Of a stretch of 64,000 nucleotides of DNA, positions 1 through 64,000 are shown piece after piece. The translations under genes were made by a program, and so were the position numbers. Origin of the DNA: Gillisia sp. Hel_I_86 (GTDB taxonomy: Bacteria > Bacteroidota > Bacteroidia > Flavobacteriales > Flavobacteriaceae); the NCBI RefSeq assembly GCF_007827275.1, contig NZ_VISE01000001.1, positions 2,170,001 to 2,234,000 on the forward strand. Direction: 5' to 3'. Below the pieces are notes generated by a model. That model ran no database searches. It was not told the DNA's origin and saw only the letters and a list, made by a program, of their open reading frames with translations. Every line of letters starts with the position of its first letter. Position 1 is the stretch's first letter.

Positions 1-88
1 TTTATTTCAGGGTCTCAATTTATTGTACTGATTCTTGGTGTCCTGATATTCTGAAACAATTCCGATAGCTATCGGAACAGAATGACGT
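1..88. repeat. Dispersed intergenic repeat, copy 1
   Basis: This stretch begins with TTTATTTCAGGGTCT, has a variable middle, and continues with ATTCTGAAACAATTCC followed by the palindrome centred on gatagctatc and then GGAACAGAATGACGT. The same two conserved blocks recur near 19.3 kb (inverted) and 47.1-48.7 kb. It is intergenic and has no reading frame of note. The left side may continue beyond the window. The remaining bases to 244 hold no feature I can support. Confidence 0.6.
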
Positions 89-244
89 ACTTTTTCAGTT
101 TATGACACTTTACGGATATACAATAATAATATAAGGAAACAAAAGAATCATTTAAAACAAAAAAGCCAATAACAAGTATTTCAAGTCTAGGAAGACCATT
201 AAAATTACATGTTATTAGCTCTAGCATTCCTTCTGAAGAAAAAT

Positions 245-445
245 TTAACTCACTTCAAAGGAAATTTTCACGTTTACTCGATACTCGGTTAAATTCTCAC
301 CTTGCACTCGTGCACTTTGGTCTTTTATGTAAACAGATTTGATGTTTTTTACTGTTTTTGCCGCATGCATTACTGCATTTTTAGCGGCATCTTCCCAACC
401 TTTACTAGAGGTTGCCATTACTTCGATCACTTTAATTACTGGCAT
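245..445 (-). CDS. Dodecin family flavin-binding protein
   Basis: A 66-residue protein of the dodecin family: small beta-alpha-beta-beta subunits that form a hollow dodecamer and store or buffer flavins in the cytosol. The family pattern is clear: an N-terminal KVIEV strand, then TSSKGWEDAAKNAV with the flavin-stacking tryptophan at residue 17, and a C-terminal YRVNVKISFEV strand. Length equals that of known dodecins. It stands alone, transcribed away from the Nfu gene's 3' end on the same strand. The family assignment is firm; which flavin it binds cannot be told. Confidence 0.93.
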   Translation of the reverse strand: MPVIKVIEVMATSSKGWEDAAKNAVMHAAKTVKNIKSVYIKDQSARVQGENLTEYRVNVKISFEVS

Positions 446-559
446 AATATTTTTTTTAAATGGGTTATTATTAATTACCTATCTAAGGTACTAAATTATA
501 AAGGCCTTGTTTATAAAGCTTTGTTAAATGGCCAATCCTAAGTATTTGGTTTATAAGGA

Positions 560-1483
560 CTATCCGTTTATGGCTTCTACGGTTTCTACTTTTCCTTGTA
601 GCATATCCCGCATCATGGTTTCGATCCCGTTTTTTAAGGTGGCGGTAGATGAAGGACAACCACTACAAGCACCTTGTAAAATCACTTTTACTGTTTTGGT
701 TTCTTCATTATAAGAGTCGAAAATAATATTTCCACCATCACTGGCCACTGCGGGTTTTATATATTCTTCCAAGATCTCGATAACCTGGGTGGAAACAGGG
801 TCTAAATTTTCCAGCTTTTTAGCTTCAGTTGAAGCAACATCTTTATCTCCAGGTTCCTTTTCAAGGGTTTCCTTTAAAACGATGTCTTTCCCGTCCTGGA
901 TATATTTAGTGATAAATTCACGCAGTTCCATTGCAATCTCATCCCAGTTTGCGATATCGTATTTATTAATGGAAATATAGTTCTCATCGATAAAAATCTC
1001 CTTTACAAAAGGAAAGTTGAACAAGGCCTGCGCTAAGGGAGCATCTGCGGTAGCATCTATATTTTTGAATTCTGCTGCAGAGATCACCAATTTTTTATTG
1101 GCAACAAATTTCAACACAGAAGGGTTGGGAGTCGTTTCGGCATAGACGGTAACTGGCACTTTTTTAGAAGGTGTGGCAGTGTCATCATCGGCTTTTATGA
1201 TAATTCCATCATTGTTTAAATATTCCAACAATTGTCCTGAAACCTCTTCTTGTACATCTGCCCATTCTATTATATTATACTTTTCTATAGCTATAAAGTT
1301 TTGAGATATAAAAACGGTTTTCACAAATGGCAAATGGAATAATTGCTGTGCCAATGGGGATTTTTTGGCTTCTTCTATATTTCCAAACTCGAAACTTTCA
1401 TGCCTGGTCAAAAACTGATTTGTTTCAAATTTTACAATCGCCGGATTGGACGTAGGTTCTATATTTATGGTATATGTGTTCAT
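560..1483 (-). CDS. NifU/Nfu-type iron-sulfur carrier with duplicated N-domain
   Basis: A 307-residue Fe-S cluster scaffold or carrier acting in the cytosol. It has three parts: an Nfu_N domain (about residues 2-88, with TSNPAIVKFETN), a second Nfu_N domain (about 110-200, TPNPSVLKFVAN) and a C-terminal NifU domain (about 235-305) whose GACSGCPSS carries the two cysteines that bind a bridging 4Fe-4S cluster. I chose the ATG at 1483 rather than the in-frame TTG two codons upstream. The tandem N-domain is seen in several Bacteroidota Nfu proteins. It likely delivers clusters to targets such as MiaB, also encoded in this window. Confidence 0.9.
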   Translation of the reverse strand: MNTYTINIEPTSNPAIVKFETNQFLTRHESFEFGNIEEAKKSPLAQQLFHLPFVKTVFISQNFIAIEKYNIIEWADVQEEVSGQLLEYLNNDGIIIKADDDTATPSKKVPVTVYAETTPNPSVLKFVANKKLVISAAEFKNIDATADAPLAQALFNFPFVKEIFIDENYISINKYDIANWDEIAMELREFITKYIQDGKDIVLKETLEKEPGDKDVASTEAKKLENLDPVSTQVIEILEEYIKPAVASDGGNIIFDSYNEETKTVKVILQGACSGCPSSTATLKNGIETMMRDMLQGKVETVEAING

Positions 1484-1635
1484 CTTCAATATTTTGTTGC
1501 AAAATTACTAAAACAATGTGCGGTAATCTATATATTTACAATTGTTATTCTGGTTGAGTAGATAATCTTACCTTATATTGGATTTATTCTGAATTTTAAA
1601 AGTGCTTGGGTGCTTTGCAAATTATTTGTCATTTA

Positions 1636-2634
1636 ATGAAACTGTATTTTTCCATTAGTTTATTATTCTGTTTAATAATCTCTTCTATTGCTGAAGCGCA
1701 AGAGGTGATCCCTACCTATTCTGATTATTTAACGGACAATCTATATTTATTGCATCCCTCGATGGCAGGTGCCGCGAACTTCAATAAAATTAGGCTTACC
1801 GCAAGACAACAGTGGTTTGACGTTAAAGATGCACCGAGTTTACAAACACTAAGCGTTAATGGGCGACTGGGGGAAAAAATAGGAGTTGGAGGGATTGTTT
1901 TTAACGATAAAAATGGGAACTATTCTAAACAAGGTATTTATGCTACGTTTGCCTATCATTTATTGCTTTCTAGAAGTGAGCTGGACCTCAACCAGTTTTC
2001 ATTTGGGATAAGCCTAGGCGTTATACAGCATAGTTTGGATCAATCTGGGTTTACAGCTTTTGATCCCTTGATTGGGGGTGCGAACCCATCGGATATCTAT
2101 GGAAATATGGATGTTGGAATGTCCTATTATTATTTGGATTTTTTTGCACATGCTACGGTAAAAAACATACTTCCCGTAAGGAGGGAATTGTTCTATTCAG
2201 CTGCGGTGCCCAATAATCAGCGTAAATATTTGTTTTCCACGGGTTATGTTTTTGCAAGAGCAAATAGCGATTGGAGTTTTGAGCCCTCTATCTTGTTTCA
2301 GTTACGGGAGCAAACTTCAGAAAAATCTTTGGATGCAAACCTAAAGGCTTATAGAACTTTGGAATTTGGAGAGCTTTGGGGCGGCATATCCTATAGAAGG
2401 AGTTTTGAAGGCGCCGAATATACCACAGACGGTACAAAGATCAAAAATCAGCAATTGCAATATGTAACTCCGTTTATTGGATTGGAATATAAAAGGTTTC
2501 TTTTCGCCTATACGTATTCGCATCAAATAAACTCCATCGTTTTAAGTAACAATGGGTTCCATCAAATCACCTTAGGATATAATTTTGGAGAAGATAGAGG
2601 AAGATACGATTGTAAATGCCCGGCGATCAATTAA
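1636..2634 (+). CDS. PorP/SprF family type IX secretion membrane protein
   Basis: A 332-residue outer-membrane beta-barrel protein of the PorP/SprF family, which assists secretion or surface attachment of type IX secretion cargo. Family hallmarks are PTYSDYLTDNLYLLHPSMAGAA near the N-terminus, RQQW, and alternating aromatic strands to the C-terminus. The ATG at 1636 gives a clean signal peptide (MKLYFSISLLFCLIISSIAEAQ); the upstream TTG would place ten residues before it. Such genes usually follow a large gliding adhesin (SprB-like), but here none is adjacent, so the cargo is unknown. The 3' end overlaps murI by 4 bases, convergently. Confidence 0.87.
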   Translation: MKLYFSISLLFCLIISSIAEAQEVIPTYSDYLTDNLYLLHPSMAGAANFNKIRLTARQQWFDVKDAPSLQTLSVNGRLGEKIGVGGIVFNDKNGNYSKQGIYATFAYHLLLSRSELDLNQFSFGISLGVIQHSLDQSGFTAFDPLIGGANPSDIYGNMDVGMSYYYLDFFAHATVKNILPVRRELFYSAAVPNNQRKYLFSTGYVFARANSDWSFEPSILFQLREQTSEKSLDANLKAYRTLEFGELWGGISYRRSFEGAEYTTDGTKIKNQQLQYVTPFIGLEYKRFLFAYTYSHQINSIVLSNNGFHQITLGYNFGEDRGRYDCKCPAIN

Positions 2635-3422
2635 AAATCCAGGTAAGAAACTTCTAGGTTGTTTTCCTCAGCTGCTACTAATTTTGCCAATACTTTGGAG
2701 TCTGCATTGCTGAAAAGCAAATGCTTAGGCTTGTGGTCCTCATTATTCATTAGCTCGTGTTCTAAAAGGACTTTTTTGGTTTGCCTCGCTACAGCTTCCC
2801 CAGAATCTATAATGGTCACCTCTGCTGGCAAGATCTCTTTTAGCACGGGGACCAAATAAGGATAATGGCTACAACCTAAAACCAGGTAATCTATTTTAGC
2901 ATCCAACATGGGTTTTAGCAGCTCGAATAATAATTCCTTTATTTCTGCGGAATTTTGCTTTCCTTGTTCAATTAGACGTACCAATCCATTTCCTACCACT
3001 TCTATAATATTGATGTCTTCGGAATAAAGCTCGGACGTCTTGGAGAACAGCTTGCTGGAAAGGGTGCCTTTTGTGGCTAGAATGCCAATAGATTTGGTTC
3101 GGGAGTTAAGTGCTGCCGGCTTAATTGCCGGTTCTATTCCAATAATAGGAAGTGGGTAGGTGTCTCTTAATATTCGTATAGCATTGGTAGTGGCCGTATT
3201 GCATGCCACCACAATAATTTTACAACCCATTGCTATTAGCTTTTCAGTGTTCTTCTTACTTAACGCTATAATTTCCTCGATTGGTTTTTCACCATACGGA
3301 GCATTTTTACTATCAGATAGATAGATGCTGTTTTCTCTTGGCAATAGCTGCATTACTTCCTTCCAAATGGAAGTGCCGCCTACGCCAGAATCAAAAAAAC
3401 CAATGGGTTTAGAATTGCTCAT
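2631..3422 (-). CDS. murI: Glutamate racemase
   Basis: A 263-residue cytosolic enzyme that interconverts L- and D-glutamate for peptidoglycan. It shows the phosphate-binding FDSGVGG near residues 10-16 and the two catalytic cysteines in ACNTATT (Cys74) and GCSHYPYL (Cys184). Length is typical. It is the last gene of the envelope cluster but is separated from the skp-like genes by a strong hairpin terminator, so it may have partly separate transcription. Confidence 0.97.
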   Translation of the reverse strand: MSNSKPIGFFDSGVGGTSIWKEVMQLLPRENSIYLSDSKNAPYGEKPIEEIIALSKKNTEKLIAMGCKIIVVACNTATTNAIRILRDTYPLPIIGIEPAIKPAALNSRTKSIGILATKGTLSSKLFSKTSELYSEDINIIEVVGNGLVRLIEQGKQNSAEIKELLFELLKPMLDAKIDYLVLGCSHYPYLVPVLKEILPAEVTIIDSGEAVARQTKKVLLEHELMNNEDHKPKHLLFSNADSKVLAKLVAAEENNLEVSYLDF

Positions 3423-3435
3423 TGGTACAAAAGTA

Positions 3436-3464
3436 AAAACTGCGCTTCAAGGAAGCGCAGTTTT
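3436..3464 (-). terminator. Rho-independent terminator after the skp gene
   Basis: A perfect 12-bp stem (AAAACTGCGCTT with AAGCGCAGTTTT, 5-base loop) lies between the OmpH-like gene ending at 3487 and the murI start. On the minus strand the stem runs into Ts. Its symmetry would let it act in both directions. Confidence 0.8.
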
Positions 3465-3486
3465 ATGAAATATTATTTGGAAAATA

Positions 3487-3996
3487 TTACATTCCCAATT
3501 CTTTCTTTACATCTGGCATTAAATTATAACCATCTGCCATGATCACTCCAGCTCCGTTAGAAGAGTCCAAAACGTAATCGTATCCTTTTGCTCTTGCAAC
3601 TTTTTGGATTGCAACACGAGCCTTTTCGTAAACCGGCTTTAAAAGATCAAGTTCTTTTTTCTGAAGATCTTGTTGTGCTTTTTGTCCGTGCTCTTGAATC
3701 CTTCTTTGAGTTCCTTGTAGTTCTTGAGCTCTTTTTGCATTTTCTTCATCTGTTTTGGTAGCAGCTTCAGATTCGTAACGTTGCATTGTTTTTTGAGCTT
3801 CGGTCATCATATCCCTGATCTCTGCATCGTAGGTTTTTTGCAATTTTTCCAATTGTCCCATAGCTTCTTTATAAGACGGCATGGTTTCAACCAATTCTTG
3901 TGAGGCAATGTGAGCAACTTTGGATTGTGCGTTTGTAAAAGCTGTTGCTCCAATCATTAAAGCTACTGCTATAAAAAGGGTTCTAAATTGTTTCAT
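3487..3996 (-). CDS. OmpH/Skp family periplasmic chaperone
   Basis: A 169-residue periplasmic protein with a signal peptide (MKQFRTLFIAVALMIGATAFTNAQ), a conserved KVAHIASQELVETMPSYKEA segment and a long charged helical region (residues about 50-130) that forms the tentacle-like coiled coil of Skp trimers. The C-terminal motif GYDYVLDSSNGAGVIM is typical of the family. It should hold unfolded outer-membrane proteins for delivery to BamA, encoded two genes upstream. Second of two adjacent paralogues. Confidence 0.93.
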   Translation of the reverse strand: MKQFRTLFIAVALMIGATAFTNAQSKVAHIASQELVETMPSYKEAMGQLEKLQKTYDAEIRDMMTEAQKTMQRYESEAATKTDEENAKRAQELQGTQRRIQEHGQKAQQDLQKKELDLLKPVYEKARVAIQKVARAKGYDYVLDSSNGAGVIMADGYNLMPDVKKELGM

Positions 3997-4040
3997 TTTT
4001 AAAGTATTAATTGTTAAGTGTTAATGGTTTGCGTTATTTG

Positions 4041-4865
4041 TTAATCGTTATCTTTATTTTCTTTTTCTTCGATCTTTTGCTTTCTAACAGCATCTATCGA
4101 GTCTTTTTTGCGTTGACGTTCTGCTAATATTCTCGCTCTTCTTTCGTCGAATTCCCTTTGCTTTACAGCCCTAATAGAATCTTTTTCTTGCTTTCTTGCT
4201 TCCAAAAGAGCTTCTCTTTCATCCTTCACTTCTTGGACCGCTTGTTGCTTTTCAGCGATCTCTTTATCTTCTTCGACAGTTTGATTCTCTTCGATCTCCA
4301 TTTTTGCGATCTCACCCCTGGAACTTAACTGTTCTCTTTTGGAGGCTCTTGTAATAATTCTTAAAACCTGATCGCTTATGTTATGTTTCTCTGCTGAAAA
4401 AACCATTCCCACATTAGATGTCCTATCAAAAATATAGTCATAATTCCTTTGCGTTCCAATTTCCTGGACCGCATTAAAAACCTGATCCTGAATTGGTTTT
4501 ATCAATTGCTTCTTCTGAATTAAAAAATCCCCATTGGAACCAAAACGTTTTTGTTGATATTCGGCAATTTTGGATTCTTCAAAAGCGATTGTTGCTTCCC
4601 TTTCTTCAATAAGTTCCTTTGTTAATAAAGGCCCCTCTTGTTCCAGGGCAATTTTCATTGTTTCTACTTTTTTAAGATCCCTCTCCAACTCCATTTTCCA
4701 CTGCTGCACTCGTTCTTCCAATTGAGTCGATGCTTCTTTATATTCAGGAACATTTGCCAAGATGAATTCCATATCTATATAAGCGATCCTATTAGGTTTC
4801 TGCGCCTGCACCAATGGCTGCAAACCTGCTAAAAAAACTAGTAGAACAAAAACTTGACGTTTCAT
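4041..4865 (-). CDS. OmpH/Skp family chaperone with long charged C-terminal tail
   Basis: A 274-residue paralogue of the following skp-like gene. After a signal peptide ending near AQ come KPNRIAYIDMEFILANVPEYKEA and a helical arm region, then NYDYIFDRTSNVGMVF. Beyond the normal Skp fold it has about 90 residues of almost uninterrupted E/K/R/Q (residues about 180-274), predicted as a single coiled coil. This double arrangement downstream of bamA is common in Flavobacteriia. The role of the tail is not known to me. Confidence 0.9.
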   Translation of the reverse strand: MKRQVFVLLVFLAGLQPLVQAQKPNRIAYIDMEFILANVPEYKEASTQLEERVQQWKMELERDLKKVETMKIALEQEGPLLTKELIEEREATIAFEESKIAEYQQKRFGSNGDFLIQKKQLIKPIQDQVFNAVQEIGTQRNYDYIFDRTSNVGMVFSAEKHNISDQVLRIITRASKREQLSSRGEIAKMEIEENQTVEEDKEIAEKQQAVQEVKDEREALLEARKQEKDSIRAVKQREFDERRARILAERQRKKDSIDAVRKQKIEEKENKDND

Positions 4866-4896
4866 AGTGTTGCTATTAGAAATAATCGTGCCAAAC

Positions 4897-7533
4897 CTAG
4901 AATTGCTGCCCGATTATAAAGTGAGTTTCCCAACCATTTGGTGATGTTCCTCCAGGGATAGGATCAAAACCGTATCCAAAGTCAATTCCAAGCAATCCAA
5001 ATTGGGGCATAAATATTCTCAATCCGGCACCTGCTGACCTGTTTAATTGGAACGGATTGAAGTCCCTAAAATTGTCATAGGATGCTCCACCTTCTAAAAA
5101 CATTAATGCATAAATAGAAGCAGCAGGTTTTAATGTTATAGGGTATCTTAATTCCAAAGAATATTTATTGTAGATCACCGCCCCATCTTGATTGGTAGCT
5201 TGACTAAAACTTGTTCTGTCCAAAGGCACTAAAGATTGGTTTGGATATCCTCTTAAAGCGATGCTTTCCCTTCCATCTAAACTATATAATCCCAATCCAT
5301 CACCTCCCAAGTAAAAACGCTCAAAAGGCGGAATCCCGCGATCGTTGTTGTAAGCTCCTAGGAAACCATATTCTGCAGCGGTTTTTAAAACAAGAGGGCC
5401 TTTTGGTCCTAGGTTAAATATAGTTGTATACCAAGCAGCATCAAATTTTACTTTGTAAAATTCCAGCCATTTGAATTTTTCCTGATCTATTTTAGCAGGA
5501 TCTCCTACTGCAGTTTCTCCTGGTCTTAATCTTAATCCTTCGGAATTCAAAAGATTTCCATCTGCATCTTCTAGTTGGAACTCTCTTTGGTTTTCAAGAT
5601 CATTATAATCTATCCCGTTCCATAAAGAGTATGGAGGTGTAAATTTTGCTATAAAATTGAATTCGGAACCTACTGTTGGAAATATTGGATTTAATCCTTT
5701 ACTGTTTCGGCTAAGCCCTAAAGTGTAGGTAAGGTTATTAGAGAAACCATCCCCGAAGGTAAACAAGCCTGTATTATAATTGTTTAGATCGTATCTCTGA
5801 AATCCTACTGCTTGAGATAAAGTGAAGTAATCGTCGGGCCATTGTAACCTCTTGGCTAAACCAACATTTACTCCTAAAATATCGAAACTTCTAGATTTAT
5901 CTGCTCTTCTAGTTTGTGGATCATAAAGGAATTGTCTGGTATAAGAAAACGAAGTAGATAAACTCTTGGGTTTTTTACCACCTAGCCATGGTTCTACAAA
6001 AGAGAGACTATAGGTTTGGTAGTAGATACTTGCTTGAGCTCTTAAAGACAGTTTTTGCCCATCTCCCATTGGGATTGGCTTATAAGCTTCTTTATCAAAA
6101 ATACCTGCAAGAGAGAAGTTGTTAAAAGATAGCCCCAAAGTTCCTATAAAACCACCACCACCATATCCACCCTGCAGCTCTATTTGGCTTGCACCAGCTT
6201 CAGTTACGGCATATTCCATATCCAACGTTCCGCTATTGGGATCTACATTTTGGAAATTTGGTTGAACATTTTCTGCATCAAAAAATCCAAGTTGGCCTAT
6301 CTCCCTAATAGTTCTTACTACGTTTTCCTGACTGTATTTTTGTCCAGGTTTGGTTCGCAGCTCACGATATATTACGTGATCTTTGGTTTTGGTATTTCCA
6401 ACAACACTTATCTTGTTGAAGTAAGCTTCCTTCCCTTCCACGATCCTGATCTCAAAATCTATAGTGTCATTATAAACCTTAGTTTCCACCGTATTTATTT
6501 GTGCAAACAAGTACCCGTTGTTCTTATAAAGGTTAGCTATATCCTGAGAATCTGGTTTGGACTGATCTGAGATGCGTTTCTCCAATAGAACACCATTGTA
6601 CACATCGCCTTTGCTTATCCCTAAAGCTCTGGTAAGAAGATCATCTGAATAAACCACATTTCCAACGAAATCTATGTTTCCGATAAAATGCTTGTTTCCT
6701 TCTTCTACCTGAAGTTGCAATGCAACTGTTTTAGGATTTTTTATAATTAAAGTATCCGAAACTATACGTGCATCCCTATATCCTTTTTCCTTGTACTTGT
6801 TTACTATTTCAACTTTATCTGCTTCAAAATCATCGAAATTGAACTTAGATCGTTTCCAAACCCTAAAGAAATTCTTTTCTTTAGTATTGCCCATGGCGCC
6901 TTTAAGTTTAGCATCGCTCAACTCTTCATTTCCAATAAACTCTATATCGTTCACTTTTACCTTTTCCCCACGATCTACATTTACCACCATGTTCACCTTG
7001 CTGGCACCCGTAGTATCGACCACTGGGGTAGTATTTATAGCAACCTTTGTATTAAAGTATCCCTCTTTTTTATATTTGTTCTCTATGTAGTTCTTGGTAG
7101 TGGTTGTAAGGTTTTCTGTAACCTTTGAGCCCGGTGTCAAGGAATTTTCCTTTATAAGTTCTTCTTGAGCAGTTTTCTTTTTAACTCCTTGAATTCTCAC
7201 CTCTGCCAATTCTGGAACTTCTTGAATTTCAAGTTCAAGATCTGCTACATTTCCATCTATATTGGTTACGTAAAAATTAATGTCGCTAAAAAGGCCAAGG
7301 TCCCAAAGTTTCTTTATAACCTTACTTAATTTATCTCCCGGAATAAATATTTCGTCACCAGATTTTAAACCGGTATAGGCTATTACAGTTTGTTCGTTAT
7401 AACTTACTGTACCTGTAACCTCTATCTTTCCTATTGTATATTTACTTCCTCCACCAAGTGGTAGATCTTGTGCCTTAAATGTTAGGGTATACAAAAAACA
7501 AAATGCCAAAAGGCTTAAAAACTTTTTTGACAT
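4897..7533 (-). CDS. bamA: Outer membrane protein assembly factor BamA
   Basis: An 878-residue Omp85 protein that inserts beta-barrels into the outer membrane. The ATG at 7533 gives a signal peptide (MSKKFLSLLAFCFLYTLTFKAQ) and sits 7 bases after the uppS stop; an upstream in-frame start would overlap uppS and bury the signal. Five POTRA domains occupy about residues 25-430 (repeated VxxIxFVGN motifs) and the 16-strand barrel follows, with the conserved SLELRYPI and a C-terminal aromatic (HFIIGQQF). The neighbouring skp genes fit the same pathway. Confidence 0.96.
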   Translation of the reverse strand: MSKKFLSLLAFCFLYTLTFKAQDLPLGGGSKYTIGKIEVTGTVSYNEQTVIAYTGLKSGDEIFIPGDKLSKVIKKLWDLGLFSDINFYVTNIDGNVADLELEIQEVPELAEVRIQGVKKKTAQEELIKENSLTPGSKVTENLTTTTKNYIENKYKKEGYFNTKVAINTTPVVDTTGASKVNMVVNVDRGEKVKVNDIEFIGNEELSDAKLKGAMGNTKEKNFFRVWKRSKFNFDDFEADKVEIVNKYKEKGYRDARIVSDTLIIKNPKTVALQLQVEEGNKHFIGNIDFVGNVVYSDDLLTRALGISKGDVYNGVLLEKRISDQSKPDSQDIANLYKNNGYLFAQINTVETKVYNDTIDFEIRIVEGKEAYFNKISVVGNTKTKDHVIYRELRTKPGQKYSQENVVRTIREIGQLGFFDAENVQPNFQNVDPNSGTLDMEYAVTEAGASQIELQGGYGGGGFIGTLGLSFNNFSLAGIFDKEAYKPIPMGDGQKLSLRAQASIYYQTYSLSFVEPWLGGKKPKSLSTSFSYTRQFLYDPQTRRADKSRSFDILGVNVGLAKRLQWPDDYFTLSQAVGFQRYDLNNYNTGLFTFGDGFSNNLTYTLGLSRNSKGLNPIFPTVGSEFNFIAKFTPPYSLWNGIDYNDLENQREFQLEDADGNLLNSEGLRLRPGETAVGDPAKIDQEKFKWLEFYKVKFDAAWYTTIFNLGPKGPLVLKTAAEYGFLGAYNNDRGIPPFERFYLGGDGLGLYSLDGRESIALRGYPNQSLVPLDRTSFSQATNQDGAVIYNKYSLELRYPITLKPAASIYALMFLEGGASYDNFRDFNPFQLNRSAGAGLRIFMPQFGLLGIDFGYGFDPIPGGTSPNGWETHFIIGQQF

Positions 7534-7540
7534 CTTTTTA

Positions 7541-8278
7541 TTAACTAATCTGCTCACTGGTTTTTCCAAATCTTCGTTCTCTCGTTTGATAATTATAAAT
7601 GGCCTCATATAAATCTTCCCTACGAAAATCTGGCCATAGAATCGTGCTAAAATATAATTCTGCGTATGCTATTTGCCATAACAAAAAGTTGCTTATTCGT
7701 TGTTCGCCACTCGTCCGGATAAGCAAATCCACGTCTGGTAAATTTTGGGTGTAAAGATGCTGATTTATAATTGATTCATCAATAGCATCTAAAGATAATT
7801 CGTCATTTTTTACTTTTTGGCTAATATCTTTGACTGCATGAATCAATTCTTCCCTAGAACCATAGCTTAAAGCTAAAGTTAAAGTCATTCTTTTGTTGTC
7901 TTTCGTCTTCCCTATAACTTCGGCAAGTTCTTTTTGCGCTTTTTTAGGTAGGGTGTCTAGATTGCCTATCGCATTTAACTTAATATTGTTCTTGGTTAGT
8001 GTTTTTATTTCTTTTTTAAGGGAAGTGACCAATAATCGCATTAAGGTATCTACTTCCAATTTTGGCCGGTTCCAATTTTCAGTAGAAAAAGCATATAAAG
8101 TGAGGTTTTGGACACCTAACTCGGCAGAACCTTCCACGACATCACGAACGGCTTTAGTGCCTTCTTCATGTCCCAAGGCACGTAAAAATCCTTTTTGTTT
8201 GGCCCATCTACCGTTTCCATCCATAATAATGGAGATGTGTTTGGGTAAGCTTTCTAGGTTGATTTTTTCTTTGAACAT
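7541..8278 (-). CDS. uppS: Isoprenyl transferase (undecaprenyl diphosphate synthase type)
   Basis: A 245-residue cis-prenyltransferase making the C55 lipid carrier for peptidoglycan and LPS. The signature IIMDGNGRWAKQKG carries the catalytic Asp; SxENWxRP and the C-terminal DLLIRTSGEQRISNFLLWQ are also present. I chose ATG 8278, which gives the normal length; a TTG start further upstream would run into the DUF6089 gene. It is tightly packed with DUF6089 upstream and bamA downstream. Confidence 0.95.
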   Translation of the reverse strand: MFKEKINLESLPKHISIIMDGNGRWAKQKGFLRALGHEEGTKAVRDVVEGSAELGVQNLTLYAFSTENWNRPKLEVDTLMRLLVTSLKKEIKTLTKNNIKLNAIGNLDTLPKKAQKELAEVIGKTKDNKRMTLTLALSYGSREELIHAVKDISQKVKNDELSLDAIDESIINQHLYTQNLPDVDLLIRTSGEQRISNFLLWQIAYAELYFSTILWPDFRREDLYEAIYNYQTRERRFGKTSEQIS

Positions 8279-8279
8279 G

Positions 8280-8987
8280 CTATATATTACAGTAACAAGG
8301 TTTTTTTCCAAATGTAAAGGTAAACGTTACACCCGAAAATACATACCAGTCATTGGTATTTGTGTTACCAAATTCTCTAGGAGGGTTTCTTCTTCCCAGT
8401 AATTCCTGTGGATTACTGCCATCAATATTATCGGTAAAGGTGTATCTCGCCCCTATTTCTATGGCCCCGATAATTTTTGGGGTTAGTGTTTGTTTGTAGC
8501 CAAAAATCACCGGGATGGCAAAGCTCCAGTTGTCCCCTTGTGGCTCCAAGACGCCTGGGAACGGAAGGTCTTCACTTAAATAATGATGTTTTGTGTTAAA
8601 GTACGTGATTCCTGTATAAAGGTAGGGGGTGCTTTGTTGGCCGCCATCATGAAGATCGAAAGAGTAAAAATTAAACTCCAATCCAAAGGAAGCCTCTGCA
8701 ATATGATTGGTGAAACTATAGCCCCTTTCCTGTCTTCTTACCTCGTTGGATTTGGCATCATCTGCTTGAATTTGGGCATATAGCAAAGTGAACCTAAGGC
8801 TATGTCGATCACTCCTGTTCCATTTTGCAATCGCTCCACCAACAACAGTATTAGGGTTCACAAAAGACGATTTTCCTACATCTCCTATATAATTGGCACC
8901 TCCAATAAATGGGCCTATTTCGAAGGTTTGGGAAACAGAAGATTTGGAGAAAGCAAACAAAATAATTAGTAATACTAGATGCCTCAT
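8280..8987 (-). CDS. DUF6089 family outer membrane beta-barrel protein
   Basis: A 235-residue protein with a signal peptide (MRHLVLLIILFAFSKSSVSQ) and a small beta-barrel pattern: IGPFIGGANYIGDVG, alternating aromatic strands, and a GARYTFTDNIDG motif. It ends in PCYCNI. DUF6089 proteins sit before uppS and bamA across Bacteroidota, suggesting an envelope role, but no function is established that I know of. First gene of the uppS-bamA-skp transcription unit. Confidence 0.85.
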   Translation of the reverse strand: MRHLVLLIILFAFSKSSVSQTFEIGPFIGGANYIGDVGKSSFVNPNTVVGGAIAKWNRSDRHSLRFTLLYAQIQADDAKSNEVRRQERGYSFTNHIAEASFGLEFNFYSFDLHDGGQQSTPYLYTGITYFNTKHHYLSEDLPFPGVLEPQGDNWSFAIPVIFGYKQTLTPKIIGAIEIGARYTFTDNIDGSNPQELLGRRNPPREFGNTNTNDWYVFSGVTFTFTFGKKPCYCNI

Positions 8988-9004
8988 AGGTTTTCAAAAG
9001 TTTG

Positions 9005-9033
9005 CAAATATAACAATATTGTTTGCCCTGCAA
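9005..9033 (-). promoter_or_regulatory. Bacteroidota-type promoter for DUF6089-uppS-bamA operon
   Basis: Reading the minus strand, TTG is followed after 18 bases by TATATTTG, matching the Bacteroidota -33/-7 consensus (TTTG, TAnnTTTG). It lies 18-46 bases upstream of the DUF6089 start. Confidence 0.65.
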
Positions 9034-9087
9034 TAATTTAGCCGTTTTTGTATATGCTTATAAACAAATATTGCAAGGTTTTATTGC

Positions 9088-9972
9088 TTAGTTGCGTTTG
9101 TCTTCGCCCCATAAAAGTTTTTTTCTAAGGGTTTCAAGAAAACTGTCTTTCTCTATTTCTACCATGCTAATTGTAAAGGGAGCAATTTTAATAGTAATCT
9201 CTGTATTATTGCTTAGGGTTGCAATTCGGGAATCCATAGAAACTAGAAAAAAGTCTTCCCTTCCCGATATTTTAAGGGTTATTTTGGTATCATCGGTTAT
9301 TACTAAAGGCCTTGCGTTCAAATTATGCGGTGCAATTGGGGTTATTACCAAAGCTTTGGTATCTGGTACAATCACCGGTCCCCCACAACTTAGGGAGTAT
9401 CCCGTAGACCCTGTAGGAGTAGAAACTATTAATCCATCTGCCCAGTACGAAGTTAAATATTTATCATTTAACCATGTTTCCACCGTGATCATGGAGGTGG
9501 TATTTTTCCTGCTCACGGCAATTTCATTCAATGCAAAATTGGTATCGCCAATTTCTTCACTTATAGGATTTGTCTCTATAGAAAGGACCGTTCTTTCTGA
9601 GATCTCATATTTTTTATGAAGTATGGAGGAAATGCTTCTTTTTATTTCTTCCTTTTGAATGGTAGCAAGAAAGCCAAGCCTTCCCGTATTAATTCCTAAA
9701 ATGGGGATATTGAGGTCCCGAATATAATTGATGGATTTAAGAATAGTGCCATCCCCACCTATGCTAAAGAAAAGATCGTAGGAATTATCCAATTCGTTAA
9801 AGGTGCTGAAATGATTGTATTCTTTACTTAGGATTTTATGCTCGTGAATAAGATAGAGAAAGTTTTTTTCAATATAAACTTCAATATTTTCATCGTCAAG
9901 AATGTCAAAAAGTTCTTTTATATAAATGCCAGAATCTTTGTGATAAAACTGACCATAAATGCCTACTTTCAT
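9088..9972 (-). CDS. nadK: NAD kinase
   Basis: A 294-residue cytosolic ATP-NAD kinase that makes NADP. The GGDGTIL motif (about residues 73-79) and the glycine-rich NTGRLGFLA are clear, as is the conserved TPTGSTGYSLSCGGP segment that binds NAD. Length and spacing of motifs are normal. It lies 2 bases after the CBS-domain gene and is likely co-transcribed with it. Confidence 0.97.
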   Translation of the reverse strand: MKVGIYGQFYHKDSGIYIKELFDILDDENIEVYIEKNFLYLIHEHKILSKEYNHFSTFNELDNSYDLFFSIGGDGTILKSINYIRDLNIPILGINTGRLGFLATIQKEEIKRSISSILHKKYEISERTVLSIETNPISEEIGDTNFALNEIAVSRKNTTSMITVETWLNDKYLTSYWADGLIVSTPTGSTGYSLSCGGPVIVPDTKALVITPIAPHNLNARPLVITDDTKITLKISGREDFFLVSMDSRIATLSNNTEITIKIAPFTISMVEIEKDSFLETLRKKLLWGEDKRN

Positions 9973-9974
9973 TT

Positions 9975-10631
9975 TTATATATTAAGGTACTTGTCCAAAT
10001 ATCTGGAGCGCTCTTTTAAATTCTTGTTATAAAGGTCTTCTTGATGGTCAGAAATAATTGAATACCCGTACCTTCTAAGTGTTTGTAAGATTTCATTTAA
10101 GCCAGGGGAGTTTACTTTAATGGTGATTCGGGTAAGGTCATTCTCCTGGGAGGATACAAACATTCCTAACACACGTGCGTTCTGGGACTCGATGATCTGT
10201 GCTATTTCACTAAAAGAATAATCTAAACTTCCTTTCTCCAAAACAAGTATTCCCCCAGGTTCGTTAAGAAATGGAGTTTCGTTGAATTGATGCAAAATAT
10301 CAGTAAGTTCCAAATAGCCCAGATATTGGTTTTCTGAACCTAAAACAGGTAGAATATTGGTCTGGTTTTGAGCAAATGTTTCTAAAGTATCCAGCCAATT
10401 ATCCGATTCTCTTGCGTAGAATCCTTCTAGCGCATATTGATAATCGGCCAGGGTTTTTTCCGCATCAAAACAACGCACATCATTTTCAGAGATGCATCCT
10501 AGATAAACCTTGTCCTTTCCAACAGGCAAATGAGAATAGGTAAGTTCATTGAATTTTTTCTTTAAACCCCCTATTTTTTCAGTTACCTGGCAGATTTCCA
10601 TGTCATTAACTATATAACTTTCAATACTCAT
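9975..10631 (-). CDS. CBS domain-containing protein
   Basis: A 218-residue cytosolic protein. Two weak CBS repeats cover about residues 1-55 and 70-125 (VLGSENQYLGYLELTDIL is a typical CBS strand-helix), and an ACT-like C-terminal region follows (about 140-200, LEKGSLDYSFSEIAQIIESQNARVLGMF). CBS-plus-ACT proteins sense adenine nucleotides or small molecules. Its fixed place beside nadK in this family suggests, but does not prove, a link to nucleotide status. Confidence 0.8.
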   Translation of the reverse strand: MSIESYIVNDMEICQVTEKIGGLKKKFNELTYSHLPVGKDKVYLGCISENDVRCFDAEKTLADYQYALEGFYARESDNWLDTLETFAQNQTNILPVLGSENQYLGYLELTDILHQFNETPFLNEPGGILVLEKGSLDYSFSEIAQIIESQNARVLGMFVSSQENDLTRITIKVNSPGLNEILQTLRRYGYSIISDHQEDLYNKNLKERSRYLDKYLNI

Positions 10632-10694
10632 AACTCCTCTTCATTTTAATGCAAATTAATTAAAATTATATTCAATAAGGCATCTCCATCTTTG

Positions 10695-10702
10695 TATTTT
10701 TG
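10695..10702 (+). promoter_or_regulatory. -7 box upstream of pdxJ
   Basis: TATTTTTG matches TAnnTTTG exactly and ends 20 bases before the pdxJ ATG. No convincing -33 element is visible at the expected distance. Confidence 0.5.
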
Positions 10703-10722
10703 TTAATTCAAAGCTAAATACA

Positions 10723-11439
10723 ATGACCCAATTAAGTGTAAATATCAATAAAATTGCCACACTAAGAAATGCAAGGGGTGGGAATGTTCCAGATTTGGTT
10801 CAATTCACAAAAGACATAGAGTCCTTTGGAGCTCAAGGAATCACGGTTCATCCTAGGCCAGACGAGCGCCACATCAGATATCAAGACGTTTTTGATCTTA
10901 AGCCTGTGGTGAAAACGGAATTCAATATAGAAGGTAACCCAATCCCTAAATTTATAGACCTGGTTTTAAGAGCGAAGCCTGCCCAGGTAACCTTGGTGCC
11001 AGATGCCGTAGATGCTATCACCTCTAATGCGGGTTGGGATACGGTTAAGCATAAAGACTTTTTGAAAGAAGTGATTTCAGAATTCAAAAGGAACAATATT
11101 AGAACTTCCATTTTTGTTGATCCTAACGTGAAGATGGTGGAGCATGCTGCCAATACGGGCACAGATAGAATAGAATTGTATACCGAAGCCTATGCCGAAG
11201 CGTTTGGAAAAGGAAATAAAGATGCTGTAAAAATTTATACAGATTGCGCGAATATGGCTATTGAAATGGATCTTGGTTTAAATGCAGGTCATGATCTTTC
11301 CTTACAAAACATTCAATATTTCAAGCAGAAAGTTCCTGGTTTACTGGAGGTGTCCATTGGCCATGCGCTAATTACCGAATCTTTGTATTTTGGTTTAGAA
11401 GCTACAATTAAAAGGTATCTAAATTTATTAAAAGGATGA
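10723..11439 (+). CDS. pdxJ: Pyridoxine 5'-phosphate synthase
   Basis: A 238-residue TIM-barrel enzyme that condenses 3-amino-2-oxopropyl phosphate with 1-deoxyxylulose 5-phosphate to give pyridoxine 5'-phosphate (DXP-dependent B6 synthesis). Conserved segments include LSVNINKIATLRNARGG, GITVHPRPDERHI and GLNAGHDL, which carry the catalytic His and Glu residues. Its stop overlaps the start of the next gene by 4 bases, implying translational coupling. Confidence 0.97.
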   Translation: MTQLSVNINKIATLRNARGGNVPDLVQFTKDIESFGAQGITVHPRPDERHIRYQDVFDLKPVVKTEFNIEGNPIPKFIDLVLRAKPAQVTLVPDAVDAITSNAGWDTVKHKDFLKEVISEFKRNNIRTSIFVDPNVKMVEHAANTGTDRIELYTEAYAEAFGKGNKDAVKIYTDCANMAIEMDLGLNAGHDLSLQNIQYFKQKVPGLLEVSIGHALITESLYFGLEATIKRYLNLLKG

Positions 11440-12200
11440 TAAAATTAAATGCTACCGCTATGGGAGAAGGAACCCCATTCTTGTTTCTCCACGGATTTTT
11501 AGGAATGAGCGATAACTGGAAAACCCTTGGAAGCAGGTTTGCAGAAAATGGGTTTCAGGTTCATTTAATAGATCAGAGAAATCATGGGAGAAGCCCTCAT
11601 ACTTCAGAAATGAATTATGAAGTAATGTCCCAAGATATTAAAGATTATTGCGAAGAAAATGATTTAAGGAATATCATCTTATTGGGGCATTCCATGGGCG
11701 GAAAAGTGGCGATGCAATTTGCTGGTGATTTTCCAGGGCTGCTACAAAAACTTATAATTGTCGATATTTCTCCAAGATATTATCCGCCTCATCATCAAGA
11801 GATTTTAGCCGGACTAAAAGCGTTAGATAATGAAGTCATTACCTCTAGGGGAAAGGCAGAGGACTTTTTGGCCAAATTTGTTCCAGATAAAGGGACCCGC
11901 CTTTTTTTGTTGAAAAACCTTTATTGGAAAACCAAGGAAAAGCTTGCGTTAAGATTGAACCTACCTGTTTTGGCAAATGCAACCAACGATATTGGAATGG
12001 CCCTTTCAGAAAACATAAGGTTTGATAAGCCCACATTATTTATAAGAGGGGGAAACTCGGGCTATATTACCGAAGAAGATCAACCATTAATCTTTCAACA
12101 CTTTCCAAATGCAAAAATACGGACAATAAAAGGTGCAGGGCATTGGGTACATGCTGAAAAAATGGATGAATTTTATGATGCTGTATTGCAGTTTCTGTAG
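11436..12200 (+). CDS. Alpha/beta fold hydrolase (YbfF-like esterase)
   Basis: A 254-residue alpha/beta hydrolase. It has the oxyanion segment FLHGFLGMSDNW, the DQRNHGRSPH motif typical of YbfF/abhydrolase-11 esterases, the nucleophile elbow GHSMGG and a C-terminal catalytic His in GAGHWVHAE. Thus the triad is complete. The substrate is unknown; the family hydrolyses short acyl esters or thioesters. Coupled to pdxJ, an arrangement conserved in Flavobacteriia. Confidence 0.9.
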   Translation: MIKLNATAMGEGTPFLFLHGFLGMSDNWKTLGSRFAENGFQVHLIDQRNHGRSPHTSEMNYEVMSQDIKDYCEENDLRNIILLGHSMGGKVAMQFAGDFPGLLQKLIIVDISPRYYPPHHQEILAGLKALDNEVITSRGKAEDFLAKFVPDKGTRLFLLKNLYWKTKEKLALRLNLPVLANATNDIGMALSENIRFDKPTLFIRGGNSGYITEEDQPLIFQHFPNAKIRTIKGAGHWVHAEKMDEFYDAVLQFL

Positions 12201-12316
12201 TTTTATGTTAAATTTATTATGTACGCATAATAAATCACCTAAATTTTTTGCGCTATTTATAAATAATGCTACTTTTGGAGTATCCATAAAAAAAATAAAT
12301 TAACCCCAATTGAATT

Positions 12317-13567
12317 ATGAAAAAACTATTATTTTTAGCGGTTTTCTTATTGACTGCCGCTGTGACCTATGCCGGAGGGTATCGTGTTAGTTTGCAAGGG
12401 CAACGTGCCTTGGCGATGGGACATACCGGCGTAGCAGTTGTGAACAGTGCAGAACTTGGGTTTTTTAACCCAGCTGGTTTAGTCTATTTAGAGAATAAAA
12501 TCAATATTTCTGTAGGTGGTTTCGGTGTGTTTTCAGATGTGGTATATCAAAATGAGCAAACAGGTGATTTTGCCAGAACAGATAGCCCTGTTGGGACACC
12601 ATTGTATTTATACGCTTCTTATAAAGTAACCGATTGGTTAACTGCCGGGCTTAGTGTATATACGCCTTACGGGAGTACTGTGACATGGGAAGATGATTGG
12701 GCAGGTTCACATTTGGTTAATAACATAGATCTTGCCGCTATTTACATCCAGCCTTTGTTGTCGTTTAAATTTAATGAATATTTTAGTGTCGGCGGCGGGC
12801 CAATATATGTAACAGGAAGTGTGAATTTCAATAGAAATCTAACTAGAACACTAACCGATATTGATGGAAATAGATCCAATGTTACTATAGATGCTTCTGG
12901 TGTTTCCAACTGGGGATGGTCCGCTAGTGCCATGTTCTCTCCAACCGATGATTTAAGAATTGGTTTTAACTATAGGTCCGAAATTATTTTGGAAGCTAAA
13001 GATGGGGATGCAGATTTTGAGAATATCCCAAATTCGCCTTTAACTCCATTTGAAGACACGCAATTTGATGCTGAACTTCCTTTACCTGCTGAACTTACCG
13101 TGGGTCTATCTTATGAATTTTTTGATAAATGGCTTTTTGCATTCGATTATAACATGACGTTTTGGAGTGTTTATGAATCTTTAGATATCAATTTTGCAAA
13201 CCCAAATATTCCAGATTCTCAAAATGCTAGAATGTATGAGGATTCTTCCATCTATAGATTTGGTCTTCAATATGAAGCGAATAACATGTTTACTTTAAGA
13301 GCTGGATATTATTTTGATGAATCTCCTGTGCAAGAAGGATATTTTGCTCCAGAAACTCCTCGTAATGATTCCAACAACTTTACAGGTGGTCTTTCAGTAA
13401 ATGTAAATGAGCATTTCGCAATTGATGCCTCATTCTTATATTCTCGATTTAAAGAGGTAGATGCGTCTTATGATTTTTACTTTGAAAATGGACAAGCTGT
13501 TCCGTTTTCTGGAACCTACAAGTCTAGTGCATTTGTACCAGGAATAGGGATAACTTATAAATTATAA
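12317..13567 (+). CDS. OmpP1/FadL family outer membrane transporter
   Basis: A 416-residue beta-barrel with signal peptide (MKKLLFLAVFLLTAAVTYA) and the FadL-type start of the mature protein, GGYRVSLQGQRALAMGHTGVAV, followed by FFNPAGLVYLE. Many amphipathic strands end in a C-terminal aromatic-rich strand (GIGITYKL). FadL-type channels carry fatty acids or other hydrophobic compounds across the outer membrane. The SGNH lipoprotein 21 bases downstream is likely in the same operon and may release the lipid substrate. Confidence 0.9.
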   Translation: MKKLLFLAVFLLTAAVTYAGGYRVSLQGQRALAMGHTGVAVVNSAELGFFNPAGLVYLENKINISVGGFGVFSDVVYQNEQTGDFARTDSPVGTPLYLYASYKVTDWLTAGLSVYTPYGSTVTWEDDWAGSHLVNNIDLAAIYIQPLLSFKFNEYFSVGGGPIYVTGSVNFNRNLTRTLTDIDGNRSNVTIDASGVSNWGWSASAMFSPTDDLRIGFNYRSEIILEAKDGDADFENIPNSPLTPFEDTQFDAELPLPAELTVGLSYEFFDKWLFAFDYNMTFWSVYESLDINFANPNIPDSQNARMYEDSSIYRFGLQYEANNMFTLRAGYYFDESPVQEGYFAPETPRNDSNNFTGGLSVNVNEHFAIDASFLYSRFKEVDASYDFYFENGQAVPFSGTYKSSAFVPGIGITYKL

Positions 13568-13588
13568 TCGATTAAACCAGATATTAAA

Positions 13589-15160
13589 ATGAAAAATTAT
13601 ATAAAATATTTACCATTTCTGGCGTTGGGAGTTATTTCTTGCGAGCCGGAATTAGATAATCCTGTAGATGAAGTTGGATTTTATTCCAATGGAGAAACCG
13701 ACTTTTCCAATTACGTTGCCTTAGGAAATTCGCTTACCGCAGGATATGCAGATGCTGCACTATATATAACAGGACAGGAAAATTCGTATCCTAACATCAT
13801 GGCGCAACAATTTGCCAAAGTTCAGGAAACACAGTTGTTTACACAGCCTTTGATGAATGACAATGCTGGTGGATTACTACTAGCTGGAAATCAAATTACG
13901 GACAATAGAAGAGTTTTGGCTTTTGGTACAGATGGAACCCCAGCTCCAAAAATTTATACAGGAATGCAGCCTTCTACAGATATTGTAAACGTATTGGCTG
14001 GCCCGTTTAACAATATGGGGGTTCCGGGAGCAAAGATTTTTCATTTGGTAGCTTCTGGCTATGGAGATATTGTGGGAGTTGACCCAGCCGTAGGTACTGC
14101 AAACCCTTATTTTGTGAGATTTGCCACAAGCCCCAGCACAACTATTTTGGCAGATGCTGCTGCTCAAAATCCAACATTCTTTTCAGTTTTTATAGGAAAT
14201 AATGATGTACTTAGTTTTGCCACATCTGGCGGGGTTGGATTAGATCAAACAGGGAATTTAGATCCTAGCATGTATGGACCAAATGACATTACAGACCCAC
14301 AGGTTTTTGCCCAAGTATATTCTACGATTGTAAATACCATGGTGGGAACAGGAGCAGATGGTGTTTTGGTGAATTTGCCAGATGTAACTTCTATTCCGTT
14401 TTTCACAACCATTCCAAATAATGCATTGGTTTTAGATGCTGCAACTGCAGCAAACTTAACAGGATTCTTTCAGGCAGTGGCGGGGATTTTTGCTCAAGGA
14501 GCGATTCAGCAAGGTTTAGATCCGGCAGTGGCACAAGGTTTAGCAGCTCAATATGCACTTACATTTAATGAAGGCCCAAACAGGTTTTTAATAGATGTGC
14601 CGGTTTCACAAACCAATCCCTTAGGATTTAGACAAATGACAGCCGATGAATTATTGGTGCTTACTATAGATCAAGGAGCTTTGGCACAGGGATATGGTTC
14701 TGTAGTTCTATCTCCAGAAGTTTTGCAAGTATTGGGGATCCTTCAAACAGGAGGGCAACCAACACCAGAACAAGCTCAGTTGGTTTTAGATGCTGTGAGT
14801 GGAGTGGACGATAAAGATGCACTGGATAAAGATGAATTAACTGCGATTTCTACTGCACAAGCTAGTTATAATGCAACGATTAAAGCTTTGGCCCAAGCTA
14901 ATGGTTTGGCTTTTGTAGATGCAAAAGCTACCTTATCGGAAGTAGCGAATGGTGGGATTCCTTTTGACGGGGGAGTTTTAACTTCTCAATTTGTTCAAGG
15001 TGGGGCATTCTCTTTAGATGGTGTGCACCCTACGCCAAGAGGTTATGCGTTGGTGGCAAACACAATTTTGGATGCTATTAATGCCACTTATAATTCTACC
15101 GTTCCCAAAGTAAATATTGGGGCCTACGGGACTGTTACTTTAAGCAATGATGTTCAATAG
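13589..15160 (+). CDS. SGNH/GDSL-type hydrolase lipoprotein
   Basis: A 523-residue lipoprotein (lipobox LALGVISC, Cys at about residue 18) of the SGNH hydrolase superfamily. Block I reads ALGNSLTAGYAD, with Asn in place of the usual Asp of GDSL but with the nucleophile Ser kept; block III is IGNNDVL; block V is LDGVHPTPRGY with the catalytic Asp and His. A large insertion rich in Ala, Gln and Asp separates blocks III and V. Probably an envelope esterase or lipase. Partner of the upstream FadL-type channel. Confidence 0.83.
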   Translation: MKNYIKYLPFLALGVISCEPELDNPVDEVGFYSNGETDFSNYVALGNSLTAGYADAALYITGQENSYPNIMAQQFAKVQETQLFTQPLMNDNAGGLLLAGNQITDNRRVLAFGTDGTPAPKIYTGMQPSTDIVNVLAGPFNNMGVPGAKIFHLVASGYGDIVGVDPAVGTANPYFVRFATSPSTTILADAAAQNPTFFSVFIGNNDVLSFATSGGVGLDQTGNLDPSMYGPNDITDPQVFAQVYSTIVNTMVGTGADGVLVNLPDVTSIPFFTTIPNNALVLDAATAANLTGFFQAVAGIFAQGAIQQGLDPAVAQGLAAQYALTFNEGPNRFLIDVPVSQTNPLGFRQMTADELLVLTIDQGALAQGYGSVVLSPEVLQVLGILQTGGQPTPEQAQLVLDAVSGVDDKDALDKDELTAISTAQASYNATIKALAQANGLAFVDAKATLSEVANGGIPFDGGVLTSQFVQGGAFSLDGVHPTPRGYALVANTILDAINATYNSTVPKVNIGAYGTVTLSNDVQ

Positions 15161-15225
15161 GATATTTTAATACCATTCGGCTCTTATGAGTAAGAAGTGA
15201 TATTAATTATATCATAAAAACCAAG

Positions 15226-15253
15226 ACGCCGGATTTATTCCGGCGTTTTTTTT
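15226..15253 (+). terminator. Rho-independent terminator after the SGNH gene
   Basis: An 8-bp stem, ACGCCGGA with TCCGGCGT and a 5-base loop, is followed by a run of eight Ts. Confidence 0.9.
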
Positions 15254-15293
15254 GCATTTTTGTGAGATAATCAATCAAAAAAAATTTAAATCC

Positions 15294-15635
15294 ATGAAGT
15301 TCCTAATACGCATTCTTTTAACCGCGGTGGCGGTGGTCTTGCTCGCAAAATTTTTACCGGGAGTCACAGTTGCCGGATATGTCACTGCCATTATTGTTGC
15401 AGTGGTTTTGGCACTCCTTAATTTAATAGTGAAGCCAATCCTGGTTATTTTAACTTTGCCTGTTACCGTTATTACTTTAGGCTTGTTTTTGTTGGTCATC
15501 AATGCCGTAATAATCTTGTTGGCAGATGCATTTGTAAGCGGATTTGGAGTAGATGGGTTCTTAATTGCACTTATATTTAGCCTGCTGCTCTCGCTTTTGC
15601 AAACGATACTGTATTCTATATTGGGATCAGATTAG
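15294..15635 (+). CDS. Phage holin family 4-like small membrane protein
   Basis: A 113-residue integral membrane protein with about four hydrophobic helices separated by short turns (MKFLIRILLTAVAVVLLAKFLPG; YVTAIIVAVVLALLNLIVKPIL; LPVTVITLGLFLLVINAVIILLA; FLIALIFSLLLSLLQTILYSI). This is the chromosomal family annotated as phage holin superfamily 4 (YvlD-like); despite the name there is no phage here. ATG 15294 is preferred over the upstream start because the earlier residues are polar and lie against the terminator. Function unknown. Confidence 0.8.
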   Translation: MKFLIRILLTAVAVVLLAKFLPGVTVAGYVTAIIVAVVLALLNLIVKPILVILTLPVTVITLGLFLLVINAVIILLADAFVSGFGVDGFLIALIFSLLLSLLQTILYSILGSD

Positions 15636-15664
15636 AAGACTGCTGAAATACAGCAGTTTGAAAC

Positions 15665-15695
15665 TTTGTGAACAATCGAAAAATGTGTATTTTTG
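15665..15695 (+). promoter_or_regulatory. Consensus Bacteroidota promoter for tig
   Basis: TTTG (15665-15668), a 19-base spacer, then TATTTTTG (15688-15695): an exact fit to TTTG-N19-TAnnTTTG. It lies 26 bases upstream of the trigger factor ATG. Confidence 0.8.
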
Positions 15696-15721
15696 CACAC
15701 CAATTTTTATAACACGTTACA

Positions 15722-17044
15722 ATGAATATTACCAGAGAGAATATTGATGAATTGAATGCGATAGTAAAAGTAGATATCGCGAAAGACGACTACATTGAAA
15801 AAGTAGATAAGATCTTAAAAGATTACAAAAAGAACGCGAATATCCCTGGATTTAGAAAAGGTCATGTTCCAATGGGGATGGTGAAAAAGCAATATGGTCA
15901 GGCTGTATTGGTAGATGAGGTGAATAAATTATTGCAAGACGCTTTAAATAAATACTTAACTGAAGAAAAGTTGGATGTTCTTGGCAATCCGTTACCGAAG
16001 GAAAAAGAGAATTTTAACTGGAATCAGGATAATTACAGTTTTGAATTCGAATTGGGGTTAACTCCGCAATTCGATGTGAATTTAAAGACTAAAAAACCTA
16101 TTACTCATTACAAAATTGTGGCAGGAGAAGAGATGATCAAAAACCAGATCACCCATATCCAAAAACAATATGGGAAATTGGTTTCCAAAGAGGTCGCTGA
16201 AGAAGGGGATGTTGTAGCGGGAACTTTTATAAATGAAGAAGAGAACATAGATAATCCAGGAACTCTTTCTTTGGACCAATTAAAAGGAAAAAAGAACATC
16301 AACAAATTGGTGGGAGCAAAAAAAGGGGATGTAATTACGTTGAAAACCAAAGGCCTTTTTGAGGATGATCATCAATTAGAGAAAGTGCTGAATGTGGAAC
16401 ATGATAGGATTCATGATTTGGATATTGAAGTGACTCTTACCGTTACTGAAATTAATCATCAGGAACCTGCAGAACTTAATCAAGAATTGTTCGACAAGCT
16501 TTTTCCAGATTCAGCAGTGAAGAATGTGGAGGATCTTAAAGAAAAGATCAAAGAAGATGCTGCAAAACAATTTCAACAACAAGGAGATCAGCAATTATTA
16601 AATGATGTTACTGAAGCTTTAATAGAGAACAACAAATTTGATCTTCCAAAAGAATTTCTTCAGAAATGGATTCGCACAGTAGGAGAAAAGCCATTAACAG
16701 AAGAAGAGGCTAAAGAAGAGTTTACAAAGAGCGAGCAAGGTTTAAGATTTCAATTGATTGAAGGAAAATTGATCCGTGAGAACCAATTGGACGTTAAATT
16801 CGAAGATCTTAAAGAATTCACTACTGCAAGGATCAAAGAGCAAATGGCTCAATTTGGACAAATGGATCCTTCAGAAAAGGAATTGAATGATATCGCTGCG
16901 CGCGTGCTTTCAAATCAGGATGAGATCAAACGTTTATCCGAGCAATTAATGAATGAAAAACTGTTGGCATTCTATAAAGAAAACATCAATTTAGTAGAAA
17001 AAGAGGTTACTTACGACGACTTTGTTAAAGAAATCTACAAGTAG
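15722..17044 (+). CDS. tig: Trigger factor
   Basis: A 440-residue ribosome-bound folding chaperone. The N-terminal ribosome-binding domain contains the signature loop NIPGFRKGHVPMGMVKKQYG. In place of a well-conserved FKBP-type PPIase domain the middle region (about 150-245) is degenerate, as usual in Bacteroidota, and the C-terminal substrate-binding arms are helical (about 265-440). It is followed by clpP and clpX, the classical tig-clpP-clpX order. Confidence 0.94.
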   Translation: MNITRENIDELNAIVKVDIAKDDYIEKVDKILKDYKKNANIPGFRKGHVPMGMVKKQYGQAVLVDEVNKLLQDALNKYLTEEKLDVLGNPLPKEKENFNWNQDNYSFEFELGLTPQFDVNLKTKKPITHYKIVAGEEMIKNQITHIQKQYGKLVSKEVAEEGDVVAGTFINEEENIDNPGTLSLDQLKGKKNINKLVGAKKGDVITLKTKGLFEDDHQLEKVLNVEHDRIHDLDIEVTLTVTEINHQEPAELNQELFDKLFPDSAVKNVEDLKEKIKEDAAKQFQQQGDQQLLNDVTEALIENNKFDLPKEFLQKWIRTVGEKPLTEEEAKEEFTKSEQGLRFQLIEGKLIRENQLDVKFEDLKEFTTARIKEQMAQFGQMDPSEKELNDIAARVLSNQDEIKRLSEQLMNEKLLAFYKENINLVEKEVTYDDFVKEIYK

Positions 17045-17071
17045 ACTTTCTTGAAATTTATACATATCTTT

Positions 17072-17101
17072 AAGGCGTTAAACCAATGGGTATAACGCCT
17101 T
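17072..17101 (+). terminator. Possible terminator or attenuator between tig and clpP
   Basis: A perfect 9-bp stem (AAGGCGTTA with TAACGCCTT, 12-base loop) lies in the 86-base gap. The downstream bases are T-rich but not a clean T run, so it may only partly separate tig from clpP. Confidence 0.5.
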
Positions 17102-17130
17102 ATTTACTTAAATAGAGAATAAAAAGAGCT

Positions 17131-17808
17131 ATGGATTACGGAAAAGAATTCGAAAAATACGCCATTAAAGATCATGGCATCAACGGGAACTATTACGATA
17201 AGATTATCACGAGTATGAACCCAATGGGGATGACCCCAAATATTATTGAAGAACGCCAAATGAATGCTGTGGCAATGGACGTTTTTTCTAGGTTAATGAT
17301 GGATAGGATCATCTTTTTAGGGACTGGCATCAACGATCAGATCGCTAATATTATCCAAGCACAATTGTTGTTTTTGGAAAGTACAGATTCTTCCAAGGAT
17401 ATCCAGATATATATTAACTCCCCGGGAGGAAGTGTGTATGCCGGGTTAGGGATTTATGATACGATGCAATTTATTAAACCAGATGTGGCAACTATATGTA
17501 CTGGAATGGCGGCTTCTATGGGAGCAGTGCTGTTATGTGCAGGAGAAAAAGGAAAACGCAGTGGATTGCCTCATTCCAGGGTTATGATTCACCAGCCTTT
17601 AGGCGGTGCACAGGGGCAAGCGAGCGATATAGAAATCACAGCACGTGAGATCCTTAGTTTAAAAAAGGAATTATATGATATTATTGCCAAGCATAGTGGG
17701 CAATCTTATGAAAAAATCGAAGAAGATAGCGATAGGGATTTTTGGATGAAAGCAGATCGTGCGAAAGAGTACGGAATGATAGACGAAGTGCTAACCCGCG
17801 ATAAATAG
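17131..17808 (+). CDS. clpP: ATP-dependent Clp protease proteolytic subunit
   Basis: A 225-residue serine protease that forms the double-heptamer ClpP chamber. The catalytic Ser129 sits in [11 protein letters not shown] and His154 in [11 protein letters not shown]; the catalytic Asp lies about 50 residues later in the DRDFWM region. The oxyanion motif NSPGGSV is at 96-102. The N-terminal 35 residues include a propeptide-like stretch. Adjacent clpX supplies the unfoldase. Confidence 0.97.
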
Positions 17809-17869
17809 AATGATCTAGGATATTTTATATATTCTAAAACCGGTATTTAAAATATTGAAATTGAAAGAA

Positions 17870-19102
17870 ATGGCGAAAGACGATTTAGAATGTTCCTTTT
17901 GTGGAAGGAAAAAACCAGAAACCGATCTCCTGATTGCAGGTTTGGATGCGCATATTTGCGATAAATGTATCGAACAGGCGCATGGGATTGTTTTAGAAGA
18001 ATCAAAACAAGGTGGTGCAAAGGAGTTGTCATCAGATTTGATGCTTAGCAAGCCGAAGGTGATAAAGGCATTTTTGGATGAATACATCATTGGGCAAGAA
18101 GCAACTAAAAAAGTAATGTCTGTGGCGGTTTATAACCATTACAAAAGATTATTGCAACCTAAAAAAGATGATGATATTGAGATCCAAAAGAGTAATATCA
18201 TTATGGTGGGGGAGACCGGAACAGGAAAAACCTTAATGGCCAAAACCATCTCTAAAATGTTGAATGTTCCGTTGGCTATTGTAGATGCCACTGTTTTAAC
18301 AGAAGCTGGTTATGTAGGAGAAGATGTTGAAGGAATCCTAACCAAGCTTTTGCAGGCAGCAGATTACAACGTGGAAAAAGCACAACGCGGGATTGTTTTT
18401 ATAGATGAAATAGATAAGATCGCACGTAAAAGCGATAATCCTTCAATCACCAGGGATGTTTCTGGGGAAGGAGTGCAACAGGCTTTATTGAAGTTATTGG
18501 AAGGTACCACCGTAAATGTTCCACCAAAAGGAGGAAGAAAACATCCAGACCAGAAATTTATCGAGGTAGATACTGAAAATATCCTTTTTATTGCAGGTGG
18601 AGCTTTTGATGGGATCGAGAGAAACATCAGTAAGCGTTTAAACATGCAGGCTGTTGGTTTTAGCGCTTCTCAAAGTGAAGATAAAATAGAACGCACCAAC
18701 CTCTTGAAATATATTATCCCGAAGGACCTTAAAGATTACGGACTGATTCCTGAAATTATCGGTCGTTTGCCAGCGTTAACGTATATGGATCCTTTAGATG
18801 AGGAAACATTAAGGGCAATTCTCACAGAGCCTAAAAATGCCATTATCAAGCAATATCAAAGATTGTTTGAAATGGACGATATTTCTTTTGAAATTACAGA
18901 AGGTGCCCTTAATTATATAGTAGGGAAAGCTGTGGAATATAAATTGGGAGCACGCGGATTAAGATCTTTATGCGAAGCAATTTTAACCGATGCAATGTTC
19001 GAAATGCCGGAAGGCGAAGAAACTGAACTAATTGTAACCCGGGAATATGCCGAAGATAAATTGAATAAATCTACTATAAGCAAACTCAAAGCAGTTTCTT
19101 AA
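17870..19102 (+). CDS. clpX: ATP-dependent Clp protease ATP-binding subunit ClpX
   Basis: A 410-residue AAA+ unfoldase. The N-terminal zinc-binding domain has Cys8, Cys11, Cys30 and Cys33 (CSFC...CDKC); the Walker A motif is GETGTGKT, Walker B is VFIDEID, and the pore loop GYVGEDVE follows. The IGF-type ClpP-docking loop region is also present. ATG 17870 is chosen over a TTG five codons upstream because it begins the zinc domain and has a GAAAG ribosome-binding sequence before it. Confidence 0.97.
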
Positions 19103-19120
19103 GAGGTAATTATAATTATT

Positions 19121-19156
19121 AAAAGCCATCTGCATATTTTTGTAGATGGCTTTTTT
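19121..19156 (+). terminator. Rho-independent terminator after clpX
   Basis: Stem GCCATCT with AGATGGC (extended by A/T pairs at the base), 12-base loop, followed by six Ts. Confidence 0.85.
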
Positions 19157-19182
19157 ATTATCTTTAATTTTAAATCGAAGTC

Positions 19183-19317
19183 ATGAAAGAATCAGACAAA
19201 AAACAATGGAATTGGAAAATGATCTTAGTGTTCATTGTGGTTTTTGTGGTTGTAAGTGAAATTTTATCAGATTGGGAGCATTTTAAAGAGGGCTTATTTT
19301 CAGCTTTTTTAAAATGA
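19183..19317 (+). CDS. Small single-pass membrane protein
   Basis: A 44-residue reading frame: a charged start (MKESDKKQWNWK), one clear membrane segment (MILVFIVVFVVVSEIL) and a short acidic-amphipathic tail (SDWEHFKEGLFSAFLK). It starts 27 bases after the clpX terminator. Codon use and the sharp hydrophobic pattern support a real small gene, but there is no recognised family and no strong ribosome-binding site beyond GAAG seven bases upstream. Confidence 0.55.
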   Translation: MKESDKKQWNWKMILVFIVVFVVVSEILSDWEHFKEGLFSAFLK

Positions 19318-19323
19318 TAAATA

Positions 19324-19404
19324 ACGTCATTCTGAACTTGTTTCAGAATCTCTTATTGCTTAGGAAGATAACAATAAAGACCCTGAAATAAATTCAAGGT
19401 GACG
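19324..19404. repeat. Dispersed intergenic repeat, copy 2 (inverted)
   Basis: Read on the minus strand this contains TTTATTTCAGGGTCT, a variable middle, then GAGATTCTGAAACAAGTTC and AGAATGACGT, the same two conserved blocks as at the window start and at 47.1-48.7 kb. It fills most of the gap between the small membrane protein gene and the groEL terminator. Confidence 0.6.
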
Positions 19405-19441
19405 AAAACCACATATGACAAAAACTGGATATTTGTAAAAT

Positions 19442-19476
19442 AAAACCCCCGCTTCAAAATTTGAAGCGGGGGTTTT
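19442..19476 (-). terminator. Terminator of groEL (symmetrical)
   Basis: A perfect 17-bp stem with a single-base loop (AAAACCCCCGCTTCAAA paired with its complement), flanked by A and T runs. It ends the groES-groEL transcript and could also stop plus-strand transcription. Confidence 0.92.
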
Positions 19477-19498
19477 ATAATAAATATGGCAATGCCAC

Positions 19499-21157
<1,659 letters not shown>

Positions 21158-21264
21158 TTACTTCTTGCCTATCTTTGTTGGGCATAAAAGCGAAATTCTA
21201 TTTTAGTTAATAAATTTTAGGTTCTTAATTCAAAATGCAGGTTGCATTTTAAAGGTGTAAGGGT

Positions 21265-21540
21265 TTACACAATTGCAAGAATATCATCTTCTCTCATGAT
21301 AAGATAATCTTTCCCTTCCAATTTTAATTCGGTGCCAGAGTATTTACCATAAAGTACTTCATCACCAACCTTAACGGTCATGTCATGTTTTTTGGTCCCT
21401 TTTCCAACTGCAACTACTTTGCCTTTTTGCGGTTTTTCTTTTGCGGTTTCAGGAATATAAATACCAGATGCTGTTTGAGTCTCGGCAGCAGCAGGCTCAA
21501 TAAGTACTCTGTCTGAAAGAGGTTTAATTTTTAAAGCCAT
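21265..21540 (-). CDS. groS: Co-chaperonin GroES
   Basis: A 91-residue 10-kDa chaperonin lid. [42 protein letters not shown] includes the mobile loop that docks on GroEL. Normal length; first gene of the groES-groEL operon. Confidence 0.98.
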
Positions 21541-21590
21541 TATGTAATGTGTTTTAGTTAATTAATTTATTTGTACAGAGCCTAAATGAC

Positions 21591-21598
21591 CAAAATTA
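21591..21598 (-). promoter_or_regulatory. -7 box upstream of groES
   Basis: On the minus strand TAATTTTG matches TAnnTTTG, about 50 bases before the groES start. No CIRCE-type inverted repeat is visible in the leader. Confidence 0.45.
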
Positions 21599-21633
21599 TG
21601 CCACGCCTGTTATACTGACATTATGAAACAAAA

Positions 21634-21660
21634 AATGCCAGCTTATGACAAGCTGGCATT
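21634..21660 (-). terminator. Terminator after secG
   Basis: A perfect 11-bp stem (AATGCCAGCTT with AAGCTGGCATT, 5-base loop). On the minus strand it follows the secG stop and runs into TTTTTTG. Confidence 0.9.
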
Positions 21661-21683
21661 GTATATTGTATGATTGGGAAGGC

Positions 21684-22031
21684 TTATTCCTGCTCTGGTT
21701 CTTGTTCTGTTTGAACTGGAGTTTGTGTAGCTTCTGGAACTGTATTTTCTATAGTACCATCATTATCGATTACCCTGGATTCAGAGATTCCATCTCCGCC
21801 CATTACAGTAATGTTAGACAATAGTATTAAGGCTAACATTAAAGTTGCAAGGGTCCACGTACTTTTATCCAAAAAGTCCCCAGTTTTCTTTACTCCTCCA
21901 ATTTGTTGGCCTCCGCCACCTCCAAATGAAGATGAAAGTCCGCCGCCTTTAGGATTTTGTACCATAATTACTACTACCAGCAAAAATGCTACAACGATTA
22001 TCAATGCTAAAAAAATTGTGAATGTGCTCAT
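21684..22031 (-). CDS. secG: Preprotein translocase subunit SecG
   Basis: A 115-residue inner-membrane protein with two membrane segments: FTIFLALIIVVAFLLVVVIMVQNPKGGGLSSSFGG and a second around TLATLMLALILLSNITVM. The QNPKGGGLSS motif is diagnostic. An acidic Gln/Glu/Thr-rich tail of about 35 residues follows, as in other Bacteroidota SecG. It overlaps the TPR gene by 4 bases. Confidence 0.95.
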   Translation of the reverse strand: MSTFTIFLALIIVVAFLLVVVIMVQNPKGGGLSSSFGGGGGQQIGGVKKTGDFLDKSTWTLATLMLALILLSNITVMGGDGISESRVIDNDGTIENTVPEATQTPVQTEQEPEQE

Positions 22032-22903
22032 TCTTTTCCTGTATTATTTTCTTGTAATTTCTTAATTGCCCGAATTTGGTCTGCAAAGAAACCACTTTTT
22101 TCGGGATTTTTCAAACTTAAAATCTTGAAAGCTTGAATTGCTTTTTTATAGTTTTTTTGTTCCAAATAAACCCTTGCTAAAGTTTCCGTCATTAAAGCTT
22201 CGGGAGGTACGGTCCTATCCAGTGCTATATTGGAATTGGTAGCAGGTTTGTTAGGTTTTATCTTGGGACTTTTCGAGATGAAATTATCGATAAGCTGAGA
22301 TTTCCTGGATTTTAATGAAGACTTTGTTTTTTGTTTGGGAGTATCTCTTTCTATAGGAGTTGCTCTGGTTAAACTCAGCCACTCCGAAAAAGAATGTGAT
22401 TCTTGAGAATTGAATTCCAAAGGTTTTCCAATACTGATTGGAGCCTCTTCAGCAACATTTTCTGTTTGAGCCCCAAGAGAGGGCTGATCTTGTGGTTTTT
22501 CAAATAAAAAAGGATCCATCACTTGGTCCGATTCTATTTGCTTCATTTTTATAGCTTCGTTTATCGCAAGACTTTTAGTTCCAAAAACTTCTTCAGGTTC
22601 AAAAACCGTAATACTTCTTAAGTTTTCTTCTTGATTCTTAATTTGCAATGCAACCTTGTCCTGAATAAAATTTGCAGAAGTAATAAAGTCGAATAAAACA
22701 CTTCTATCTAAAGTATGTGCTGCTGTTCTTTTTAACTCAGAGTTATAACGTGGACTATCCATGGAATGTAATCCTTTTAGATACGTCGCTCTTGCTGCCT
22801 GAAAAAACGGAAATCTCTCTAGAATAATTTCCAATTCGGCTATTTCTGAATTTTTTACAGAAGCAGAATTTTCAAACAAGGAAGTTAATTCTTTAGGATC
22901 CAT
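22028..22903 (-). CDS. TPR-type protein between lptE and secG
   Basis: A 291-residue cytosolic or peripheral protein. A helical N-terminal half (residues 1-100) is followed by a low-complexity linker and a single recognisable tetratricopeptide motif near the C-terminus (EALMTETLARVYLEQKNYKKAIQAFKILSLKNPEK). ATG 22903 is preferred over a TTG two codons upstream; its start shares a base with the lptE stop (TAATG), so the two are coupled. The lptE-TPR-secG order is usual in Flavobacteriia. Function not established. Confidence 0.8.
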   Translation of the reverse strand: MDPKELTSLFENSASVKNSEIAELEIILERFPFFQAARATYLKGLHSMDSPRYNSELKRTAAHTLDRSVLFDFITSANFIQDKVALQIKNQEENLRSITVFEPEEVFGTKSLAINEAIKMKQIESDQVMDPFLFEKPQDQPSLGAQTENVAEEAPISIGKPLEFNSQESHSFSEWLSLTRATPIERDTPKQKTKSSLKSRKSQLIDNFISKSPKIKPNKPATNSNIALDRTVPPEALMTETLARVYLEQKNYKKAIQAFKILSLKNPEKSGFFADQIRAIKKLQENNTGKE

Positions 22904-23412
22904 TACCAATTTGTAAGCGTTGCATTAAAAATATCCTGAGTTATTCTTGTATAAACCTCATCTAACGCAGTGTCCAAAGTGGGACCAGTAAGCAATGCGT
23001 TTGCTGGATAATCATAATAAAAAGAAAATCGTCTTTCTATATCTTTTTCAGGTTCCAAAGTGTTGTAATATCTTAGGTTTACCGTAATTGTTAGCCTGTT
23101 TTGAGCAGCGGTATTTTGTGCGGTTGCCGTAATAGGTGCCTCATAAAAATCTATTATTTCTCCCTCATAAATAAGATCCCCGCCCTCATTTGTTAGGCTT
23201 AGGTTGGTTTGCCCTTGAATAAGATCTTGAAGCTGTAAGGTAAATGTTCTATCTATCCCCGGTATCACTCTATCTGCGGTATTTTGAAAATAATTCACCT
23301 GAAATGTTTTAGCGGCTCCGGTATCTGCCCCTGTAAACGAATATAAGCCACAGGATGCCAAACTTATCAAAAGGACACAGGAGATTAAAAAAAGCAGTTT
23401 CTTATAAAACAT
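22903..23412 (-). CDS. lptE: LptE family LPS-assembly lipoprotein
   Basis: A 169-residue lipoprotein with lipobox LISLASC and the family motif CGLYSFTGA, followed by IPGIDRTFTLQLQDLI. LptE plugs the LptD barrel in the outer membrane and helps LPS insertion. The Bacteroidota version is short and divergent but this signature is consistent. Coupled to the TPR gene downstream. Confidence 0.85.
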   Translation of the reverse strand: MFYKKLLFLISCVLLISLASCGLYSFTGADTGAAKTFQVNYFQNTADRVIPGIDRTFTLQLQDLIQGQTNLSLTNEGGDLIYEGEIIDFYEAPITATAQNTAAQNRLTITVNLRYYNTLEPEKDIERRFSFYYDYPANALLTGPTLDTALDEVYTRITQDIFNATLTNW

Positions 23413-23420
23413 AAAATTAA

Positions 23421-23485
23421 GGGTTCAAGGTTCAAGGTTCAAGGTTCAAAGTTCAAAGTTCAAAAGTTCAAAGTTCAAAGTTCAG
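23421..23485. repeat. Heptamer tandem repeat (GGTTCAA/AGTTCAA)
   Basis: About nine copies of a 7-base unit, GGTTCAA drifting to AGTTCAA, lie directly upstream of lptE. Degenerate copies (GATTCAA, AATTCCA) continue to about 23535. Confidence 0.85.
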
Positions 23486-23545
23486 GATTCAAGATTTATA
23501 ATTTACGGTTCAAAATTCCAGATTCAAAATTCAAAATAATTTTAT

Positions 23546-23585
23546 TAACTACTAACTACTAACTACTAACTACTAACTACTAACT
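23546..23585. repeat. Heptamer tandem repeat (TAACTAC)
   Basis: Nearly six uninterrupted copies of TAACTAC lie just downstream of the sigma-54 activator stop. It has the same 7-base period as the neighbouring GGTTCAA array but an unrelated unit. Confidence 0.9.
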
Positions 23586-23598
23586 CCTCACAACTACT

Positions 23599-24852
23599 TC
23601 ACAGATCATATTGTTTAATTTTTCTATAAAGTGTCCGTTCGCTAATACCTAATTCTTCAGCAGCACTTTTTCTTTTTCCGCTGTGCCTTTCCAAAGACTT
23701 TTTAATAAGTTCCAATTCTTTGTCTTGTAAAGAAAGGGTTTCTTCCTCTTCTATTTCTTCGGCAAAGTAATACTTATCTTCTTTTTCTTGTGGAGAATTT
23801 TGTGGGATCTGTAAAATGCTTCGTTCTTCCTCGTCCAGATCTTCCATATCTTGTTCATCGTCATTCTCACCGTATATCTTTTGGATCAACCCCTCATGTT
23901 CATCTTTTGCATCCTTGAGATTCCCGCTTTCCATCAATTTCATGGTGAGTTTCTTTAGATCGTTCAAATCGCTTTTCATGTCAAAAAGCACCTTGTACAA
24001 GATCTCCCGTTCGTTGCTAAAATCGCTTTCTTTCTTTTTTTCTGAAATAACCGCCGGTAAATTACTGCCTATATTGGGCAAATAACTTTTTAGTTTAGAG
24101 GCAGTGATATTTCTTTCCTGTTCCAGGACCGAAATTTGTTCAGCCACATTTCGCAACTGACGAATATTTCCACCCCATTGATATTTCTGGATAAGTTCTA
24201 CTGCATCATCTTCTAACCGAATGGTAGGCATCTTATATTTAATAGCGAAATCTGCAGCGAATTTCCTGAACAACAAATGGATGTCATCTTTTCTGTCCCT
24301 TAAAGGCGGAAGGTTAATTTCTACCGTACTTAATCTATAATATAGATCTTCCCTGAATTTTTCTTTTTTGATAGCATCGAACATATTTAGGTTTGTAGCT
24401 GCTACAATTCTAACATTTGTTTTTTGAACTTTTGAAGATCCCACTTTTATAAACTCGCCATTTTCCAACACTCGAAGTAATCGTACCTGAGTGGTTAACG
24501 GAAGTTCTCCTACTTCATCTAAAAAAATAGTTCCTCCATCGGCAACTTCAAAATAACCGTTACGGGTTTGGGTAGCACCGGTAAAAGCCCCTTTTTCGTG
24601 CCCGAATAATTCGCTATCTATGGTGCCCTCTGGAATTGCTCCACAGTTTACCGCGATATATTTCCCGTGTTTTCTGTGAGATAAGGAATGGATTATTTTA
24701 GGAATGCTTTCTTTTCCAACTCCGCTTTCTCCTGTAACCAACACAGAAATATCCGTGGGAGCTACTTGGATTGCTTTTTCTACTGCGCGATTGAGTACAT
24801 GATCGTTCCCTATGATCTCAAATCGCTGTTTTATTGCTTGAACTGATTCCAT
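23599..24852 (-). CDS. Sigma-54 interacting AAA+ transcription activator
   Basis: A 417-residue bacterial enhancer-binding protein. The AAA+ domain starts almost at the N-terminus (Walker A GESGVGKE at about 41-48; sigma-54 contact loop GAFTGAT; Walker B GTIFLDEVGELP) and the C-terminus is a Fis-type helix-turn-helix (KRKSAAEELGISERTLYRKIKQYDL). No receiver or sensor domain precedes the AAA+ domain; an acidic, helical linker of about 120 residues lies between AAA+ and HTH. It should drive RpoN-dependent promoters; the input signal is unknown. Confidence 0.93.
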   Translation of the reverse strand: MESVQAIKQRFEIIGNDHVLNRAVEKAIQVAPTDISVLVTGESGVGKESIPKIIHSLSHRKHGKYIAVNCGAIPEGTIDSELFGHEKGAFTGATQTRNGYFEVADGGTIFLDEVGELPLTTQVRLLRVLENGEFIKVGSSKVQKTNVRIVAATNLNMFDAIKKEKFREDLYYRLSTVEINLPPLRDRKDDIHLLFRKFAADFAIKYKMPTIRLEDDAVELIQKYQWGGNIRQLRNVAEQISVLEQERNITASKLKSYLPNIGSNLPAVISEKKKESDFSNEREILYKVLFDMKSDLNDLKKLTMKLMESGNLKDAKDEHEGLIQKIYGENDDEQDMEDLDEEERSILQIPQNSPQEKEDKYYFAEEIEEEETLSLQDKELELIKKSLERHSGKRKSAAEELGISERTLYRKIKQYDL

Positions 24853-24925
24853 ATATTTCTTGACTATTGCTTTTGGCTTCCGCCAGGATACAATTTTATG
24901 TTTTCTAATTTATTTTTCCGAACTC

Positions 24926-26371
24926 TTAATTATGAATACTGTATCCAACAGGTTTTCCAATTAAAGTCCCACTTGTGCAGTCGGTGATCTCAACATTTAC
25001 AAAATCCCCGATCTTATAATCTTCCTTGTCAAATACAGCTACGGCATTATAGGTGGTTCTACCACTCCATTGCTGGTCCGATTTTTTTGACTCCCTTTCT
25101 ATAAGTACTTCTACTGTTTTGCCAACATACCCTTGTGTTCTAAGAAGGGAATGTTCTCGCTGAAGTTTTACAATTTCAGCAAGTCTTCTCTGTTTTACAT
25201 ATTCTGGAACATCATCTTCAAATTTCTTGGCCCCTAAGGTTCCAGGCCTTTCAGAATAAGAATACATATAACCAAAATCGTATTTTACATGCTCCATTAA
25301 AGTTAAAGTATCTTGATGATCTTTTTCGGTCTCCCCGCAAAACCCTGCAATCATATCCTGAGAAATGGCACAATCTGGGATTCTATTTCTGATGTTATCT
25401 ATAAGCGTAAAATATTCTTCCCTTGTATGCAACCTGTTCATTCTTTCCAATACCGCATTGCTTCCGCTTTGTACCGGTAAGTGAACATGTTTGCAGATAT
25501 TTGGATATTTCACCATCATATCTATCACATCCATCGTCATGTCCTGAGGATTGGAAGTGGAAAAACGAATGCGTAATTTGGGATGTGCTTCAGCAACAAT
25601 TTTTAAGAGGCTTGCAAAATTGGTTGCAGTTGCTTTTTCAATTTCAGAAGCATTCTTAAAATCTTTTTTTAGTCCGCCGCCATACCATAAGTAACTATCC
25701 ACATTTTGTCCTAAAAGAGTGATTTCCTTAAAACCTTTACTGGCCAGATCATTCACTTCTTCCAAAATACTTTGCGGGTCCCGACTTCTCTCGCGTCCTC
25801 TCGTAAAAGGCACTACACAAAAAGTACACATATTATCGCAACCCCTGGTTATAGAAACCAAGGCAGAAACTCCATTGCTTTGTAAACGTACAGGAGAAAT
25901 ATCTCCATAGGTTTCATCTTTGGAAAGAATAACATTCACTGCATTTCTTCCCTCTTCTACTTCACTTATTAGATTTGGAAGATCTTTATAAGCATCTGGT
26001 CCCACTACAAGATCCACGATCTTTTCCTCTTCTAAAAACTTGCTTTTTAAACGCTCGGCCATACAACCTAGAACCCCAACTTTCATTTTAGGGTTTATTC
26101 TTTTTACGGCATTGTATTTTTGTAAGCGCTTTCGAACGGTTTGTTCGGCTTTATCCCTAATAGAGCAGGTATTTACCAAAACCAAATCTGCATCTTCAAG
26201 ATTTTGTGTAGTATTAAAACCCTCTTTTTGCAGGATGGAAGCAACAATTTCGCTATCGCTAAAATTCATTGCACAGCCATAGCTCTCAATGAATAACTTC
26301 CGCTTGTTTTCGGCTTTCGGCTCTATAATAAGGGTGTTTCCCTGTAATTTTTCATCTATGATCTTCTCCAT
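24926..26371 (-). CDS. miaB: tRNA-2-methylthio-N6-dimethylallyladenosine synthase MiaB
   Basis: A 481-residue radical-SAM methylthiotransferase that modifies adenosine 37 of tRNAs reading UNN codons. The N-terminal UPF0004 domain has three cluster cysteines ([29 protein letters not shown]), the radical-SAM motif is CDNMCTFC, and a C-terminal TRAM domain covers about 405-475. It needs two 4Fe-4S clusters, so Nfu-type carriers are relevant. Likely co-transcribed with the sigma-54 activator downstream. Confidence 0.96.
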
Positions 26372-26404
26372 ATGTCAATCGTGTCCATTGGGTAATTTAG
26401 CTTG

Positions 26405-26435
26405 CAAAGATAGCTTTTACAGCGATTATGACAAA
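26405..26435 (-). promoter_or_regulatory. Consensus Bacteroidota promoter for miaB
   Basis: On the minus strand TTTG, a 19-base spacer and TATCTTTG form an exact TTTG-N19-TAnnTTTG promoter, ending about 34 bases before the miaB ATG. Confidence 0.78.
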
Positions 26436-26502
26436 GTGACAGATATTTTTTTTATCTTTATTTTAATATGCCTAAACATTGAAACCATAAAGTTTGATTA
26501 GT

Positions 26503-27729
26503 ATGAAAAATTTCACACTTCCCGTATTAGCTCTGTTTACAATGATTTTTGTCTCTTGTGAAGAAGATGAAATCCTGATGGAAGAATATAATGTTGCTAT
26601 TCCCATTATACAATCAAAGGCCGATTTTAGAGCTTCAATTTCCATAGATGATCCAAAAAAAATTGAGCAATCTGGTAAAATTTATGTTTATGAAGATTAC
26701 ATTTTTGTAAACGATAATGGAAAAGGGGTGCATATTCTTGATAATTCTAATTTTTCTCCTGTTAAATTAAAATTTTTGAACATTCCAGGAAACACAGATA
26801 TTGCTATTAAGGGTGACCTTTTATATGCCAATTCCAAAATGGATCTGGTTATATTTGATATTAGCGATCTTAATAATATTAAACTGAAGGACCGAGTTGA
26901 AGAAGTTTTTGAGGATGAACTTTTACGACCTACAGAAAATGTGCAGGAGTATGATTTCTCAAATTATAATAGCAATGAAGATATTGTTATTGGATACACC
27001 ATTGAAACCAGAGAAAGGGAGGTGCCAACAGATGTTTATAATGGGCAACCCCAACCAAATTTTTCTGAATTTGATGGTTCTGGTACTGGGGGTTCTATGG
27101 CGAGATTTAACATATCAGATAATTTTTTATATGTGGTAGGAGAATATAATTTATCTGTTTTTGATATTAGTAATCCTACATCTCCAACCATTACAAGCCA
27201 AGAACAGGTTGGCTGGCAAATTGAGACCATCTTTAACAAAGAAGGATATTTATACTTGGGCAGCGCCACAGGATTGTATATTTATAATATCGAAAATCCG
27301 GGCACACCTGTGTATGCCTCCGAAATACAACATATTTATGGTTGCGACCCAGTTGTGGTCCAAGATGATTTAGCGTATGTAACTATTCGTGGCGGAAATA
27401 TTTGTGGACAGGAATTCAGCCAGCTGGAAATAATTGATGTTTCAGATAAAAAGAACCCTCAAAGCCTTCAGATTTATGAAATGGAAAGTCCATATGGGCT
27501 TGGGGTTAAGGATAATCGCCTATTTGTTTGTGATGGGGAATTTGGGCTAAAGATCTACGACACCTCGAAGTCTCCCGAATTGGATATGATAGATCATTTT
27601 GAGGAATTTACCGCTTATGATGTTATTCCGATGGAAAATGTTTTGATCATGATTGGAAACAACGTCCTTAGCCAATATAGTTATAAAGGAGGAGCAATAA
27701 CTTTAATAAATACTTTCAGCCTGGAATAA
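26503..27729 (+). CDS. LVIVD-repeat surface lipoprotein
   Basis: A 408-residue lipoprotein (lipobox MIFVSC, Cys19, followed by acidic EEDE). The body is a beta-propeller made of LVIVD-type repeats: YVYEDYIFVNDNGKGVHILDNSN, LVIFDISDLNNI, LSVFDISNPTSP, LYIYNIENPGTP, LEIIDVSDKKNP, LKIYDTSKSP. The acidic residues after Cys fit surface export of Bacteroidota lipoproteins. The ATG at 26503 is preferred over an upstream in-frame start since it begins the signal peptide. Ligand or partner unknown. Confidence 0.85.
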   Translation: MKNFTLPVLALFTMIFVSCEEDEILMEEYNVAIPIIQSKADFRASISIDDPKKIEQSGKIYVYEDYIFVNDNGKGVHILDNSNFSPVKLKFLNIPGNTDIAIKGDLLYANSKMDLVIFDISDLNNIKLKDRVEEVFEDELLRPTENVQEYDFSNYNSNEDIVIGYTIETREREVPTDVYNGQPQPNFSEFDGSGTGGSMARFNISDNFLYVVGEYNLSVFDISNPTSPTITSQEQVGWQIETIFNKEGYLYLGSATGLYIYNIENPGTPVYASEIQHIYGCDPVVVQDDLAYVTIRGGNICGQEFSQLEIIDVSDKKNPQSLQIYEMESPYGLGVKDNRLFVCDGEFGLKIYDTSKSPELDMIDHFEEFTAYDVIPMENVLIMIGNNVLSQYSYKGGAITLINTFSLE

Positions 27730-28136
27730 TTTATATATTCGCTTCTGCAGCTTGCCTCTGGATTCCCGTTTAACCTTCCTAGGAATTCGAAACTGATTTT
27801 TGCTCTCGATTGCTAGGCTCGGTCGAGGAAGTAAAGGGAAATACAATGTATTGTACTGATGCTCTATTTTTTTATCCGGTTTATTTTAATCCCTCATTGA
27901 GGGTTTAGTTCCCCGAGGCTTGTCTCGAATTTTTAAAAGTATTTTCCAGTTCATACCTCGTGGGCTTGCCCTGTGGTTCTTGATTTAATGTAGGTTGCGC
28001 ACTTTGAAAAGTCCACAATTTTGTGACACCCTCAAAAAGCCATTATAAACCTTCAATTGAATCAATTGTGAAAATCAAACAGCCACAATTTTATTCGATT
28101 TTATTATAAGGTGTAAGCCATATTTAAAAATTGCCC
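27730..28136. other. Gene-free gap with palindromes and a dispersed repeat
   Basis: No coding frame is convincing here. The left part (about 27770-27830) can fold: CTCGA pairs with TCGAG and CTTCC with GGAAG around it. The middle holds the 101-base dispersed repeat described separately. The right part is A+T rich leader sequence for topA. Confidence 0.6.
27887..27987 (+). repeat. 101-base dispersed hairpin repeat, copy A
   Basis: Aligns without gaps to 36605-36705 with 10 differences in 101 bases by my count. Three potential hairpins are present: CCCTC...GAGGG; GAG...CTC around gcttgt; and ACC...GGT enclosing GGG...CCC. In copy B the second and third stems are longer (CGAGGC/GCCTCG and ACCTC/GAGGT). 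Neither copy is coding. Confidence 0.85.
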
Positions 28137-28144
28137 TACTTTTG
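28137..28144 (+). promoter_or_regulatory. -7 box upstream of topA
   Basis: TACTTTTG matches TAnnTTTG and lies 20 bases upstream of the topA ATG. Confidence 0.5.
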
Positions 28145-28164
28145 CAGCTACAAAAAAGACAAAC

Positions 28165-30702
28165 ATGGCAAAGAATTTAGTGATTGTAGAGTCTCCGGCC
28201 AAAGCCAAAACCATCGAAAAATTTTTAGGAAAGGATTATACTGTAATGTCCAGTTTTGGACATATTGCAGATTTACCTACCAAAGAATTGGGAGTGGATA
28301 CGGAAGGGGATTTTAAACCTAAATATATAGTATCCAAGGATAAGAAGGATGTAGTAAGTAAACTAAAGAAGCAGGCAAAAAATGCTGAAATGGTTTGGTT
28401 GGCAAGTGATGAGGACCGGGAGGGAGAAGCGATCGCATGGCATTTGGCAGAGGAACTTAAACTAGATAAAGATAGGACTAAAAGAATAGTGTTTCATGAG
28501 ATCACCAAAACGGCGATCTTAAAAGCAATCGAAAATCCCCGTGATATTAATTACGACCTAGTAAATGCTCAGCAAGCAAGAAGGGTATTGGATAGATTGG
28601 TGGGCTACGAACTTTCTCCAGTTTTGTGGAGAAAAGTGAAAGGAGGCCTTTCGGCAGGAAGGGTGCAATCTGTATCTGTGCGTCTTATAGTGGAAAGAGA
28701 GCGTGAGATACAAGATTTTACCGCAGAAGCTTCCTATAGGGTAGATGCTGAATTTACAAATGAAGAAGGAAAGACCCTTAAAGCTAAATTGCCCCGTAAT
28801 TTCGATACAAAAGAAGAGGCAGAAAAGTTCTTGTTAGAGAATCAGCAAGCCAATTTCAAAGTAGCAGATCTTTCAACCAAGCCGGCCAAAAAATCTCCTG
28901 CACCACCATTTACAACATCTACACTTCAGCAGGAAGCATCAAGAAAGTTGTATTTTTCGGTAAGCAAGACCATGACCATGGCGCAACGTTTATACGAAGC
29001 AGGGCATATTACTTATATGAGGACAGATAGCGTGAATTTATCTGATGATGCAAGAAAAGGAGCTAAAGATGAAATTCTTAAGGCTTATGGAGAGAAATTT
29101 TCGAAGACCAGACAATTTAAGGGGAAATCTAAAGGAGCACAAGAAGCTCACGAAGCTATTAGGCCAACCCTTTTTGAGAATCATACGGTAAATGCAGACC
29201 GCGATCAAGAGCGTTTGTATGAACTAATTTGGAAAAGAGCGATTGCTTCCCAAATGAGTGATGCGCAATTGGAGCGCACCAACGTAAAGATTGAAGCAGA
29301 TAAGCACGATAAGCATTTCACTGCCAATGGGGAAGTGTTGAAATTTGAAGGTTTCTTAAAAGTGTATTTAGAGGGAAGTGATGATGAAGAGGAAGAGCAA
29401 GAAGGAATGCTTCCGGCTTTGCGAGTGAACGAAAAATTGAACAACAATTATATTACCGCTACAGAACGATTTACAAGGCCTCCTTATAGATATACCGAAG
29501 CTTCTTTGGTTAAGAAATTGGAGGAATTGGGGATTGGTAGACCATCTACGTACGCCCCAACGATTTCTACCATTCAGAACCGTAATTATGTGGAAAAAGG
29601 CTCTGTAGATGGGGTTGAACGAAAATATGCACAATTAATCCTTAAAAATAATAAGTTTACCGAGAAAGAACTAACCGAAAACATTGGAAGCGATAAAGGT
29701 AAGTTAGTTCCTACTGCCGTAGGGCAGGTGGTAAATGACTTTTTGGTGATGCATTTCGCCAATATCTTGGATTACAACTTTACGGCAAAAGTAGAACAGA
29801 GTTTTGATGATATTGCTGAAGGAAATGAGGAATGGACTAAAATGTTGAAAGACTTTTATTCTGAATTTCATCCGCAGGTATTGGATGTCGCAGAAAATGC
29901 AGATAGGGAAGTAGGAGAACGAATCTTAGGGGAAGACCCTGAATCAGGAAAGCCTGTGAGTGTACGTTTAGGGAAATTTGGACCGATGGTGCAAATTGGA
30001 TCTGTAGAAGATGATGAAAAACCAAGGTTTGCAGGACTAACCCCAGATCAAACTTTGGATTCCATTACCTATGAAGAAGCGATGGATCTATTTAAGCTTC
30101 CGAAGGAAATAGGAGAATGGGAAGGAGAACCGGTTGAGGTGAACAATGGAAGATTTGGGCCTTATGTGAAATATGGCAAAAAATTCGTTTCCCTAGATAA
30201 AGGGGAAGATCCAATGAGGGTAGATATGGAACGTGCGCTGGAACTTATAGCAGCAAAGGAAAAAGCAGATGCTCCTATATATGTATACAATGAACTTCCG
30301 GTACAAAAAGGGGTTGGAAGATTTGGGCCATTTTTAAAGTGGAACAATATGTTCATCAACGTGAATAAAAAATACGATTTCGATAATTTAACCAATGCCA
30401 ATATCGAGGAACTTATTGAGGACAAAATTCAGAAGGAAATAGACAAGGTGCTTCATAATTGGGAAGACGAAGGGATTCGCGTAGAAAAGGCACGGTGGGG
30501 ACGTTCCAATATAATCAAGGGAAAAACCAAGATCGAATTGCCAAAAACGGTAGACGCAACTAAATTAACATTGGTTGAGGTGCAGGAAATAATAGGAAAG
30601 AATACGAAGAAAAAGCCTGCGAAAAAGAAAGCTGCTGCCAAGAAAAAGGCTCCAGCAAAAAAAACTGTCGCTAAAAAGAAACCAGCTCCAAAAAAGAAGT
30701 AA
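28165..30702 (+). CDS. topA: DNA topoisomerase I
   Basis: An 845-residue type IA topoisomerase that relaxes negative supercoils. The TOPRIM domain starts at residue 4 (VIVESPAKAKTIEKFLG, later SDEDREGEAIAWH with the acidic metal ligands) and the catalytic Tyr284 is in HITYMRTDS. Toprim C-terminal repeats occupy about 590-770 (GRFGPYVKYG, GRFGPFLKW) in place of zinc fingers. It ends in a Lys/Ala/Pro tail of about 35 residues that should bind DNA electrostatically. The next gene starts 3 bases after its stop. Confidence 0.97.
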   Translation: MAKNLVIVESPAKAKTIEKFLGKDYTVMSSFGHIADLPTKELGVDTEGDFKPKYIVSKDKKDVVSKLKKQAKNAEMVWLASDEDREGEAIAWHLAEELKLDKDRTKRIVFHEITKTAILKAIENPRDINYDLVNAQQARRVLDRLVGYELSPVLWRKVKGGLSAGRVQSVSVRLIVEREREIQDFTAEASYRVDAEFTNEEGKTLKAKLPRNFDTKEEAEKFLLENQQANFKVADLSTKPAKKSPAPPFTTSTLQQEASRKLYFSVSKTMTMAQRLYEAGHITYMRTDSVNLSDDARKGAKDEILKAYGEKFSKTRQFKGKSKGAQEAHEAIRPTLFENHTVNADRDQERLYELIWKRAIASQMSDAQLERTNVKIEADKHDKHFTANGEVLKFEGFLKVYLEGSDDEEEEQEGMLPALRVNEKLNNNYITATERFTRPPYRYTEASLVKKLEELGIGRPSTYAPTISTIQNRNYVEKGSVDGVERKYAQLILKNNKFTEKELTENIGSDKGKLVPTAVGQVVNDFLVMHFANILDYNFTAKVEQSFDDIAEGNEEWTKMLKDFYSEFHPQVLDVAENADREVGERILGEDPESGKPVSVRLGKFGPMVQIGSVEDDEKPRFAGLTPDQTLDSITYEEAMDLFKLPKEIGEWEGEPVEVNNGRFGPYVKYGKKFVSLDKGEDPMRVDMERALELIAAKEKADAPIYVYNELPVQKGVGRFGPFLKWNNMFINVNKKYDFDNLTNANIEELIEDKIQKEIDKVLHNWEDEGIRVEKARWGRSNIIKGKTKIELPKTVDATKLTLVEVQEIIGKNTKKKPAKKKAAAKKKAPAKKTVAKKKPAPKKK

Positions 30703-30705
30703 TCG

Positions 30706-31869
30706 ATGGATTTTGAATTTTTAAGGCCTATAGATCAGCAATTATTTGAAGAAATTGTTTCGCCGGAATCGCATAATCTTGGAAGCCAGTTGTTGGTCCA
30801 TACGCAAGCATCAGGAATCCCCGATCTCGAAAATGTACAAATAGCCCTAGTATCTGTAAATGAAAATAGGTTGGCAGATGGTCATGAAGATGAATTTCTC
30901 AATTTTAATAAAATAAGAAGGTCTTTTTACAGTCTTTTCCCAGGGAACTGGCATTTGAATATTGCAGATCTGGGTTCCATGGAAAAAGGAGAGACGGTGG
31001 AAGACACCTATTTTGCATTACAATCTTTACTAAAGGAATTGCTCAGGAATAAAATTATTCCGGTGATCTTGGGCGGAAGCCAGGATCTAATTTACGCACA
31101 ATACAGGGCATACGATTTTGTGGAACAAATGGTGAACCTTGTGAATATAGATTCGAGATTTGACCTCGGGGATGCAGAAAAACCGATAAGCAATAAATCG
31201 TATATTGGAAAGATAGTGGTAAACAAGCCATATAATTTATTCAACTATTCCAATGTGGGCTACCAAACCTATTACAATTCCCAGCAGGAAATAGGATTAA
31301 TGGAGCGATTGTTTTTTGATGCGTTTAGATTGGGCGAGGTTTCAAATAACATAAAGATTGTCGAACCCGTAATGAGGGATGCAAATTTGGTGGGTATAGA
31401 TCTTAACGCTGTAAATGCTTCCGCTATCAATAGTTCCCAAAACAAGGCTCCAAATGGTTTTGATGGGAAGGAAATTTGTGCCTTGTCACGCTATGCGGGG
31501 ATAAGTGATAAGGTTTCTTCATTTGGGATTTATGAGTATGCTTCCAATTATTCTGAAACCGGCAATATGTTGATTGCCCAGATGATCTGGTATTTTATAG
31601 AAGGGGTAAATTATAGGTCCAACGAAAATACGTTATCGGCAAAAAAAGAATTCACCAAATATCAAGTGCCCATAGAAGAAGAGGTCTTAGTGTTTTTTAA
31701 AAGCCCCAGAACCGGAAGGTGGTGGATAGAAATACCTTTTATTTCGAATTCCAATACTAAATTGAAAAGGCATACGTTATTACCTTGCAGCCACGAGGAT
31801 TATTTAGAGGCTTGTAACCAAGTTATTCCGGAGAGATGGTATAAAACCAAAAGGAAGAACGAAGTTTAA
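30706..31869 (+). CDS. Arginase-fold (ureohydrolase family) protein with lost metal ligands
   Basis: A 387-residue protein of the arginase/agmatinase/formimidoylglutamase fold. The expected metal motifs are altered: GGDH is GGSQD (residues 123-127), DAHxD is DSRFD (149-153), and the third motif DxDxxD reads DLNAVN (232-237). The di-manganese site therefore looks broken and hydrolysis of guanidino compounds is doubtful. It sits 3 bases after topA and directly upstream of gldK, a position I recall as common in Flavobacteriaceae, so a structural or regulatory role is possible. Confidence 0.82.
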   Translation: MDFEFLRPIDQQLFEEIVSPESHNLGSQLLVHTQASGIPDLENVQIALVSVNENRLADGHEDEFLNFNKIRRSFYSLFPGNWHLNIADLGSMEKGETVEDTYFALQSLLKELLRNKIIPVILGGSQDLIYAQYRAYDFVEQMVNLVNIDSRFDLGDAEKPISNKSYIGKIVVNKPYNLFNYSNVGYQTYYNSQQEIGLMERLFFDAFRLGEVSNNIKIVEPVMRDANLVGIDLNAVNASAINSSQNKAPNGFDGKEICALSRYAGISDKVSSFGIYEYASNYSETGNMLIAQMIWYFIEGVNYRSNENTLSAKKEFTKYQVPIEEEVLVFFKSPRTGRWWIEIPFISNSNTKLKRHTLLPCSHEDYLEACNQVIPERWYKTKRKNEV

Positions 31870-31896
31870 AACTGTAAGCATATTCATATAATACTG

Positions 31897-31904
31897 TATT
31901 TTTG
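31897..31904 (+). promoter_or_regulatory. -7 box upstream of gldK
   Basis: TATTTTTG matches TAnnTTTG. It would give a leader of about 70 bases before gldK. No clear -33 element. Confidence 0.45.
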
Positions 31905-31981
31905 CTAAAAGTATTGTTTTTTAAAATTTATTTGGATAGGTTTACTCCCTAAATCAAATATGTCATAACCAGAGAGATATT

Positions 31982-33346
31982 ATGAAGAAATTATTTTCGC
32001 TTATTGCTGTAATTACAATGCTTGCGAGCTGTAACAGTGGTGATCGTGGGCAACTTGTAGGTGCGCAGGGAAAGAAATGGAATCCGGAGAAACCCTATGG
32101 GATGACTTTGATTCCTGGAGGTGCATTCATTATGGGGAAGGCAGATGATGATATTGCCGATGCGAAAAATGCGCCCACCAAAACGGTTACGGTACGTTCC
32201 TTTTATATGGATGAAACAGAGATCACAAATTCTGAATACAGAATGTTTACCAACTGGGTGCGTGATTCTATAGTTAGAATGCGCCTTGCTATCGAAGCAG
32301 ATTTTGAAGGGGCAACAGCGGGTGATGAGGGAATTGGTGAATTTGCATTTCTTGATTCCAATGAAGAAGATATGACTGTCTATGAGAAATACATGTACGA
32401 TAACTACACGCAATTCTCTGAAGATTATCAAGGAAGAAAATTAAATAAAGATATCGATATCATTTGGGATACCAGGGATTTTCCAGATGAAGCCTATGCC
32501 CGCGTGATGGATTCCATGTATATTCCTTTGGAAGAATCTTATAACGGTCAAAGAACCATAGATGTTAAAAAGTTGAAATTCAAGTACCGTTGGATGGATA
32601 TCCAAAAAGCGGCAAGAGCAAAGACACAAAAGAGAAGTGATTTTATAGTTACAGAAGAAGTTCTTGTGTATCCGGACACAGCCGTTTGGATCAAGGATTT
32701 TAATTACTCTTATAATGAACCGATGCACAACGATTATTATTGGCATACTGCTTTCGACGATTATCCTGTTGTAGGGGTTAGCTGGAAACAGGCCAAAGCC
32801 TTTACCCAATGGAGAACATTGTACCATAATGCTTTCAGGAAATCTAAAGGAGATCATGATGTGCCCTTCTATAGGTTGCCTACAGAAGCAGAATGGGAAT
32901 ATGCTGCAAGAGGTGGTTTGCAGTCTGCAACCTATCCTTGGGGTGGCCCGTACGCCAAGAATGACCGAGGTTGTTTTATGGCAAACTTTAAACCGCTAAG
33001 GGGAGATTATGCAGCAGATCAAGCGTTGTATACTGTAGAAGCTAAATCTTACGAACCAAACGATTATAATTTATACAACATGGCAGGGAACGTAGCAGAA
33101 TGGGTGAATTCTTCTTACGATCCTGCTGCATACGAATATATGTCTTCTATGAACCCTACTGTAAACGATGAAAATGATTTACGTAAGGTAGTGAGAGGTG
33201 GCTCATGGAAAGATGTTGCTTATTTCCTACAAGTAAGCACGAGGGATTATGAATACTCAGATACAGCAAGAAGTTATATTGGTTTTAGAACAGTTCAAGA
33301 TTACCTAGGAACAGATGTTACTTTAAACCAATCCCCAAAAAATTAA
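31982..33346 (+). CDS. gldK: Gliding motility lipoprotein GldK
   Basis: A 454-residue outer-membrane lipoprotein (lipobox MLASC, Cys17) with a formylglycine-generating-enzyme/sulfatase-modifying fold (GMTLIPGGAFIMG at about 40, PVVGVSWKQAKAFTQWR, LPTEAEWEYAARGG, NMAGNVAEWVNSSY, VRGGSWKD). With GldN it forms the periplasmic ring of the type IX secretion system. First gene of gldKLMN. Confidence 0.96.
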   Translation: MKKLFSLIAVITMLASCNSGDRGQLVGAQGKKWNPEKPYGMTLIPGGAFIMGKADDDIADAKNAPTKTVTVRSFYMDETEITNSEYRMFTNWVRDSIVRMRLAIEADFEGATAGDEGIGEFAFLDSNEEDMTVYEKYMYDNYTQFSEDYQGRKLNKDIDIIWDTRDFPDEAYARVMDSMYIPLEESYNGQRTIDVKKLKFKYRWMDIQKAARAKTQKRSDFIVTEEVLVYPDTAVWIKDFNYSYNEPMHNDYYWHTAFDDYPVVGVSWKQAKAFTQWRTLYHNAFRKSKGDHDVPFYRLPTEAEWEYAARGGLQSATYPWGGPYAKNDRGCFMANFKPLRGDYAADQALYTVEAKSYEPNDYNLYNMAGNVAEWVNSSYDPAAYEYMSSMNPTVNDENDLRKVVRGGSWKDVAYFLQVSTRDYEYSDTARSYIGFRTVQDYLGTDVTLNQSPKN

Positions 33347-33403
33347 ATTAGTTAACAAGAACCCCAAGTAATAATAACCCACAAGAAACAATCAATTAAT
33401 ATT

Positions 33404-34057
33404 ATGGCAAATTCAAGAAATGTTAAGAAAATAACAAACATGGTGTACGGGTTAGGTGCATCGGTTGTAATTTTAGGAGCTTTATTTAAAATCATGCACT
33501 GGCCTTTTGGTAATGAATTTTTAATTGCTGGATTAGTAACAGAAGCCTTGGTTTTTGCTTATTCGGCTTTTGAACCTGTAGATGACGATCTTGATTGGTC
33601 CTTGGTGTATCCAGAATTAAATGGAGGTCCTGCCTCTGCAAGACATAATGCCTTAATTGAGGAAGAAAAAGAAACGGAAGCATCTCTATCCAAGAAATTG
33701 GATGTGATGTTGAAGGAAGCTAAGATAGATGCCAATTTAATGGAGAGTCTTGGAACAAGCATCCGTAATTTCGAAGGGGCCGCAAAAGGAATTGCACCTA
33801 CAGTAGACTCCATGGTTTCTCAGAGAAAATATTCTGAGGAATTAAGTATGGCTGCTGCCCAAATGGAAACATTGAACAATTTATATAAAGTTCAGGTTGA
33901 ATCTTCAGCAAGACAAGCAGAGATCAATGAAGAAGTAGCTGAAAATGCTGGAAAATTGAAAGATCAAATGAGTTCTTTAGCCGCTAATTTATCTAACTTA
34001 AATGGAGTTTACGGTGGTATGTTAACCGCTATGAATGTGAATGGAAGAGGGGTTTAA
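33404..34057 (+). CDS. gldL: Gliding motility protein GldL
   Basis: A 217-residue inner-membrane protein with two adjacent membrane helices near the N-terminus (NMVYGLGASVVILGALFKIMHWP and NEFLIAGLVTEALVFAYSAF) and a cytoplasmic helical tail. GldL pentamers surround a GldM dimer and form the proton-driven rotary motor powering secretion and gliding. The family glutamate in the second helix (GLVTEAL) is present. Confidence 0.96.
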   Translation: MANSRNVKKITNMVYGLGASVVILGALFKIMHWPFGNEFLIAGLVTEALVFAYSAFEPVDDDLDWSLVYPELNGGPASARHNALIEEEKETEASLSKKLDVMLKEAKIDANLMESLGTSIRNFEGAAKGIAPTVDSMVSQRKYSEELSMAAAQMETLNNLYKVQVESSARQAEINEEVAENAGKLKDQMSSLAANLSNLNGVYGGMLTAMNVNGRGV

Positions 34058-34105
34058 TTAGTTGTAACGACTATAGGATTTATTAAAAAACTAAACTAAT
34101 TATAC

Positions 34106-35647
34106 ATGGCGTCTGGAAAACAATCACCAAGACAAAAGATGATTAACCTAATGTACCTGGTTTTCATTGCAATGTTGGCTTTAAATATGTCCAAAGAGGT
34201 ACTAACCGCTTTTGGATTAATGAATGAAAAATTAACCGAATCCAATGCAACTACTGCTCAACGAAATAATGCTTTTTTAGCAGGATTAGATGAGAAAGTA
34301 ACCGAGCAGCCTGCAAAGTATGCTCCTTTAAAAGAGAAGGCAGATAAAATACATGTGCTGTCTGAAAATTTCAACTCCTATCTGGAAACCTTAAAATCGG
34401 ATATATTGGCCGATGTGAAGGATAAAAAGGAATATGAGGAAATGGACAAGTCCAATAAATTGGATGAGTTGTTCTTTCAAAGTGGAAGAATTAGCCCAAA
34501 GGGGCAAGAGTTCCTGGATCAAATGAGCACTTACAAGAATGGGGTAATTAGCACAATTGGTGATGAAAAGGGTTTTGATAAAATTATTCAGAATGTAAAA
34601 GATGAGTTCTCTACAACATCTGTTAAAGTAGATGGCACAAATGTGGAATGGTTAAAATACCGTTACGAAGGTTTTCCTTTGGTAGCTTCCGTAACCCAGC
34701 TTACACAAACTCAAGCAGATATAAAATCCACAGAAAGTGAAATTCTTTCGGCAATGTTATCCGGACAATTACAAAGTGAAGTTTCACTTACCAATTACGA
34801 AGCCATTGTAGTACCATCTAAAACCGCTTTTTTTAGTGGAGAGAATTTTAAAGGAAAAGTGGTTTTAGGAAGAGTGGACAACACACTTAAATTTGACAAT
34901 GTTATTGTTAACGGGAAGCAAGTTGAAAGTTCTCAGGCAGGTCAGGTAGTATTGGACTTTCCTGCTGGTAATGTAGGAGAGCAAGAGATCAAGGGGGAAA
35001 TTCAATTTAAAGAAGGAGACTCTGTAGTTAAAATTCCAATTACCAGTTCTTACGCGGTAATTCCCAAACCAAATTCTGCGGTAATATCTGCAGATAAAAT
35101 GAATGTAGTATATCGTGGAGTTCAAAACCCAATGACCATCTCCATTCCTGGTGTAGGAAATGTAAGTGCTAATGCTCCTGGTCTTAGATCGGCTGGTGGT
35201 GCTGGAAAGTATGTGATGGATGTAACAAACCTACAAGCTAGAGAAGTAACCATTAGTGTAAGTGGGAAATTACCAGGCGGCGAAACAGTTTCAGATAGAA
35301 AGAGTTTTAGGGTTAAAGATATTCCAAGACCTGTTGGAACCATTCGTGGGGAAGATGGTGCTGTAAAAATGCAACGTAACAGTTTAGAAATCTCTGAAGT
35401 TGGTGCTATTTTGCCGGATTTCGATTTCGAATTAGGTTTACGTGTTACAGGATTCAGTTTTAAAGTGTCTGGACAGCCTACCATTAAAGTGAATGGAGGT
35501 AGATTGGATTCTTCTTCCAAAGCAGCTTTAAGACGTGCAGGAAGAGGGGAAACAGTTCAAATATTCGATATTGAAGCTCAATTAGCTACCAACAGTGGCT
35601 ATAAACTTAAAAAAGTATCTCCCGTATTTGTGGAGTTAACAAACTAA
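34106..35647 (+). CDS. gldM: Gliding motility protein GldM
   Basis: A 513-residue protein with one N-terminal membrane helix (MINLMYLVFIAMLALNMSKEVLTAF) and a long periplasmic shaft of four domains. The shaft reaches from the GldL motor in the inner membrane to the GldK/GldN ring. Full length with no anomalies. Confidence 0.96.
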   Translation: MASGKQSPRQKMINLMYLVFIAMLALNMSKEVLTAFGLMNEKLTESNATTAQRNNAFLAGLDEKVTEQPAKYAPLKEKADKIHVLSENFNSYLETLKSDILADVKDKKEYEEMDKSNKLDELFFQSGRISPKGQEFLDQMSTYKNGVISTIGDEKGFDKIIQNVKDEFSTTSVKVDGTNVEWLKYRYEGFPLVASVTQLTQTQADIKSTESEILSAMLSGQLQSEVSLTNYEAIVVPSKTAFFSGENFKGKVVLGRVDNTLKFDNVIVNGKQVESSQAGQVVLDFPAGNVGEQEIKGEIQFKEGDSVVKIPITSSYAVIPKPNSAVISADKMNVVYRGVQNPMTISIPGVGNVSANAPGLRSAGGAGKYVMDVTNLQAREVTISVSGKLPGGETVSDRKSFRVKDIPRPVGTIRGEDGAVKMQRNSLEISEVGAILPDFDFELGLRVTGFSFKVSGQPTIKVNGGRLDSSSKAALRRAGRGETVQIFDIEAQLATNSGYKLKKVSPVFVELTN

Positions 35648-35660
35648 TAAATTCATTACA

Positions 35661-36554
35661 ATGAAGTGGAATCAGATTTTGATTGGTGTTTTTGGATTGC
35701 TTGTTACCGGATCGGTAATGGGACAGGCAAATATGCTTAATGCTACCTCTCCAGACCAAATTGGAAAGTTATCTGAGGCGGAGAAGTTGGTGAAAAAAGA
35801 AAGTAAGCCATTGCCTTATGGCTTTGTAGACGATAGGGATGTTTTATGGTCCAAAAATACCTGGGAAATCATCGATTTGGACGAACGAGTGAATTTTCCT
35901 ATGTACTATCCTATAGATACCAATAACATTGGATCTAATAGAAGATCTCTTTATGATGTTCTTCTCACAGGGATCAAATCTGGGAAAATCAAGAATATCT
36001 ATGCCGATTCCTACTTTAATGAGAAAAGGACTTTAAACGATATTAGTGCTGCCATCTCTAAAATTGATACTACGGACCTTGGGGTTGAACAGTACAATGC
36101 AGGAGAAGAAATAGATCAGCAGTTTATTGATAGAAGGGATATTACTTCAGCAGACATTGCGGAGTATCATATTCGCGGAATGTGGTATTTCGACAAGCGT
36201 ATGGCAGAATTGAAGTACAGGATCCTAGGAATTGCTCCAGTGGCTCCCGATGTGAATTTTATAGATGATGAAATTCCAGATTTAGTGGAGCTGTTTTGGG
36301 TTTGGTTCCCAGATGCAAGGGAAGTGTTATTTGAAAACAACGCTTTTAATGGAAGCAACACAGCACAATCCATAACTTTCGATCATTTGCTGAATGCCAG
36401 AAGATTCCATGGGGTGATCTATAAAGAAGACAATGTTCAGGGGGATCGTGAGGTCGATGAATATATTGCCGAAAACGCATTTATGCAACTCTTGGAATCT
36501 GAAAGGATCAAAGAGCGTATTCGAAATTTCGAACAAGATATGTGGAACTATTAA
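35661..36554 (+). CDS. gldN: Gliding motility protein GldN
   Basis: A 297-residue periplasmic protein with signal peptide (MKWNQILIGVFGLLVTGSVMGQ) and the GldN core (LPYGFVDDRDVLWSKNTWEIIDLDERVNFPMYYP; MWYFDKRMAELKYRILGIAPVAPD). It binds GldK to make the type IX ring. The operon ends just after it at a strong terminator. Confidence 0.96.
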   Translation: MKWNQILIGVFGLLVTGSVMGQANMLNATSPDQIGKLSEAEKLVKKESKPLPYGFVDDRDVLWSKNTWEIIDLDERVNFPMYYPIDTNNIGSNRRSLYDVLLTGIKSGKIKNIYADSYFNEKRTLNDISAAISKIDTTDLGVEQYNAGEEIDQQFIDRRDITSADIAEYHIRGMWYFDKRMAELKYRILGIAPVAPDVNFIDDEIPDLVELFWVWFPDAREVLFENNAFNGSNTAQSITFDHLLNARRFHGVIYKEDNVQGDREVDEYIAENAFMQLLESERIKERIRNFEQDMWNY

Positions 36555-36578
36555 AGTTTCATGAATAAATAGAATACT

Positions 36579-36605
36579 CGCTCCGGAAATTCCGGAGCGT
36601 TTTTT
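36579..36605 (+). terminator. Rho-independent terminator after gldN
   Basis: A 10-bp stem (CGCTCCGGAA with TTCCGGAGCG, single-base loop) followed by six Ts. Confidence 0.92.
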
Positions 36606-36705
36606 AATCCCTCATCGAGGGTTTAATTCCCCGAGGCTTGCCTCGAATTTCTAAAAATAGTTTCCAATGCATACCTCGTGGGCTTCCCCTGAGGTTCTTG
36701 ATTTA
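36605..36705 (+). repeat. 101-base dispersed hairpin repeat, copy B
   Basis: Second copy of the repeat at 27887-27987, same orientation and same length. It starts at the T run of the gldN terminator and ends 6 bases before the next ATG, so it is the 5' leader of the oxidoreductase gene. Confidence 0.85.
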
Positions 36706-36711
36706 TAAACT

Positions 36712-37773
36712 ATGTTGGATTATATTATTATAGGTTCCGGTTTAAGCGGGATTGCAGTGGCAGAGAATTTACTTTCCAGGGGTAAAAAGATCCTGGTATT
36801 CGATGACGACTCCCAAGCTTCTTCAACAGTTGCGGGGGGTATCTATAATCCGATAATCTTAAAGCGGTTTACCTTGGCTTGGAATGCCAATGAACAATTG
36901 GATACCGCTCTAAATTTTTATTCAAATTTAGAGAAGAAACTAGGTGTAAGCTTAGTGCATCCTTTGCCAATCTACAGGAAATTTCATTCTATAGAAGAAC
37001 AGAACAATTGGTTTTCTGCGATGGATAAACCTTTCCTAAGCAGGTTTTTAGATGAAAAATTAGTGTCATCAATAAATCCATATATCCCATCATCGTATTC
37101 TTTTGGCCATGTTAAAGAAACAGGTGTGGTACATACAGAACTCTTGATTGAAAAATATCGGGCTTATTTAACTGAAATAAACTCATTTCAGGAGCAGACC
37201 TTGGATTACAACCAATTCAAGGCGAATGAAAATTTCTGTGAGTATAAAACATGGAAAGCTGAAAAAGTGATTTTTTGCGATGGCTTCGGTTTAAAAAAGA
37301 ACCCCTATTTTAATTACTTACCATTAAATGGAAATAAAGGGGAATATTTAATTATTAAAGCCAAAGACTTGAAATTAGAGGTCGCGGTTAAATCTTCAAT
37401 ATTCATTATCCCTTTAGGTGAAGATCTTTACAAGGTTGGTGCTACTTACAATAATTGGGATAGCACAAAGGAACCAACCCAAGAGGGAAAAGACTATTTG
37501 GTGGAAAAATTAAATGGGTTTTTGAAATGTGATTTCGAGGTGGTGGGTCAAGTCGCTGGAATTCGTCCAGCTTCCAAGGATAGAAAGCCATTGATAGGAA
37601 AGCATCCTAAATATGCCAATTTGTATTGTTGTAATGGCTTCGGAAGTCGAGGAATATTAATAGCACCTACGGTTGCTGCTGAATTGATTGACTGTATAGA
37701 AGATTCCGTGGCTCTTTCCGAAGAAATAGACATAAATAGATATGCTAAACGATATCAAGCGGCTTCTTTATAA
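36712..37773 (+). CDS. FAD-dependent oxidoreductase (DAO family)
   Basis: A 353-residue flavoprotein of the D-amino-acid-oxidase family. The N-terminal dinucleotide-binding motif is IIGSGLSGIAVAENLLSRG with an acidic residue ending the second strand (VFDDD), and AGGIYNPI follows. A C-terminal FAD contact (GIRPASKDRKPLIGKHPKYANLYCCNGFGSRGILIAP) completes the fold. Substrate unknown; it is shorter than glycerol-3-phosphate dehydrogenase and resembles ThiO/MnmC-type oxidases. It converges with the DUF983 gene, overlapping by 19 bases. Confidence 0.85.
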   Translation: MLDYIIIGSGLSGIAVAENLLSRGKKILVFDDDSQASSTVAGGIYNPIILKRFTLAWNANEQLDTALNFYSNLEKKLGVSLVHPLPIYRKFHSIEEQNNWFSAMDKPFLSRFLDEKLVSSINPYIPSSYSFGHVKETGVVHTELLIEKYRAYLTEINSFQEQTLDYNQFKANENFCEYKTWKAEKVIFCDGFGLKKNPYFNYLPLNGNKGEYLIIKAKDLKLEVAVKSSIFIIPLGEDLYKVGATYNNWDSTKEPTQEGKDYLVEKLNGFLKCDFEVVGQVAGIRPASKDRKPLIGKHPKYANLYCCNGFGSRGILIAPTVAAELIDCIEDSVALSEEIDINRYAKRYQAASL

Positions 37774-38138
37774 CTTAAAAACATGTTTATCCAGATGTTT
37801 CTGGAAAGTCGAAGTATTATTGGCATTAAAACAATCAAAGTCAAGGTAATTGCAAAAAAGGTGGTCATTAGTCCGCCCCCAATAAAAACATAAGCGATTA
37901 TAAAAGCGCCAACAGATACTGCAACTCCCAAAGCATAGCTCACATACATAGCTCCAAAGAAAAAAGAAGGTTCCATTTTATATTTAGTTTGGCAATAAGA
38001 ACATCTCTCATACATATCAAAAATGCGCGTAATTTTATATGGATTGGATTCTTTGTACATGCTTTCTTTTTGACAAACAGGGCAAGTACCTTTGAAAATA
38101 CTGTATAATTTGGTGCCTTGCAAGAATTTCATTTCCAT
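37755..38138 (-). CDS. DUF983 family membrane protein
   Basis: A 127-residue protein with a zinc-ribbon-like N-terminal half (GTCPVCQKES and ERCSYCQTKY) and two membrane helices (YVSYALGVAVSVGAFIIAYVFIGG; FFAITLTLIVLMPIILRLSRNI). DUF983 proteins are widespread in Bacteroidota and alphaproteobacteria; their role is not established. Confidence 0.85.
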   Translation of the reverse strand: MEMKFLQGTKLYSIFKGTCPVCQKESMYKESNPYKITRIFDMYERCSYCQTKYKMEPSFFFGAMYVSYALGVAVSVGAFIIAYVFIGGGLMTTFFAITLTLIVLMPIILRLSRNIWINMFLSYKEAA

Positions 38139-38190
38139 TTTTTTAGCAATGCAAAAATAGTCATCTTTGCAAAAATATTAGAACAATAAA

Positions 38191-40104
38191 ATGCTTAACA
38201 TTCATAATTTATCGATATCATTTGGCGGGGAGTACTTGTTCGATGAAATTACCTTCAGGTTGGGGGCGGGAGACCGCGTGGGGCTTATAGGTAAGAACGG
38301 GGCCGGAAAATCGACGATGCTCAAAATTCTATCTGGCGAACAAGAACCGGACACCGGACAAATTGCCAAGGACAAAGAGCTTAAAATTGGGTTTTTAAAG
38401 CAGGATATAGATTTTATTCAGGGAAGAACGGTTATTGAAGAGGCGCAACAGGCGTTTGTGGAGATCAAAGCTATAGAGAAGAAAATAGATTATTTAAATG
38501 ATCAATTGGCTACAAGGACAGATTATGAAAGCGATAAATATATGGATCTCATTCATGATTTAACCGAAATCACCCATCAATACGAAATTATTGGCGGATA
38601 CAATTATCAAGGTGAAACCGAAAAAGTGCTTATTGGGCTTGGTTTCGAGCGTGATAAATTCGATAAACTCACCGATACTTTTTCTGGGGGATGGAGAATG
38701 AGAATAGAACTTGCAAAACTTTTGCTCCAGAGCAACGATATTCTATTGTTGGATGAGCCTACCAATCACTTGGATATAGAATCTATAATTTGGCTAGAAT
38801 CATTTTTAACCAATTATCCGGGCTGTGTGATCATTGTATCTCACGATAAGATGTTCTTGGACAATGTAACCAATAGGACTATCGAGATCTCCTTAGGAAA
38901 GATTTACGATTATAAAAAGCCATATTCAAAATACTTGGTTTTACGTCAGGAATTAAGGGAGCAACAACTAGCTTCTCAAAAAAATCAGGCAAAGCAGATT
39001 GAGCAAACAGAGAAACTTATCGAGAAATTTCGTGCCAAAGCATCCAAGGCATCCATGGCGCAGTCTTTAATAAAAAAACTGGATAAGGTAGATAGAATTG
39101 AAGTAGATGAAGATGACAATGCGGTTATGAACTTGCGTTTTCCAGTTTCCATACAACCTGGTAAAATTGTTATTGAAACGGAGGGGATCGGGAAAGCCTA
39201 TGATAAGGCCCAGATATTAGAAGAAATAGACCTGCTAATAGAACGAGGTAGTAAAATCGCCTTTGTAGGGCAGAACGGACAAGGTAAGACCACATTGGCT
39301 AAAGTAATAGTTGGCGAAATTGGACATACTGGAAAGTTGAAACTTGGGCATAACGTGCAGTTGGGATATTTTGCCCAGAATCAGGCCGACGAATTGGATG
39401 GCGAAAAGACGGTGCTGGATACCATGATAGATGCCGCTACAGAGTCTACTAGAAGTAAGGTTAGGGATATGTTGGGTTCATTCTTGTTTAGAGGGGACGA
39501 GGTTAGCAAGAAAGTGAAGGTGCTTTCTGGAGGTGAAAGAAATAGATTGGCGTTATGTAAGCTATTGCTGCAGCCTTTCAATGTGCTTATTATGGATGAG
39601 CCCACCAATCACTTGGATATCAAATCCAAAAACGTACTAAAAGAAGCGTTAAATAGCTTTGAAGGAACACTTATAATTGTTTCTCACGATAGGGATTTTC
39701 TTCAGAGCTTAACCCATTCTGTGTACGAGTTCAAGGATAAAAAGATCAGGGAATATTTGGGCGATATAGATTTTTATCTGGACCAGCGCAATGCTGAAAA
39801 TATGCGTGCGATCGAAAAAAAGGATAAAGTTCAAAAAGAAGTTTCCAATAATTCGAATTCCAAACAATCCTATAACGATCAAAAAAAGTTTAAATCCCTT
39901 CAGAATAAATTAAGCAATACCGAAGCAAAAATCAATAAGCTGGAGAAAGAAGTGAAATCCAAAGACCTTGAAATGGCCACAGATTATAATAAAGCTATTG
40001 CAAAACCCCATTTTTTAGAAACTTACAAGAAGAAGAAAAAGGAAATAGAGACTTTGATGAAATCATGGGAACAGCTTCAAGAGGAGCTAGAGCTAATTTC
40101 TTAA
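38191..40104 (+). CDS. ABC-F family ATP-binding protein
   Basis: A 637-residue soluble protein with two ABC ATPase domains and no membrane segments. Walker A motifs are GKNGAGKST (N-domain) and GQNGQGKTT (C-domain); signatures are FSGGWRMR and LSGGERNR; both Walker B regions are followed by the D-loop EPTNHLD. A charged linker joins them and a coiled coil ends the protein (about 555-637), as in Uup-type members. ABC-F proteins act on ribosomes or, for Uup, in genome stability. Confidence 0.93.
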   Translation: MLNIHNLSISFGGEYLFDEITFRLGAGDRVGLIGKNGAGKSTMLKILSGEQEPDTGQIAKDKELKIGFLKQDIDFIQGRTVIEEAQQAFVEIKAIEKKIDYLNDQLATRTDYESDKYMDLIHDLTEITHQYEIIGGYNYQGETEKVLIGLGFERDKFDKLTDTFSGGWRMRIELAKLLLQSNDILLLDEPTNHLDIESIIWLESFLTNYPGCVIIVSHDKMFLDNVTNRTIEISLGKIYDYKKPYSKYLVLRQELREQQLASQKNQAKQIEQTEKLIEKFRAKASKASMAQSLIKKLDKVDRIEVDEDDNAVMNLRFPVSIQPGKIVIETEGIGKAYDKAQILEEIDLLIERGSKIAFVGQNGQGKTTLAKVIVGEIGHTGKLKLGHNVQLGYFAQNQADELDGEKTVLDTMIDAATESTRSKVRDMLGSFLFRGDEVSKKVKVLSGGERNRLALCKLLLQPFNVLIMDEPTNHLDIKSKNVLKEALNSFEGTLIIVSHDRDFLQSLTHSVYEFKDKKIREYLGDIDFYLDQRNAENMRAIEKKDKVQKEVSNNSNSKQSYNDQKKFKSLQNKLSNTEAKINKLEKEVKSKDLEMATDYNKAIAKPHFLETYKKKKKEIETLMKSWEQLQEELELIS

Positions 40105-40292
40105 GTTTTTAAGGTTGATTGCCCGTATTTATGGCAGTGGTTTAGGAATTTAAATGATTCTCCGCATACTGCCACGAATTCACGAATAATTTCCCCAGAT
40201 GTTTTAAAACCAATAATTCGTGTATTTCTGACCAAGAATCCTATTTATTATCTTTGCTGCCCCACAAAAATTTCAGAAATCTGCGAGAGGAA

Positions 40293-40430
40293 ATGATTAG
40301 AAGTAGCCAACATGTTTTAGAGCATGCTTTGGATACTATTGTGGCAAGAACTCAACAGTTACTTAAATTTCATGTGGTTTATCAGTTGGCTATGGTCAAG
40401 TCTTTGTTCTTTTCTCTAGCATCGAAGTGA
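40293..40430 (+). CDS. Possible 45-residue frame, unknown
   Basis: ATG at 40293 preceded by GAGAGGAAA, a reasonable ribosome-binding sequence. The product starts MIRSSQHVLEHALDTIVART and ends with a hydrophobic patch and SLASK. No family recognised; it could be the remnant of a decayed gene rather than a functional one. Confidence 0.2.
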   Translation: MIRSSQHVLEHALDTIVARTQQLLKFHVVYQLAMVKSLFFSLASK

Positions 40431-40626
40431 TCTTTACTCTTTAATCAAACACTAATGATTTATAGCTTGGAATCCTAAAACCCTTGAAAAAATATATAGT
40501 CAAAGGAAATGGAATGAATTTAAAAAACATCTCAACTACGCTCTATGTAACTACAAAAACATTTGTGGTACTTAATAGGATATGCACTTTTAAGATAATT
40601 AAATGTATTATTGATTAAACGCTTTA

Positions 40627-40634
40627 TACTTTTG
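40627..40634 (+). promoter_or_regulatory. -7 box upstream of the efflux operon
   Basis: TACTTTTG matches TAnnTTTG, 29 bases upstream of the adaptor ATG. Confidence 0.45.
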
Positions 40635-40663
40635 CAAGTCTAACATGTAATTAAAATTAAGTA

Positions 40664-41794
40664 ATGCGTAAAATTATCCTTTCCATACTAGGAGTGATTC
40701 TGGTTATAGCGGCCATTTTTGTTGCAAAGGCAATTATAGAAAGCAATACAAAAGAAAGACCTCCAGCTAAAAAGGTTGTTAAAACGGTTTACGTACAAAC
40801 GGTCAATAATACTACGGTTCCCATTGTGATCCCGGCAAACGGTACTGTCACTGCTTTACAAAAAAACACTCTTTTTTCTGAAGTAGAAGGAATTTTTAGA
40901 AACAGCGCCAAGCCATTTAGGCCGGGGCAAGAATATTCCAAGGGTCAAGTATTAATAAGAATTGATGCAGCAGAATACGCTGCTAATGTACGTGCGGCCA
41001 AAAGTGAATTATATAATAAGATAGCGGCCGTAATGCCAGATCTTAGATTGGATTATCCCGATGTCTACCCAAAATGGGAGGCTTATTTAAATAATTTCGA
41101 TGTTAATAAAAGCTTGCCCCCTCTTCCAGCATCTTCTTCAGAGCAGGAAAATTATTTTATTTCGGGGCGAGGGATCGTTTCTGGGTATTACAATATCAAA
41201 AATCAAGAAACCAGATTGAACAAATTCATTATAGTGGCTCCATATAATGGGGTGCTAACAGAAGCACTTGTTACAGAAGGCTCTTTGGTAAGGCCTGGAC
41301 AAAAATTAGGGGAATTTATAGATCCTTCGGAATATGAATTGGAAGTTGCTGTAAGAAAATCCTTTAGCGACCTATTGGAAGTGGGAGAGCAAGTTGCCCT
41401 CAACAATCTTGAAGGAACACAGCAATTTAAGGGTGTGGTGAGCAGGGTAAACAGCAAAATAGATTCCAATTCCCAAACCGTACAGGTCTTTATAAAAATA
41501 AAAGATGCAAAGGTAAAAGAGGGAATGTACCTTGAAGCAAATTTGGAAGCCAGAGATGTGGAAAAGGCCTTATCTATCCCAAGAAATCTACTGGTAGACA
41601 AAAACAAAGTATATATAGTTGAAAACAACACCTTGCAATTAGCTAAAATTGATGCAGTACATTTTTCATCGGAATCTGTTGTGATAACAGGATTAAAAGA
41701 TGGCACCCAATTAATCTCTGCACCGGTTCCAGGTGCATTTGTGGGGATGCCGGTGGAAATAAGTGATAATTCCAGTGTAGCTAAAACCAATTAG
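40664..41794 (+). CDS. RND efflux periplasmic adaptor subunit
   Basis: A 376-residue membrane-fusion protein. One N-terminal membrane helix (IILSILGVILVIAAIFVAKAII) anchors it; lipoyl halves are TALQKNTLFSEVEG and NKFIIVAPYNGVLTEALVTEGSLVRPGQKLGEFID, flanking a short helical hairpin, then a beta-barrel domain. It bridges the RND pump and the TolC-like channel encoded just downstream. Substrate unknown. Confidence 0.92.
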   Translation: MRKIILSILGVILVIAAIFVAKAIIESNTKERPPAKKVVKTVYVQTVNNTTVPIVIPANGTVTALQKNTLFSEVEGIFRNSAKPFRPGQEYSKGQVLIRIDAAEYAANVRAAKSELYNKIAAVMPDLRLDYPDVYPKWEAYLNNFDVNKSLPPLPASSSEQENYFISGRGIVSGYYNIKNQETRLNKFIIVAPYNGVLTEALVTEGSLVRPGQKLGEFIDPSEYELEVAVRKSFSDLLEVGEQVALNNLEGTQQFKGVVSRVNSKIDSNSQTVQVFIKIKDAKVKEGMYLEANLEARDVEKALSIPRNLLVDKNKVYIVENNTLQLAKIDAVHFSSESVVITGLKDGTQLISAPVPGAFVGMPVEISDNSSVAKTN

Positions 41795-41796
41795 TT

Positions 41797-44700
41797 GTGA
41801 GAAAAATCATCAGTTATTTTATAAAGTTTGAAGTTGCCGTAAATGTCGTGATCTTTGCTTTTGTGATTTTTGGGGTCATAGGCGTTTTAAATATGAAATC
41901 TTCCTTTTTTCCTTTGGTGGATTCAAAAATCATTACCATAAATGTTGCCTATCCAGGTTCTTCCCCAGAAGAGATAGAAGAGGGGATTATCCTTAAGATC
42001 GAAGATAATTTAAAAGGTTTGGTAGGGATAGACCGGGTAACCTCCACAGCCCGGGAAAGTGGTGGATCTATAACCGTGGAAATCGAAAAAGGGGAAAATA
42101 TCGATGCCCTGCTTGCGGAAGTTAAAAATGCAGTAGATAGGGTACCAAATTTTCCTTCGGGAATGGAACCTTTGGTGGTTGCAAAGCAAGAGCAAATAAG
42201 GCCCACAATTAGTTTTGCCGTTAGTGGGGAGAATATTCCGCTGGCTACTTTAAAGCAAATAAGTCAGCAAATAGAAAATGACCTCCGAGCGATAGACGGA
42301 ATTTCCCAAATTAGTATTTCAGGATATCCTGATGAGGAAATTGAAATAGCTGTTAGCCAAGAAGACCTTTTGGCGTATAACCTTACGTTCGAGGAAGTAG
42401 CTGCCACTGTGGCAAATGCCAATATTCTTTCTACTGGGGGAACCATAAAAACCAACGCCGAGGATTATTTGATAAGAGCAAATAACCGCTCTTATTATGG
42501 CGATGCTTTAAACGACCTAGTGGTACGTGCCAGCACATCCGGGCAAACAGTTCGTTTGGGGGATATCGCAGAGATTAGGGATCGTTTTTCTGAAACTCCC
42601 AATGCTACGTATTTTAACGGCAACAATTCCGTAAATATTCAAATAAGCAATACAAACAGCGAAGACCTTGTTTCTACGGCAGAAAAAGTTCATGAATATA
42701 TTGAGGATTTTAATGAGAAAAACACCAATGTTAGGCTCGATGTAGTAAGCGATTCGTCAATTACCTTGAATCAGCGAACCTTGCTGTTATTGGAAAATGG
42801 CTTTATTGGAATCTTGCTGGTACTCTTCTTTTTATCCTTTTTTCTGAATACCAGATTGGCTTTTTGGGTAGCTTTTGGATTGCCGGTTGCCTTTTTGGGC
42901 ATGTTCATTTTCGCCCAACAATTTGGGGTTACCATAAATGTGCTGTCCCTTTTTGGGATGATCATCGTTATTGGGATTTTGGTGGATGATGGGATTGTGA
43001 TTTCAGAAAACATTTATCAGCATTACGAAATGGGGAAAACCCCGGTAAAAGCTGCGATAGATGGAACCATGGAAGTGGTGCCGCCAATTATTTCGGCAAT
43101 TATAACTACCGTCTTGGCATTTGGGACCTTCTTATTCCTGGACAGTAGGATTGGAGAATACTTTGGCGAGGTTTCCACAGTTGTTATCCTAACCTTGACC
43201 GTTTCCTTGGTAGAAGCTTTAATTATTCTTCCTGCCCATATTGCACATTCCAAGGCCCTAAAAAGAGATACAGGGAATGGAAGGGAGAATAAAAAGGGAA
43301 TGGCCAAAGTCTTCAACAAATTAAGAGGCTTCAATAGGACAGGAGATAAAATAATGTCCTACTTACGAGATAAGACCTATAGCCCGATACTTAAATTTGT
43401 ATTAAAGCAGCAGATATTGAGTTTCTCTATTTTATTGGTGTTTCTTATCCTTACCATAGGCGCCATTGGAGGGGGTTGGATACGGGTTACTTTGTTCCCG
43501 AGTATTGCCAGTGATAGGGTTTCCATAGATCTTTTAATGGCCGAGGGCACGAACCCTGCTAAAACAGATTCTATTATAAGTATGGTAGAAGCGGCTGCAT
43601 GGAGGGTAAATGAGGACTATACTTCTAGGCAATCCGGAAATAAACAAGTGGTGGAAAACATAATAAAACAAGTGGGGCCAGGCAACAATAAGGCTTCCCT
43701 ACAGGTTAACCTTTTGCCGGGAGAAGAACGCGATTTTGGTTCCCCGGAAATCACAAACTCCATTAGGGAGGAAGTAGGGCCAGTGTTTGGAGTGGAAAGC
43801 CTCACATTTGGTTCTGGAGGAAATTTTGGGGGAAGTCCCGTTTCAGTGTCGTTACTTGGAAATAATATTTCTGAATTGGAGGCTGCCAAGGAAGAGCTTA
43901 AAGCCACTTTAGAAGATAACTCTTTGCTTAAGGATGTTACAGATAGCGACCCGAAAGGGATCAAGGAAATCGATATAAAATTAAAGAACAATGCATATGC
44001 TTTGGGGCTGGATCTTAACAGCGTGATGAGGCAAATTAGAAATGCGTTTTTTGGGGCGCAAGCACAAAGGTTTCAACGAGGACAGGATGAAATTAGGGTG
44101 TGGGTTCGGTATGACCTGGAAGCTAGGTCGTCTATTACCCAATTAGATGATTATAGGTTGCTCACTCCTTCTGGAAATCGTGTCCCTTTTAGGGAAATCG
44201 CAACTTACGAGATCGTTCGTGGCACCGAATCTATAAGCCATTTAGATGGGAAAAGGGAAATAAGGGTAACAGCAGATATGGAAGATCCAAACGGATCTGC
44301 AACAGATATTCTACAGGATATTCAGGATAATATAATGCCGGATATTCTCGCACAATATCCTTCATTATCTGTTTCCTATGAAGGCCAAAATCGCGAAGCT
44401 GGCAAGCTTAGTAGTTCTGCCAACAAGGTATTGCCAATTGTATTGTTTTTAATTTATGCAACCATCGCTTTTACTTTTAGAAGTTACAGTCAACCCTTGT
44501 TATTGATGCTCATGATCCCTTTTAGCGTAATTGGGGTAGCATGGGGACACTGGATCCATGGGTTTCCAATAAATGTGCTTTCAGCTTTAGGGATTATTGC
44601 CCTAATTGGGATCATGGTAAATGATGGATTGGTTTTTATAGGCAAGTTCAATAGCTTTTTGGTGGAAGGGATGAAGTTTGAAAAGGCGCTCTATGAAGCG

Positions 44701-45003
44701 GGCCGTTCCAGGTTTAGAGCAATATTTTTAACCTCCATTACCACAATTGCGGGATTAGCTCCCTTGATTTTCGAAAAGAGCAGACAAGCACAATTTTTAA
44801 AACCTATGGCAATTTCCATAGCTTACGGAATTGGGATTGCAACTGTACTTACATTAGTATTACTGCCCTTATTTCTTTCTATCAGTAATAATATTAAAGT
44901 AGGGAGTATATGGTTGGCCACCGGGAAAAAAGTTGAGAATGAAGAAGTTGAAAGGGCTATTAAAGAACAAAAAGAAAAGGAAGTTCATGAAGCACATCAC
45001 TAA
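41797..45003 (+). CDS. RND family efflux permease
   Basis: A 1068-residue inner-membrane pump of the AcrB/HAE family: twelve membrane helices in two homologous halves, each followed by a large periplasmic loop. Conserved AYPGSSPEEIE, FGMIIVIGILVDDGIVISENIYQH (proton-relay acidic residues in helix 4) and the matching second-half GIIALIGIMVNDGLVFI are present. It starts with GTG, two bases after the adaptor's stop, and overlaps the TolC gene by 17 bases. Confidence 0.94.
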   Translation: MRKIISYFIKFEVAVNVVIFAFVIFGVIGVLNMKSSFFPLVDSKIITINVAYPGSSPEEIEEGIILKIEDNLKGLVGIDRVTSTARESGGSITVEIEKGENIDALLAEVKNAVDRVPNFPSGMEPLVVAKQEQIRPTISFAVSGENIPLATLKQISQQIENDLRAIDGISQISISGYPDEEIEIAVSQEDLLAYNLTFEEVAATVANANILSTGGTIKTNAEDYLIRANNRSYYGDALNDLVVRASTSGQTVRLGDIAEIRDRFSETPNATYFNGNNSVNIQISNTNSEDLVSTAEKVHEYIEDFNEKNTNVRLDVVSDSSITLNQRTLLLLENGFIGILLVLFFLSFFLNTRLAFWVAFGLPVAFLGMFIFAQQFGVTINVLSLFGMIIVIGILVDDGIVISENIYQHYEMGKTPVKAAIDGTMEVVPPIISAIITTVLAFGTFLFLDSRIGEYFGEVSTVVILTLTVSLVEALIILPAHIAHSKALKRDTGNGRENKKGMAKVFNKLRGFNRTGDKIMSYLRDKTYSPILKFVLKQQILSFSILLVFLILTIGAIGGGWIRVTLFPSIASDRVSIDLLMAEGTNPAKTDSIISMVEAAAWRVNEDYTSRQSGNKQVVENIIKQVGPGNNKASLQVNLLPGEERDFGSPEITNSIREEVGPVFGVESLTFGSGGNFGGSPVSVSLLGNNISELEAAKEELKATLEDNSLLKDVTDSDPKGIKEIDIKLKNNAYALGLDLNSVMRQIRNAFFGAQAQRFQRGQDEIRVWVRYDLEARSSITQLDDYRLLTPSGNRVPFREIATYEIVRGTESISHLDGKREIRVTADMEDPNGSATDILQDIQDNIMPDILAQYPSLSVSYEGQNREAGKLSSSANKVLPIVLFLIYATIAFTFRSYSQPLLLMLMIPFSVIGVAWGHWIHGFPINVLSALGIIALIGIMVNDGLVFIGKFNSFLVEGMKFEKALYEAGRSRFRAIFLTSITTIAGLAPLIFEKSRQAQFLKPMAISIAYGIGIATVLTLVLLPLFLSISNNIKVGSIWLATGKKVENEEVERAIKEQKEKEVHEAHH

Positions 45004-46315
45004 AACGCTATTCATTTTTATAATTTTTTTCTGCGGAATTGGTTTTGCACAAAATAAAGTGTTAACCAAGGATGAAGCGATCATAAAAACCTTGGAAAAC
45101 AACTATGGTATTAAGCGATCTCGAAATTTAATTGATATAGCCGATAATAATCAAAGCCTTTTGAATTCCGGTTATCTACCAAGTTTATCGGCAAACGCAG
45201 GAACAAATTATAATATTGAGAATATTCAAGCACAACTTCGGGGTGGGGAATCTCAAAATTTAACAGGAGCCGAGACCAAGCGATACAACGCCTCCCTTAA
45301 CTTAAATTATACGCTATTTGACGGCCTAGGTAGGTTATACAACTACAAGCAGTTAAAAGAGCAATATAAGTTAACCGAACTAGAGGCGAGGGAAACCATA
45401 GAGAATACGATTCTGCAATTATTAAGTGTTTATTTTGAAGTGGCTCGATTAACAGAGAATGTGAGCGTGTTAAATGAAACTTTGGAAATATCCAAACAGC
45501 GAATTACAAGGGCCCAATATCAATTTGATTATGGGCAAACCTCAAGACTGGGAATTTTGAATGCTGAAGTAGATGTGAATAATGATAGCATCGCATTGTT
45601 AAATACACAACAGCAGCTGGAAAACACAAAAAGGGATCTGCTTGTGATATTGAATGAACCAGAAAAGGAGCTTCAATCTGTTGCGATAGACACGACAATT
45701 AATTTTTTGTCTGAAATTGAATTGGAAGAATTTATAAAAACTTCAAATTTAAATAACGTTAGCCTTTTACAGGCAGAAAGCAATTTGTTGATTTCAGACT
45801 ATGATATCAAGGTTTCTAAATCTGGATATCTCCCCACCTTAGGACTTACGGGCTCGTATGGCTGGAACAATAGCAATCTTCCATCTACATCTTTTGTGCA
45901 AACAAATACTTCTACTGGATATTCTGCGGGACTAAACTTAAACTGGAACTTATTTGATGGGGGAAGTACAATTACCAATATTAAAAATGCTCAAATTAGA
46001 CTAGAGAATCAACAATATCTAAAAGAGCAGTTGATCTTGGAAGTACAGCGGGATATAGCAAATTCTTGGGGAAACTATCAAAACAAGAAATATATCTATA
46101 AAGTCCAGGAGAAGAATGTCCTAACCAATGAAGATAATTTTAATAGGTCTCAAGAGCAATTTAAGCTGGGCCAGATATCTTCCATAGAATTCCGACAGGC
46201 ACAAATTAATTTATTGAATGCGCAAACCAACAAGAATTTGGCAAAATACGATGCTAAGTTTGCCGAATTACAGGTATTGCAATTAACCGGGCAACTTCTT
46301 AATTTAGAGTTTTAG
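44987..46315 (+). CDS. TolC family outer membrane efflux channel
   Basis: A 442-residue outer-membrane factor with signal peptide (MKHITKTLFIFIIFFCGIGFAQ), two repeated helical OEP regions (about 25-220 and 240-440), and the family's alternating helical heptads (LTENVSVLNETLEISKQRI; SQEQFKLGQISSIEFRQAQINLLNAQ). ATG 44987 is chosen since it begins the signal peptide; upstream in-frame codons lie inside the pump gene. Third gene of the tripartite operon. Confidence 0.93.
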   Translation: MKHITKTLFIFIIFFCGIGFAQNKVLTKDEAIIKTLENNYGIKRSRNLIDIADNNQSLLNSGYLPSLSANAGTNYNIENIQAQLRGGESQNLTGAETKRYNASLNLNYTLFDGLGRLYNYKQLKEQYKLTELEARETIENTILQLLSVYFEVARLTENVSVLNETLEISKQRITRAQYQFDYGQTSRLGILNAEVDVNNDSIALLNTQQQLENTKRDLLVILNEPEKELQSVAIDTTINFLSEIELEEFIKTSNLNNVSLLQAESNLLISDYDIKVSKSGYLPTLGLTGSYGWNNSNLPSTSFVQTNTSTGYSAGLNLNWNLFDGGSTITNIKNAQIRLENQQYLKEQLILEVQRDIANSWGNYQNKKYIYKVQEKNVLTNEDNFNRSQEQFKLGQISSIEFRQAQINLLNAQTNKNLAKYDAKFAELQVLQLTGQLLNLEF

Positions 46316-46340
46316 TTATTCTTTATTTAAAATATTTTGA

Positions 46341-46523
46341 ATGTTGGAGCATGAATTTACCTGCCCTTACTGTTGGGAAAGCATCACGATGCTTTTGGAT
46401 AGCTCTGTGGCTCATCAAACTTATATTGAAGACTGTGAAATTTGTTGCAACCCAATAGGGATAAATGCCATTTTTGAAGATCATATGCTGCAAGCCTTCG
46501 ATGCTAAAAATATCGAGCAATGA
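46341..46523 (+). CDS. CPXCG motif-containing cysteine-rich protein
   Basis: A 60-residue protein of the Cys_rich_CPXG family: EFTCPYCWESITMLLDSSVAHQTYIEDCEICCNPI. Two CxxC-type pairs probably bind zinc. The family is found in proteobacteria and Bacteroidota; its function is unknown. It lies 25 bases after the TolC gene. Confidence 0.85.
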   Translation: MLEHEFTCPYCWESITMLLDSSVAHQTYIEDCEICCNPIGINAIFEDHMLQAFDAKNIEQ

Positions 46524-46603
46524 TTTTTTAGCTAAAAAATTAATCATATCATAATTTAATTGTTAAATTTATAGTTATTGTAAATTTATTAAACACCCTA
46601 ATT

Positions 46604-46957
46604 ATGATTTCTACTTTCGAATTTGCCAATCACGTAGTTGGGCTTATAATAGATAAAGATATTGAGGAAGGGAATTTGGAAGCTGTACACGAAACTATTC
46701 TGGAGAAAATTGCAGAATTTGGGGAAATCAATATTTTCTGCGAAATCGCACATGGAAAACATATTGCCTTCAAGTGTTTAATGGACGAACTAAAGTTCAA
46801 GTTTGAAAATTCCAAAAACATAGATAAATTGGCAATTGTTACAGACCTTTCTTGGCTAAGGGCGGTTATGAACATCAATGATCTTATTGTCCATACCAAC
46901 ATTCATCCTTATGAAATCAAGGATCGCATGGATGCCATCCAGTGGGTTTCTCAATAG
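46604..46957 (+). CDS. SpoIIAA-like (STAS fold) protein, paralogue 1
   Basis: A 117-residue protein of the SpoIIAA-like family, a STAS-type alpha/beta fold: EFANHVVGLIIDKDIEEGNLEAVHETI, then INIFCEIAHGKHIAFKCLMDELKF, then IDKLAIVTDLSWLRAVMNI. A phosphorylatable Ser at the anti-anti-sigma position is not obvious. Its paralogue of identical length is at 48741-49094. Confidence 0.82.
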   Translation: MISTFEFANHVVGLIIDKDIEEGNLEAVHETILEKIAEFGEINIFCEIAHGKHIAFKCLMDELKFKFENSKNIDKLAIVTDLSWLRAVMNINDLIVHTNIHPYEIKDRMDAIQWVSQ

Positions 46958-47216
46958 GATTTTATTGTATATTAATTTTTTATGTATATTCGTTTTTTGT
47001 CCTAATAGTATTTCGTCACCCTGAGACCTGGGATAAAAAAAATATCTAGCGTAGGAAATTGACGTGGTTTTTCAATTCTCTAATGAGATCCTGAAATGAG
47101 TTCAGGGTCTATAATACGCAAATAAATGAAAATAAGTCGATGGTAATTTATTTCAGGGTCTCAATATTGGATTGATTAACATTGAAATGAGATTCTGAAA
47201 CAATTCCGTTGCTATC

Positions 47217-48611
47217 CTATCGTGTGGACACATCTTTATGAATGGTCCACCCTTCCATGGCAGCCTTAAAATATTTCAATCCTATCCATAGGGTCGTTAT
47301 GCCCGGATGCCTTTTGCTTTCATAGCCTTTCCATCCGCCAAGTCTTGCTATCGCCCAAACATATCTCTTTAGCCCTTTTTCCTTATACGGGTTTTTTTGT
47401 TTCTCTGTCCTACCTTCCAGTCTTATTATCTGGTGCTCTAAAAACGTTTGTTCTTCTTCCGTGAAACAGCTATCGGCGCTCATCTCTCCTTCTGGTACCG
47501 CATACGCCAGCCGCATCAAGAACAGTTTGATGATGACCTCCATTATCAACAAGCTCAGTTTTCTTACCGATGACCCATACTCCAGCTCTGACGCCTCGAT
47601 ATTGTAGCCCTCTTTTTTTAATATCTTGAACACCTCTTCTATGGTCCACCTCCACTTATACCATTCCACGCACATTTCTGCCATTTCCAGAGTCTCTATG
47701 GGCAGGCTTGTCAACAACCTCCAGCACACCCTGTCCGGCCCGGTACGGTTCGCCTCTTTGGCCTCTACCAGGTATAGTTTTATGCTGGGTGCCACTGCTT
47801 TGCTTGCCGCCCTGGTCCTTTTAAGTTCCACCTCTTTATATCTGATTTCAATTTTTGCAATCCTTTTTTTTCTTCTGGTCTTTGCACAGGCATCCACCTG
47901 TACCTCATAGGATCCTTGATAGGGTTGGTCCGCCAGGCAGCTAAACAATTTTGACCCATCCGCCAAGGTCCTATCCGTACGGGCCCTTATCAATAGATCT
48001 GTTTGTGCATCTGGTATGGTTGCAAACTGTTCGTAGATATCGCCTTCCCTATCTTGTACGATCACCATTCCCGCTACCACGCCCCTTAGCGAGGCCTGTG
48101 TGTTTTTGGAAACTTCTATCCACTTATAGGACTCTTTTTCTTCTATGGGCAGCTTGCCGTACTGTCTTTCATGCTTTGATGCGAACTCCAAGGGCCTGTT
48201 CCAGATCTTTATATCAGAATAGCCGTAGGGGGTGCCGCTCACGGCATCCAAGACCAAACTTGGGTGGATGAAGAACCCCAGTCCCTGGGAATTCTTCGCA
48301 TTGGTCGTGCCCACAAAGCCATCTTTATTGATCCTATTACCATGGCTGCTTAGGTTGACCTCCGTGGTATCTTGGATACAGACAACAAATTTGCCCGCAC
48401 AAGCCATCTGGCAATTATGTACCAAGTTCTCTACTATATCTCCTTCACTGACCCTATCGTTCTGCAAAAAACGGTAAACGGCCTTTGCGTCTGATTCGTT
48501 CCTGCTGAGCTGACGGATCGAATGGACGCTCTTGCTGAACAGGTCCGATAAAATCTTGTTGCCCCGATAAACCAACCGTTTATCCCCTAAGCCTGTGAAC
48601 CCCCTTCTCAT
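47217..48611 (-). CDS. IS4 family transposase
   Basis: A 464-residue DDE transposase with an N-terminal Tn5/IS4-type DNA-binding region (MRRGFTGLGDKRLVYR..., RNESDAKAVYRFLQN). Catalytic residues by position: Asp81 in VCIQDTTEVN, Asp187 in VIVQDREG, Glu325. The YREK signature is exact: Tyr318, Arg321, Glu325, Lys332. It appears intact. The G+C content is noticeably higher than in the flanking genes. Confidence 0.95.
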   Translation of the reverse strand: MRRGFTGLGDKRLVYRGNKILSDLFSKSVHSIRQLSRNESDAKAVYRFLQNDRVSEGDIVENLVHNCQMACAGKFVVCIQDTTEVNLSSHGNRINKDGFVGTTNAKNSQGLGFFIHPSLVLDAVSGTPYGYSDIKIWNRPLEFASKHERQYGKLPIEEKESYKWIEVSKNTQASLRGVVAGMVIVQDREGDIYEQFATIPDAQTDLLIRARTDRTLADGSKLFSCLADQPYQGSYEVQVDACAKTRRKKRIAKIEIRYKEVELKRTRAASKAVAPSIKLYLVEAKEANRTGPDRVCWRLLTSLPIETLEMAEMCVEWYKWRWTIEEVFKILKKEGYNIEASELEYGSSVRKLSLLIMEVIIKLFLMRLAYAVPEGEMSADSCFTEEEQTFLEHQIIRLEGRTEKQKNPYKEKGLKRYVWAIARLGGWKGYESKRHPGITTLWIGLKYFKAAMEGWTIHKDVSTR

Positions 48612-48671
48612 TTTTTGAGTAAAATTAATGCTAATCCCTTAAAATATTAAATAATTGTGTCCACACGATAG
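47217..48671 (-). mobile_element. Intact IS4-family insertion sequence
   Basis: A 1455-bp element with perfect 16-bp terminal inverted repeats (CTATCGTGTGGACACA at the left, its complement at the right) and a 9-base target duplication, GTTGCTATC, at 47208-47216 and 48672-48680. It holds one transposase gene. The transposase stop codon TAG is formed by the element's own last three bases. The unmutated ends suggest recent insertion. Confidence 0.95.
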
Positions 48672-48740
48672 GTTGCTATCGGAACAGAATGACGTCCTGT
48701 TTAAGTTTAGGATATTTTACGGACAAACAAATTTTTTTAA

Positions 48741-49094
48741 ATGATTCCCACCTTTGAATTTTCTAAAAATGTTGTTGGGTTTTTGATAGATTCCGATGTG
48801 AATTCAAAATTAATTGAAGAAATCCATGCAGCAATCAATGATCGATTGCAGGAGAATGAAACCATCAATTTATTTATCGAAATTAAGCCAGGAAACAATA
48901 TTTCCTTTTCGGCACTTATAAAAGATCTTAAATTTAAGACGCAACATGCAAGTCGGTTTAAAAAGATCGCTGTGGTAACAGACATACATTGGTTTCAGAA
49001 TGCAATGGAAATCAAAGACTTGATAATGAATGCGGAAGTAAAAGGCTTTGAGCATATATACAGGTTAAAAGCGATGAATTGGATTGCCGAATAA
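48741..49094 (+). CDS. SpoIIAA-like (STAS fold) protein, paralogue 2
   Basis: A 117-residue paralogue of the gene at 46604-46957: FEFSKNVVGFLIDSDVNSKLIEEIHAAI, INLFIEIKPGNNISFSALIKDLKF and FKKIAVVTDIHWFQNAMEIKDLI align along the whole length. The two were adjacent before the IS and repeat separated them. Function unknown; possible regulatory or membrane-associated STAS role. Confidence 0.82.
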   Translation: MIPTFEFSKNVVGFLIDSDVNSKLIEEIHAAINDRLQENETINLFIEIKPGNNISFSALIKDLKFKTQHASRFKKIAVVTDIHWFQNAMEIKDLIMNAEVKGFEHIYRLKAMNWIAE

Positions 49095-49109
49095 TTTTTT
49101 TAAAAAACC

Positions 49110-49140
49110 TTTGCGAAAGTTGAAAACCGTTGTATATTTG
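49110..49140 (+). promoter_or_regulatory. Consensus promoter for tRNA-fMet
   Basis: TTTG (49110-49113), a 19-base spacer and TATATTTG (49133-49140): exact Bacteroidota promoter. It is followed at once by a 6-bp hairpin (CCATCC with GGATGG, 49141-49168) in the presumed leader, about 80 bases before the mature tRNA. Confidence 0.78.
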
Positions 49141-49219
49141 CCATCCGATAGCGCAGCAGTGAGGATGGTGAAAATGCTGGGAAGTCGAAAAAACTTGACA
49201 TTTTGAAATTACGATATAT

Positions 49220-49292
<73 letters not shown>

Positions 49293-49303
49293 CTAGTAAA
49301 TTC

Positions 49304-49335
49304 AAGGCTTCACAGAAATGTGAGGCCTTTTTTTA
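49304..49335 (+). terminator. Terminator after tRNA-fMet
   Basis: Stem AAGGCTTCACA with TGTGAGGCCTT (one G-T pair, GAAA tetraloop) followed by seven Ts. Confidence 0.88.
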
Positions 49336-49342
49336 TGTGCTG

Positions 49343-49363
49343 GGTACAACATAGGTACAACAT
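49343..49363. repeat. Tandem GGTACAACAT, possible integrase-binding sites
   Basis: Two copies of GGTACAACAT separated by one base, about 50 bases beyond the tRNA 3' end. Short direct repeats at this place are typical of tyrosine-integrase arm or core-proximal sites. Inference only. Confidence 0.4.
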
Positions 49364-49465
49364 TTTACTATTTTTCGTTAAGCCATTTAAAATTCTATTG
49401 TTTGATATGTTTTAGAAGTAAATTCTATTAAACAAAGCTGTAACAGCTATATAACAGCTTCTGAT

Positions 49466-49549
49466 GTCTCATAAAACGTTCCTTTTATGAGACTTTAGAA
49501 GGTTTTGGTATAGAGCTTGAACAATAGGACTATGTGCCGTTTTATGACA
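49466..49549 (+). other. res-like inverted-repeat array, left copy
   Basis: A 28-bp site (49466-49493) with perfect 11-bp half-sites GTCTCATAAAA and TTTTATGAGAC around a 6-base centre. After 35 bases a second, weaker site begins, ending in TTTTATGACA (49540-49549). This fits subsite I and II of a serine-resolvase res site. The rest of the gap to 49711 is A+T rich with no convincing gene. Confidence 0.5.
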
Positions 49550-49711
49550 TATACAGCCTGTCACCTACTTTTTTTAATTTCTTTAAAACAAATTAGAAAT
49601 ATTACATATCCATTTATAAAAGTAACAAGAAATAGTCAAATTAAATTTATTCCTCATAATATCAAGAATAATATTTTTTTAGTAAATTGTCATCTTTATA
49701 AGACTTTTTAA

Positions 49712-50419
49712 ATGACATTAACCATTCCTCTACTTGCCGGAACACTTGCGTCAATGCTTCATGTTATTTCTGGACCCGATCACCTGGCAGCAGTTACCCC
49801 TTTAGTCATTGAAACTAAACGAAAAGCATGGAAAATAGGTTTGTTTTGGGGTTTAGGACACTTAGTAGGAATGCTTTTAATTGGTGTTTTGTTCTTATTA
49901 TTCAAGGAATATATTCCAGTCGAGAGTATTTCAAAATATAGTGAGCAGTTAGTAGCTATTGTCTTGATTGGAGTTGGGTTTTGGGCATTCTATCGTATTT
50001 TTAATGAGCAAAAAAAACATCAACATCCTCATGTTCATAATGAAGGCGAAAACTATGTTCATATACATGCGCATGAGCATAGTCATAATGAGGGTCATAA
50101 ACATGTGCACGATAAAATTGTAAAACAAAATGTTCTTTCCTCTTTTGGAATTGGCTTTTTACATGGATTAGCGGGCGTTGCGCATTTCCTGTTGTTGTTA
50201 CCCGTATTAGGTTTTGAAAATAATTTAGAAGGATTACAATACATTATCGGCTTTGCAATAGGTACTGTTTTAGCAATGTCTGTATATGCATTGATTTTAG
50301 GGAAGTTAACATCGCATTCAAAGCATCAACACAATGATAATTTTTTTAAAGGAATTCGTTTTGCTGGAGGGCTATTTGCAATAGTTATTGGCTTCTATTG
50401 GTTGTATCTAACCTTTTAG
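49712..50419 (+). CDS. UreH/NicO-like nickel permease
   Basis: A 235-residue membrane protein with six predicted helices. The first helix has the metal-binding motif HVISGPDHLAAVTP, and a cytoplasmic or periplasmic loop is extremely His-rich (about residues 107-136: HQHPHVHNEGENYVHIHAH and following). The fifth helix has GIGFLHGLAGVAHFLLLLP. This matches UreH-type nickel importers. Position next to the hydrogenase operon implies Ni supply for the active site. It converges with the NHL gene, overlapping by 12 bases. Confidence 0.85.
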   Translation: MTLTIPLLAGTLASMLHVISGPDHLAAVTPLVIETKRKAWKIGLFWGLGHLVGMLLIGVLFLLFKEYIPVESISKYSEQLVAIVLIGVGFWAFYRIFNEQKKHQHPHVHNEGENYVHIHAHEHSHNEGHKHVHDKIVKQNVLSSFGIGFLHGLAGVAHFLLLLPVLGFENNLEGLQYIIGFAIGTVLAMSVYALILGKLTSHSKHQHNDNFFKGIRFAGGLFAIVIGFYWLYLTF

Positions 50420-51502
50420 TTCACAGATTACAAGTCTGTGATTTCCGGTGTCCGCTATGAACAATGTATCACCGGCAGTGGTAATTGAAAATGGCCAATA
50501 AATAGCACTTTTAGTACCGTGCATATTCCCATTAAAATCGCTGCTCGTTTTAAAATCTTCTCTGCCTATTACTGCTTTCGCAAAAGGATTATTGGTATTA
50601 GGAATTTCATCAAATTTTAAAATTCTACTATTTCCTGTATCGTTTACTAAAATACCATCTCTATAAAAGCAAGCATCGTAGGTCCAATTTAAAGTATTCG
50701 CTTCTGGTGCTAAACTAAATTGATTTTGACCACAAGCATCAAAATTATCTTGACCAATAATAACATCAGCAGGTTTTGAAAATGCATCATCTTTATTATT
50801 CCATACTAACACACGATAGAATTGGGTATCAGCAACGGCCATTTGACCTTTGTCATTTATTTTAACTGAATATGGCCATATCGGTTCATCATTATTATAA
50901 TCTCGAGTTGTAAAGGTTGGCTTTCCGATTACTTTGTCAGCAGCTGTATAATTTTCAGAGGGAATATCATTATAAAATAGGATGCGTCGATTGCCAGTAT
51001 CGGCAATCCAAAGGCTTTTACCATCTGAAAACAATCCATACGGCCAATTGAGCGTATGCGCAGTGGGATCGTTTCCTATACCCTTTACATTAGGCAAATT
51101 AGAGTCGAAATCTGGCTGCCCAAGAACTACATCTGCTGGTTGCGCATTTGAAGTAGGAATAGCATGCCATATAAGCACTCTATGATTCCAGGCATCTGCA
51201 ACTATTAATTGTTCTCCATCACTCCAAAGACCAGAAGGATATTGTAATGAAGTTGCTGTCACTTCACCTCCAGAATTTCGTCCACTATCCACTACCTCTA
51301 TTTGACCTAAAATAACATCGGGTTCTTTAAATTCTGTTGTAGGAATTGTATTCCAAATGAATACTCTATTTTGTCCCGTATCTGATACAAAGAGTTTGTT
51401 TTTTGCAACAAAAACACCTCTAGGTGCTAAGAAAGACCTTTGTTCAGAACCTCTAAACAACCTTCCATTTGTCACTTGATCTCCTAATGTTTTATAATCC
51501 AT
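50408..51502 (-). CDS. NHL-repeat beta-propeller protein
   Basis: A 364-residue protein with about six repeats of the form LxxPxGLxxDGxxLxVADxxNHRVLIW followed by PADVVLGQxxF (for example SDTGQNRVFIWNTIP, ADAWNHRVLIWHAIP, ADTGNRRILFYNDIP, NDTGNSRILKF, ADTGNHRLVICEL). No signal peptide, so it should be cytosolic like the hydrogenase. Last gene of the operon, 3 bases after hypE. I recall NHL-repeat genes in group 2a hydrogenase clusters elsewhere; a scaffold or assembly role is inference. Confidence 0.85.
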   Translation of the reverse strand: MDYKTLGDQVTNGRLFRGSEQRSFLAPRGVFVAKNKLFVSDTGQNRVFIWNTIPTTEFKEPDVILGQIEVVDSGRNSGGEVTATSLQYPSGLWSDGEQLIVADAWNHRVLIWHAIPTSNAQPADVVLGQPDFDSNLPNVKGIGNDPTAHTLNWPYGLFSDGKSLWIADTGNRRILFYNDIPSENYTAADKVIGKPTFTTRDYNNDEPIWPYSVKINDKGQMAVADTQFYRVLVWNNKDDAFSKPADVIIGQDNFDACGQNQFSLAPEANTLNWTYDACFYRDGILVNDTGNSRILKFDEIPNTNNPFAKAVIGREDFKTSSDFNGNMHGTKSAIYWPFSITTAGDTLFIADTGNHRLVICELKG

Positions 51503-51505
51503 GAG

Positions 51506-52564
51506 TTAGCAGATTCTAGGTAATTGTTCTCCTGGTAACATGCTTACCACACGTTTACCTCCAATCGCACTTTCCATGATAACCTGTCTCGGATGTTCTT
51601 CAGTAGCGGAACCAATTATTTTAGCGTGCTTCCCATTTTCATCTTTTTGAAGCATTTCTAAAAAATCAACAGCAATCGACTCATCTACAAAAGCAATGAA
51701 AAGTCCTTCATTTGCTACATAAATAGGGTCTAAACCTAACAATTCGCATGCACTAGATACTTGATTATCAATTGGCAAATCTCTTTGAGTAATATCGAAT
51801 CCTAAATTAATAGATTGGGCAGTTTCTTTCAGTACAGTTGCTATTCCACCTCGGGTTGGATCAGTAAGTAAATGAATGTGTTCGCCAAAAGTATCGAGTA
51901 ATGATTTAATAGTATGGTTAAGATGTATCGTATCACTTAAAATTTCAGAGTCAAATTCAAGCCCTTCTCTAACCGACATAATCGCCATACCATGAGATGC
52001 AATATTACCACTCACAATAATTTTATCTCCTACTTTTATGTTTTTTGATGAGATTTTAGCCTTCGAATGAATGCTTCCAATACCCGAAGTATTAATGAAT
52101 ATTTTATCTCCTTTTCCCTTTTCAACCACTTTAGTATCACCCGTTACTACTTGAACTCCTGCTTCTTCACAAGCACCTTTTATAGCGACCAATATTTTCC
52201 AAAACTCCGTAACTTTTAATCCTTCTTCTATGATAAAACTAAGAGATAAATACTTAGGGATAGCCCCGCACATCGCGAGGTCATTAACAGTTCCATTTAC
52301 AGCTAATTCTCCAATATTTCCACCAGGAAAGAAAATAGGCGACACTAAAAAACTATCGGTTGAAAATGCCATTTTTCCCTCTAATTCGAAGATAGCACCA
52401 TCGTGCCGTTCATCAAGAATAGGATTACTTAGTAAATCAAAAACACCACTATCTAATAATTTGTTCGTAAGTACCCCTCCACTACCGTGACCCAAGTTTA
52501 TAACATCAAAGTCCAATTTAGGCATAGGACATTGCAGTTGCATTCGTATTTTTTTATCTGACAT
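51506..52564 (-). CDS. hypE: Carbamoyl dehydratase HypE
   Basis: A 352-residue PurM/AIR-synthase-like enzyme that dehydrates the carbamoyl group on its own C-terminal cysteine to a thiocyanate, the source of the CN ligands of the NiFe centre. The N-terminal GHGSGG, the ATP-binding TDSFLVSP and the exact C-terminus PRIC are present. Works with HypF (carbamoyl donor) and HypC-HypD (acceptor). Confidence 0.97.
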   Translation of the reverse strand: MSDKKIRMQLQCPMPKLDFDVINLGHGSGGVLTNKLLDSGVFDLLSNPILDERHDGAIFELEGKMAFSTDSFLVSPIFFPGGNIGELAVNGTVNDLAMCGAIPKYLSLSFIIEEGLKVTEFWKILVAIKGACEEAGVQVVTGDTKVVEKGKGDKIFINTSGIGSIHSKAKISSKNIKVGDKIIVSGNIASHGMAIMSVREGLEFDSEILSDTIHLNHTIKSLLDTFGEHIHLLTDPTRGGIATVLKETAQSINLGFDITQRDLPIDNQVSSACELLGLDPIYVANEGLFIAFVDESIAVDFLEMLQKDENGKHAKIIGSATEEHPRQVIMESAIGGKRVVSMLPGEQLPRIC

Positions 52565-52585
52565 TAAATAATTTCGATTTTAACA

Positions 52586-53680
52586 CTAGGCCTCTACAAG
52601 CCCAGAAAAGTGATAGTATGCAGCACAAGCTCCTTCACTACTCACCATTGGTGCACCCAAAGGATTTGTAGGCTTACATTTTTTACCAAACTGAGAACAT
52701 TCAAAAGGTTTCTTTAATCCTTTCATTATTTGACCTGAAATACAATCTGGGTTTTCTGGTGCTTCAGGAATTTCAATTTTGAATTTCCTATTAGCATCAA
52801 AATCTGCATATTCTGGTCTGACTTGATATCCACTCTCAGGGATTTCACCTATACCACGCCATATTTGGTTTTTAATTTCAAACACTTTATGAATCATTTT
52901 TTGTGCTTCAGGATTCCCTTCCTCTTTAACAATTCTTGAATATTGATTTTCTACTTGTGCCTTACTCCCTTCAAGTTGCTTCAACACCATTAAAATACCT
53001 TGTAAAACATCTAACGGTTCAAAACCAGTCACTACAATTGGGACTTTATAAGTAGCGGAAAGAGGGTGGTATTCGGCATTCCCCATAATAGTACATACAT
53101 GTCCTGCTGCTAAAAAACCATCTATCTTACTTTCTTCATCATCAATAACGGCTTTAATTGCCGGAGGCACTAAAACATGAGACGCTAGAATAGAATAGTT
53201 CTTAAGTTCTTTACGATGCGCATGAATAACTGAAAGTGCATTTGCTGGAGCAGTTGTTTCAAAACCTACCGCAAAAAAAACGATTTCTTTATCAGGATTA
53301 TCCTCTGCTATTCTCACTGCTTCAAGCGGAGAATATAGAATACGAATATCCGCGCCCTCGGCTTTTGCCTCGAGTAAATTCTTTTTAGAACCAGGTACAC
53401 GTAACATATCCCCAAAGGAACATAGAATCACATTTTCTTCTAGTGCTAAATGAATGGCTTTATCTATAATATTTAAAGGTGTTACACATACTGGACATCC
53501 AGGACCGTGAATCATTGTCACTTCTTTTGGTAGCATATCGATGATACCATTTTTAACAAGACTATGCGTTTGTCCGCCACAAACCTCCATTATGGACCAA
53601 GGTTGTGTTACTGTTTTTTTTATTTCTTCAAGATACGCTTTCGCAACTTCTGGATCGCGATATTCAGACATATACTTCAT
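52586..53680 (-). CDS. hypD: Hydrogenase formation protein HypD
   Basis: A 364-residue Fe-S scaffold on which the Fe(CN)2CO unit is built with HypC. Conserved motifs: MEVCGGQTHSLVKNGI, IHGPGCPVCVTP, the FGDMLRVPGS loop, AVGFETTAPA, and the C-terminal cysteines of the 4Fe-4S cluster (KPFECSQFGKKCKPTNPLGAPMVSSEGACAAYY). The start lies 2 bases after the hypC stop. Confidence 0.97.
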   Translation of the reverse strand: MKYMSEYRDPEVAKAYLEEIKKTVTQPWSIMEVCGGQTHSLVKNGIIDMLPKEVTMIHGPGCPVCVTPLNIIDKAIHLALEENVILCSFGDMLRVPGSKKNLLEAKAEGADIRILYSPLEAVRIAEDNPDKEIVFFAVGFETTAPANALSVIHAHRKELKNYSILASHVLVPPAIKAVIDDEESKIDGFLAAGHVCTIMGNAEYHPLSATYKVPIVVTGFEPLDVLQGILMVLKQLEGSKAQVENQYSRIVKEEGNPEAQKMIHKVFEIKNQIWRGIGEIPESGYQVRPEYADFDANRKFKIEIPEAPENPDCISGQIMKGLKKPFECSQFGKKCKPTNPLGAPMVSSEGACAAYYHFSGLVEA

Positions 53681-53682
53681 GA

Positions 53683-53958
53683 CTAGTTCTTTTTAGGTAA
53701 ATATTCGTCTACATCTGTTAACTCCCCAATCTCTCCTAATTCTTCAAGATATTTAAACGTTTTCTGAGCTTCTTCTTCATCAACTTTACTGATGGCAACA
53801 CCTACATGAACCAAGACATAATCATCTATACCTGCATCTGGTAACATCTCTAAACTGGCTTCTTTTGTAATGCCACCAAAAGACACTGTAGCCATTCTTA
53901 CCGCTCCACCATATTGCAATTCAATACTTTTTATTTTTCCTGGGATTGCTAAACACAT
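53683..53958 (-). CDS. hypC: Hydrogenase assembly chaperone HypC
   Basis: A 91-residue OB-fold chaperone with the invariant N-terminal MCLAIPGKI whose Cys2 holds the iron. The rest (DYVLVHVGVAISKVDEEEAQ) is typical. It escorts the Fe(CN)2CO unit from HypD to the large subunit. Confidence 0.96.
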   Translation of the reverse strand: MCLAIPGKIKSIELQYGGAVRMATVSFGGITKEASLEMLPDAGIDDYVLVHVGVAISKVDEEEAQKTFKYLEELGEIGELTDVDEYLPKKN

Positions 53959-53969
53959 AATTCGCTCTT

Positions 53970-56231
53970 TTAATTTTTAATATGTTGATAATACATCAAT
54001 TGTCCAAATGATATATTCTCATCATTCGCAGACAATTTACGATTTATTTTTAAATCAATATTTTCAATAGATGTCATTTTTTCCAATATTGAAATCAGTA
54101 ATGAATTCTGAAAAACACCACCACTACAAGCAACAACAGTTGCATTATATTTTTGGGAGAGTTTTATAACACTTTTAGCCAAAGTATATATAAAACTATA
54201 TGCTAACCTTTCTTTGCAAAACCCTTTGCCATAAGCCTTAACAAGCGCTTCTATTATTAGTTTAGAAGGAACAATATCATAATCAACATTGTACAAAAAA
54301 TCTATATAATAACTCTTTGAATAAGTCATAGCACTATTTTCGAGTAACATTGGAGCTTCTGCTTCAAACGTATTGATATCTTTAATATCTAATGCTGAAG
54401 TTACCGCATCAAACAATCTACCAACTGAAGATGTTTTCAAACTATTGGTTCGAAGCAATTTAGTATATAGATCGAATTCTATTTCAGAAAACTTATCCTT
54501 AATATAACACCTATTTTTTTCTTCAAGGAGGCTCAATAAAGCAATCCGAGGTTCTTGTGCCATTTTATCATTAGCCAACCAATCGTAGTATTCAAAATGG
54601 CTAACACGCTCTATTTTATGATTTTCATAGGTAAAAAACTCTCCACCCCAAATAGCATTGTCATCTCCATAACCCGTACCATCCCAAACCACACCGAGTA
54701 CTCTTTCTTCAGAATCAAATAACTCATACTCGCCTAGCACACTAGCAAAGTGTGCCTTATGATGCTGAATCTCTACCAATTCAGCATTCCATTTTCTTGC
54801 TAATTTGTTACCAATGATACTACTTTGATACGTTGGATGTGCATCAATTAACACCGTTTTTGGCATACAATTAAATACATTCAGCTGCTGATTTATAGTT
54901 TTCTCATACCGTTCAGAAACATCATAACTATTTAAATTCCCGAAATATTGACTCACATATATATGAGCATTAGGAACTAAAGAAAAAGTGCTTTTTAAAT
55001 GTGCTCCCATTGCCAGAATACCTGAAGTATTTTGGATATAATCAGTTAAATAATTTGGAGCATAACCACGCGAACGTCTTAAAATAATTTCTTTTCCTTC
55101 AACAATTTTTACGACCGAATCATCTTGTGGAAATTGAATGGGTAAGTTATGATGTACAAAATAGTCAGCTATTTCTCTTAATTCACTTTGAGCAACTTCA
55201 TTTTCTGAAATTATTGGAGAGCCATGTATATTCCCACTGGTGCATACTATTGGACTCTTTACAACATCCATCAATAATTCCAAAAGAGAAGATGAAGGCA
55301 ATAAAACACCTGTTTGATTTAAACTTGGTGCAATTATTTTTGTTGCAATACGTGTTTCCTTTGTGTTTTCTAGAATGACGATTGGAGCAACCGTACTTGT
55401 TAGCAACTCTTCTTCCTGTCCTGTTAATTGAAAATCCTTTTGAACACTTTCAATAGTATCGTATAAAACTGCAAATGCTTTATTTGGTCGTTTCTTTTTT
55501 TGTCTTAGTTGTTCTATAACTTCGGGATTAGTGGCGTCACAACACAACACATATCCATTTGTATTTTTTATCGCAATAATTCTTCCTTCAGCAATAAGCT
55601 CAGCAGTTTTTTGTAGAATCTTTTGTTTATCAATAGTAACCTTACTATCATCAGCTTCAACTAACTCTAATCGAATACCACAATCATTACAGCCATTAGT
55701 TTGCGAATGAAACCTCCGATTGCTTGGATCTTTATATTCTGTTTCGCAAGTAGTGCACATTTCAAAATTACTCAGTGATGTGTGCACTCTTTCAAAAGGA
55801 AATCGGGTTGTTATCGCATATCTAGGGCCGCAGTTTACACAGGTGGTAAAAGGATAACCGTAACGTCTATTTTCAACATCTTTTATTTCCTTTTTACATT
55901 CATTACAAATAGCAAAATCCGGTGTAAGTGGTATGTTTATTTTTTGATTTGTTGCTGAAGCGACAATACTAAAATCTTTAAAAGTTTGAGTTGATACTTC
56001 TTCAAATTTATGATTACTAATAATTGAAACTGGTGGAGGGTTTTTTAATACTGTTTCCAAAAATATAATCGCCTTTTCTGTTGAAGTAGTCATTTTAACA
56101 ATAACACCTTCTGCATCATTAGACACGCATCCATTAATATTCAATTGTTGTGCAAGTTTAAATACAAAAGGACGAAAACCTACTCCTTGAACACGTCCTT
56201 TTATTTGTATTTTAAATGTCTTTGCACTCAA
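53970..56231 (-). CDS. hypF: Carbamoyltransferase HypF
   Basis: A 753-residue, four-domain enzyme that makes thiocarbamate on HypE from carbamoyl phosphate. Domains: acylphosphatase (RVQGVGFRPFVF, residues about 10-90), two zinc fingers (CNECKKEI, CVNCGPRY, CTTCETEY, CNDCG; 110-190), YrdC-like (200-385) and a Kae1-like C-terminal domain (HHKAHFASVLGEY; ACSGGVFQN). The apparent start is TTG, 3 bases after the hypB stop; there is no nearby ATG, so translation is probably coupled. Confidence 0.95.
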   Translation of the reverse strand: MSAKTFKIQIKGRVQGVGFRPFVFKLAQQLNINGCVSNDAEGVIVKMTTSTEKAIIFLETVLKNPPPVSIISNHKFEEVSTQTFKDFSIVASATNQKINIPLTPDFAICNECKKEIKDVENRRYGYPFTTCVNCGPRYAITTRFPFERVHTSLSNFEMCTTCETEYKDPSNRRFHSQTNGCNDCGIRLELVEADDSKVTIDKQKILQKTAELIAEGRIIAIKNTNGYVLCCDATNPEVIEQLRQKKKRPNKAFAVLYDTIESVQKDFQLTGQEEELLTSTVAPIVILENTKETRIATKIIAPSLNQTGVLLPSSSLLELLMDVVKSPIVCTSGNIHGSPIISENEVAQSELREIADYFVHHNLPIQFPQDDSVVKIVEGKEIILRRSRGYAPNYLTDYIQNTSGILAMGAHLKSTFSLVPNAHIYVSQYFGNLNSYDVSERYEKTINQQLNVFNCMPKTVLIDAHPTYQSSIIGNKLARKWNAELVEIQHHKAHFASVLGEYELFDSEERVLGVVWDGTGYGDDNAIWGGEFFTYENHKIERVSHFEYYDWLANDKMAQEPRIALLSLLEEKNRCYIKDKFSEIEFDLYTKLLRTNSLKTSSVGRLFDAVTSALDIKDINTFEAEAPMLLENSAMTYSKSYYIDFLYNVDYDIVPSKLIIEALVKAYGKGFCKERLAYSFIYTLAKSVIKLSQKYNATVVACSGGVFQNSLLISILEKMTSIENIDLKINRKLSANDENISFGQLMYYQHIKN

Positions 56232-56234
56232 TGA

Positions 56235-56936
56235 TTATGCTTCTTTTTTAGCATTCACTTTTTCTACTAACCAATCGCACCAAGCATCCATTCCTTCACC
56301 ATTAGTAGACGAAATTTGTATCACTTCAAGTTCGTGATTTACCTCGTGTGCATCTTTTGTTACGGCTTCTACCGAAAAAGGAACATAAGGCAACAAGTCT
56401 GATTTTGAAACGAGCATCATATCACTGGTTAAAAACATTCTTGGATATTTTTTTGGTTTATCATCACCTTCGGTTGTTGCCATAAGGGTTACTCGAAAAT
56501 CCTCACCTAAATCAAAAGATGCAGGACAAACAAGGTTCCCTACATTTTCTATGAATAATAAATCTATATCTTCTAGCTGATACTCAGGCAATACCTGATG
56601 AATCATCTGTGCTTCCAAATGACAAATTCCTCCAGTAACAATTTGTAATGCTTGAATGCCTGTTTCACGTATGCGTTCTGCATCACGCTCTGTCTCTAGG
56701 TCTCCTACCATTACCGCCATTTTCAACTTATCTTTCAATCGTCGAGCAGTTTCTTGCATTAATGTTGTTTTACCACTTCCTGCGGAAGAAGTAATATTTA
56801 TCAAAAGCGTCTTGGTTTTTGCCATTTCTTTTTTGATAATATCTGCAACAAAATCATTGGCTTTCAATAAATTAATATTGGTGTTTTCACACTGTACCGT
56901 ACCGCGAGCGGCTTTTGTGGATTTATCTATACTCAT
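56235..56936 (-). CDS. hypB: Hydrogenase nickel incorporation GTPase HypB
   Basis: A 233-residue SIMIBI GTPase delivering nickel with HypA. P-loop SSAGSGKTTL, GDLETERDAERI, GGICHLEAQMI with metal-binding Cys/His, and the base-recognition SKSDLLPY are present. It lacks the N-terminal CxxCGC motif and the poly-His stretch of some HypB, so nickel storage may rest with the permease loop. ATG 56936 is preferred over a TTG 13 codons upstream. Confidence 0.95.
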   Translation of the reverse strand: MSIDKSTKAARGTVQCENTNINLLKANDFVADIIKKEMAKTKTLLINITSSAGSGKTTLMQETARRLKDKLKMAVMVGDLETERDAERIRETGIQALQIVTGGICHLEAQMIHQVLPEYQLEDIDLLFIENVGNLVCPASFDLGEDFRVTLMATTEGDDKPKKYPRMFLTSDMMLVSKSDLLPYVPFSVEAVTKDAHEVNHELEVIQISSTNGEGMDAWCDWLVEKVNAKKEA

Positions 56937-56964
56937 ATTTTCTAATTTTAAATTCTGTTGATTT

Positions 56965-57312
56965 TTAATCAGCAAATTCTACTTTATGAATTAACATTTC
57001 TTCACCTTGAATAATATTTTTACTAGGCTTTTGGCAACTATCACATAGAAAGCGATACTTTTTTACATCTGTAATATGATCACAACTTTCACATTGAATT
57101 TTCAATTCTACCATCTCTATATGAAATTTTACATTCTGATATTTTGGATTCATCATGTGAGAAGCTTCATATGCATTATATAAAAGACGTGGTTCTATAT
57201 TAGAGAGTATTCCTACTTTCACATAGATACCCGTCATCGTATTGAGTTTCTCTGCATCAAACTCTTGTTCTAGAGTTCTCATAATACCATTTATTATCGA
57301 AGTTTCGTGCAT
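56965..57312 (-). CDS. hypA: Hydrogenase nickel chaperone HypA
   Basis: A 115-residue nickel-binding protein. It begins MHETSI, with the Ni-ligand His2, and has the zinc-binding CESC and CDSC pairs (residues about 74-94). Slightly longer than average but complete. Acts with HypB on the large subunit. Confidence 0.96.
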   Translation of the reverse strand: MHETSIINGIMRTLEQEFDAEKLNTMTGIYVKVGILSNIEPRLLYNAYEASHMMNPKYQNVKFHIEMVELKIQCESCDHITDVKKYRFLCDSCQKPSKNIIQGEEMLIHKVEFAD

Positions 57313-57314
57313 TG

Positions 57315-58802
57315 TTAGTTTAAAATTGTCTTTAAATTCTTAAGTTGATTTAAATGTTGATTTGCGCGTTCTTTTAAATCTTCATCGTCTATAATTTCAG
57401 TAATAGAAGTTGCTTTTTCTACCATTTGATTATACTTTTTCTTTTCGGCTTTCTCATTCTCATTATGCATTAACCAGTATAATTCCAATTGATTTAAAAG
57501 TGTTAATGCTCTTTCAAAAGGATATTCATTTATAGTACGCACCGTAAGTGCATCTTCAAACAAACCAAATGCTTTATCTAAATTGTTATGTAATTTTGCT
57601 TCAGGGAAATTCATGAGTGCCGTTGCATAATTATGACTTGCCATCGCATATTCATATGGATATTGCTCTTTTGTAAAAAAACCTAAAACTTCCTTAAAAG
57701 AAGATGCACAAAAGGCTGTCCAAATAGGTTTTTCTTCCGATGATACGGGGATTTCAGAATAAATAAGAGCTAAGCTATGATGGATTTCTGCAAATTTCTG
57801 AGGATGCGTATCACGTTTGAAAACTTTTAAAGTGTCTTGAAAGGCGTTAATCGCTGGCTTGTAATACTGCGGGCTTCCGTTTTTAGACCATATATATAGA
57901 AGCGTTGCTTTACGTAATCCAGCTTCACCCAGAAATTCAGGAATATCTGCTTCTTTAAAATATAAAATAGCTTTATTTATGTAGTTCTTAGAATCTATAA
58001 AATCTTCCTGAAAATTGGCGATTTCCGAAGCATCAACTAGGATTAACCCTGCATTCACTTTTAATTCTCTTTCTTCATAAAAAGTAATACTAGATTGCTG
58101 TAATTCTTGAATTTCTGCTAAACTATCTAGGTTATATGGTACTTTTAATTGCGCCATCAGCACGGACGCCAGCTGAGTGTTAATAGCATTTTTCGATTCT
58201 GAAGATATGGCTCTTGGTATAGCTAATCTTAAGACTTTTTCAGCTTCAGCATACGCATTCGTATCTAATAAAAAATTTACAAAATGTTTAATAGTGAATA
58301 ATCGTAGTTCATCATTAGGAGCATTTGCAATGGCTTCCGCATATAAAGTCTTAAGTGCAATAACGTCACGTCGTAATTTAATTGTGCCATATTGCTCAAT
58401 GATACACCGGTTGTGTAAAGAACCCAATTCCACAAAAGCACACATATCTTCAGTAATATCGTACCCAAACTGTAGATGTGTCGCAATTAATAAATGATTA
58501 TAAACCGGATTTTCTTCTGAAATAAATTCAAACGCTTTTTGGTGATTTCCTAATTTATAAAAGATGATTCCCAAAAGATTCTCTTTAGAAAACGATAGTT
58601 CAGGAAATAGATACGGAGGTTCAGTGTCATTCCAATCTAAAGAAGCGCTAATCAAATTATCAGAAATGACCAGTATTTTATTTGAACTTTGTGCTAAATT
58701 TTCATTCGTAACAATTTCTACAAGTTCATTCAATCTATCGATAGAGTGAATAATACTTTTTATAATCGTTTCGTTATTAGTTTTTGTTAAAATTGTAAGC
58801 AC
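57315..58802 (-). CDS. TPR-repeat protein in the hydrogenase operon
   Basis: A 495-residue cytosolic protein built of helical repeats (for example LRLFTIKHFVNFLLDTNAYAEAEKVLRLA; YEYAMASHNYATALMNFPEA; LDKAFGLFEDALTVRTINEYPFERALTLLNQLELYW). No signal peptide. The start appears to be GTG at 58802, overlapping the preceding gene's end by 26 bases. It lies between the small unknown genes and hypA. TPR proteins usually mediate assembly; a role in hydrogenase maturation or docking is inferred from place only. Confidence 0.8.
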   Translation of the reverse strand: MLTILTKTNNETIIKSIIHSIDRLNELVEIVTNENLAQSSNKILVISDNLISASLDWNDTEPPYLFPELSFSKENLLGIIFYKLGNHQKAFEFISEENPVYNHLLIATHLQFGYDITEDMCAFVELGSLHNRCIIEQYGTIKLRRDVIALKTLYAEAIANAPNDELRLFTIKHFVNFLLDTNAYAEAEKVLRLAIPRAISSESKNAINTQLASVLMAQLKVPYNLDSLAEIQELQQSSITFYEERELKVNAGLILVDASEIANFQEDFIDSKNYINKAILYFKEADIPEFLGEAGLRKATLLYIWSKNGSPQYYKPAINAFQDTLKVFKRDTHPQKFAEIHHSLALIYSEIPVSSEEKPIWTAFCASSFKEVLGFFTKEQYPYEYAMASHNYATALMNFPEAKLHNNLDKAFGLFEDALTVRTINEYPFERALTLLNQLELYWLMHNENEKAEKKKYNQMVEKATSITEIIDDEDLKERANQHLNQLKNLKTILN

Positions 58803-59043
58803 TTTTATCTACTTTTTGTGTTCCTCTTATATCTTTTGCAGCTGTCTTTTGCATATTAAGTGCATAAATTTCAGCCAATCTTTTTGATCTATAATCTCCT
58901 ATTTTTCGTATCAAGACTTGATTTGGATCTTTAATGTTTACAAATACCAATGAAACTTCCCAACGCCCTTTAATTTCTTCAATCTTAGTTCGCACTTCTG
59001 CATCTAATAACCAAGCGTCTTTAGGGTCTTTTCTTTTAGGCAT
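58777..59043 (-). CDS. Small unknown protein in the hydrogenase operon (88 residues)
   Basis: A basic 88-residue protein beginning MPKRKDPKDAWLLDAEVRTKIEEIKGRWEVSLVFV and ending in Lys/Asn-rich sequence. No motif I recognise. ATG 59043 overlaps the stop of the 106-residue gene by one base (TGATG), so the pair is coupled; the TTG just before it is not needed. Conserved position inside the operon suggests a hydrogenase role. Confidence 0.7.
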   Translation of the reverse strand: MPKRKDPKDAWLLDAEVRTKIEEIKGRWEVSLVFVNIKDPNQVLIRKIGDYRSKRLAEIYALNMQKTAAKDIRGTQKVDKSAYNFNKN

Positions 59044-59363
59044 CAAATTGTTATTTTAATGAGATTCGTTCTTTCTACAATTTCATACTGGAGTATTCTA
59101 TCTGTTGTGTCTAAATCATTATCTATCAATATCTCCCGTATCGCTAATGTTCTATCGCCTTTTAAGTTTCTAGATTTTAATAAAAACTGTGTAGGCTCAT
59201 GAACCTTTACAAACCATTGACTACTAACAGGAGTAATTAAAAGTTGTTTTTGTTTTACTACATAAGTAACATATGCATAATGTATGCTTTCAAATACCCG
59301 TTCTACGAGCGCCGCGGTTAAATAAACGTGCGAAGATTTGAGTATAACATTATCTTCTTCCAT
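59043..59363 (-). CDS. Small unknown protein in the hydrogenase operon (106 residues)
   Basis: A 106-residue protein (MEEDNVILKSSHVYLTAALVERVFESIHYAYVTYVVKQKQLLITPVSSQWFVKVHEPTQF...) with a mixed alpha/beta pattern and no cysteines, hence not an Fe-S carrier. Its start shares a base with the protease stop (TAATG). Between protease and TPR gene; function unknown. Confidence 0.72.
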   Translation of the reverse strand: MEEDNVILKSSHVYLTAALVERVFESIHYAYVTYVVKQKQLLITPVSSQWFVKVHEPTQFLLKSRNLKGDRTLAIREILIDNDLDTTDRILQYEIVERTNLIKITI

Positions 59364-59839
59364 TATGCCTTTACAAATTTTAAATCTTCCAAAATATGCT
59401 GTACTACTTTATCTCCAGCTTGCTTTACCTCCTCACTAAGTACTGTGTCTAATTTAGTGTTTTCTACGGCAATTAAATAGACTTGTATATCTTTTGGATA
59501 TTCATCACCAAGTATTTTTTTAGAATACGATAGTGCTTGATCCCATTTCATACCATGTAAAAATACCATAGGGTCATCTTGTGGCGCTCTTAACACTTCT
59601 TCTGCAGGCACTTTAAATAAAGTACCAATAGGTTCATTGGAATTTACTACTGCATCTACCATCAAAATTTTAGTATGCCCTTTAAGACCAAAAAGTACTT
59701 CAAAGGCGGCCGTACCCATATCAAAGATATTTATCGTATCATTATCTCCGATAATTTTTTGCAACTCTTCAATCACGTACATTCCTATACCATCATCACT
59801 TCTAACTGGGTTTCCGAAACCCATTATTGCTGTCTTCAT
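59363..59839 (-). CDS. Hydrogenase maturation endopeptidase (HupW/HyaD type)
   Basis: A 158-residue protease that clips the large subunit after nickel insertion. The N-terminal GFGNPVRSDDGIGMYVIEEL contains the conserved Asp that senses nickel; FDMGTAAFEVL and DAV follow as in HybD/HyaD proteins. Encoded 80 bases downstream of its substrate. Confidence 0.94.
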   Translation of the reverse strand: MKTAIMGFGNPVRSDDGIGMYVIEELQKIIGDNDTINIFDMGTAAFEVLFGLKGHTKILMVDAVVNSNEPIGTLFKVPAEEVLRAPQDDPMVFLHGMKWDQALSYSKKILGDEYPKDIQVYLIAVENTKLDTVLSEEVKQAGDKVVQHILEDLKFVKA

Positions 59840-59920
59840 TCTTATTCTTTATATTAAACTAAAAAACTTTCCCGAAGACACCCTCGGGAAAGCTTATATA
59901 AATAATTGATTTATATCTAT

Positions 59921-61513
59921 TTATAATTTGAATCGAGATAGTTCAACTCCAGATTTTTGATCGTGCGCATGCACAGTACAAACCAAACAGGAATCAAATG
60001 ATCTTGCAACAATACCAACTTCTACAGGATCACTAGGATCTTCGATATCGATACCTGTAAGTGCACTTTCAATTGGTCCTGGGTTTCCTTGACCATCATT
60101 AGGCCCAACGTTCCATGTAGTTGGAGCCATTACTTGATAGTTTTTAATAACACCATCTTTAATTTCTATCCAGTGAGCTAATGCACCACGAGCTGCTTCT
60201 GTTGCTCCGAATCCTTTTCCGTCCTTTTCAACTGGCTTGATATAGAATTCTCCATCGAGGTCAATTTCTGAAAGCCATTGCTCTATAAACTTATATATTC
60301 TTGGAGCTTCATGAACTCTCGCTAAAACACGTGTAAATACACTAGGTCCTAGTTTTTTCATGATATCTCCAAATAAAGGATCTCTAATTTGATGTTCCTT
60401 ATTATTAGGGTTTGCATTCATTATAACACGGGCCAAAGGGCCTGTTTCTGCAGCATGTCCATCATACCTTGGTGACTTTGACCAACTATATTGTCCATCA
60501 AAATCTGTATGGTGTAATGGTTGTGATTTAGCAGGAGTGGGTAATGGTTCTTCCCAAGGGTGTAATCCATCTTCTTGATTATCATACCAAGAATGTGAAA
60601 CATCTTCTTTTACTTTAAGATGATCAAACTCATGATAATTTTCTCCATCGAAAAATCCACTAGAACTAATCAAGGCATCATTTCTACCTTCAATAGTTGG
60701 ATTATTATATCGGTCTTTATGTAAGTATGTTCCTGTTGCCAAAAATTTACCTACTCCTTGACCAAATTTATCTAAGCCAAATTCGATTCCTGCTCTAATA
60801 AGCAATCCTAAATCACTATTTTTATGAGACTCATTTTCATCAACCCATGCTAACATATCGTCCCATGATTTGATTTCCATATAGCGCTCGATCGAACAAC
60901 CTAACCATACTGGCTCTAGCCAATCATTTTTAAATTGTGCCAAAATAGCATGTGCTCGTGTAATATCTTTTAAGGTCGGCGCACACATAACTCCACCTGG
61001 AACCATATAGCTCGAGTGTGGCCACTGCCCACCAAATAAAGCATAGATTTGAACAGGCAATCCACTTGCCGTTAACCCTATTTGAAATGTTTCGCCGACA
61101 TAAGCCGACCATCTTTTAACCACTTCTTTATACAAAGGCTGATTAGCATATTTCTTATTCGCCAAATCTGTTGCGAAAATGGCATAAAACCAACGTGGAA
61201 TACTCTGTAATGTTTCAGAGGCTTGTCCAATAGCTCTCAATAATAGGGCATTTGGAGATAATTTTGTTCCCCAAGCGGTATCTAAAGCAGATGATGCACA
61301 ATACAAATGTGACCCTCCACATATTCCGCAAATACGCGGTGTTACTATAAGACCAGATTGTGGATCTTTACCTTCCATTATTTTCTCAAAACCTCTAAAC
61401 ATTGCTGCCTGGGTATGAGCACGAGTTACTTTTCCGTTATCGATATAAACTTTAACATCTAAATCTCCTTCAACACGTCCTACGGGTGATATATTTAATT
61501 CTTTTACTGACAT
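59921..61513 (-). CDS. hupL: [NiFe] hydrogenase large subunit, group 2a-like
   Basis: A 530-residue catalytic subunit. The N-terminal L1 motif is RICGICGGSHLYCASSALDTAWG (Cys62, Cys65) and the C-terminal L2 motif is FDSCLVCTVH (Cys509, Cys512), together giving the four nickel ligands. Cleavage after His515 would remove a 15-residue tail (AHDQKSGVELSRFKL). L2 has Ser where most families have Pro (DPC). The sequence style resembles cyanobacterial HupL and mycobacterial HucL. Cytosolic, oxidises H2. Confidence 0.95.
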   Translation of the reverse strand: MSVKELNISPVGRVEGDLDVKVYIDNGKVTRAHTQAAMFRGFEKIMEGKDPQSGLIVTPRICGICGGSHLYCASSALDTAWGTKLSPNALLLRAIGQASETLQSIPRWFYAIFATDLANKKYANQPLYKEVVKRWSAYVGETFQIGLTASGLPVQIYALFGGQWPHSSYMVPGGVMCAPTLKDITRAHAILAQFKNDWLEPVWLGCSIERYMEIKSWDDMLAWVDENESHKNSDLGLLIRAGIEFGLDKFGQGVGKFLATGTYLHKDRYNNPTIEGRNDALISSSGFFDGENYHEFDHLKVKEDVSHSWYDNQEDGLHPWEEPLPTPAKSQPLHHTDFDGQYSWSKSPRYDGHAAETGPLARVIMNANPNNKEHQIRDPLFGDIMKKLGPSVFTRVLARVHEAPRIYKFIEQWLSEIDLDGEFYIKPVEKDGKGFGATEAARGALAHWIEIKDGVIKNYQVMAPTTWNVGPNDGQGNPGPIESALTGIDIEDPSDPVEVGIVARSFDSCLVCTVHAHDQKSGVELSRFKL

Positions 61514-61533
61514 TTTGTAGTTAGTTTAATTAC

Positions 61534-62493
61534 TTATTTAGAAGTTTCAGTTACACGTTTATTTGTAGGCATAACCTTCTGGAAACCTGCTTCCATATAA
61601 TACGCCAATTTTGTTCTTCCTGTTGGAACTTCTTTAGGAAAAACTCCTAAATGCTTCATCGTTTTGAACACACTTCCTTTCATTAAATCATTATGTGGAA
61701 ATCCTGGTTCTGTGCATCCTAAGCAAGGATGATTAGAACGTGTTTTACTCGACTGACGATTCCAAAGTATATTATTACAACTTGCTCTAGTCATTGGTCC
61801 ACGACATCCTACTTCGTAGAATAGACATCCACCACGTTTTCCAAAGTTTCCATCGACCTTCTGAGCGAAATTAGTCACGTTAGTACATCCGTCTTGAACG
61901 AAATCTGTAAAAAATGTTTTTGGTCTGTGAAATTCATCTATTAAAACATCACCTATTCTTCCAACAGATATTGCTACGAGTATTTGAGTTATCCAATCAG
62001 GATGCGCTGGGCATCCAGGGATATTTATAACAGGTAAGCCTCCTTTTGAAACGTAGTCGTGACCTAAGAAGCCTCCTTTATTTTTCTTATGAAATTGTAA
62101 ACCAGTTGATTCACTAGGGTTTGGCGCTACAGCGGGAATTCCTCCCCAAGTTGCACAATCTCCAATTGCAACTACATAGCCTGCAACCTTTGATAATTCT
62201 TTAATCCAATCCATCATTGGTCTATCGGCAAAATAATTCATTGTCCCAGTATTATTAGGACCTTTTATTAAGGAACCTTCATATACCAGAATATCCATTT
62301 GAACTTTTCCTGCTAAGATATCTTTTAAAAGATCTTGTACTTGATCTCCAATTTGTAATCCTGTAGTTGGATGCCAAAGAATATTAAGCCCGAAATCTGT
62401 AATAAGTTCTACCACAGTTGGTTCTTCAGCGTTCAAAAAGGACATTGTGTTTCCACTACATGCACCTCCTTGTAACCATAAAACGTTTGCCAT
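61534..62493 (-). CDS. hupS: [NiFe] hydrogenase small subunit, group 2a-like
   Basis: A 319-residue electron-transfer subunit starting MANVLWLQGGACSGNTMSFLNAEEPTV, nearly the same as cyanobacterial HupS from memory. No Tat signal and no membrane anchor, so it is cytosolic. Proximal-cluster ligands are Cys12, Cys113 and Cys161; position 15, usually Cys, is Asn. Others: His189, Cys203, 223, 230, 239, 257 and 260 for the distal and medial clusters. ATG 62493 is chosen; a start 25 codons upstream adds non-homologous residues. First gene of the operon. Confidence 0.95.
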   Translation of the reverse strand: MANVLWLQGGACSGNTMSFLNAEEPTVVELITDFGLNILWHPTTGLQIGDQVQDLLKDILAGKVQMDILVYEGSLIKGPNNTGTMNYFADRPMMDWIKELSKVAGYVVAIGDCATWGGIPAVAPNPSESTGLQFHKKNKGGFLGHDYVSKGGLPVINIPGCPAHPDWITQILVAISVGRIGDVLIDEFHRPKTFFTDFVQDGCTNVTNFAQKVDGNFGKRGGCLFYEVGCRGPMTRASCNNILWNRQSSKTRSNHPCLGCTEPGFPHNDLMKGSVFKTMKHLGVFPKEVPTGRTKLAYYMEAGFQKVMPTNKRVTETSK

Positions 62494-62532
62494 AAAATGT
62501 TGGGTTTTGATTAGATTAAGATTCGAAAATAA

Positions 62533-62540
62533 CAAAAATA
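62533..62540 (-). promoter_or_regulatory. -7 box of the hydrogenase operon
   Basis: On the minus strand TATTTTTG matches TAnnTTTG, about 40 bases upstream of hupS. No -33 element is found at 19 bases, so an activator may be needed. Confidence 0.4.
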
Positions 62541-62579
62541 TTTCTATTTTCAAAATTCGAATAATCAATTTGATAAATT

Positions 62580-62648
62580 AATTGCCAATATTTTATAAAA
62601 AAAAATATATAACGGTAATAATTTCAAAAAACTAAATTTTTGGCAATT
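62580..62648. promoter_or_regulatory. Wide inverted repeat upstream of the hydrogenase promoter
   Basis: AATTGCCAA (62580-62588) and TTGGCAATT (62640-62648) form a perfect 9-bp inverted repeat 51 bases apart, with A/T-rich DNA between. It lies 40-110 bases upstream of the -7 box, a usual site for an activator or a looping repressor. Confidence 0.4.
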
Positions 62649-62730
62649 TATTAGAGAAGTTAGAATAGCTCCAAAAGCCCTAAAAATTAAATATCAGGTA
62701 TTTTACACATAAATCGGTAAACTCTGAATA

Positions 62731-62845
62731 GTTCTATAAAATGGTCGTTTTATGCGACTATAGTAAACGAAAATAGGAGGTAAAGAAACTAAAGTCTCAT
62801 TTTCCGTCTTTTTTAGTAGTATTGTTAATTGACCTTTTATGAGAC
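62731..62845 (+). other. res-like inverted-repeat array, right copy
   Basis: A 28-bp site (62731-62758), GTTCTATAAAA-TGGTCG-TTTTATGCGAC, matches the left site at 21 of 28 positions by my count. After 35 bases comes GTCTCAT (62794), and a further perfect TTTTATGAGAC half-site lies at 62835-62845. Same orientation as the left array. The next 300 bases (to 63144) hold only short palindromes such as TCCCG/CGGGA near 62985. Confidence 0.5.
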
Positions 62846-63144
62846 AAAGTATAGTGGTTCTTAACTCTTTAATCAGCACATTCCCCAGCATTTCGCGAAA
62901 AGCTACATTCCGGAAAAAGAGCTTCACTACATAAGTCTTGGACACAATCCCCAATTTCAGCTTTCCATTCCGTTAACCCTTCCCGCTACGCTGGAACGGG
63001 ACACTTCATTCCTGAGCCAAAATCGTGAATCAAGTCCGCTTTTCATTGGAAAGTCATCACTTCGATTTTCTTAACAGTATTTTCGGCGCGGTCTTCTTGA
63101 GCCCTTACTCGAAAATCCTTAAAAACCGAACCGCTGCCTTACAC

Positions 63145-63479
63145 ATTTTAAGGGGTTTATAATGGATAGAGCCTTCAATGTTTTTCGGGTCGTCGAAAAA
63201 CAGGCACGACATAACCAATTCTAAATTAAACACAGCTGCTTATATCGCTTAACTGCCGGTACGCTCAAACTCAACTGCGTTTAAAAGAATTGCTAATGCC
63301 CTTATGGAACTTGTCAAGACTATACAAGTTTTAGTGAAAAATAAGGTTTCTACTTCCTTGAAATTCCAAGGAATTTACTACGTCGCAAACACACCTGATT
63401 TTATCCCAAAAAGTCTGGACAAAACCCACTCTATCCATTGTGCGGTGCACAGAAGAAAAGAACAAACACCCCTTAAAAT
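63145..63479. ncRNA. Structured non-coding region upstream of ssb (RNA or single-strand DNA element)
   Basis: A 12-bp pairing (63145-63156 with 63468-63479) and an 11-bp pairing (63161-63171 with 63429-63439) close a 335-base region. Inside are hairpins at 63180-63201 (GTTTTTCG/CGAAAAAC), 63308-63330 (AACTTGT/ACAAGTT), 63354-63373 (TTCCTTG/CAAGGAA) and 63440-63450 (GTGC/GCAC). No convincing reading frame. It could be a structured RNA, an ssb leader or a single-strand origin or promoter of a conjugative element. Confidence 0.4.
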
Positions 63480-63550
63480 TTAATTCAGTTTAAATCAAAT
63501 AGGGGAAATATAAACCAGTCTGTAACAAAGCAGGCACAAATCTTTTTATT

Positions 63551-63895
63551 ATGAGTACTATTAAAAATCACGTACAGTTAATTGGAAACGTTGGACAAGA
63601 GCCAACCATTACGAACCTTGAAAGCGGAAAGAAAGTAGCCCGTTTTTCATTAGCAACAAATGAGTATTACAAGGACAAAGAAGGCAACAAGCAAACGGAC
63701 ACGAATTGGCATACCGTAGTAGCTTGGGGCAAAACTGCCGAAATTGTAGAGAAGTATGTTGTTAAAGGCAAAGAAGTTGGAATATCGGGAAAGCTTAAAA
63801 CCCGAAGTTATACAAATGATGATAACGAACAACGCTATGTTACGGAAGTTGTAGCCGATGAAATTCTATTACTTGGAAGCAAAGACGACAAGTAA
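63551..63895 (+). CDS. ssb: Single-stranded DNA-binding protein (mobile-element type)
   Basis: A 114-residue OB-fold SSB: IKNHVQLIGNVGQEPTITNLESGKKVARFSLATNEYYKDKEGN, TNWHTVVAWGKTAEIVEKYVVKGKEVGISGKL, and a final strand. It stops right after the fold (GSKDDK) and lacks the long linker and acidic DDxPF tip of housekeeping SSB, which recruits replication partners. Short SSBs like this are common on Bacteroidota conjugative elements and plasmids. Confidence 0.92.
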   Translation: MSTIKNHVQLIGNVGQEPTITNLESGKKVARFSLATNEYYKDKEGNKQTDTNWHTVVAWGKTAEIVEKYVVKGKEVGISGKLKTRSYTNDDNEQRYVTEVVADEILLLGSKDDK

Positions 63896-63906
63896 ATCTT
63901 AAAATG

Positions 63907-63944
63907 AAAGAGGGCGTAACAGTCGAAAGATGCGCCCTCTTTTT
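63907..63944 (+). terminator. Terminator after ssb
   Basis: A perfect 10-bp stem (AAAGAGGGCG with CGCCCTCTTT, 16-base loop) leading into five Ts. Confidence 0.9.
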
Positions 63945-63973
63945 CATTATTCACACTTTAAATAAAATGTACA

Positions 63974-64000
63974 ATGAAAGCACAAGTTAACGAAATTAAG
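63974..64000 (+). CDS. Partial gene, N-terminus only
   Basis: An ATG opens a frame (MKAQVNEIK) that runs off the window end. Too short to assign. Its place after ssb suggests another mobile-element gene. Confidence 0.4.

Follow-up and report, generated by a model that had tools for sequence, protein, structure and literature searches.

Gene content of the locus

The window, i.e. the whole stretch of 64 000 nucleotides that was analysed, carries a complete group 2a-type [NiFe] hydrogenase cassette (positions 49712–62568) behind an initiator tRNA gene. A first-pass annotation of the DNA had proposed this arrangement, and the tRNA-Met(cat) and all of the genes that it named are indeed present. 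The features are as follows (window coordinates, strand and description).

49220–49293, +, initiator tRNA-Met(cat), the integration target (ARAGORN)
49251–49296, +, attL core (46 bp), which starts in the anticodon loop and extends 3 nt beyond the tRNA
49304–49329, +, terminator-like hairpin and T-run immediately 3′ of the tRNA, on the element side
49712–50419, +, membrane protein with a His-rich loop, probable nickel transporter (DsbD_2/NicO-like)
50408–51502, −, NHL-repeat protein, a recurrent cassette member
51506–52564, −, hypE (NCBIfam)
52586–53680, −, hypD (NCBIfam)
53683–53958, −, hypC (NCBIfam)
53970–56231, −, hypF (NCBIfam)
56235–56975, −, hypB (NCBIfam)
56965–57312, −, hypA (full-length NCBIfam match, below cut-off)
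57315–58802, −, 495-amino-acid cassette protein that recurs beside such a hydrogenase in Bacteroidota
58777–59046, −, 89-amino-acid cassette protein of unknown family
59043–59363, −, 106-amino-acid cassette protein of unknown family
59363–59839, −, hydrogenase maturation endopeptidase, HycI/HupD family (Pfam)
59921–61513, −, hupL, [NiFe] hydrogenase large subunit, group 2a (Huc-like)
61534–62568, −, hupS, small subunit (Pfam, PDB)
62873–63040, no strand assigned, non-coding block
63551–63895, +, ssb of the mobile element, backbone and not core (Pfam)

The tRNA-Met(cat) is the sole tRNA found by ARAGORN in the window. Inspection by eye reveals that three G:C pairs adjoin the anticodon loop and that position 1:72 is mismatched, the signature of an initiator tRNA, and the gene is therefore called an initiator. 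HypE, HypD, HypC, HypF and HypB exceed the NCBIfam cut-offs, and HypA scores 59.6 bits against a cut-off of 88.1. The endopeptidase (HycI family), HupL and HupS exceed the Pfam gathering scores; in the NCBIfam comparison, which took in HupS and not HupL, HupS falls under the cut-offs. The true start of hupS is probably the ATG at 62493, from which the protein would begin MANVLWLQ, with no Tat leader seen by eye. The gene that had been read as a nickel permease does encode a membrane protein, but its role in nickel transport is likely rather than certain (above the cut-off for DsbD_2 only, with weak matches to Ni/Co transporters). No Pfam or NCBIfam match was found for the 495-amino-acid protein, and the label ‘TPR’ has no Pfam support.

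HupL contains the active-site cysteine motifs RICGIC and DSCLVCTVH together with a 15-residue C-terminal tail, and the gene for the HycI-type protease adjoins it. Huc (PDB entries 7utd and 7uus) is the best match of both subunits, with E values of 3.7e-203 and 1.2e-133, and its score with HupL is 679 bits, the next distinct enzyme reaching 216. We take the source of these entries to be Mycobacterium smegmatis and Huc to be a group 2a [NiFe] hydrogenase. By sequence comparison, the cassette enzyme is closest to group 2a enzymes, Huc first. A HucM-like scaffold was sought among the 495-, 89- and 106-amino-acid proteins and rejected, the best PDB E values being 0.15–2.5. The predicted product of the cassette is a group 2a uptake hydrogenase, matured by proteins of the same cassette, that would pass electrons from H2 into aerobic respiration.

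Boundaries of the island and its deletion joint

Exact copies of the 46 bp core occur at genome positions 2236751 (attR), 2313008 and 2476038 within the region 2150001–2508000. A second tRNA 3′ end and an integrase, which the first-pass annotation had proposed to look for, were found 17.5 kb to the right of the tRNA, outside the window, where attR adjoins a tyrosine integrase of 401 amino acids with Arm-DNA-bind_5, SAM-like and catalytic Phage_integrase domains. attL and attR are exact direct repeats, one of them inside the tRNA gene, the 3′ part of which is restored by the left end of the element. The block previously delimited at 49293–62845 is real, but the whole unit is larger and spans genome positions 2219251–2236796, i.e. 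from window position 49251 to 2796 bases beyond the window end. In this 17.5 kb island the cassette is entire, both att sites are kept and the integrase is of full length; the GC content of the island is 34.4% against 37.8% in the left flank. The ssb after the block is a genuine gene, although it is part of the mobile element, and the right flank, previously taken as core chromosome, is the rest of this element and then further islands: next in tandem comes a 76 kb island that carries genes for form I CO dehydrogenase. Sequence resembling the non-coding block at 62873–63040 recurs six times elsewhere in the genome, and in two cases it precedes the ssb gene of another ICE. A search for a structured RNA before ssb gave only three sub-threshold Rfam matches, which we take as chance.

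An apparently empty site, another of the checks proposed earlier, is seen in a related genome (G006), the closest by rpoB (95.0%) among the eight relatives compared. There, the tRNA runs uninterrupted into a hairpin immediately 3′ of it, and no integrase or mob matches were found at the tRNA site. This hairpin differs from that at 49304–49329 and is the one found after the focal-genome copies at 2313007 and 2361693. Counterparts of the genes to the right of this site lie beyond the last att copy, on its right, in G002, G005, G007 and G009 and right of the tRNA in G001; none were found in G015 and, apart from one weak partial match, the focal genome has none as far as 2508000. The right side of the focal locus has therefore been rearranged, and hence the empty-site match to G006 rests on the tRNA and the hairpin.

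Between the focal ssb and the integrase there are no open reading frames for a relaxase, a coupling protein or type IV secretion. The deletion joint is an 8 bp repeat, TTTTCTTC, at which approximately 24.5 kb of transfer genes (mobC to rteC) are gone; mobC itself is cut and the sequence upstream of it is retained. The tra genes, also proposed as a check, are thus missing from the focal island through deletion, but a full set is present in its sister elements. DNA at the integrase end is only 80–92% identical to that of the sister element in UBA3611, and less to that in Altibacter, and the element is therefore a mosaic.

Transfer among genera and competing explanations

The same element occupies the same tRNA in two other genera, in Altibacter lentus and in UBA3611, a metagenome-assembled genome (MAG), as conjugative elements of 42–43 kb that are 95% identical to each other over 33.4 kb. 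The UBA3611 ICE encodes a MobB relaxase, a coupling protein, TraG, TraK, TraN and RteC; TraG and the relaxase are above the NCBIfam cut-offs, and TraK, TraN and the coupling protein are below them. The focal island and UBA3611 differ at one position in 14 706 bp (window 49251–63956), despite an rpoB identity of 78.6%, and the left-flank core is 64–71% identical (75% in one piece of 167 bp). hupL is nucleotide-identical across the three genera, in which rpoB is 78.6–82.7% identical, so that HupL disagrees with the species marker in the kind of comparison that the first-pass annotation had proposed. This near-identity over 14.7 kb against an rpoB difference of more than 20% points to passage of the element among three Flavobacteriaceae genera very recently, and makes a clear case of an energy module being transferred. 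When Altibacter is compared with the focal island, window positions 50756–59456 form a diverged allele with identical sequence on both sides, which indicates homologous recombination in one of the two copies. Contamination, a concern raised by such similarity between genera, was rejected: the focal chromosome is one contig, A. lentus is a named strain and the left neighbours in both other genomes are syntenic but diverged core genes.

Uptake hydrogenases are patchy among the genomes searched. HupL occurs in one genome out of 16 in the genus (one of the 11 at least 90% complete) and is discordant with rpoB, which was compared for nine of the 16, the focal genome included; G403 lay outside the rpoB search, and G011, with a split rpoB, outside the comparison and the tree. 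The HupL tree was built from the 15 sequences of the family together with 17 out of 18 loci picked from 74 (L127 was dropped by the motif filter). The cassette recurs, its gene order unchanged, in other genera of the Flavobacteriaceae, and genes of this ICE are mostly absent from the flanks examined. The ssb and relaxase of this ICE were found at two of the 74 named loci, in the same two genera and within flanks that reach no further than 10 kb, and at none of 11 further family regions of 18–40 kb; weak integrase or mobC matches (21–49%) lie near hupL in G231/L076, G354, L077 and L128.

We therefore favour, with a probability of roughly 0.93, the interpretation that the hydrogenase block is cargo of a Bacteroidetes Tra-type ICE at the initiator tRNA that has very recently spread across three genera and, in the focal copy, has lost its transfer genes. 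Against this stand the hydrogenase relatives, most of which lie apart from this ICE, the status of UBA3611 as a MAG, the mosaic integrase end and the rearranged right side of the focal locus. The tyrosine integrase would recombine the 46 bp site in the 3′ half of the tRNA gene, so that the element restores the tRNA and sets its own terminator-like hairpin beside it; excision and conjugation are predicted likewise. The complete form of approximately 42 kb would run from att through the hydrogenase cassette, ssb, mobilization genes, Tra secretion genes, an RteC-type regulator and the integrase to the second att. In the focal lineage, recombination at the 8 bp repeat would have removed the transfer genes and left the present island. 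The earlier view of a transferable trait gained in one step is thus largely right, except that the focal copy has lost its transfer genes. Such a vehicle is concrete: one conjugation event could deliver the enzyme and its maturation set together.

Three alternatives were weighed. The island may be a mobilizable element that hitch-hikes on the two complete ICEs resident in the focal genome, rather than a dead remnant. The full-length integrase, the exact att sites, the sequence kept upstream of mobC and the tra genes of the two ICEs, 70–94% identical to those of the UBA3611 ICE, agree with this; the cut mobC, the lack of an identified origin of transfer and the finding of no second deleted-form copy among the 15 family HupL genomes and the 74 named loci, within flank reach, argue against it, and we consider it rather unlikely. 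A second possibility, that an older fMet island took up the cassette through transposition or homologous recombination and that the cassette had no conjugative vehicle of its own, is highly improbable. The diverged Altibacter/focal allele does indicate that homologous recombination acts on the cassette in one of the two, and in G005 a related ICE that lacks the hydrogenase occupies this tRNA (84–95% for ssb, mob genes and integrase), but three genera share the unit from tRNA to ssb, and in two of these the transfer genes are complete, which identifies the present vehicle as the ICE. Capture also describes how the ICE could first have acquired its cargo. Finally, an ancestral chromosomal trait beside the tRNA by chance and lost in other members, which the same-order cassettes mostly without genes of this ICE would suit, is rejected as most unlikely: only a single genome out of 16 in the genus has the hydrogenase, the relative nearest by rpoB among those compared has an apparently empty site, the att repeats are perfect and accompanied by an integrase, hupL is nucleotide-identical in three genera with diverged rpoB, and the block is nearly identical across genera beside diverged flanks.

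Returning to the ICE interpretation, the tandem with the CO dehydrogenase island suggests that trace-gas traits become stacked in linkage with a tRNA. There is perhaps an even chance that the initiator tRNA site serves flavobacteria as a docking port for the oxidation of atmospheric trace gases, at which H2 and CO modules arrived as separate elements, were stacked in tandem in one genome and both still circulate. If so, aerobic trace-gas use would be an epidemic, element-borne trait and not a property of lineages. The CO module comprises form I CO dehydrogenase and Mo-cofactor genes.

Comparison with known systems

Huc of M. smegmatis is by far the best solved relative of both focal subunits; the focal cassette differs in having no recognized HucM-like protein, and its three proteins of unknown family have no convincing match to a PDB chain. 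The TraG, TraK, TraN, RteC and MobB families of the sister elements are those of Bacteroidetes conjugative transposons. The classic members carry antibiotic resistance, whereas the cargo here is a respiratory energy module. No report of a hydrogenase on a Bacteroidota ICE was found in the literature searched.

In Proteobacteria, according to the available text of the respective articles, hydrogenases on ICEs, islands and plasmids are already known (PMC2864759; PMC5217437; PMC3826726; PMC10305171). In addition, hydrogen conversion has been proposed as a horizontal gain within an island of Hydrogenovibrio SP-41; a conjugative element, att sites and near-identical copies in other genera are not described in the portion of that article at hand (PMC6501319). 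GIAcaTY.4 of Acidithiobacillus caldus resembles the focal island as a genomic island with hupSL-hypFCDEAB, a group 2 [NiFe] enzyme with its own hyp set, but it is proteobacterial, and the excerpted account neither calls it conjugative nor describes near-identical copies in other genera (PMC3826726). CMGI-2 and CMGI-3 (Tn4371 family) of Cupriavidus metallidurans CH34 are likewise integrase-type elements that combine conjugation genes with hydrogenase/hyp clusters, and are said to contain every gene required for growth on H2 and CO2; they belong to a proteobacterial element family, carry hox-type hydrogenases with IS elements proposed as carriers and, in the text available, are not described as having the block in other genera (PMC2864759). 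In Sphingopyxis alaskensis RB2256, as far as the accessible text states, hyp genes and an NHL-repeat protein accompany a group 2a hydrogenase on a mobilizable replicon, and the strain is reported to consume H2 to sub-atmospheric levels (PMC10305171). It differs in being a proteobacterium with the genes on a plasmid in another order, and its HupL is 56% identical to the focal protein. The hydrogenase–metal resistance cassette of Alteromonas differs in residing on a plasmid and a chromosomal flexible island of Gammaproteobacteria, for which the available text describes no integrase–att unit at a tRNA. Like the focal cassette, however, it occurs as nearly identical copies, on chromosomes of different Alteromonas species and on a plasmid beyond the genus, it is called transferable in a single step across genus barriers and, as described there, it is the closest precedent for the transfer proposed here (PMC5217437).

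Ends and content of the hydrogenase island

The genome of Gillisia sp. Hel_I_86 (the focal genome) is a single contig of 4,245,106 bases, of which the window covers 2170001–2234000 and in which the [NiFe] hydrogenase genes and the boundaries around them are arranged as follows.

Window 49220–49293: tRNA-Met(cat), the initiator tRNA and the sole tRNA gene found
Behind the tRNA, + strand: probable nickel transporter
Cassette, − strand: hupS and hupL (small and large subunits), endopeptidase, three proteins of 106, 89 and 495 amino acids without known family, hypA, hypB, hypF, hypC, hypD, hypE, NHL-repeat protein
Genome 2235384–2236589, beyond the window: tyrosine integrase, 401 amino acids
Genome 2236751–2236796, beyond the window: exact 46-bp copy of the tRNA 3′ half plus three bases (att)
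Genome 2236797–2313053: second island

Among solved enzymes, the Mycobacterium Huc hydrogenase is by far the best match of HupS and HupL, and the protein families suggest nickel import, H2 uptake and electron transfer to the respiratory chain. The gene order is repeated next to hupL in other Flavobacteriaceae, and the cassette itself is therefore an ordinary operon of the family. The first-pass annotation had taken the block for a transferable cassette, to be recognized by an integrase and a second copy of the tRNA 3′ end on its right; both are present. From repeat to repeat the island measures 17,546 bp, its GC content is 34.4% (37.8% in the left flank) and a terminator-like hairpin lies immediately 3′ of the tRNA. 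These features argue that the cassette is the cargo of an integrated element. As read from the sequence, integration takes place in the stretch from the anticodon loop to the 3′ end of the tRNA, with the element rebuilding the tRNA and bringing its own terminator; its protein families are those expected for excision and conjugation. The ssb gene that had been noted after the hydrogenase block is indeed there and forms part of the element backbone, because a related element at the same tRNA in a congener (G005) has ssb, mob genes and an integrase (84–95% identical) without hydrogenase.

About 170 bp of non-coding DNA precede ssb (window 62873–63040); no Rfam family scores above threshold in this block, and similar copies (72–85%) recur six times elsewhere in the genome, in two cases upstream of ssb genes that belong to other integrative and conjugative elements (ICEs). 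Left of the tRNA, a gene judged by eye to be transposase-like (window 47217–48611) is flanked by two related 117-aa genes (46604–46957 and 48741–49094), and a 464-aa gene at genome 2367391 has the same start.

Complete sister elements and transfer between genera

The same element occupies the same tRNA in Altibacter lentus and in the metagenome-assembled genome UBA3611, members of other genera. Between the focal genome and UBA3611, window 49251–63956 contains one difference, at 62596. Between the focal genome and Altibacter there is none from the tRNA to 50755 and one after the diverged stretch up to 64846; the intervening 50756–59456 is 65–85% identical per 500-bp window, contains an extra 288-aa ORF in Altibacter and suggests that one of the two lineages acquired another allele by homologous replacement. 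hupL is nucleotide-identical in all three. The rpoB identities are 78.6% (focal–UBA3611), 78.7% (focal–Altibacter) and 82.7% (Altibacter–UBA3611), and the left flank, which is syntenic, aligns in pieces of 64–71% identity (75% in one 167-bp piece). The HupL and species-marker trees, whose comparison had been proposed in the first-pass annotation, disagree: HupL (8 of 24 inner branches well supported) unites the three as identical rows, whereas rpoB places the focal genome within its own genus, among eight relatives none of which has the hydrogenase, and groups Altibacter and UBA3611 with G128 and G132 in a clade of their own. These comparisons indicate that the element was transferred recently between genera.

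The complete elements span 41,950 bp (UBA3611) and about 43 kb (Altibacter) from att to att, are 95% identical to each other over 33.4 kb and encode a BfmA-type mobilisation protein, a MobB-family relaxase, a coupling protein, TraG ATPase, TraK, TraN, RteC and a helix-turn-helix protein. The left part of the focal island stops within mobC and the right part starts within rteC; the joint is the 8-bp TTTTCTTC, which UBA3611 has on both sides, and about 24.5 kb are missing. The focal island has therefore lost its transfer genes, while it retains integrase, att sites and cargo. At about 1.14 and 1.85 Mb, the focal genome has two further elements of this type, whose tra genes share 70–94% identity with those of UBA3611; they might act as helpers.

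The tRNA site in the genus and the tandem island

The tRNA region was matched in 15 of the 16 genomes of the genus, and among the relatives of the focal genome G002, G005, G007, G008, G009 and G015 have a second att-like copy on the same contig and strand (45–80 bp, 94–100% identical). The right end was read in five, all except G008, and in each this copy is adjoined by a tyrosine integrase that is 41–84% identical to that of the focal island. The genes 3′ of the tRNA are unlike among most of the 12 relatives read, although G007, G008 and G009 have their first ones in common. The initiator tRNA is an integration hotspot.

An empty site in a relative had also been named as a sign of insertion. 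By rpoB, G006 is the closest of the eight relatives compared (95.0%; sister to the focal genome, support 98/97), and its tRNA, followed by a different hairpin, is read as such a site. The G006-type hairpin follows the focal copies at 2313007 and 2361693. The genes to the right of the G006 site are matched in G002, G005, G007 and G009 by genes beyond the last att copy, and in G001 by genes to the right of the tRNA. Another gene, which in the focal genome lies right of the 2361693 copy, is also represented to the right of the site in G005, G007 and G009. From these hairpin and gene comparisons, the hairpin proper to the tRNA is now found at distances of 94 and 142 kb. G015 has no counterparts of the G006 right-hand genes, and the focal genome up to 2508000 has none except one weak partial match; the focal right-hand side has therefore been further rearranged. 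The copy at 2361693–2361741 is degenerate and att-like (88%), followed by the G006-type hairpin and the gene conserved in G005, G007 and G009, and the span 2313054–2361692 may be an older island. A further exact copy of the 46-bp core stands at 2476038–2476083, with a tRNA-Arg gene 3.6 kb and another integrase 2.2 kb away.

The second island follows the first in tandem, again at this tRNA, and starts 2797 bases right of the window end. Its cluster for a form I-type CO dehydrogenase comprises CoxL and CoxM-, CoxS-, CoxG- and CoxD-type proteins; the island also encodes molybdenum-cofactor synthesis and, with its sulfur genes, a sulfite-oxidase-like protein, TauE and a metallo-beta-lactamase/rhodanese protein. 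CoxL has AYRCSFR, the motif of form I, and its best PDB match is 8uem, the large chain of a carbon monoxide dehydrogenase. A truncated integrase, represented by its Arm domain, lies near the right att copy of the island, the third one, beside an IS1-like transposase (L010:4447–4878 and 3674–4563 for the pair). Two of the 16 genomes of the genus have CoxL, the focal one and G013 (66% complete), which matches the island over 16.4 kb at 98.7% DNA identity. CoxL matches at E ≤ 1e-150 occur in 24 of 397 genomes of the family; in 11 of the 24, the focal genome among them, the identity is at least 91%.

Distribution and comparison with known hydrogenase islands

HupL was found in one of the 16 genomes of the genus (1/11 of those at least 90% complete) and in 15 of 397 sampled family genomes. 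ICE ssb and relaxase stand next to hupL in two of 74 named loci, from the genera of Altibacter and UBA3611 (flanks up to 10 kb), and are absent from all 11 further family regions of 18–40 kb. Weak integrase or mobC matches close to hupL (G231/L076, G354, L077, L128) hint at other mobile contexts, and a plasmid search returned related HupL on Bacteroidota plasmids of Runella (78%) and Hymenobacter (75%). In another flavobacterium, on contig C13 of G065 (L063, L259–L263), CoxL (95% identical) and HupL (93%) lie about 70 kb apart; that hupL neighbourhood is without genes of the focal ICE.

Earlier papers describe hydrogenase clusters on Tn4371-family elements in Cupriavidus metallidurans (PMC2864759) and a nearly identical cassette for hydrogenase and metal resistance that is found on a plasmid as well as in the chromosomes of different Alteromonas species and is reported to be transferable beyond the genus (PMC5217437). 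In Acidithiobacillus caldus a genomic island carries a group 2 hydrogenase together with hyp genes (PMC3826726), the group 2a enzyme of Sphingopyxis alaskensis is encoded on a plasmid (PMC10305171), and for Hydrogenovibrio a hydrogenase island is proposed to have been gained horizontally (PMC6501319). Hydrogenase cassettes are thus already known to be transferred. Full-text literature searches, whose scope mostly excluded subscription papers, returned no report of a hydrogenase ICE in Bacteroidota or Flavobacteria. The novelty appears to lie in the carrier, which is a Bacteroidetes Tra-type ICE integrated at the initiator tRNA, in the state in which it was caught, with two genera differing at one position in 14.7 kb, and in the CO island that stands in tandem with the hydrogenase island.
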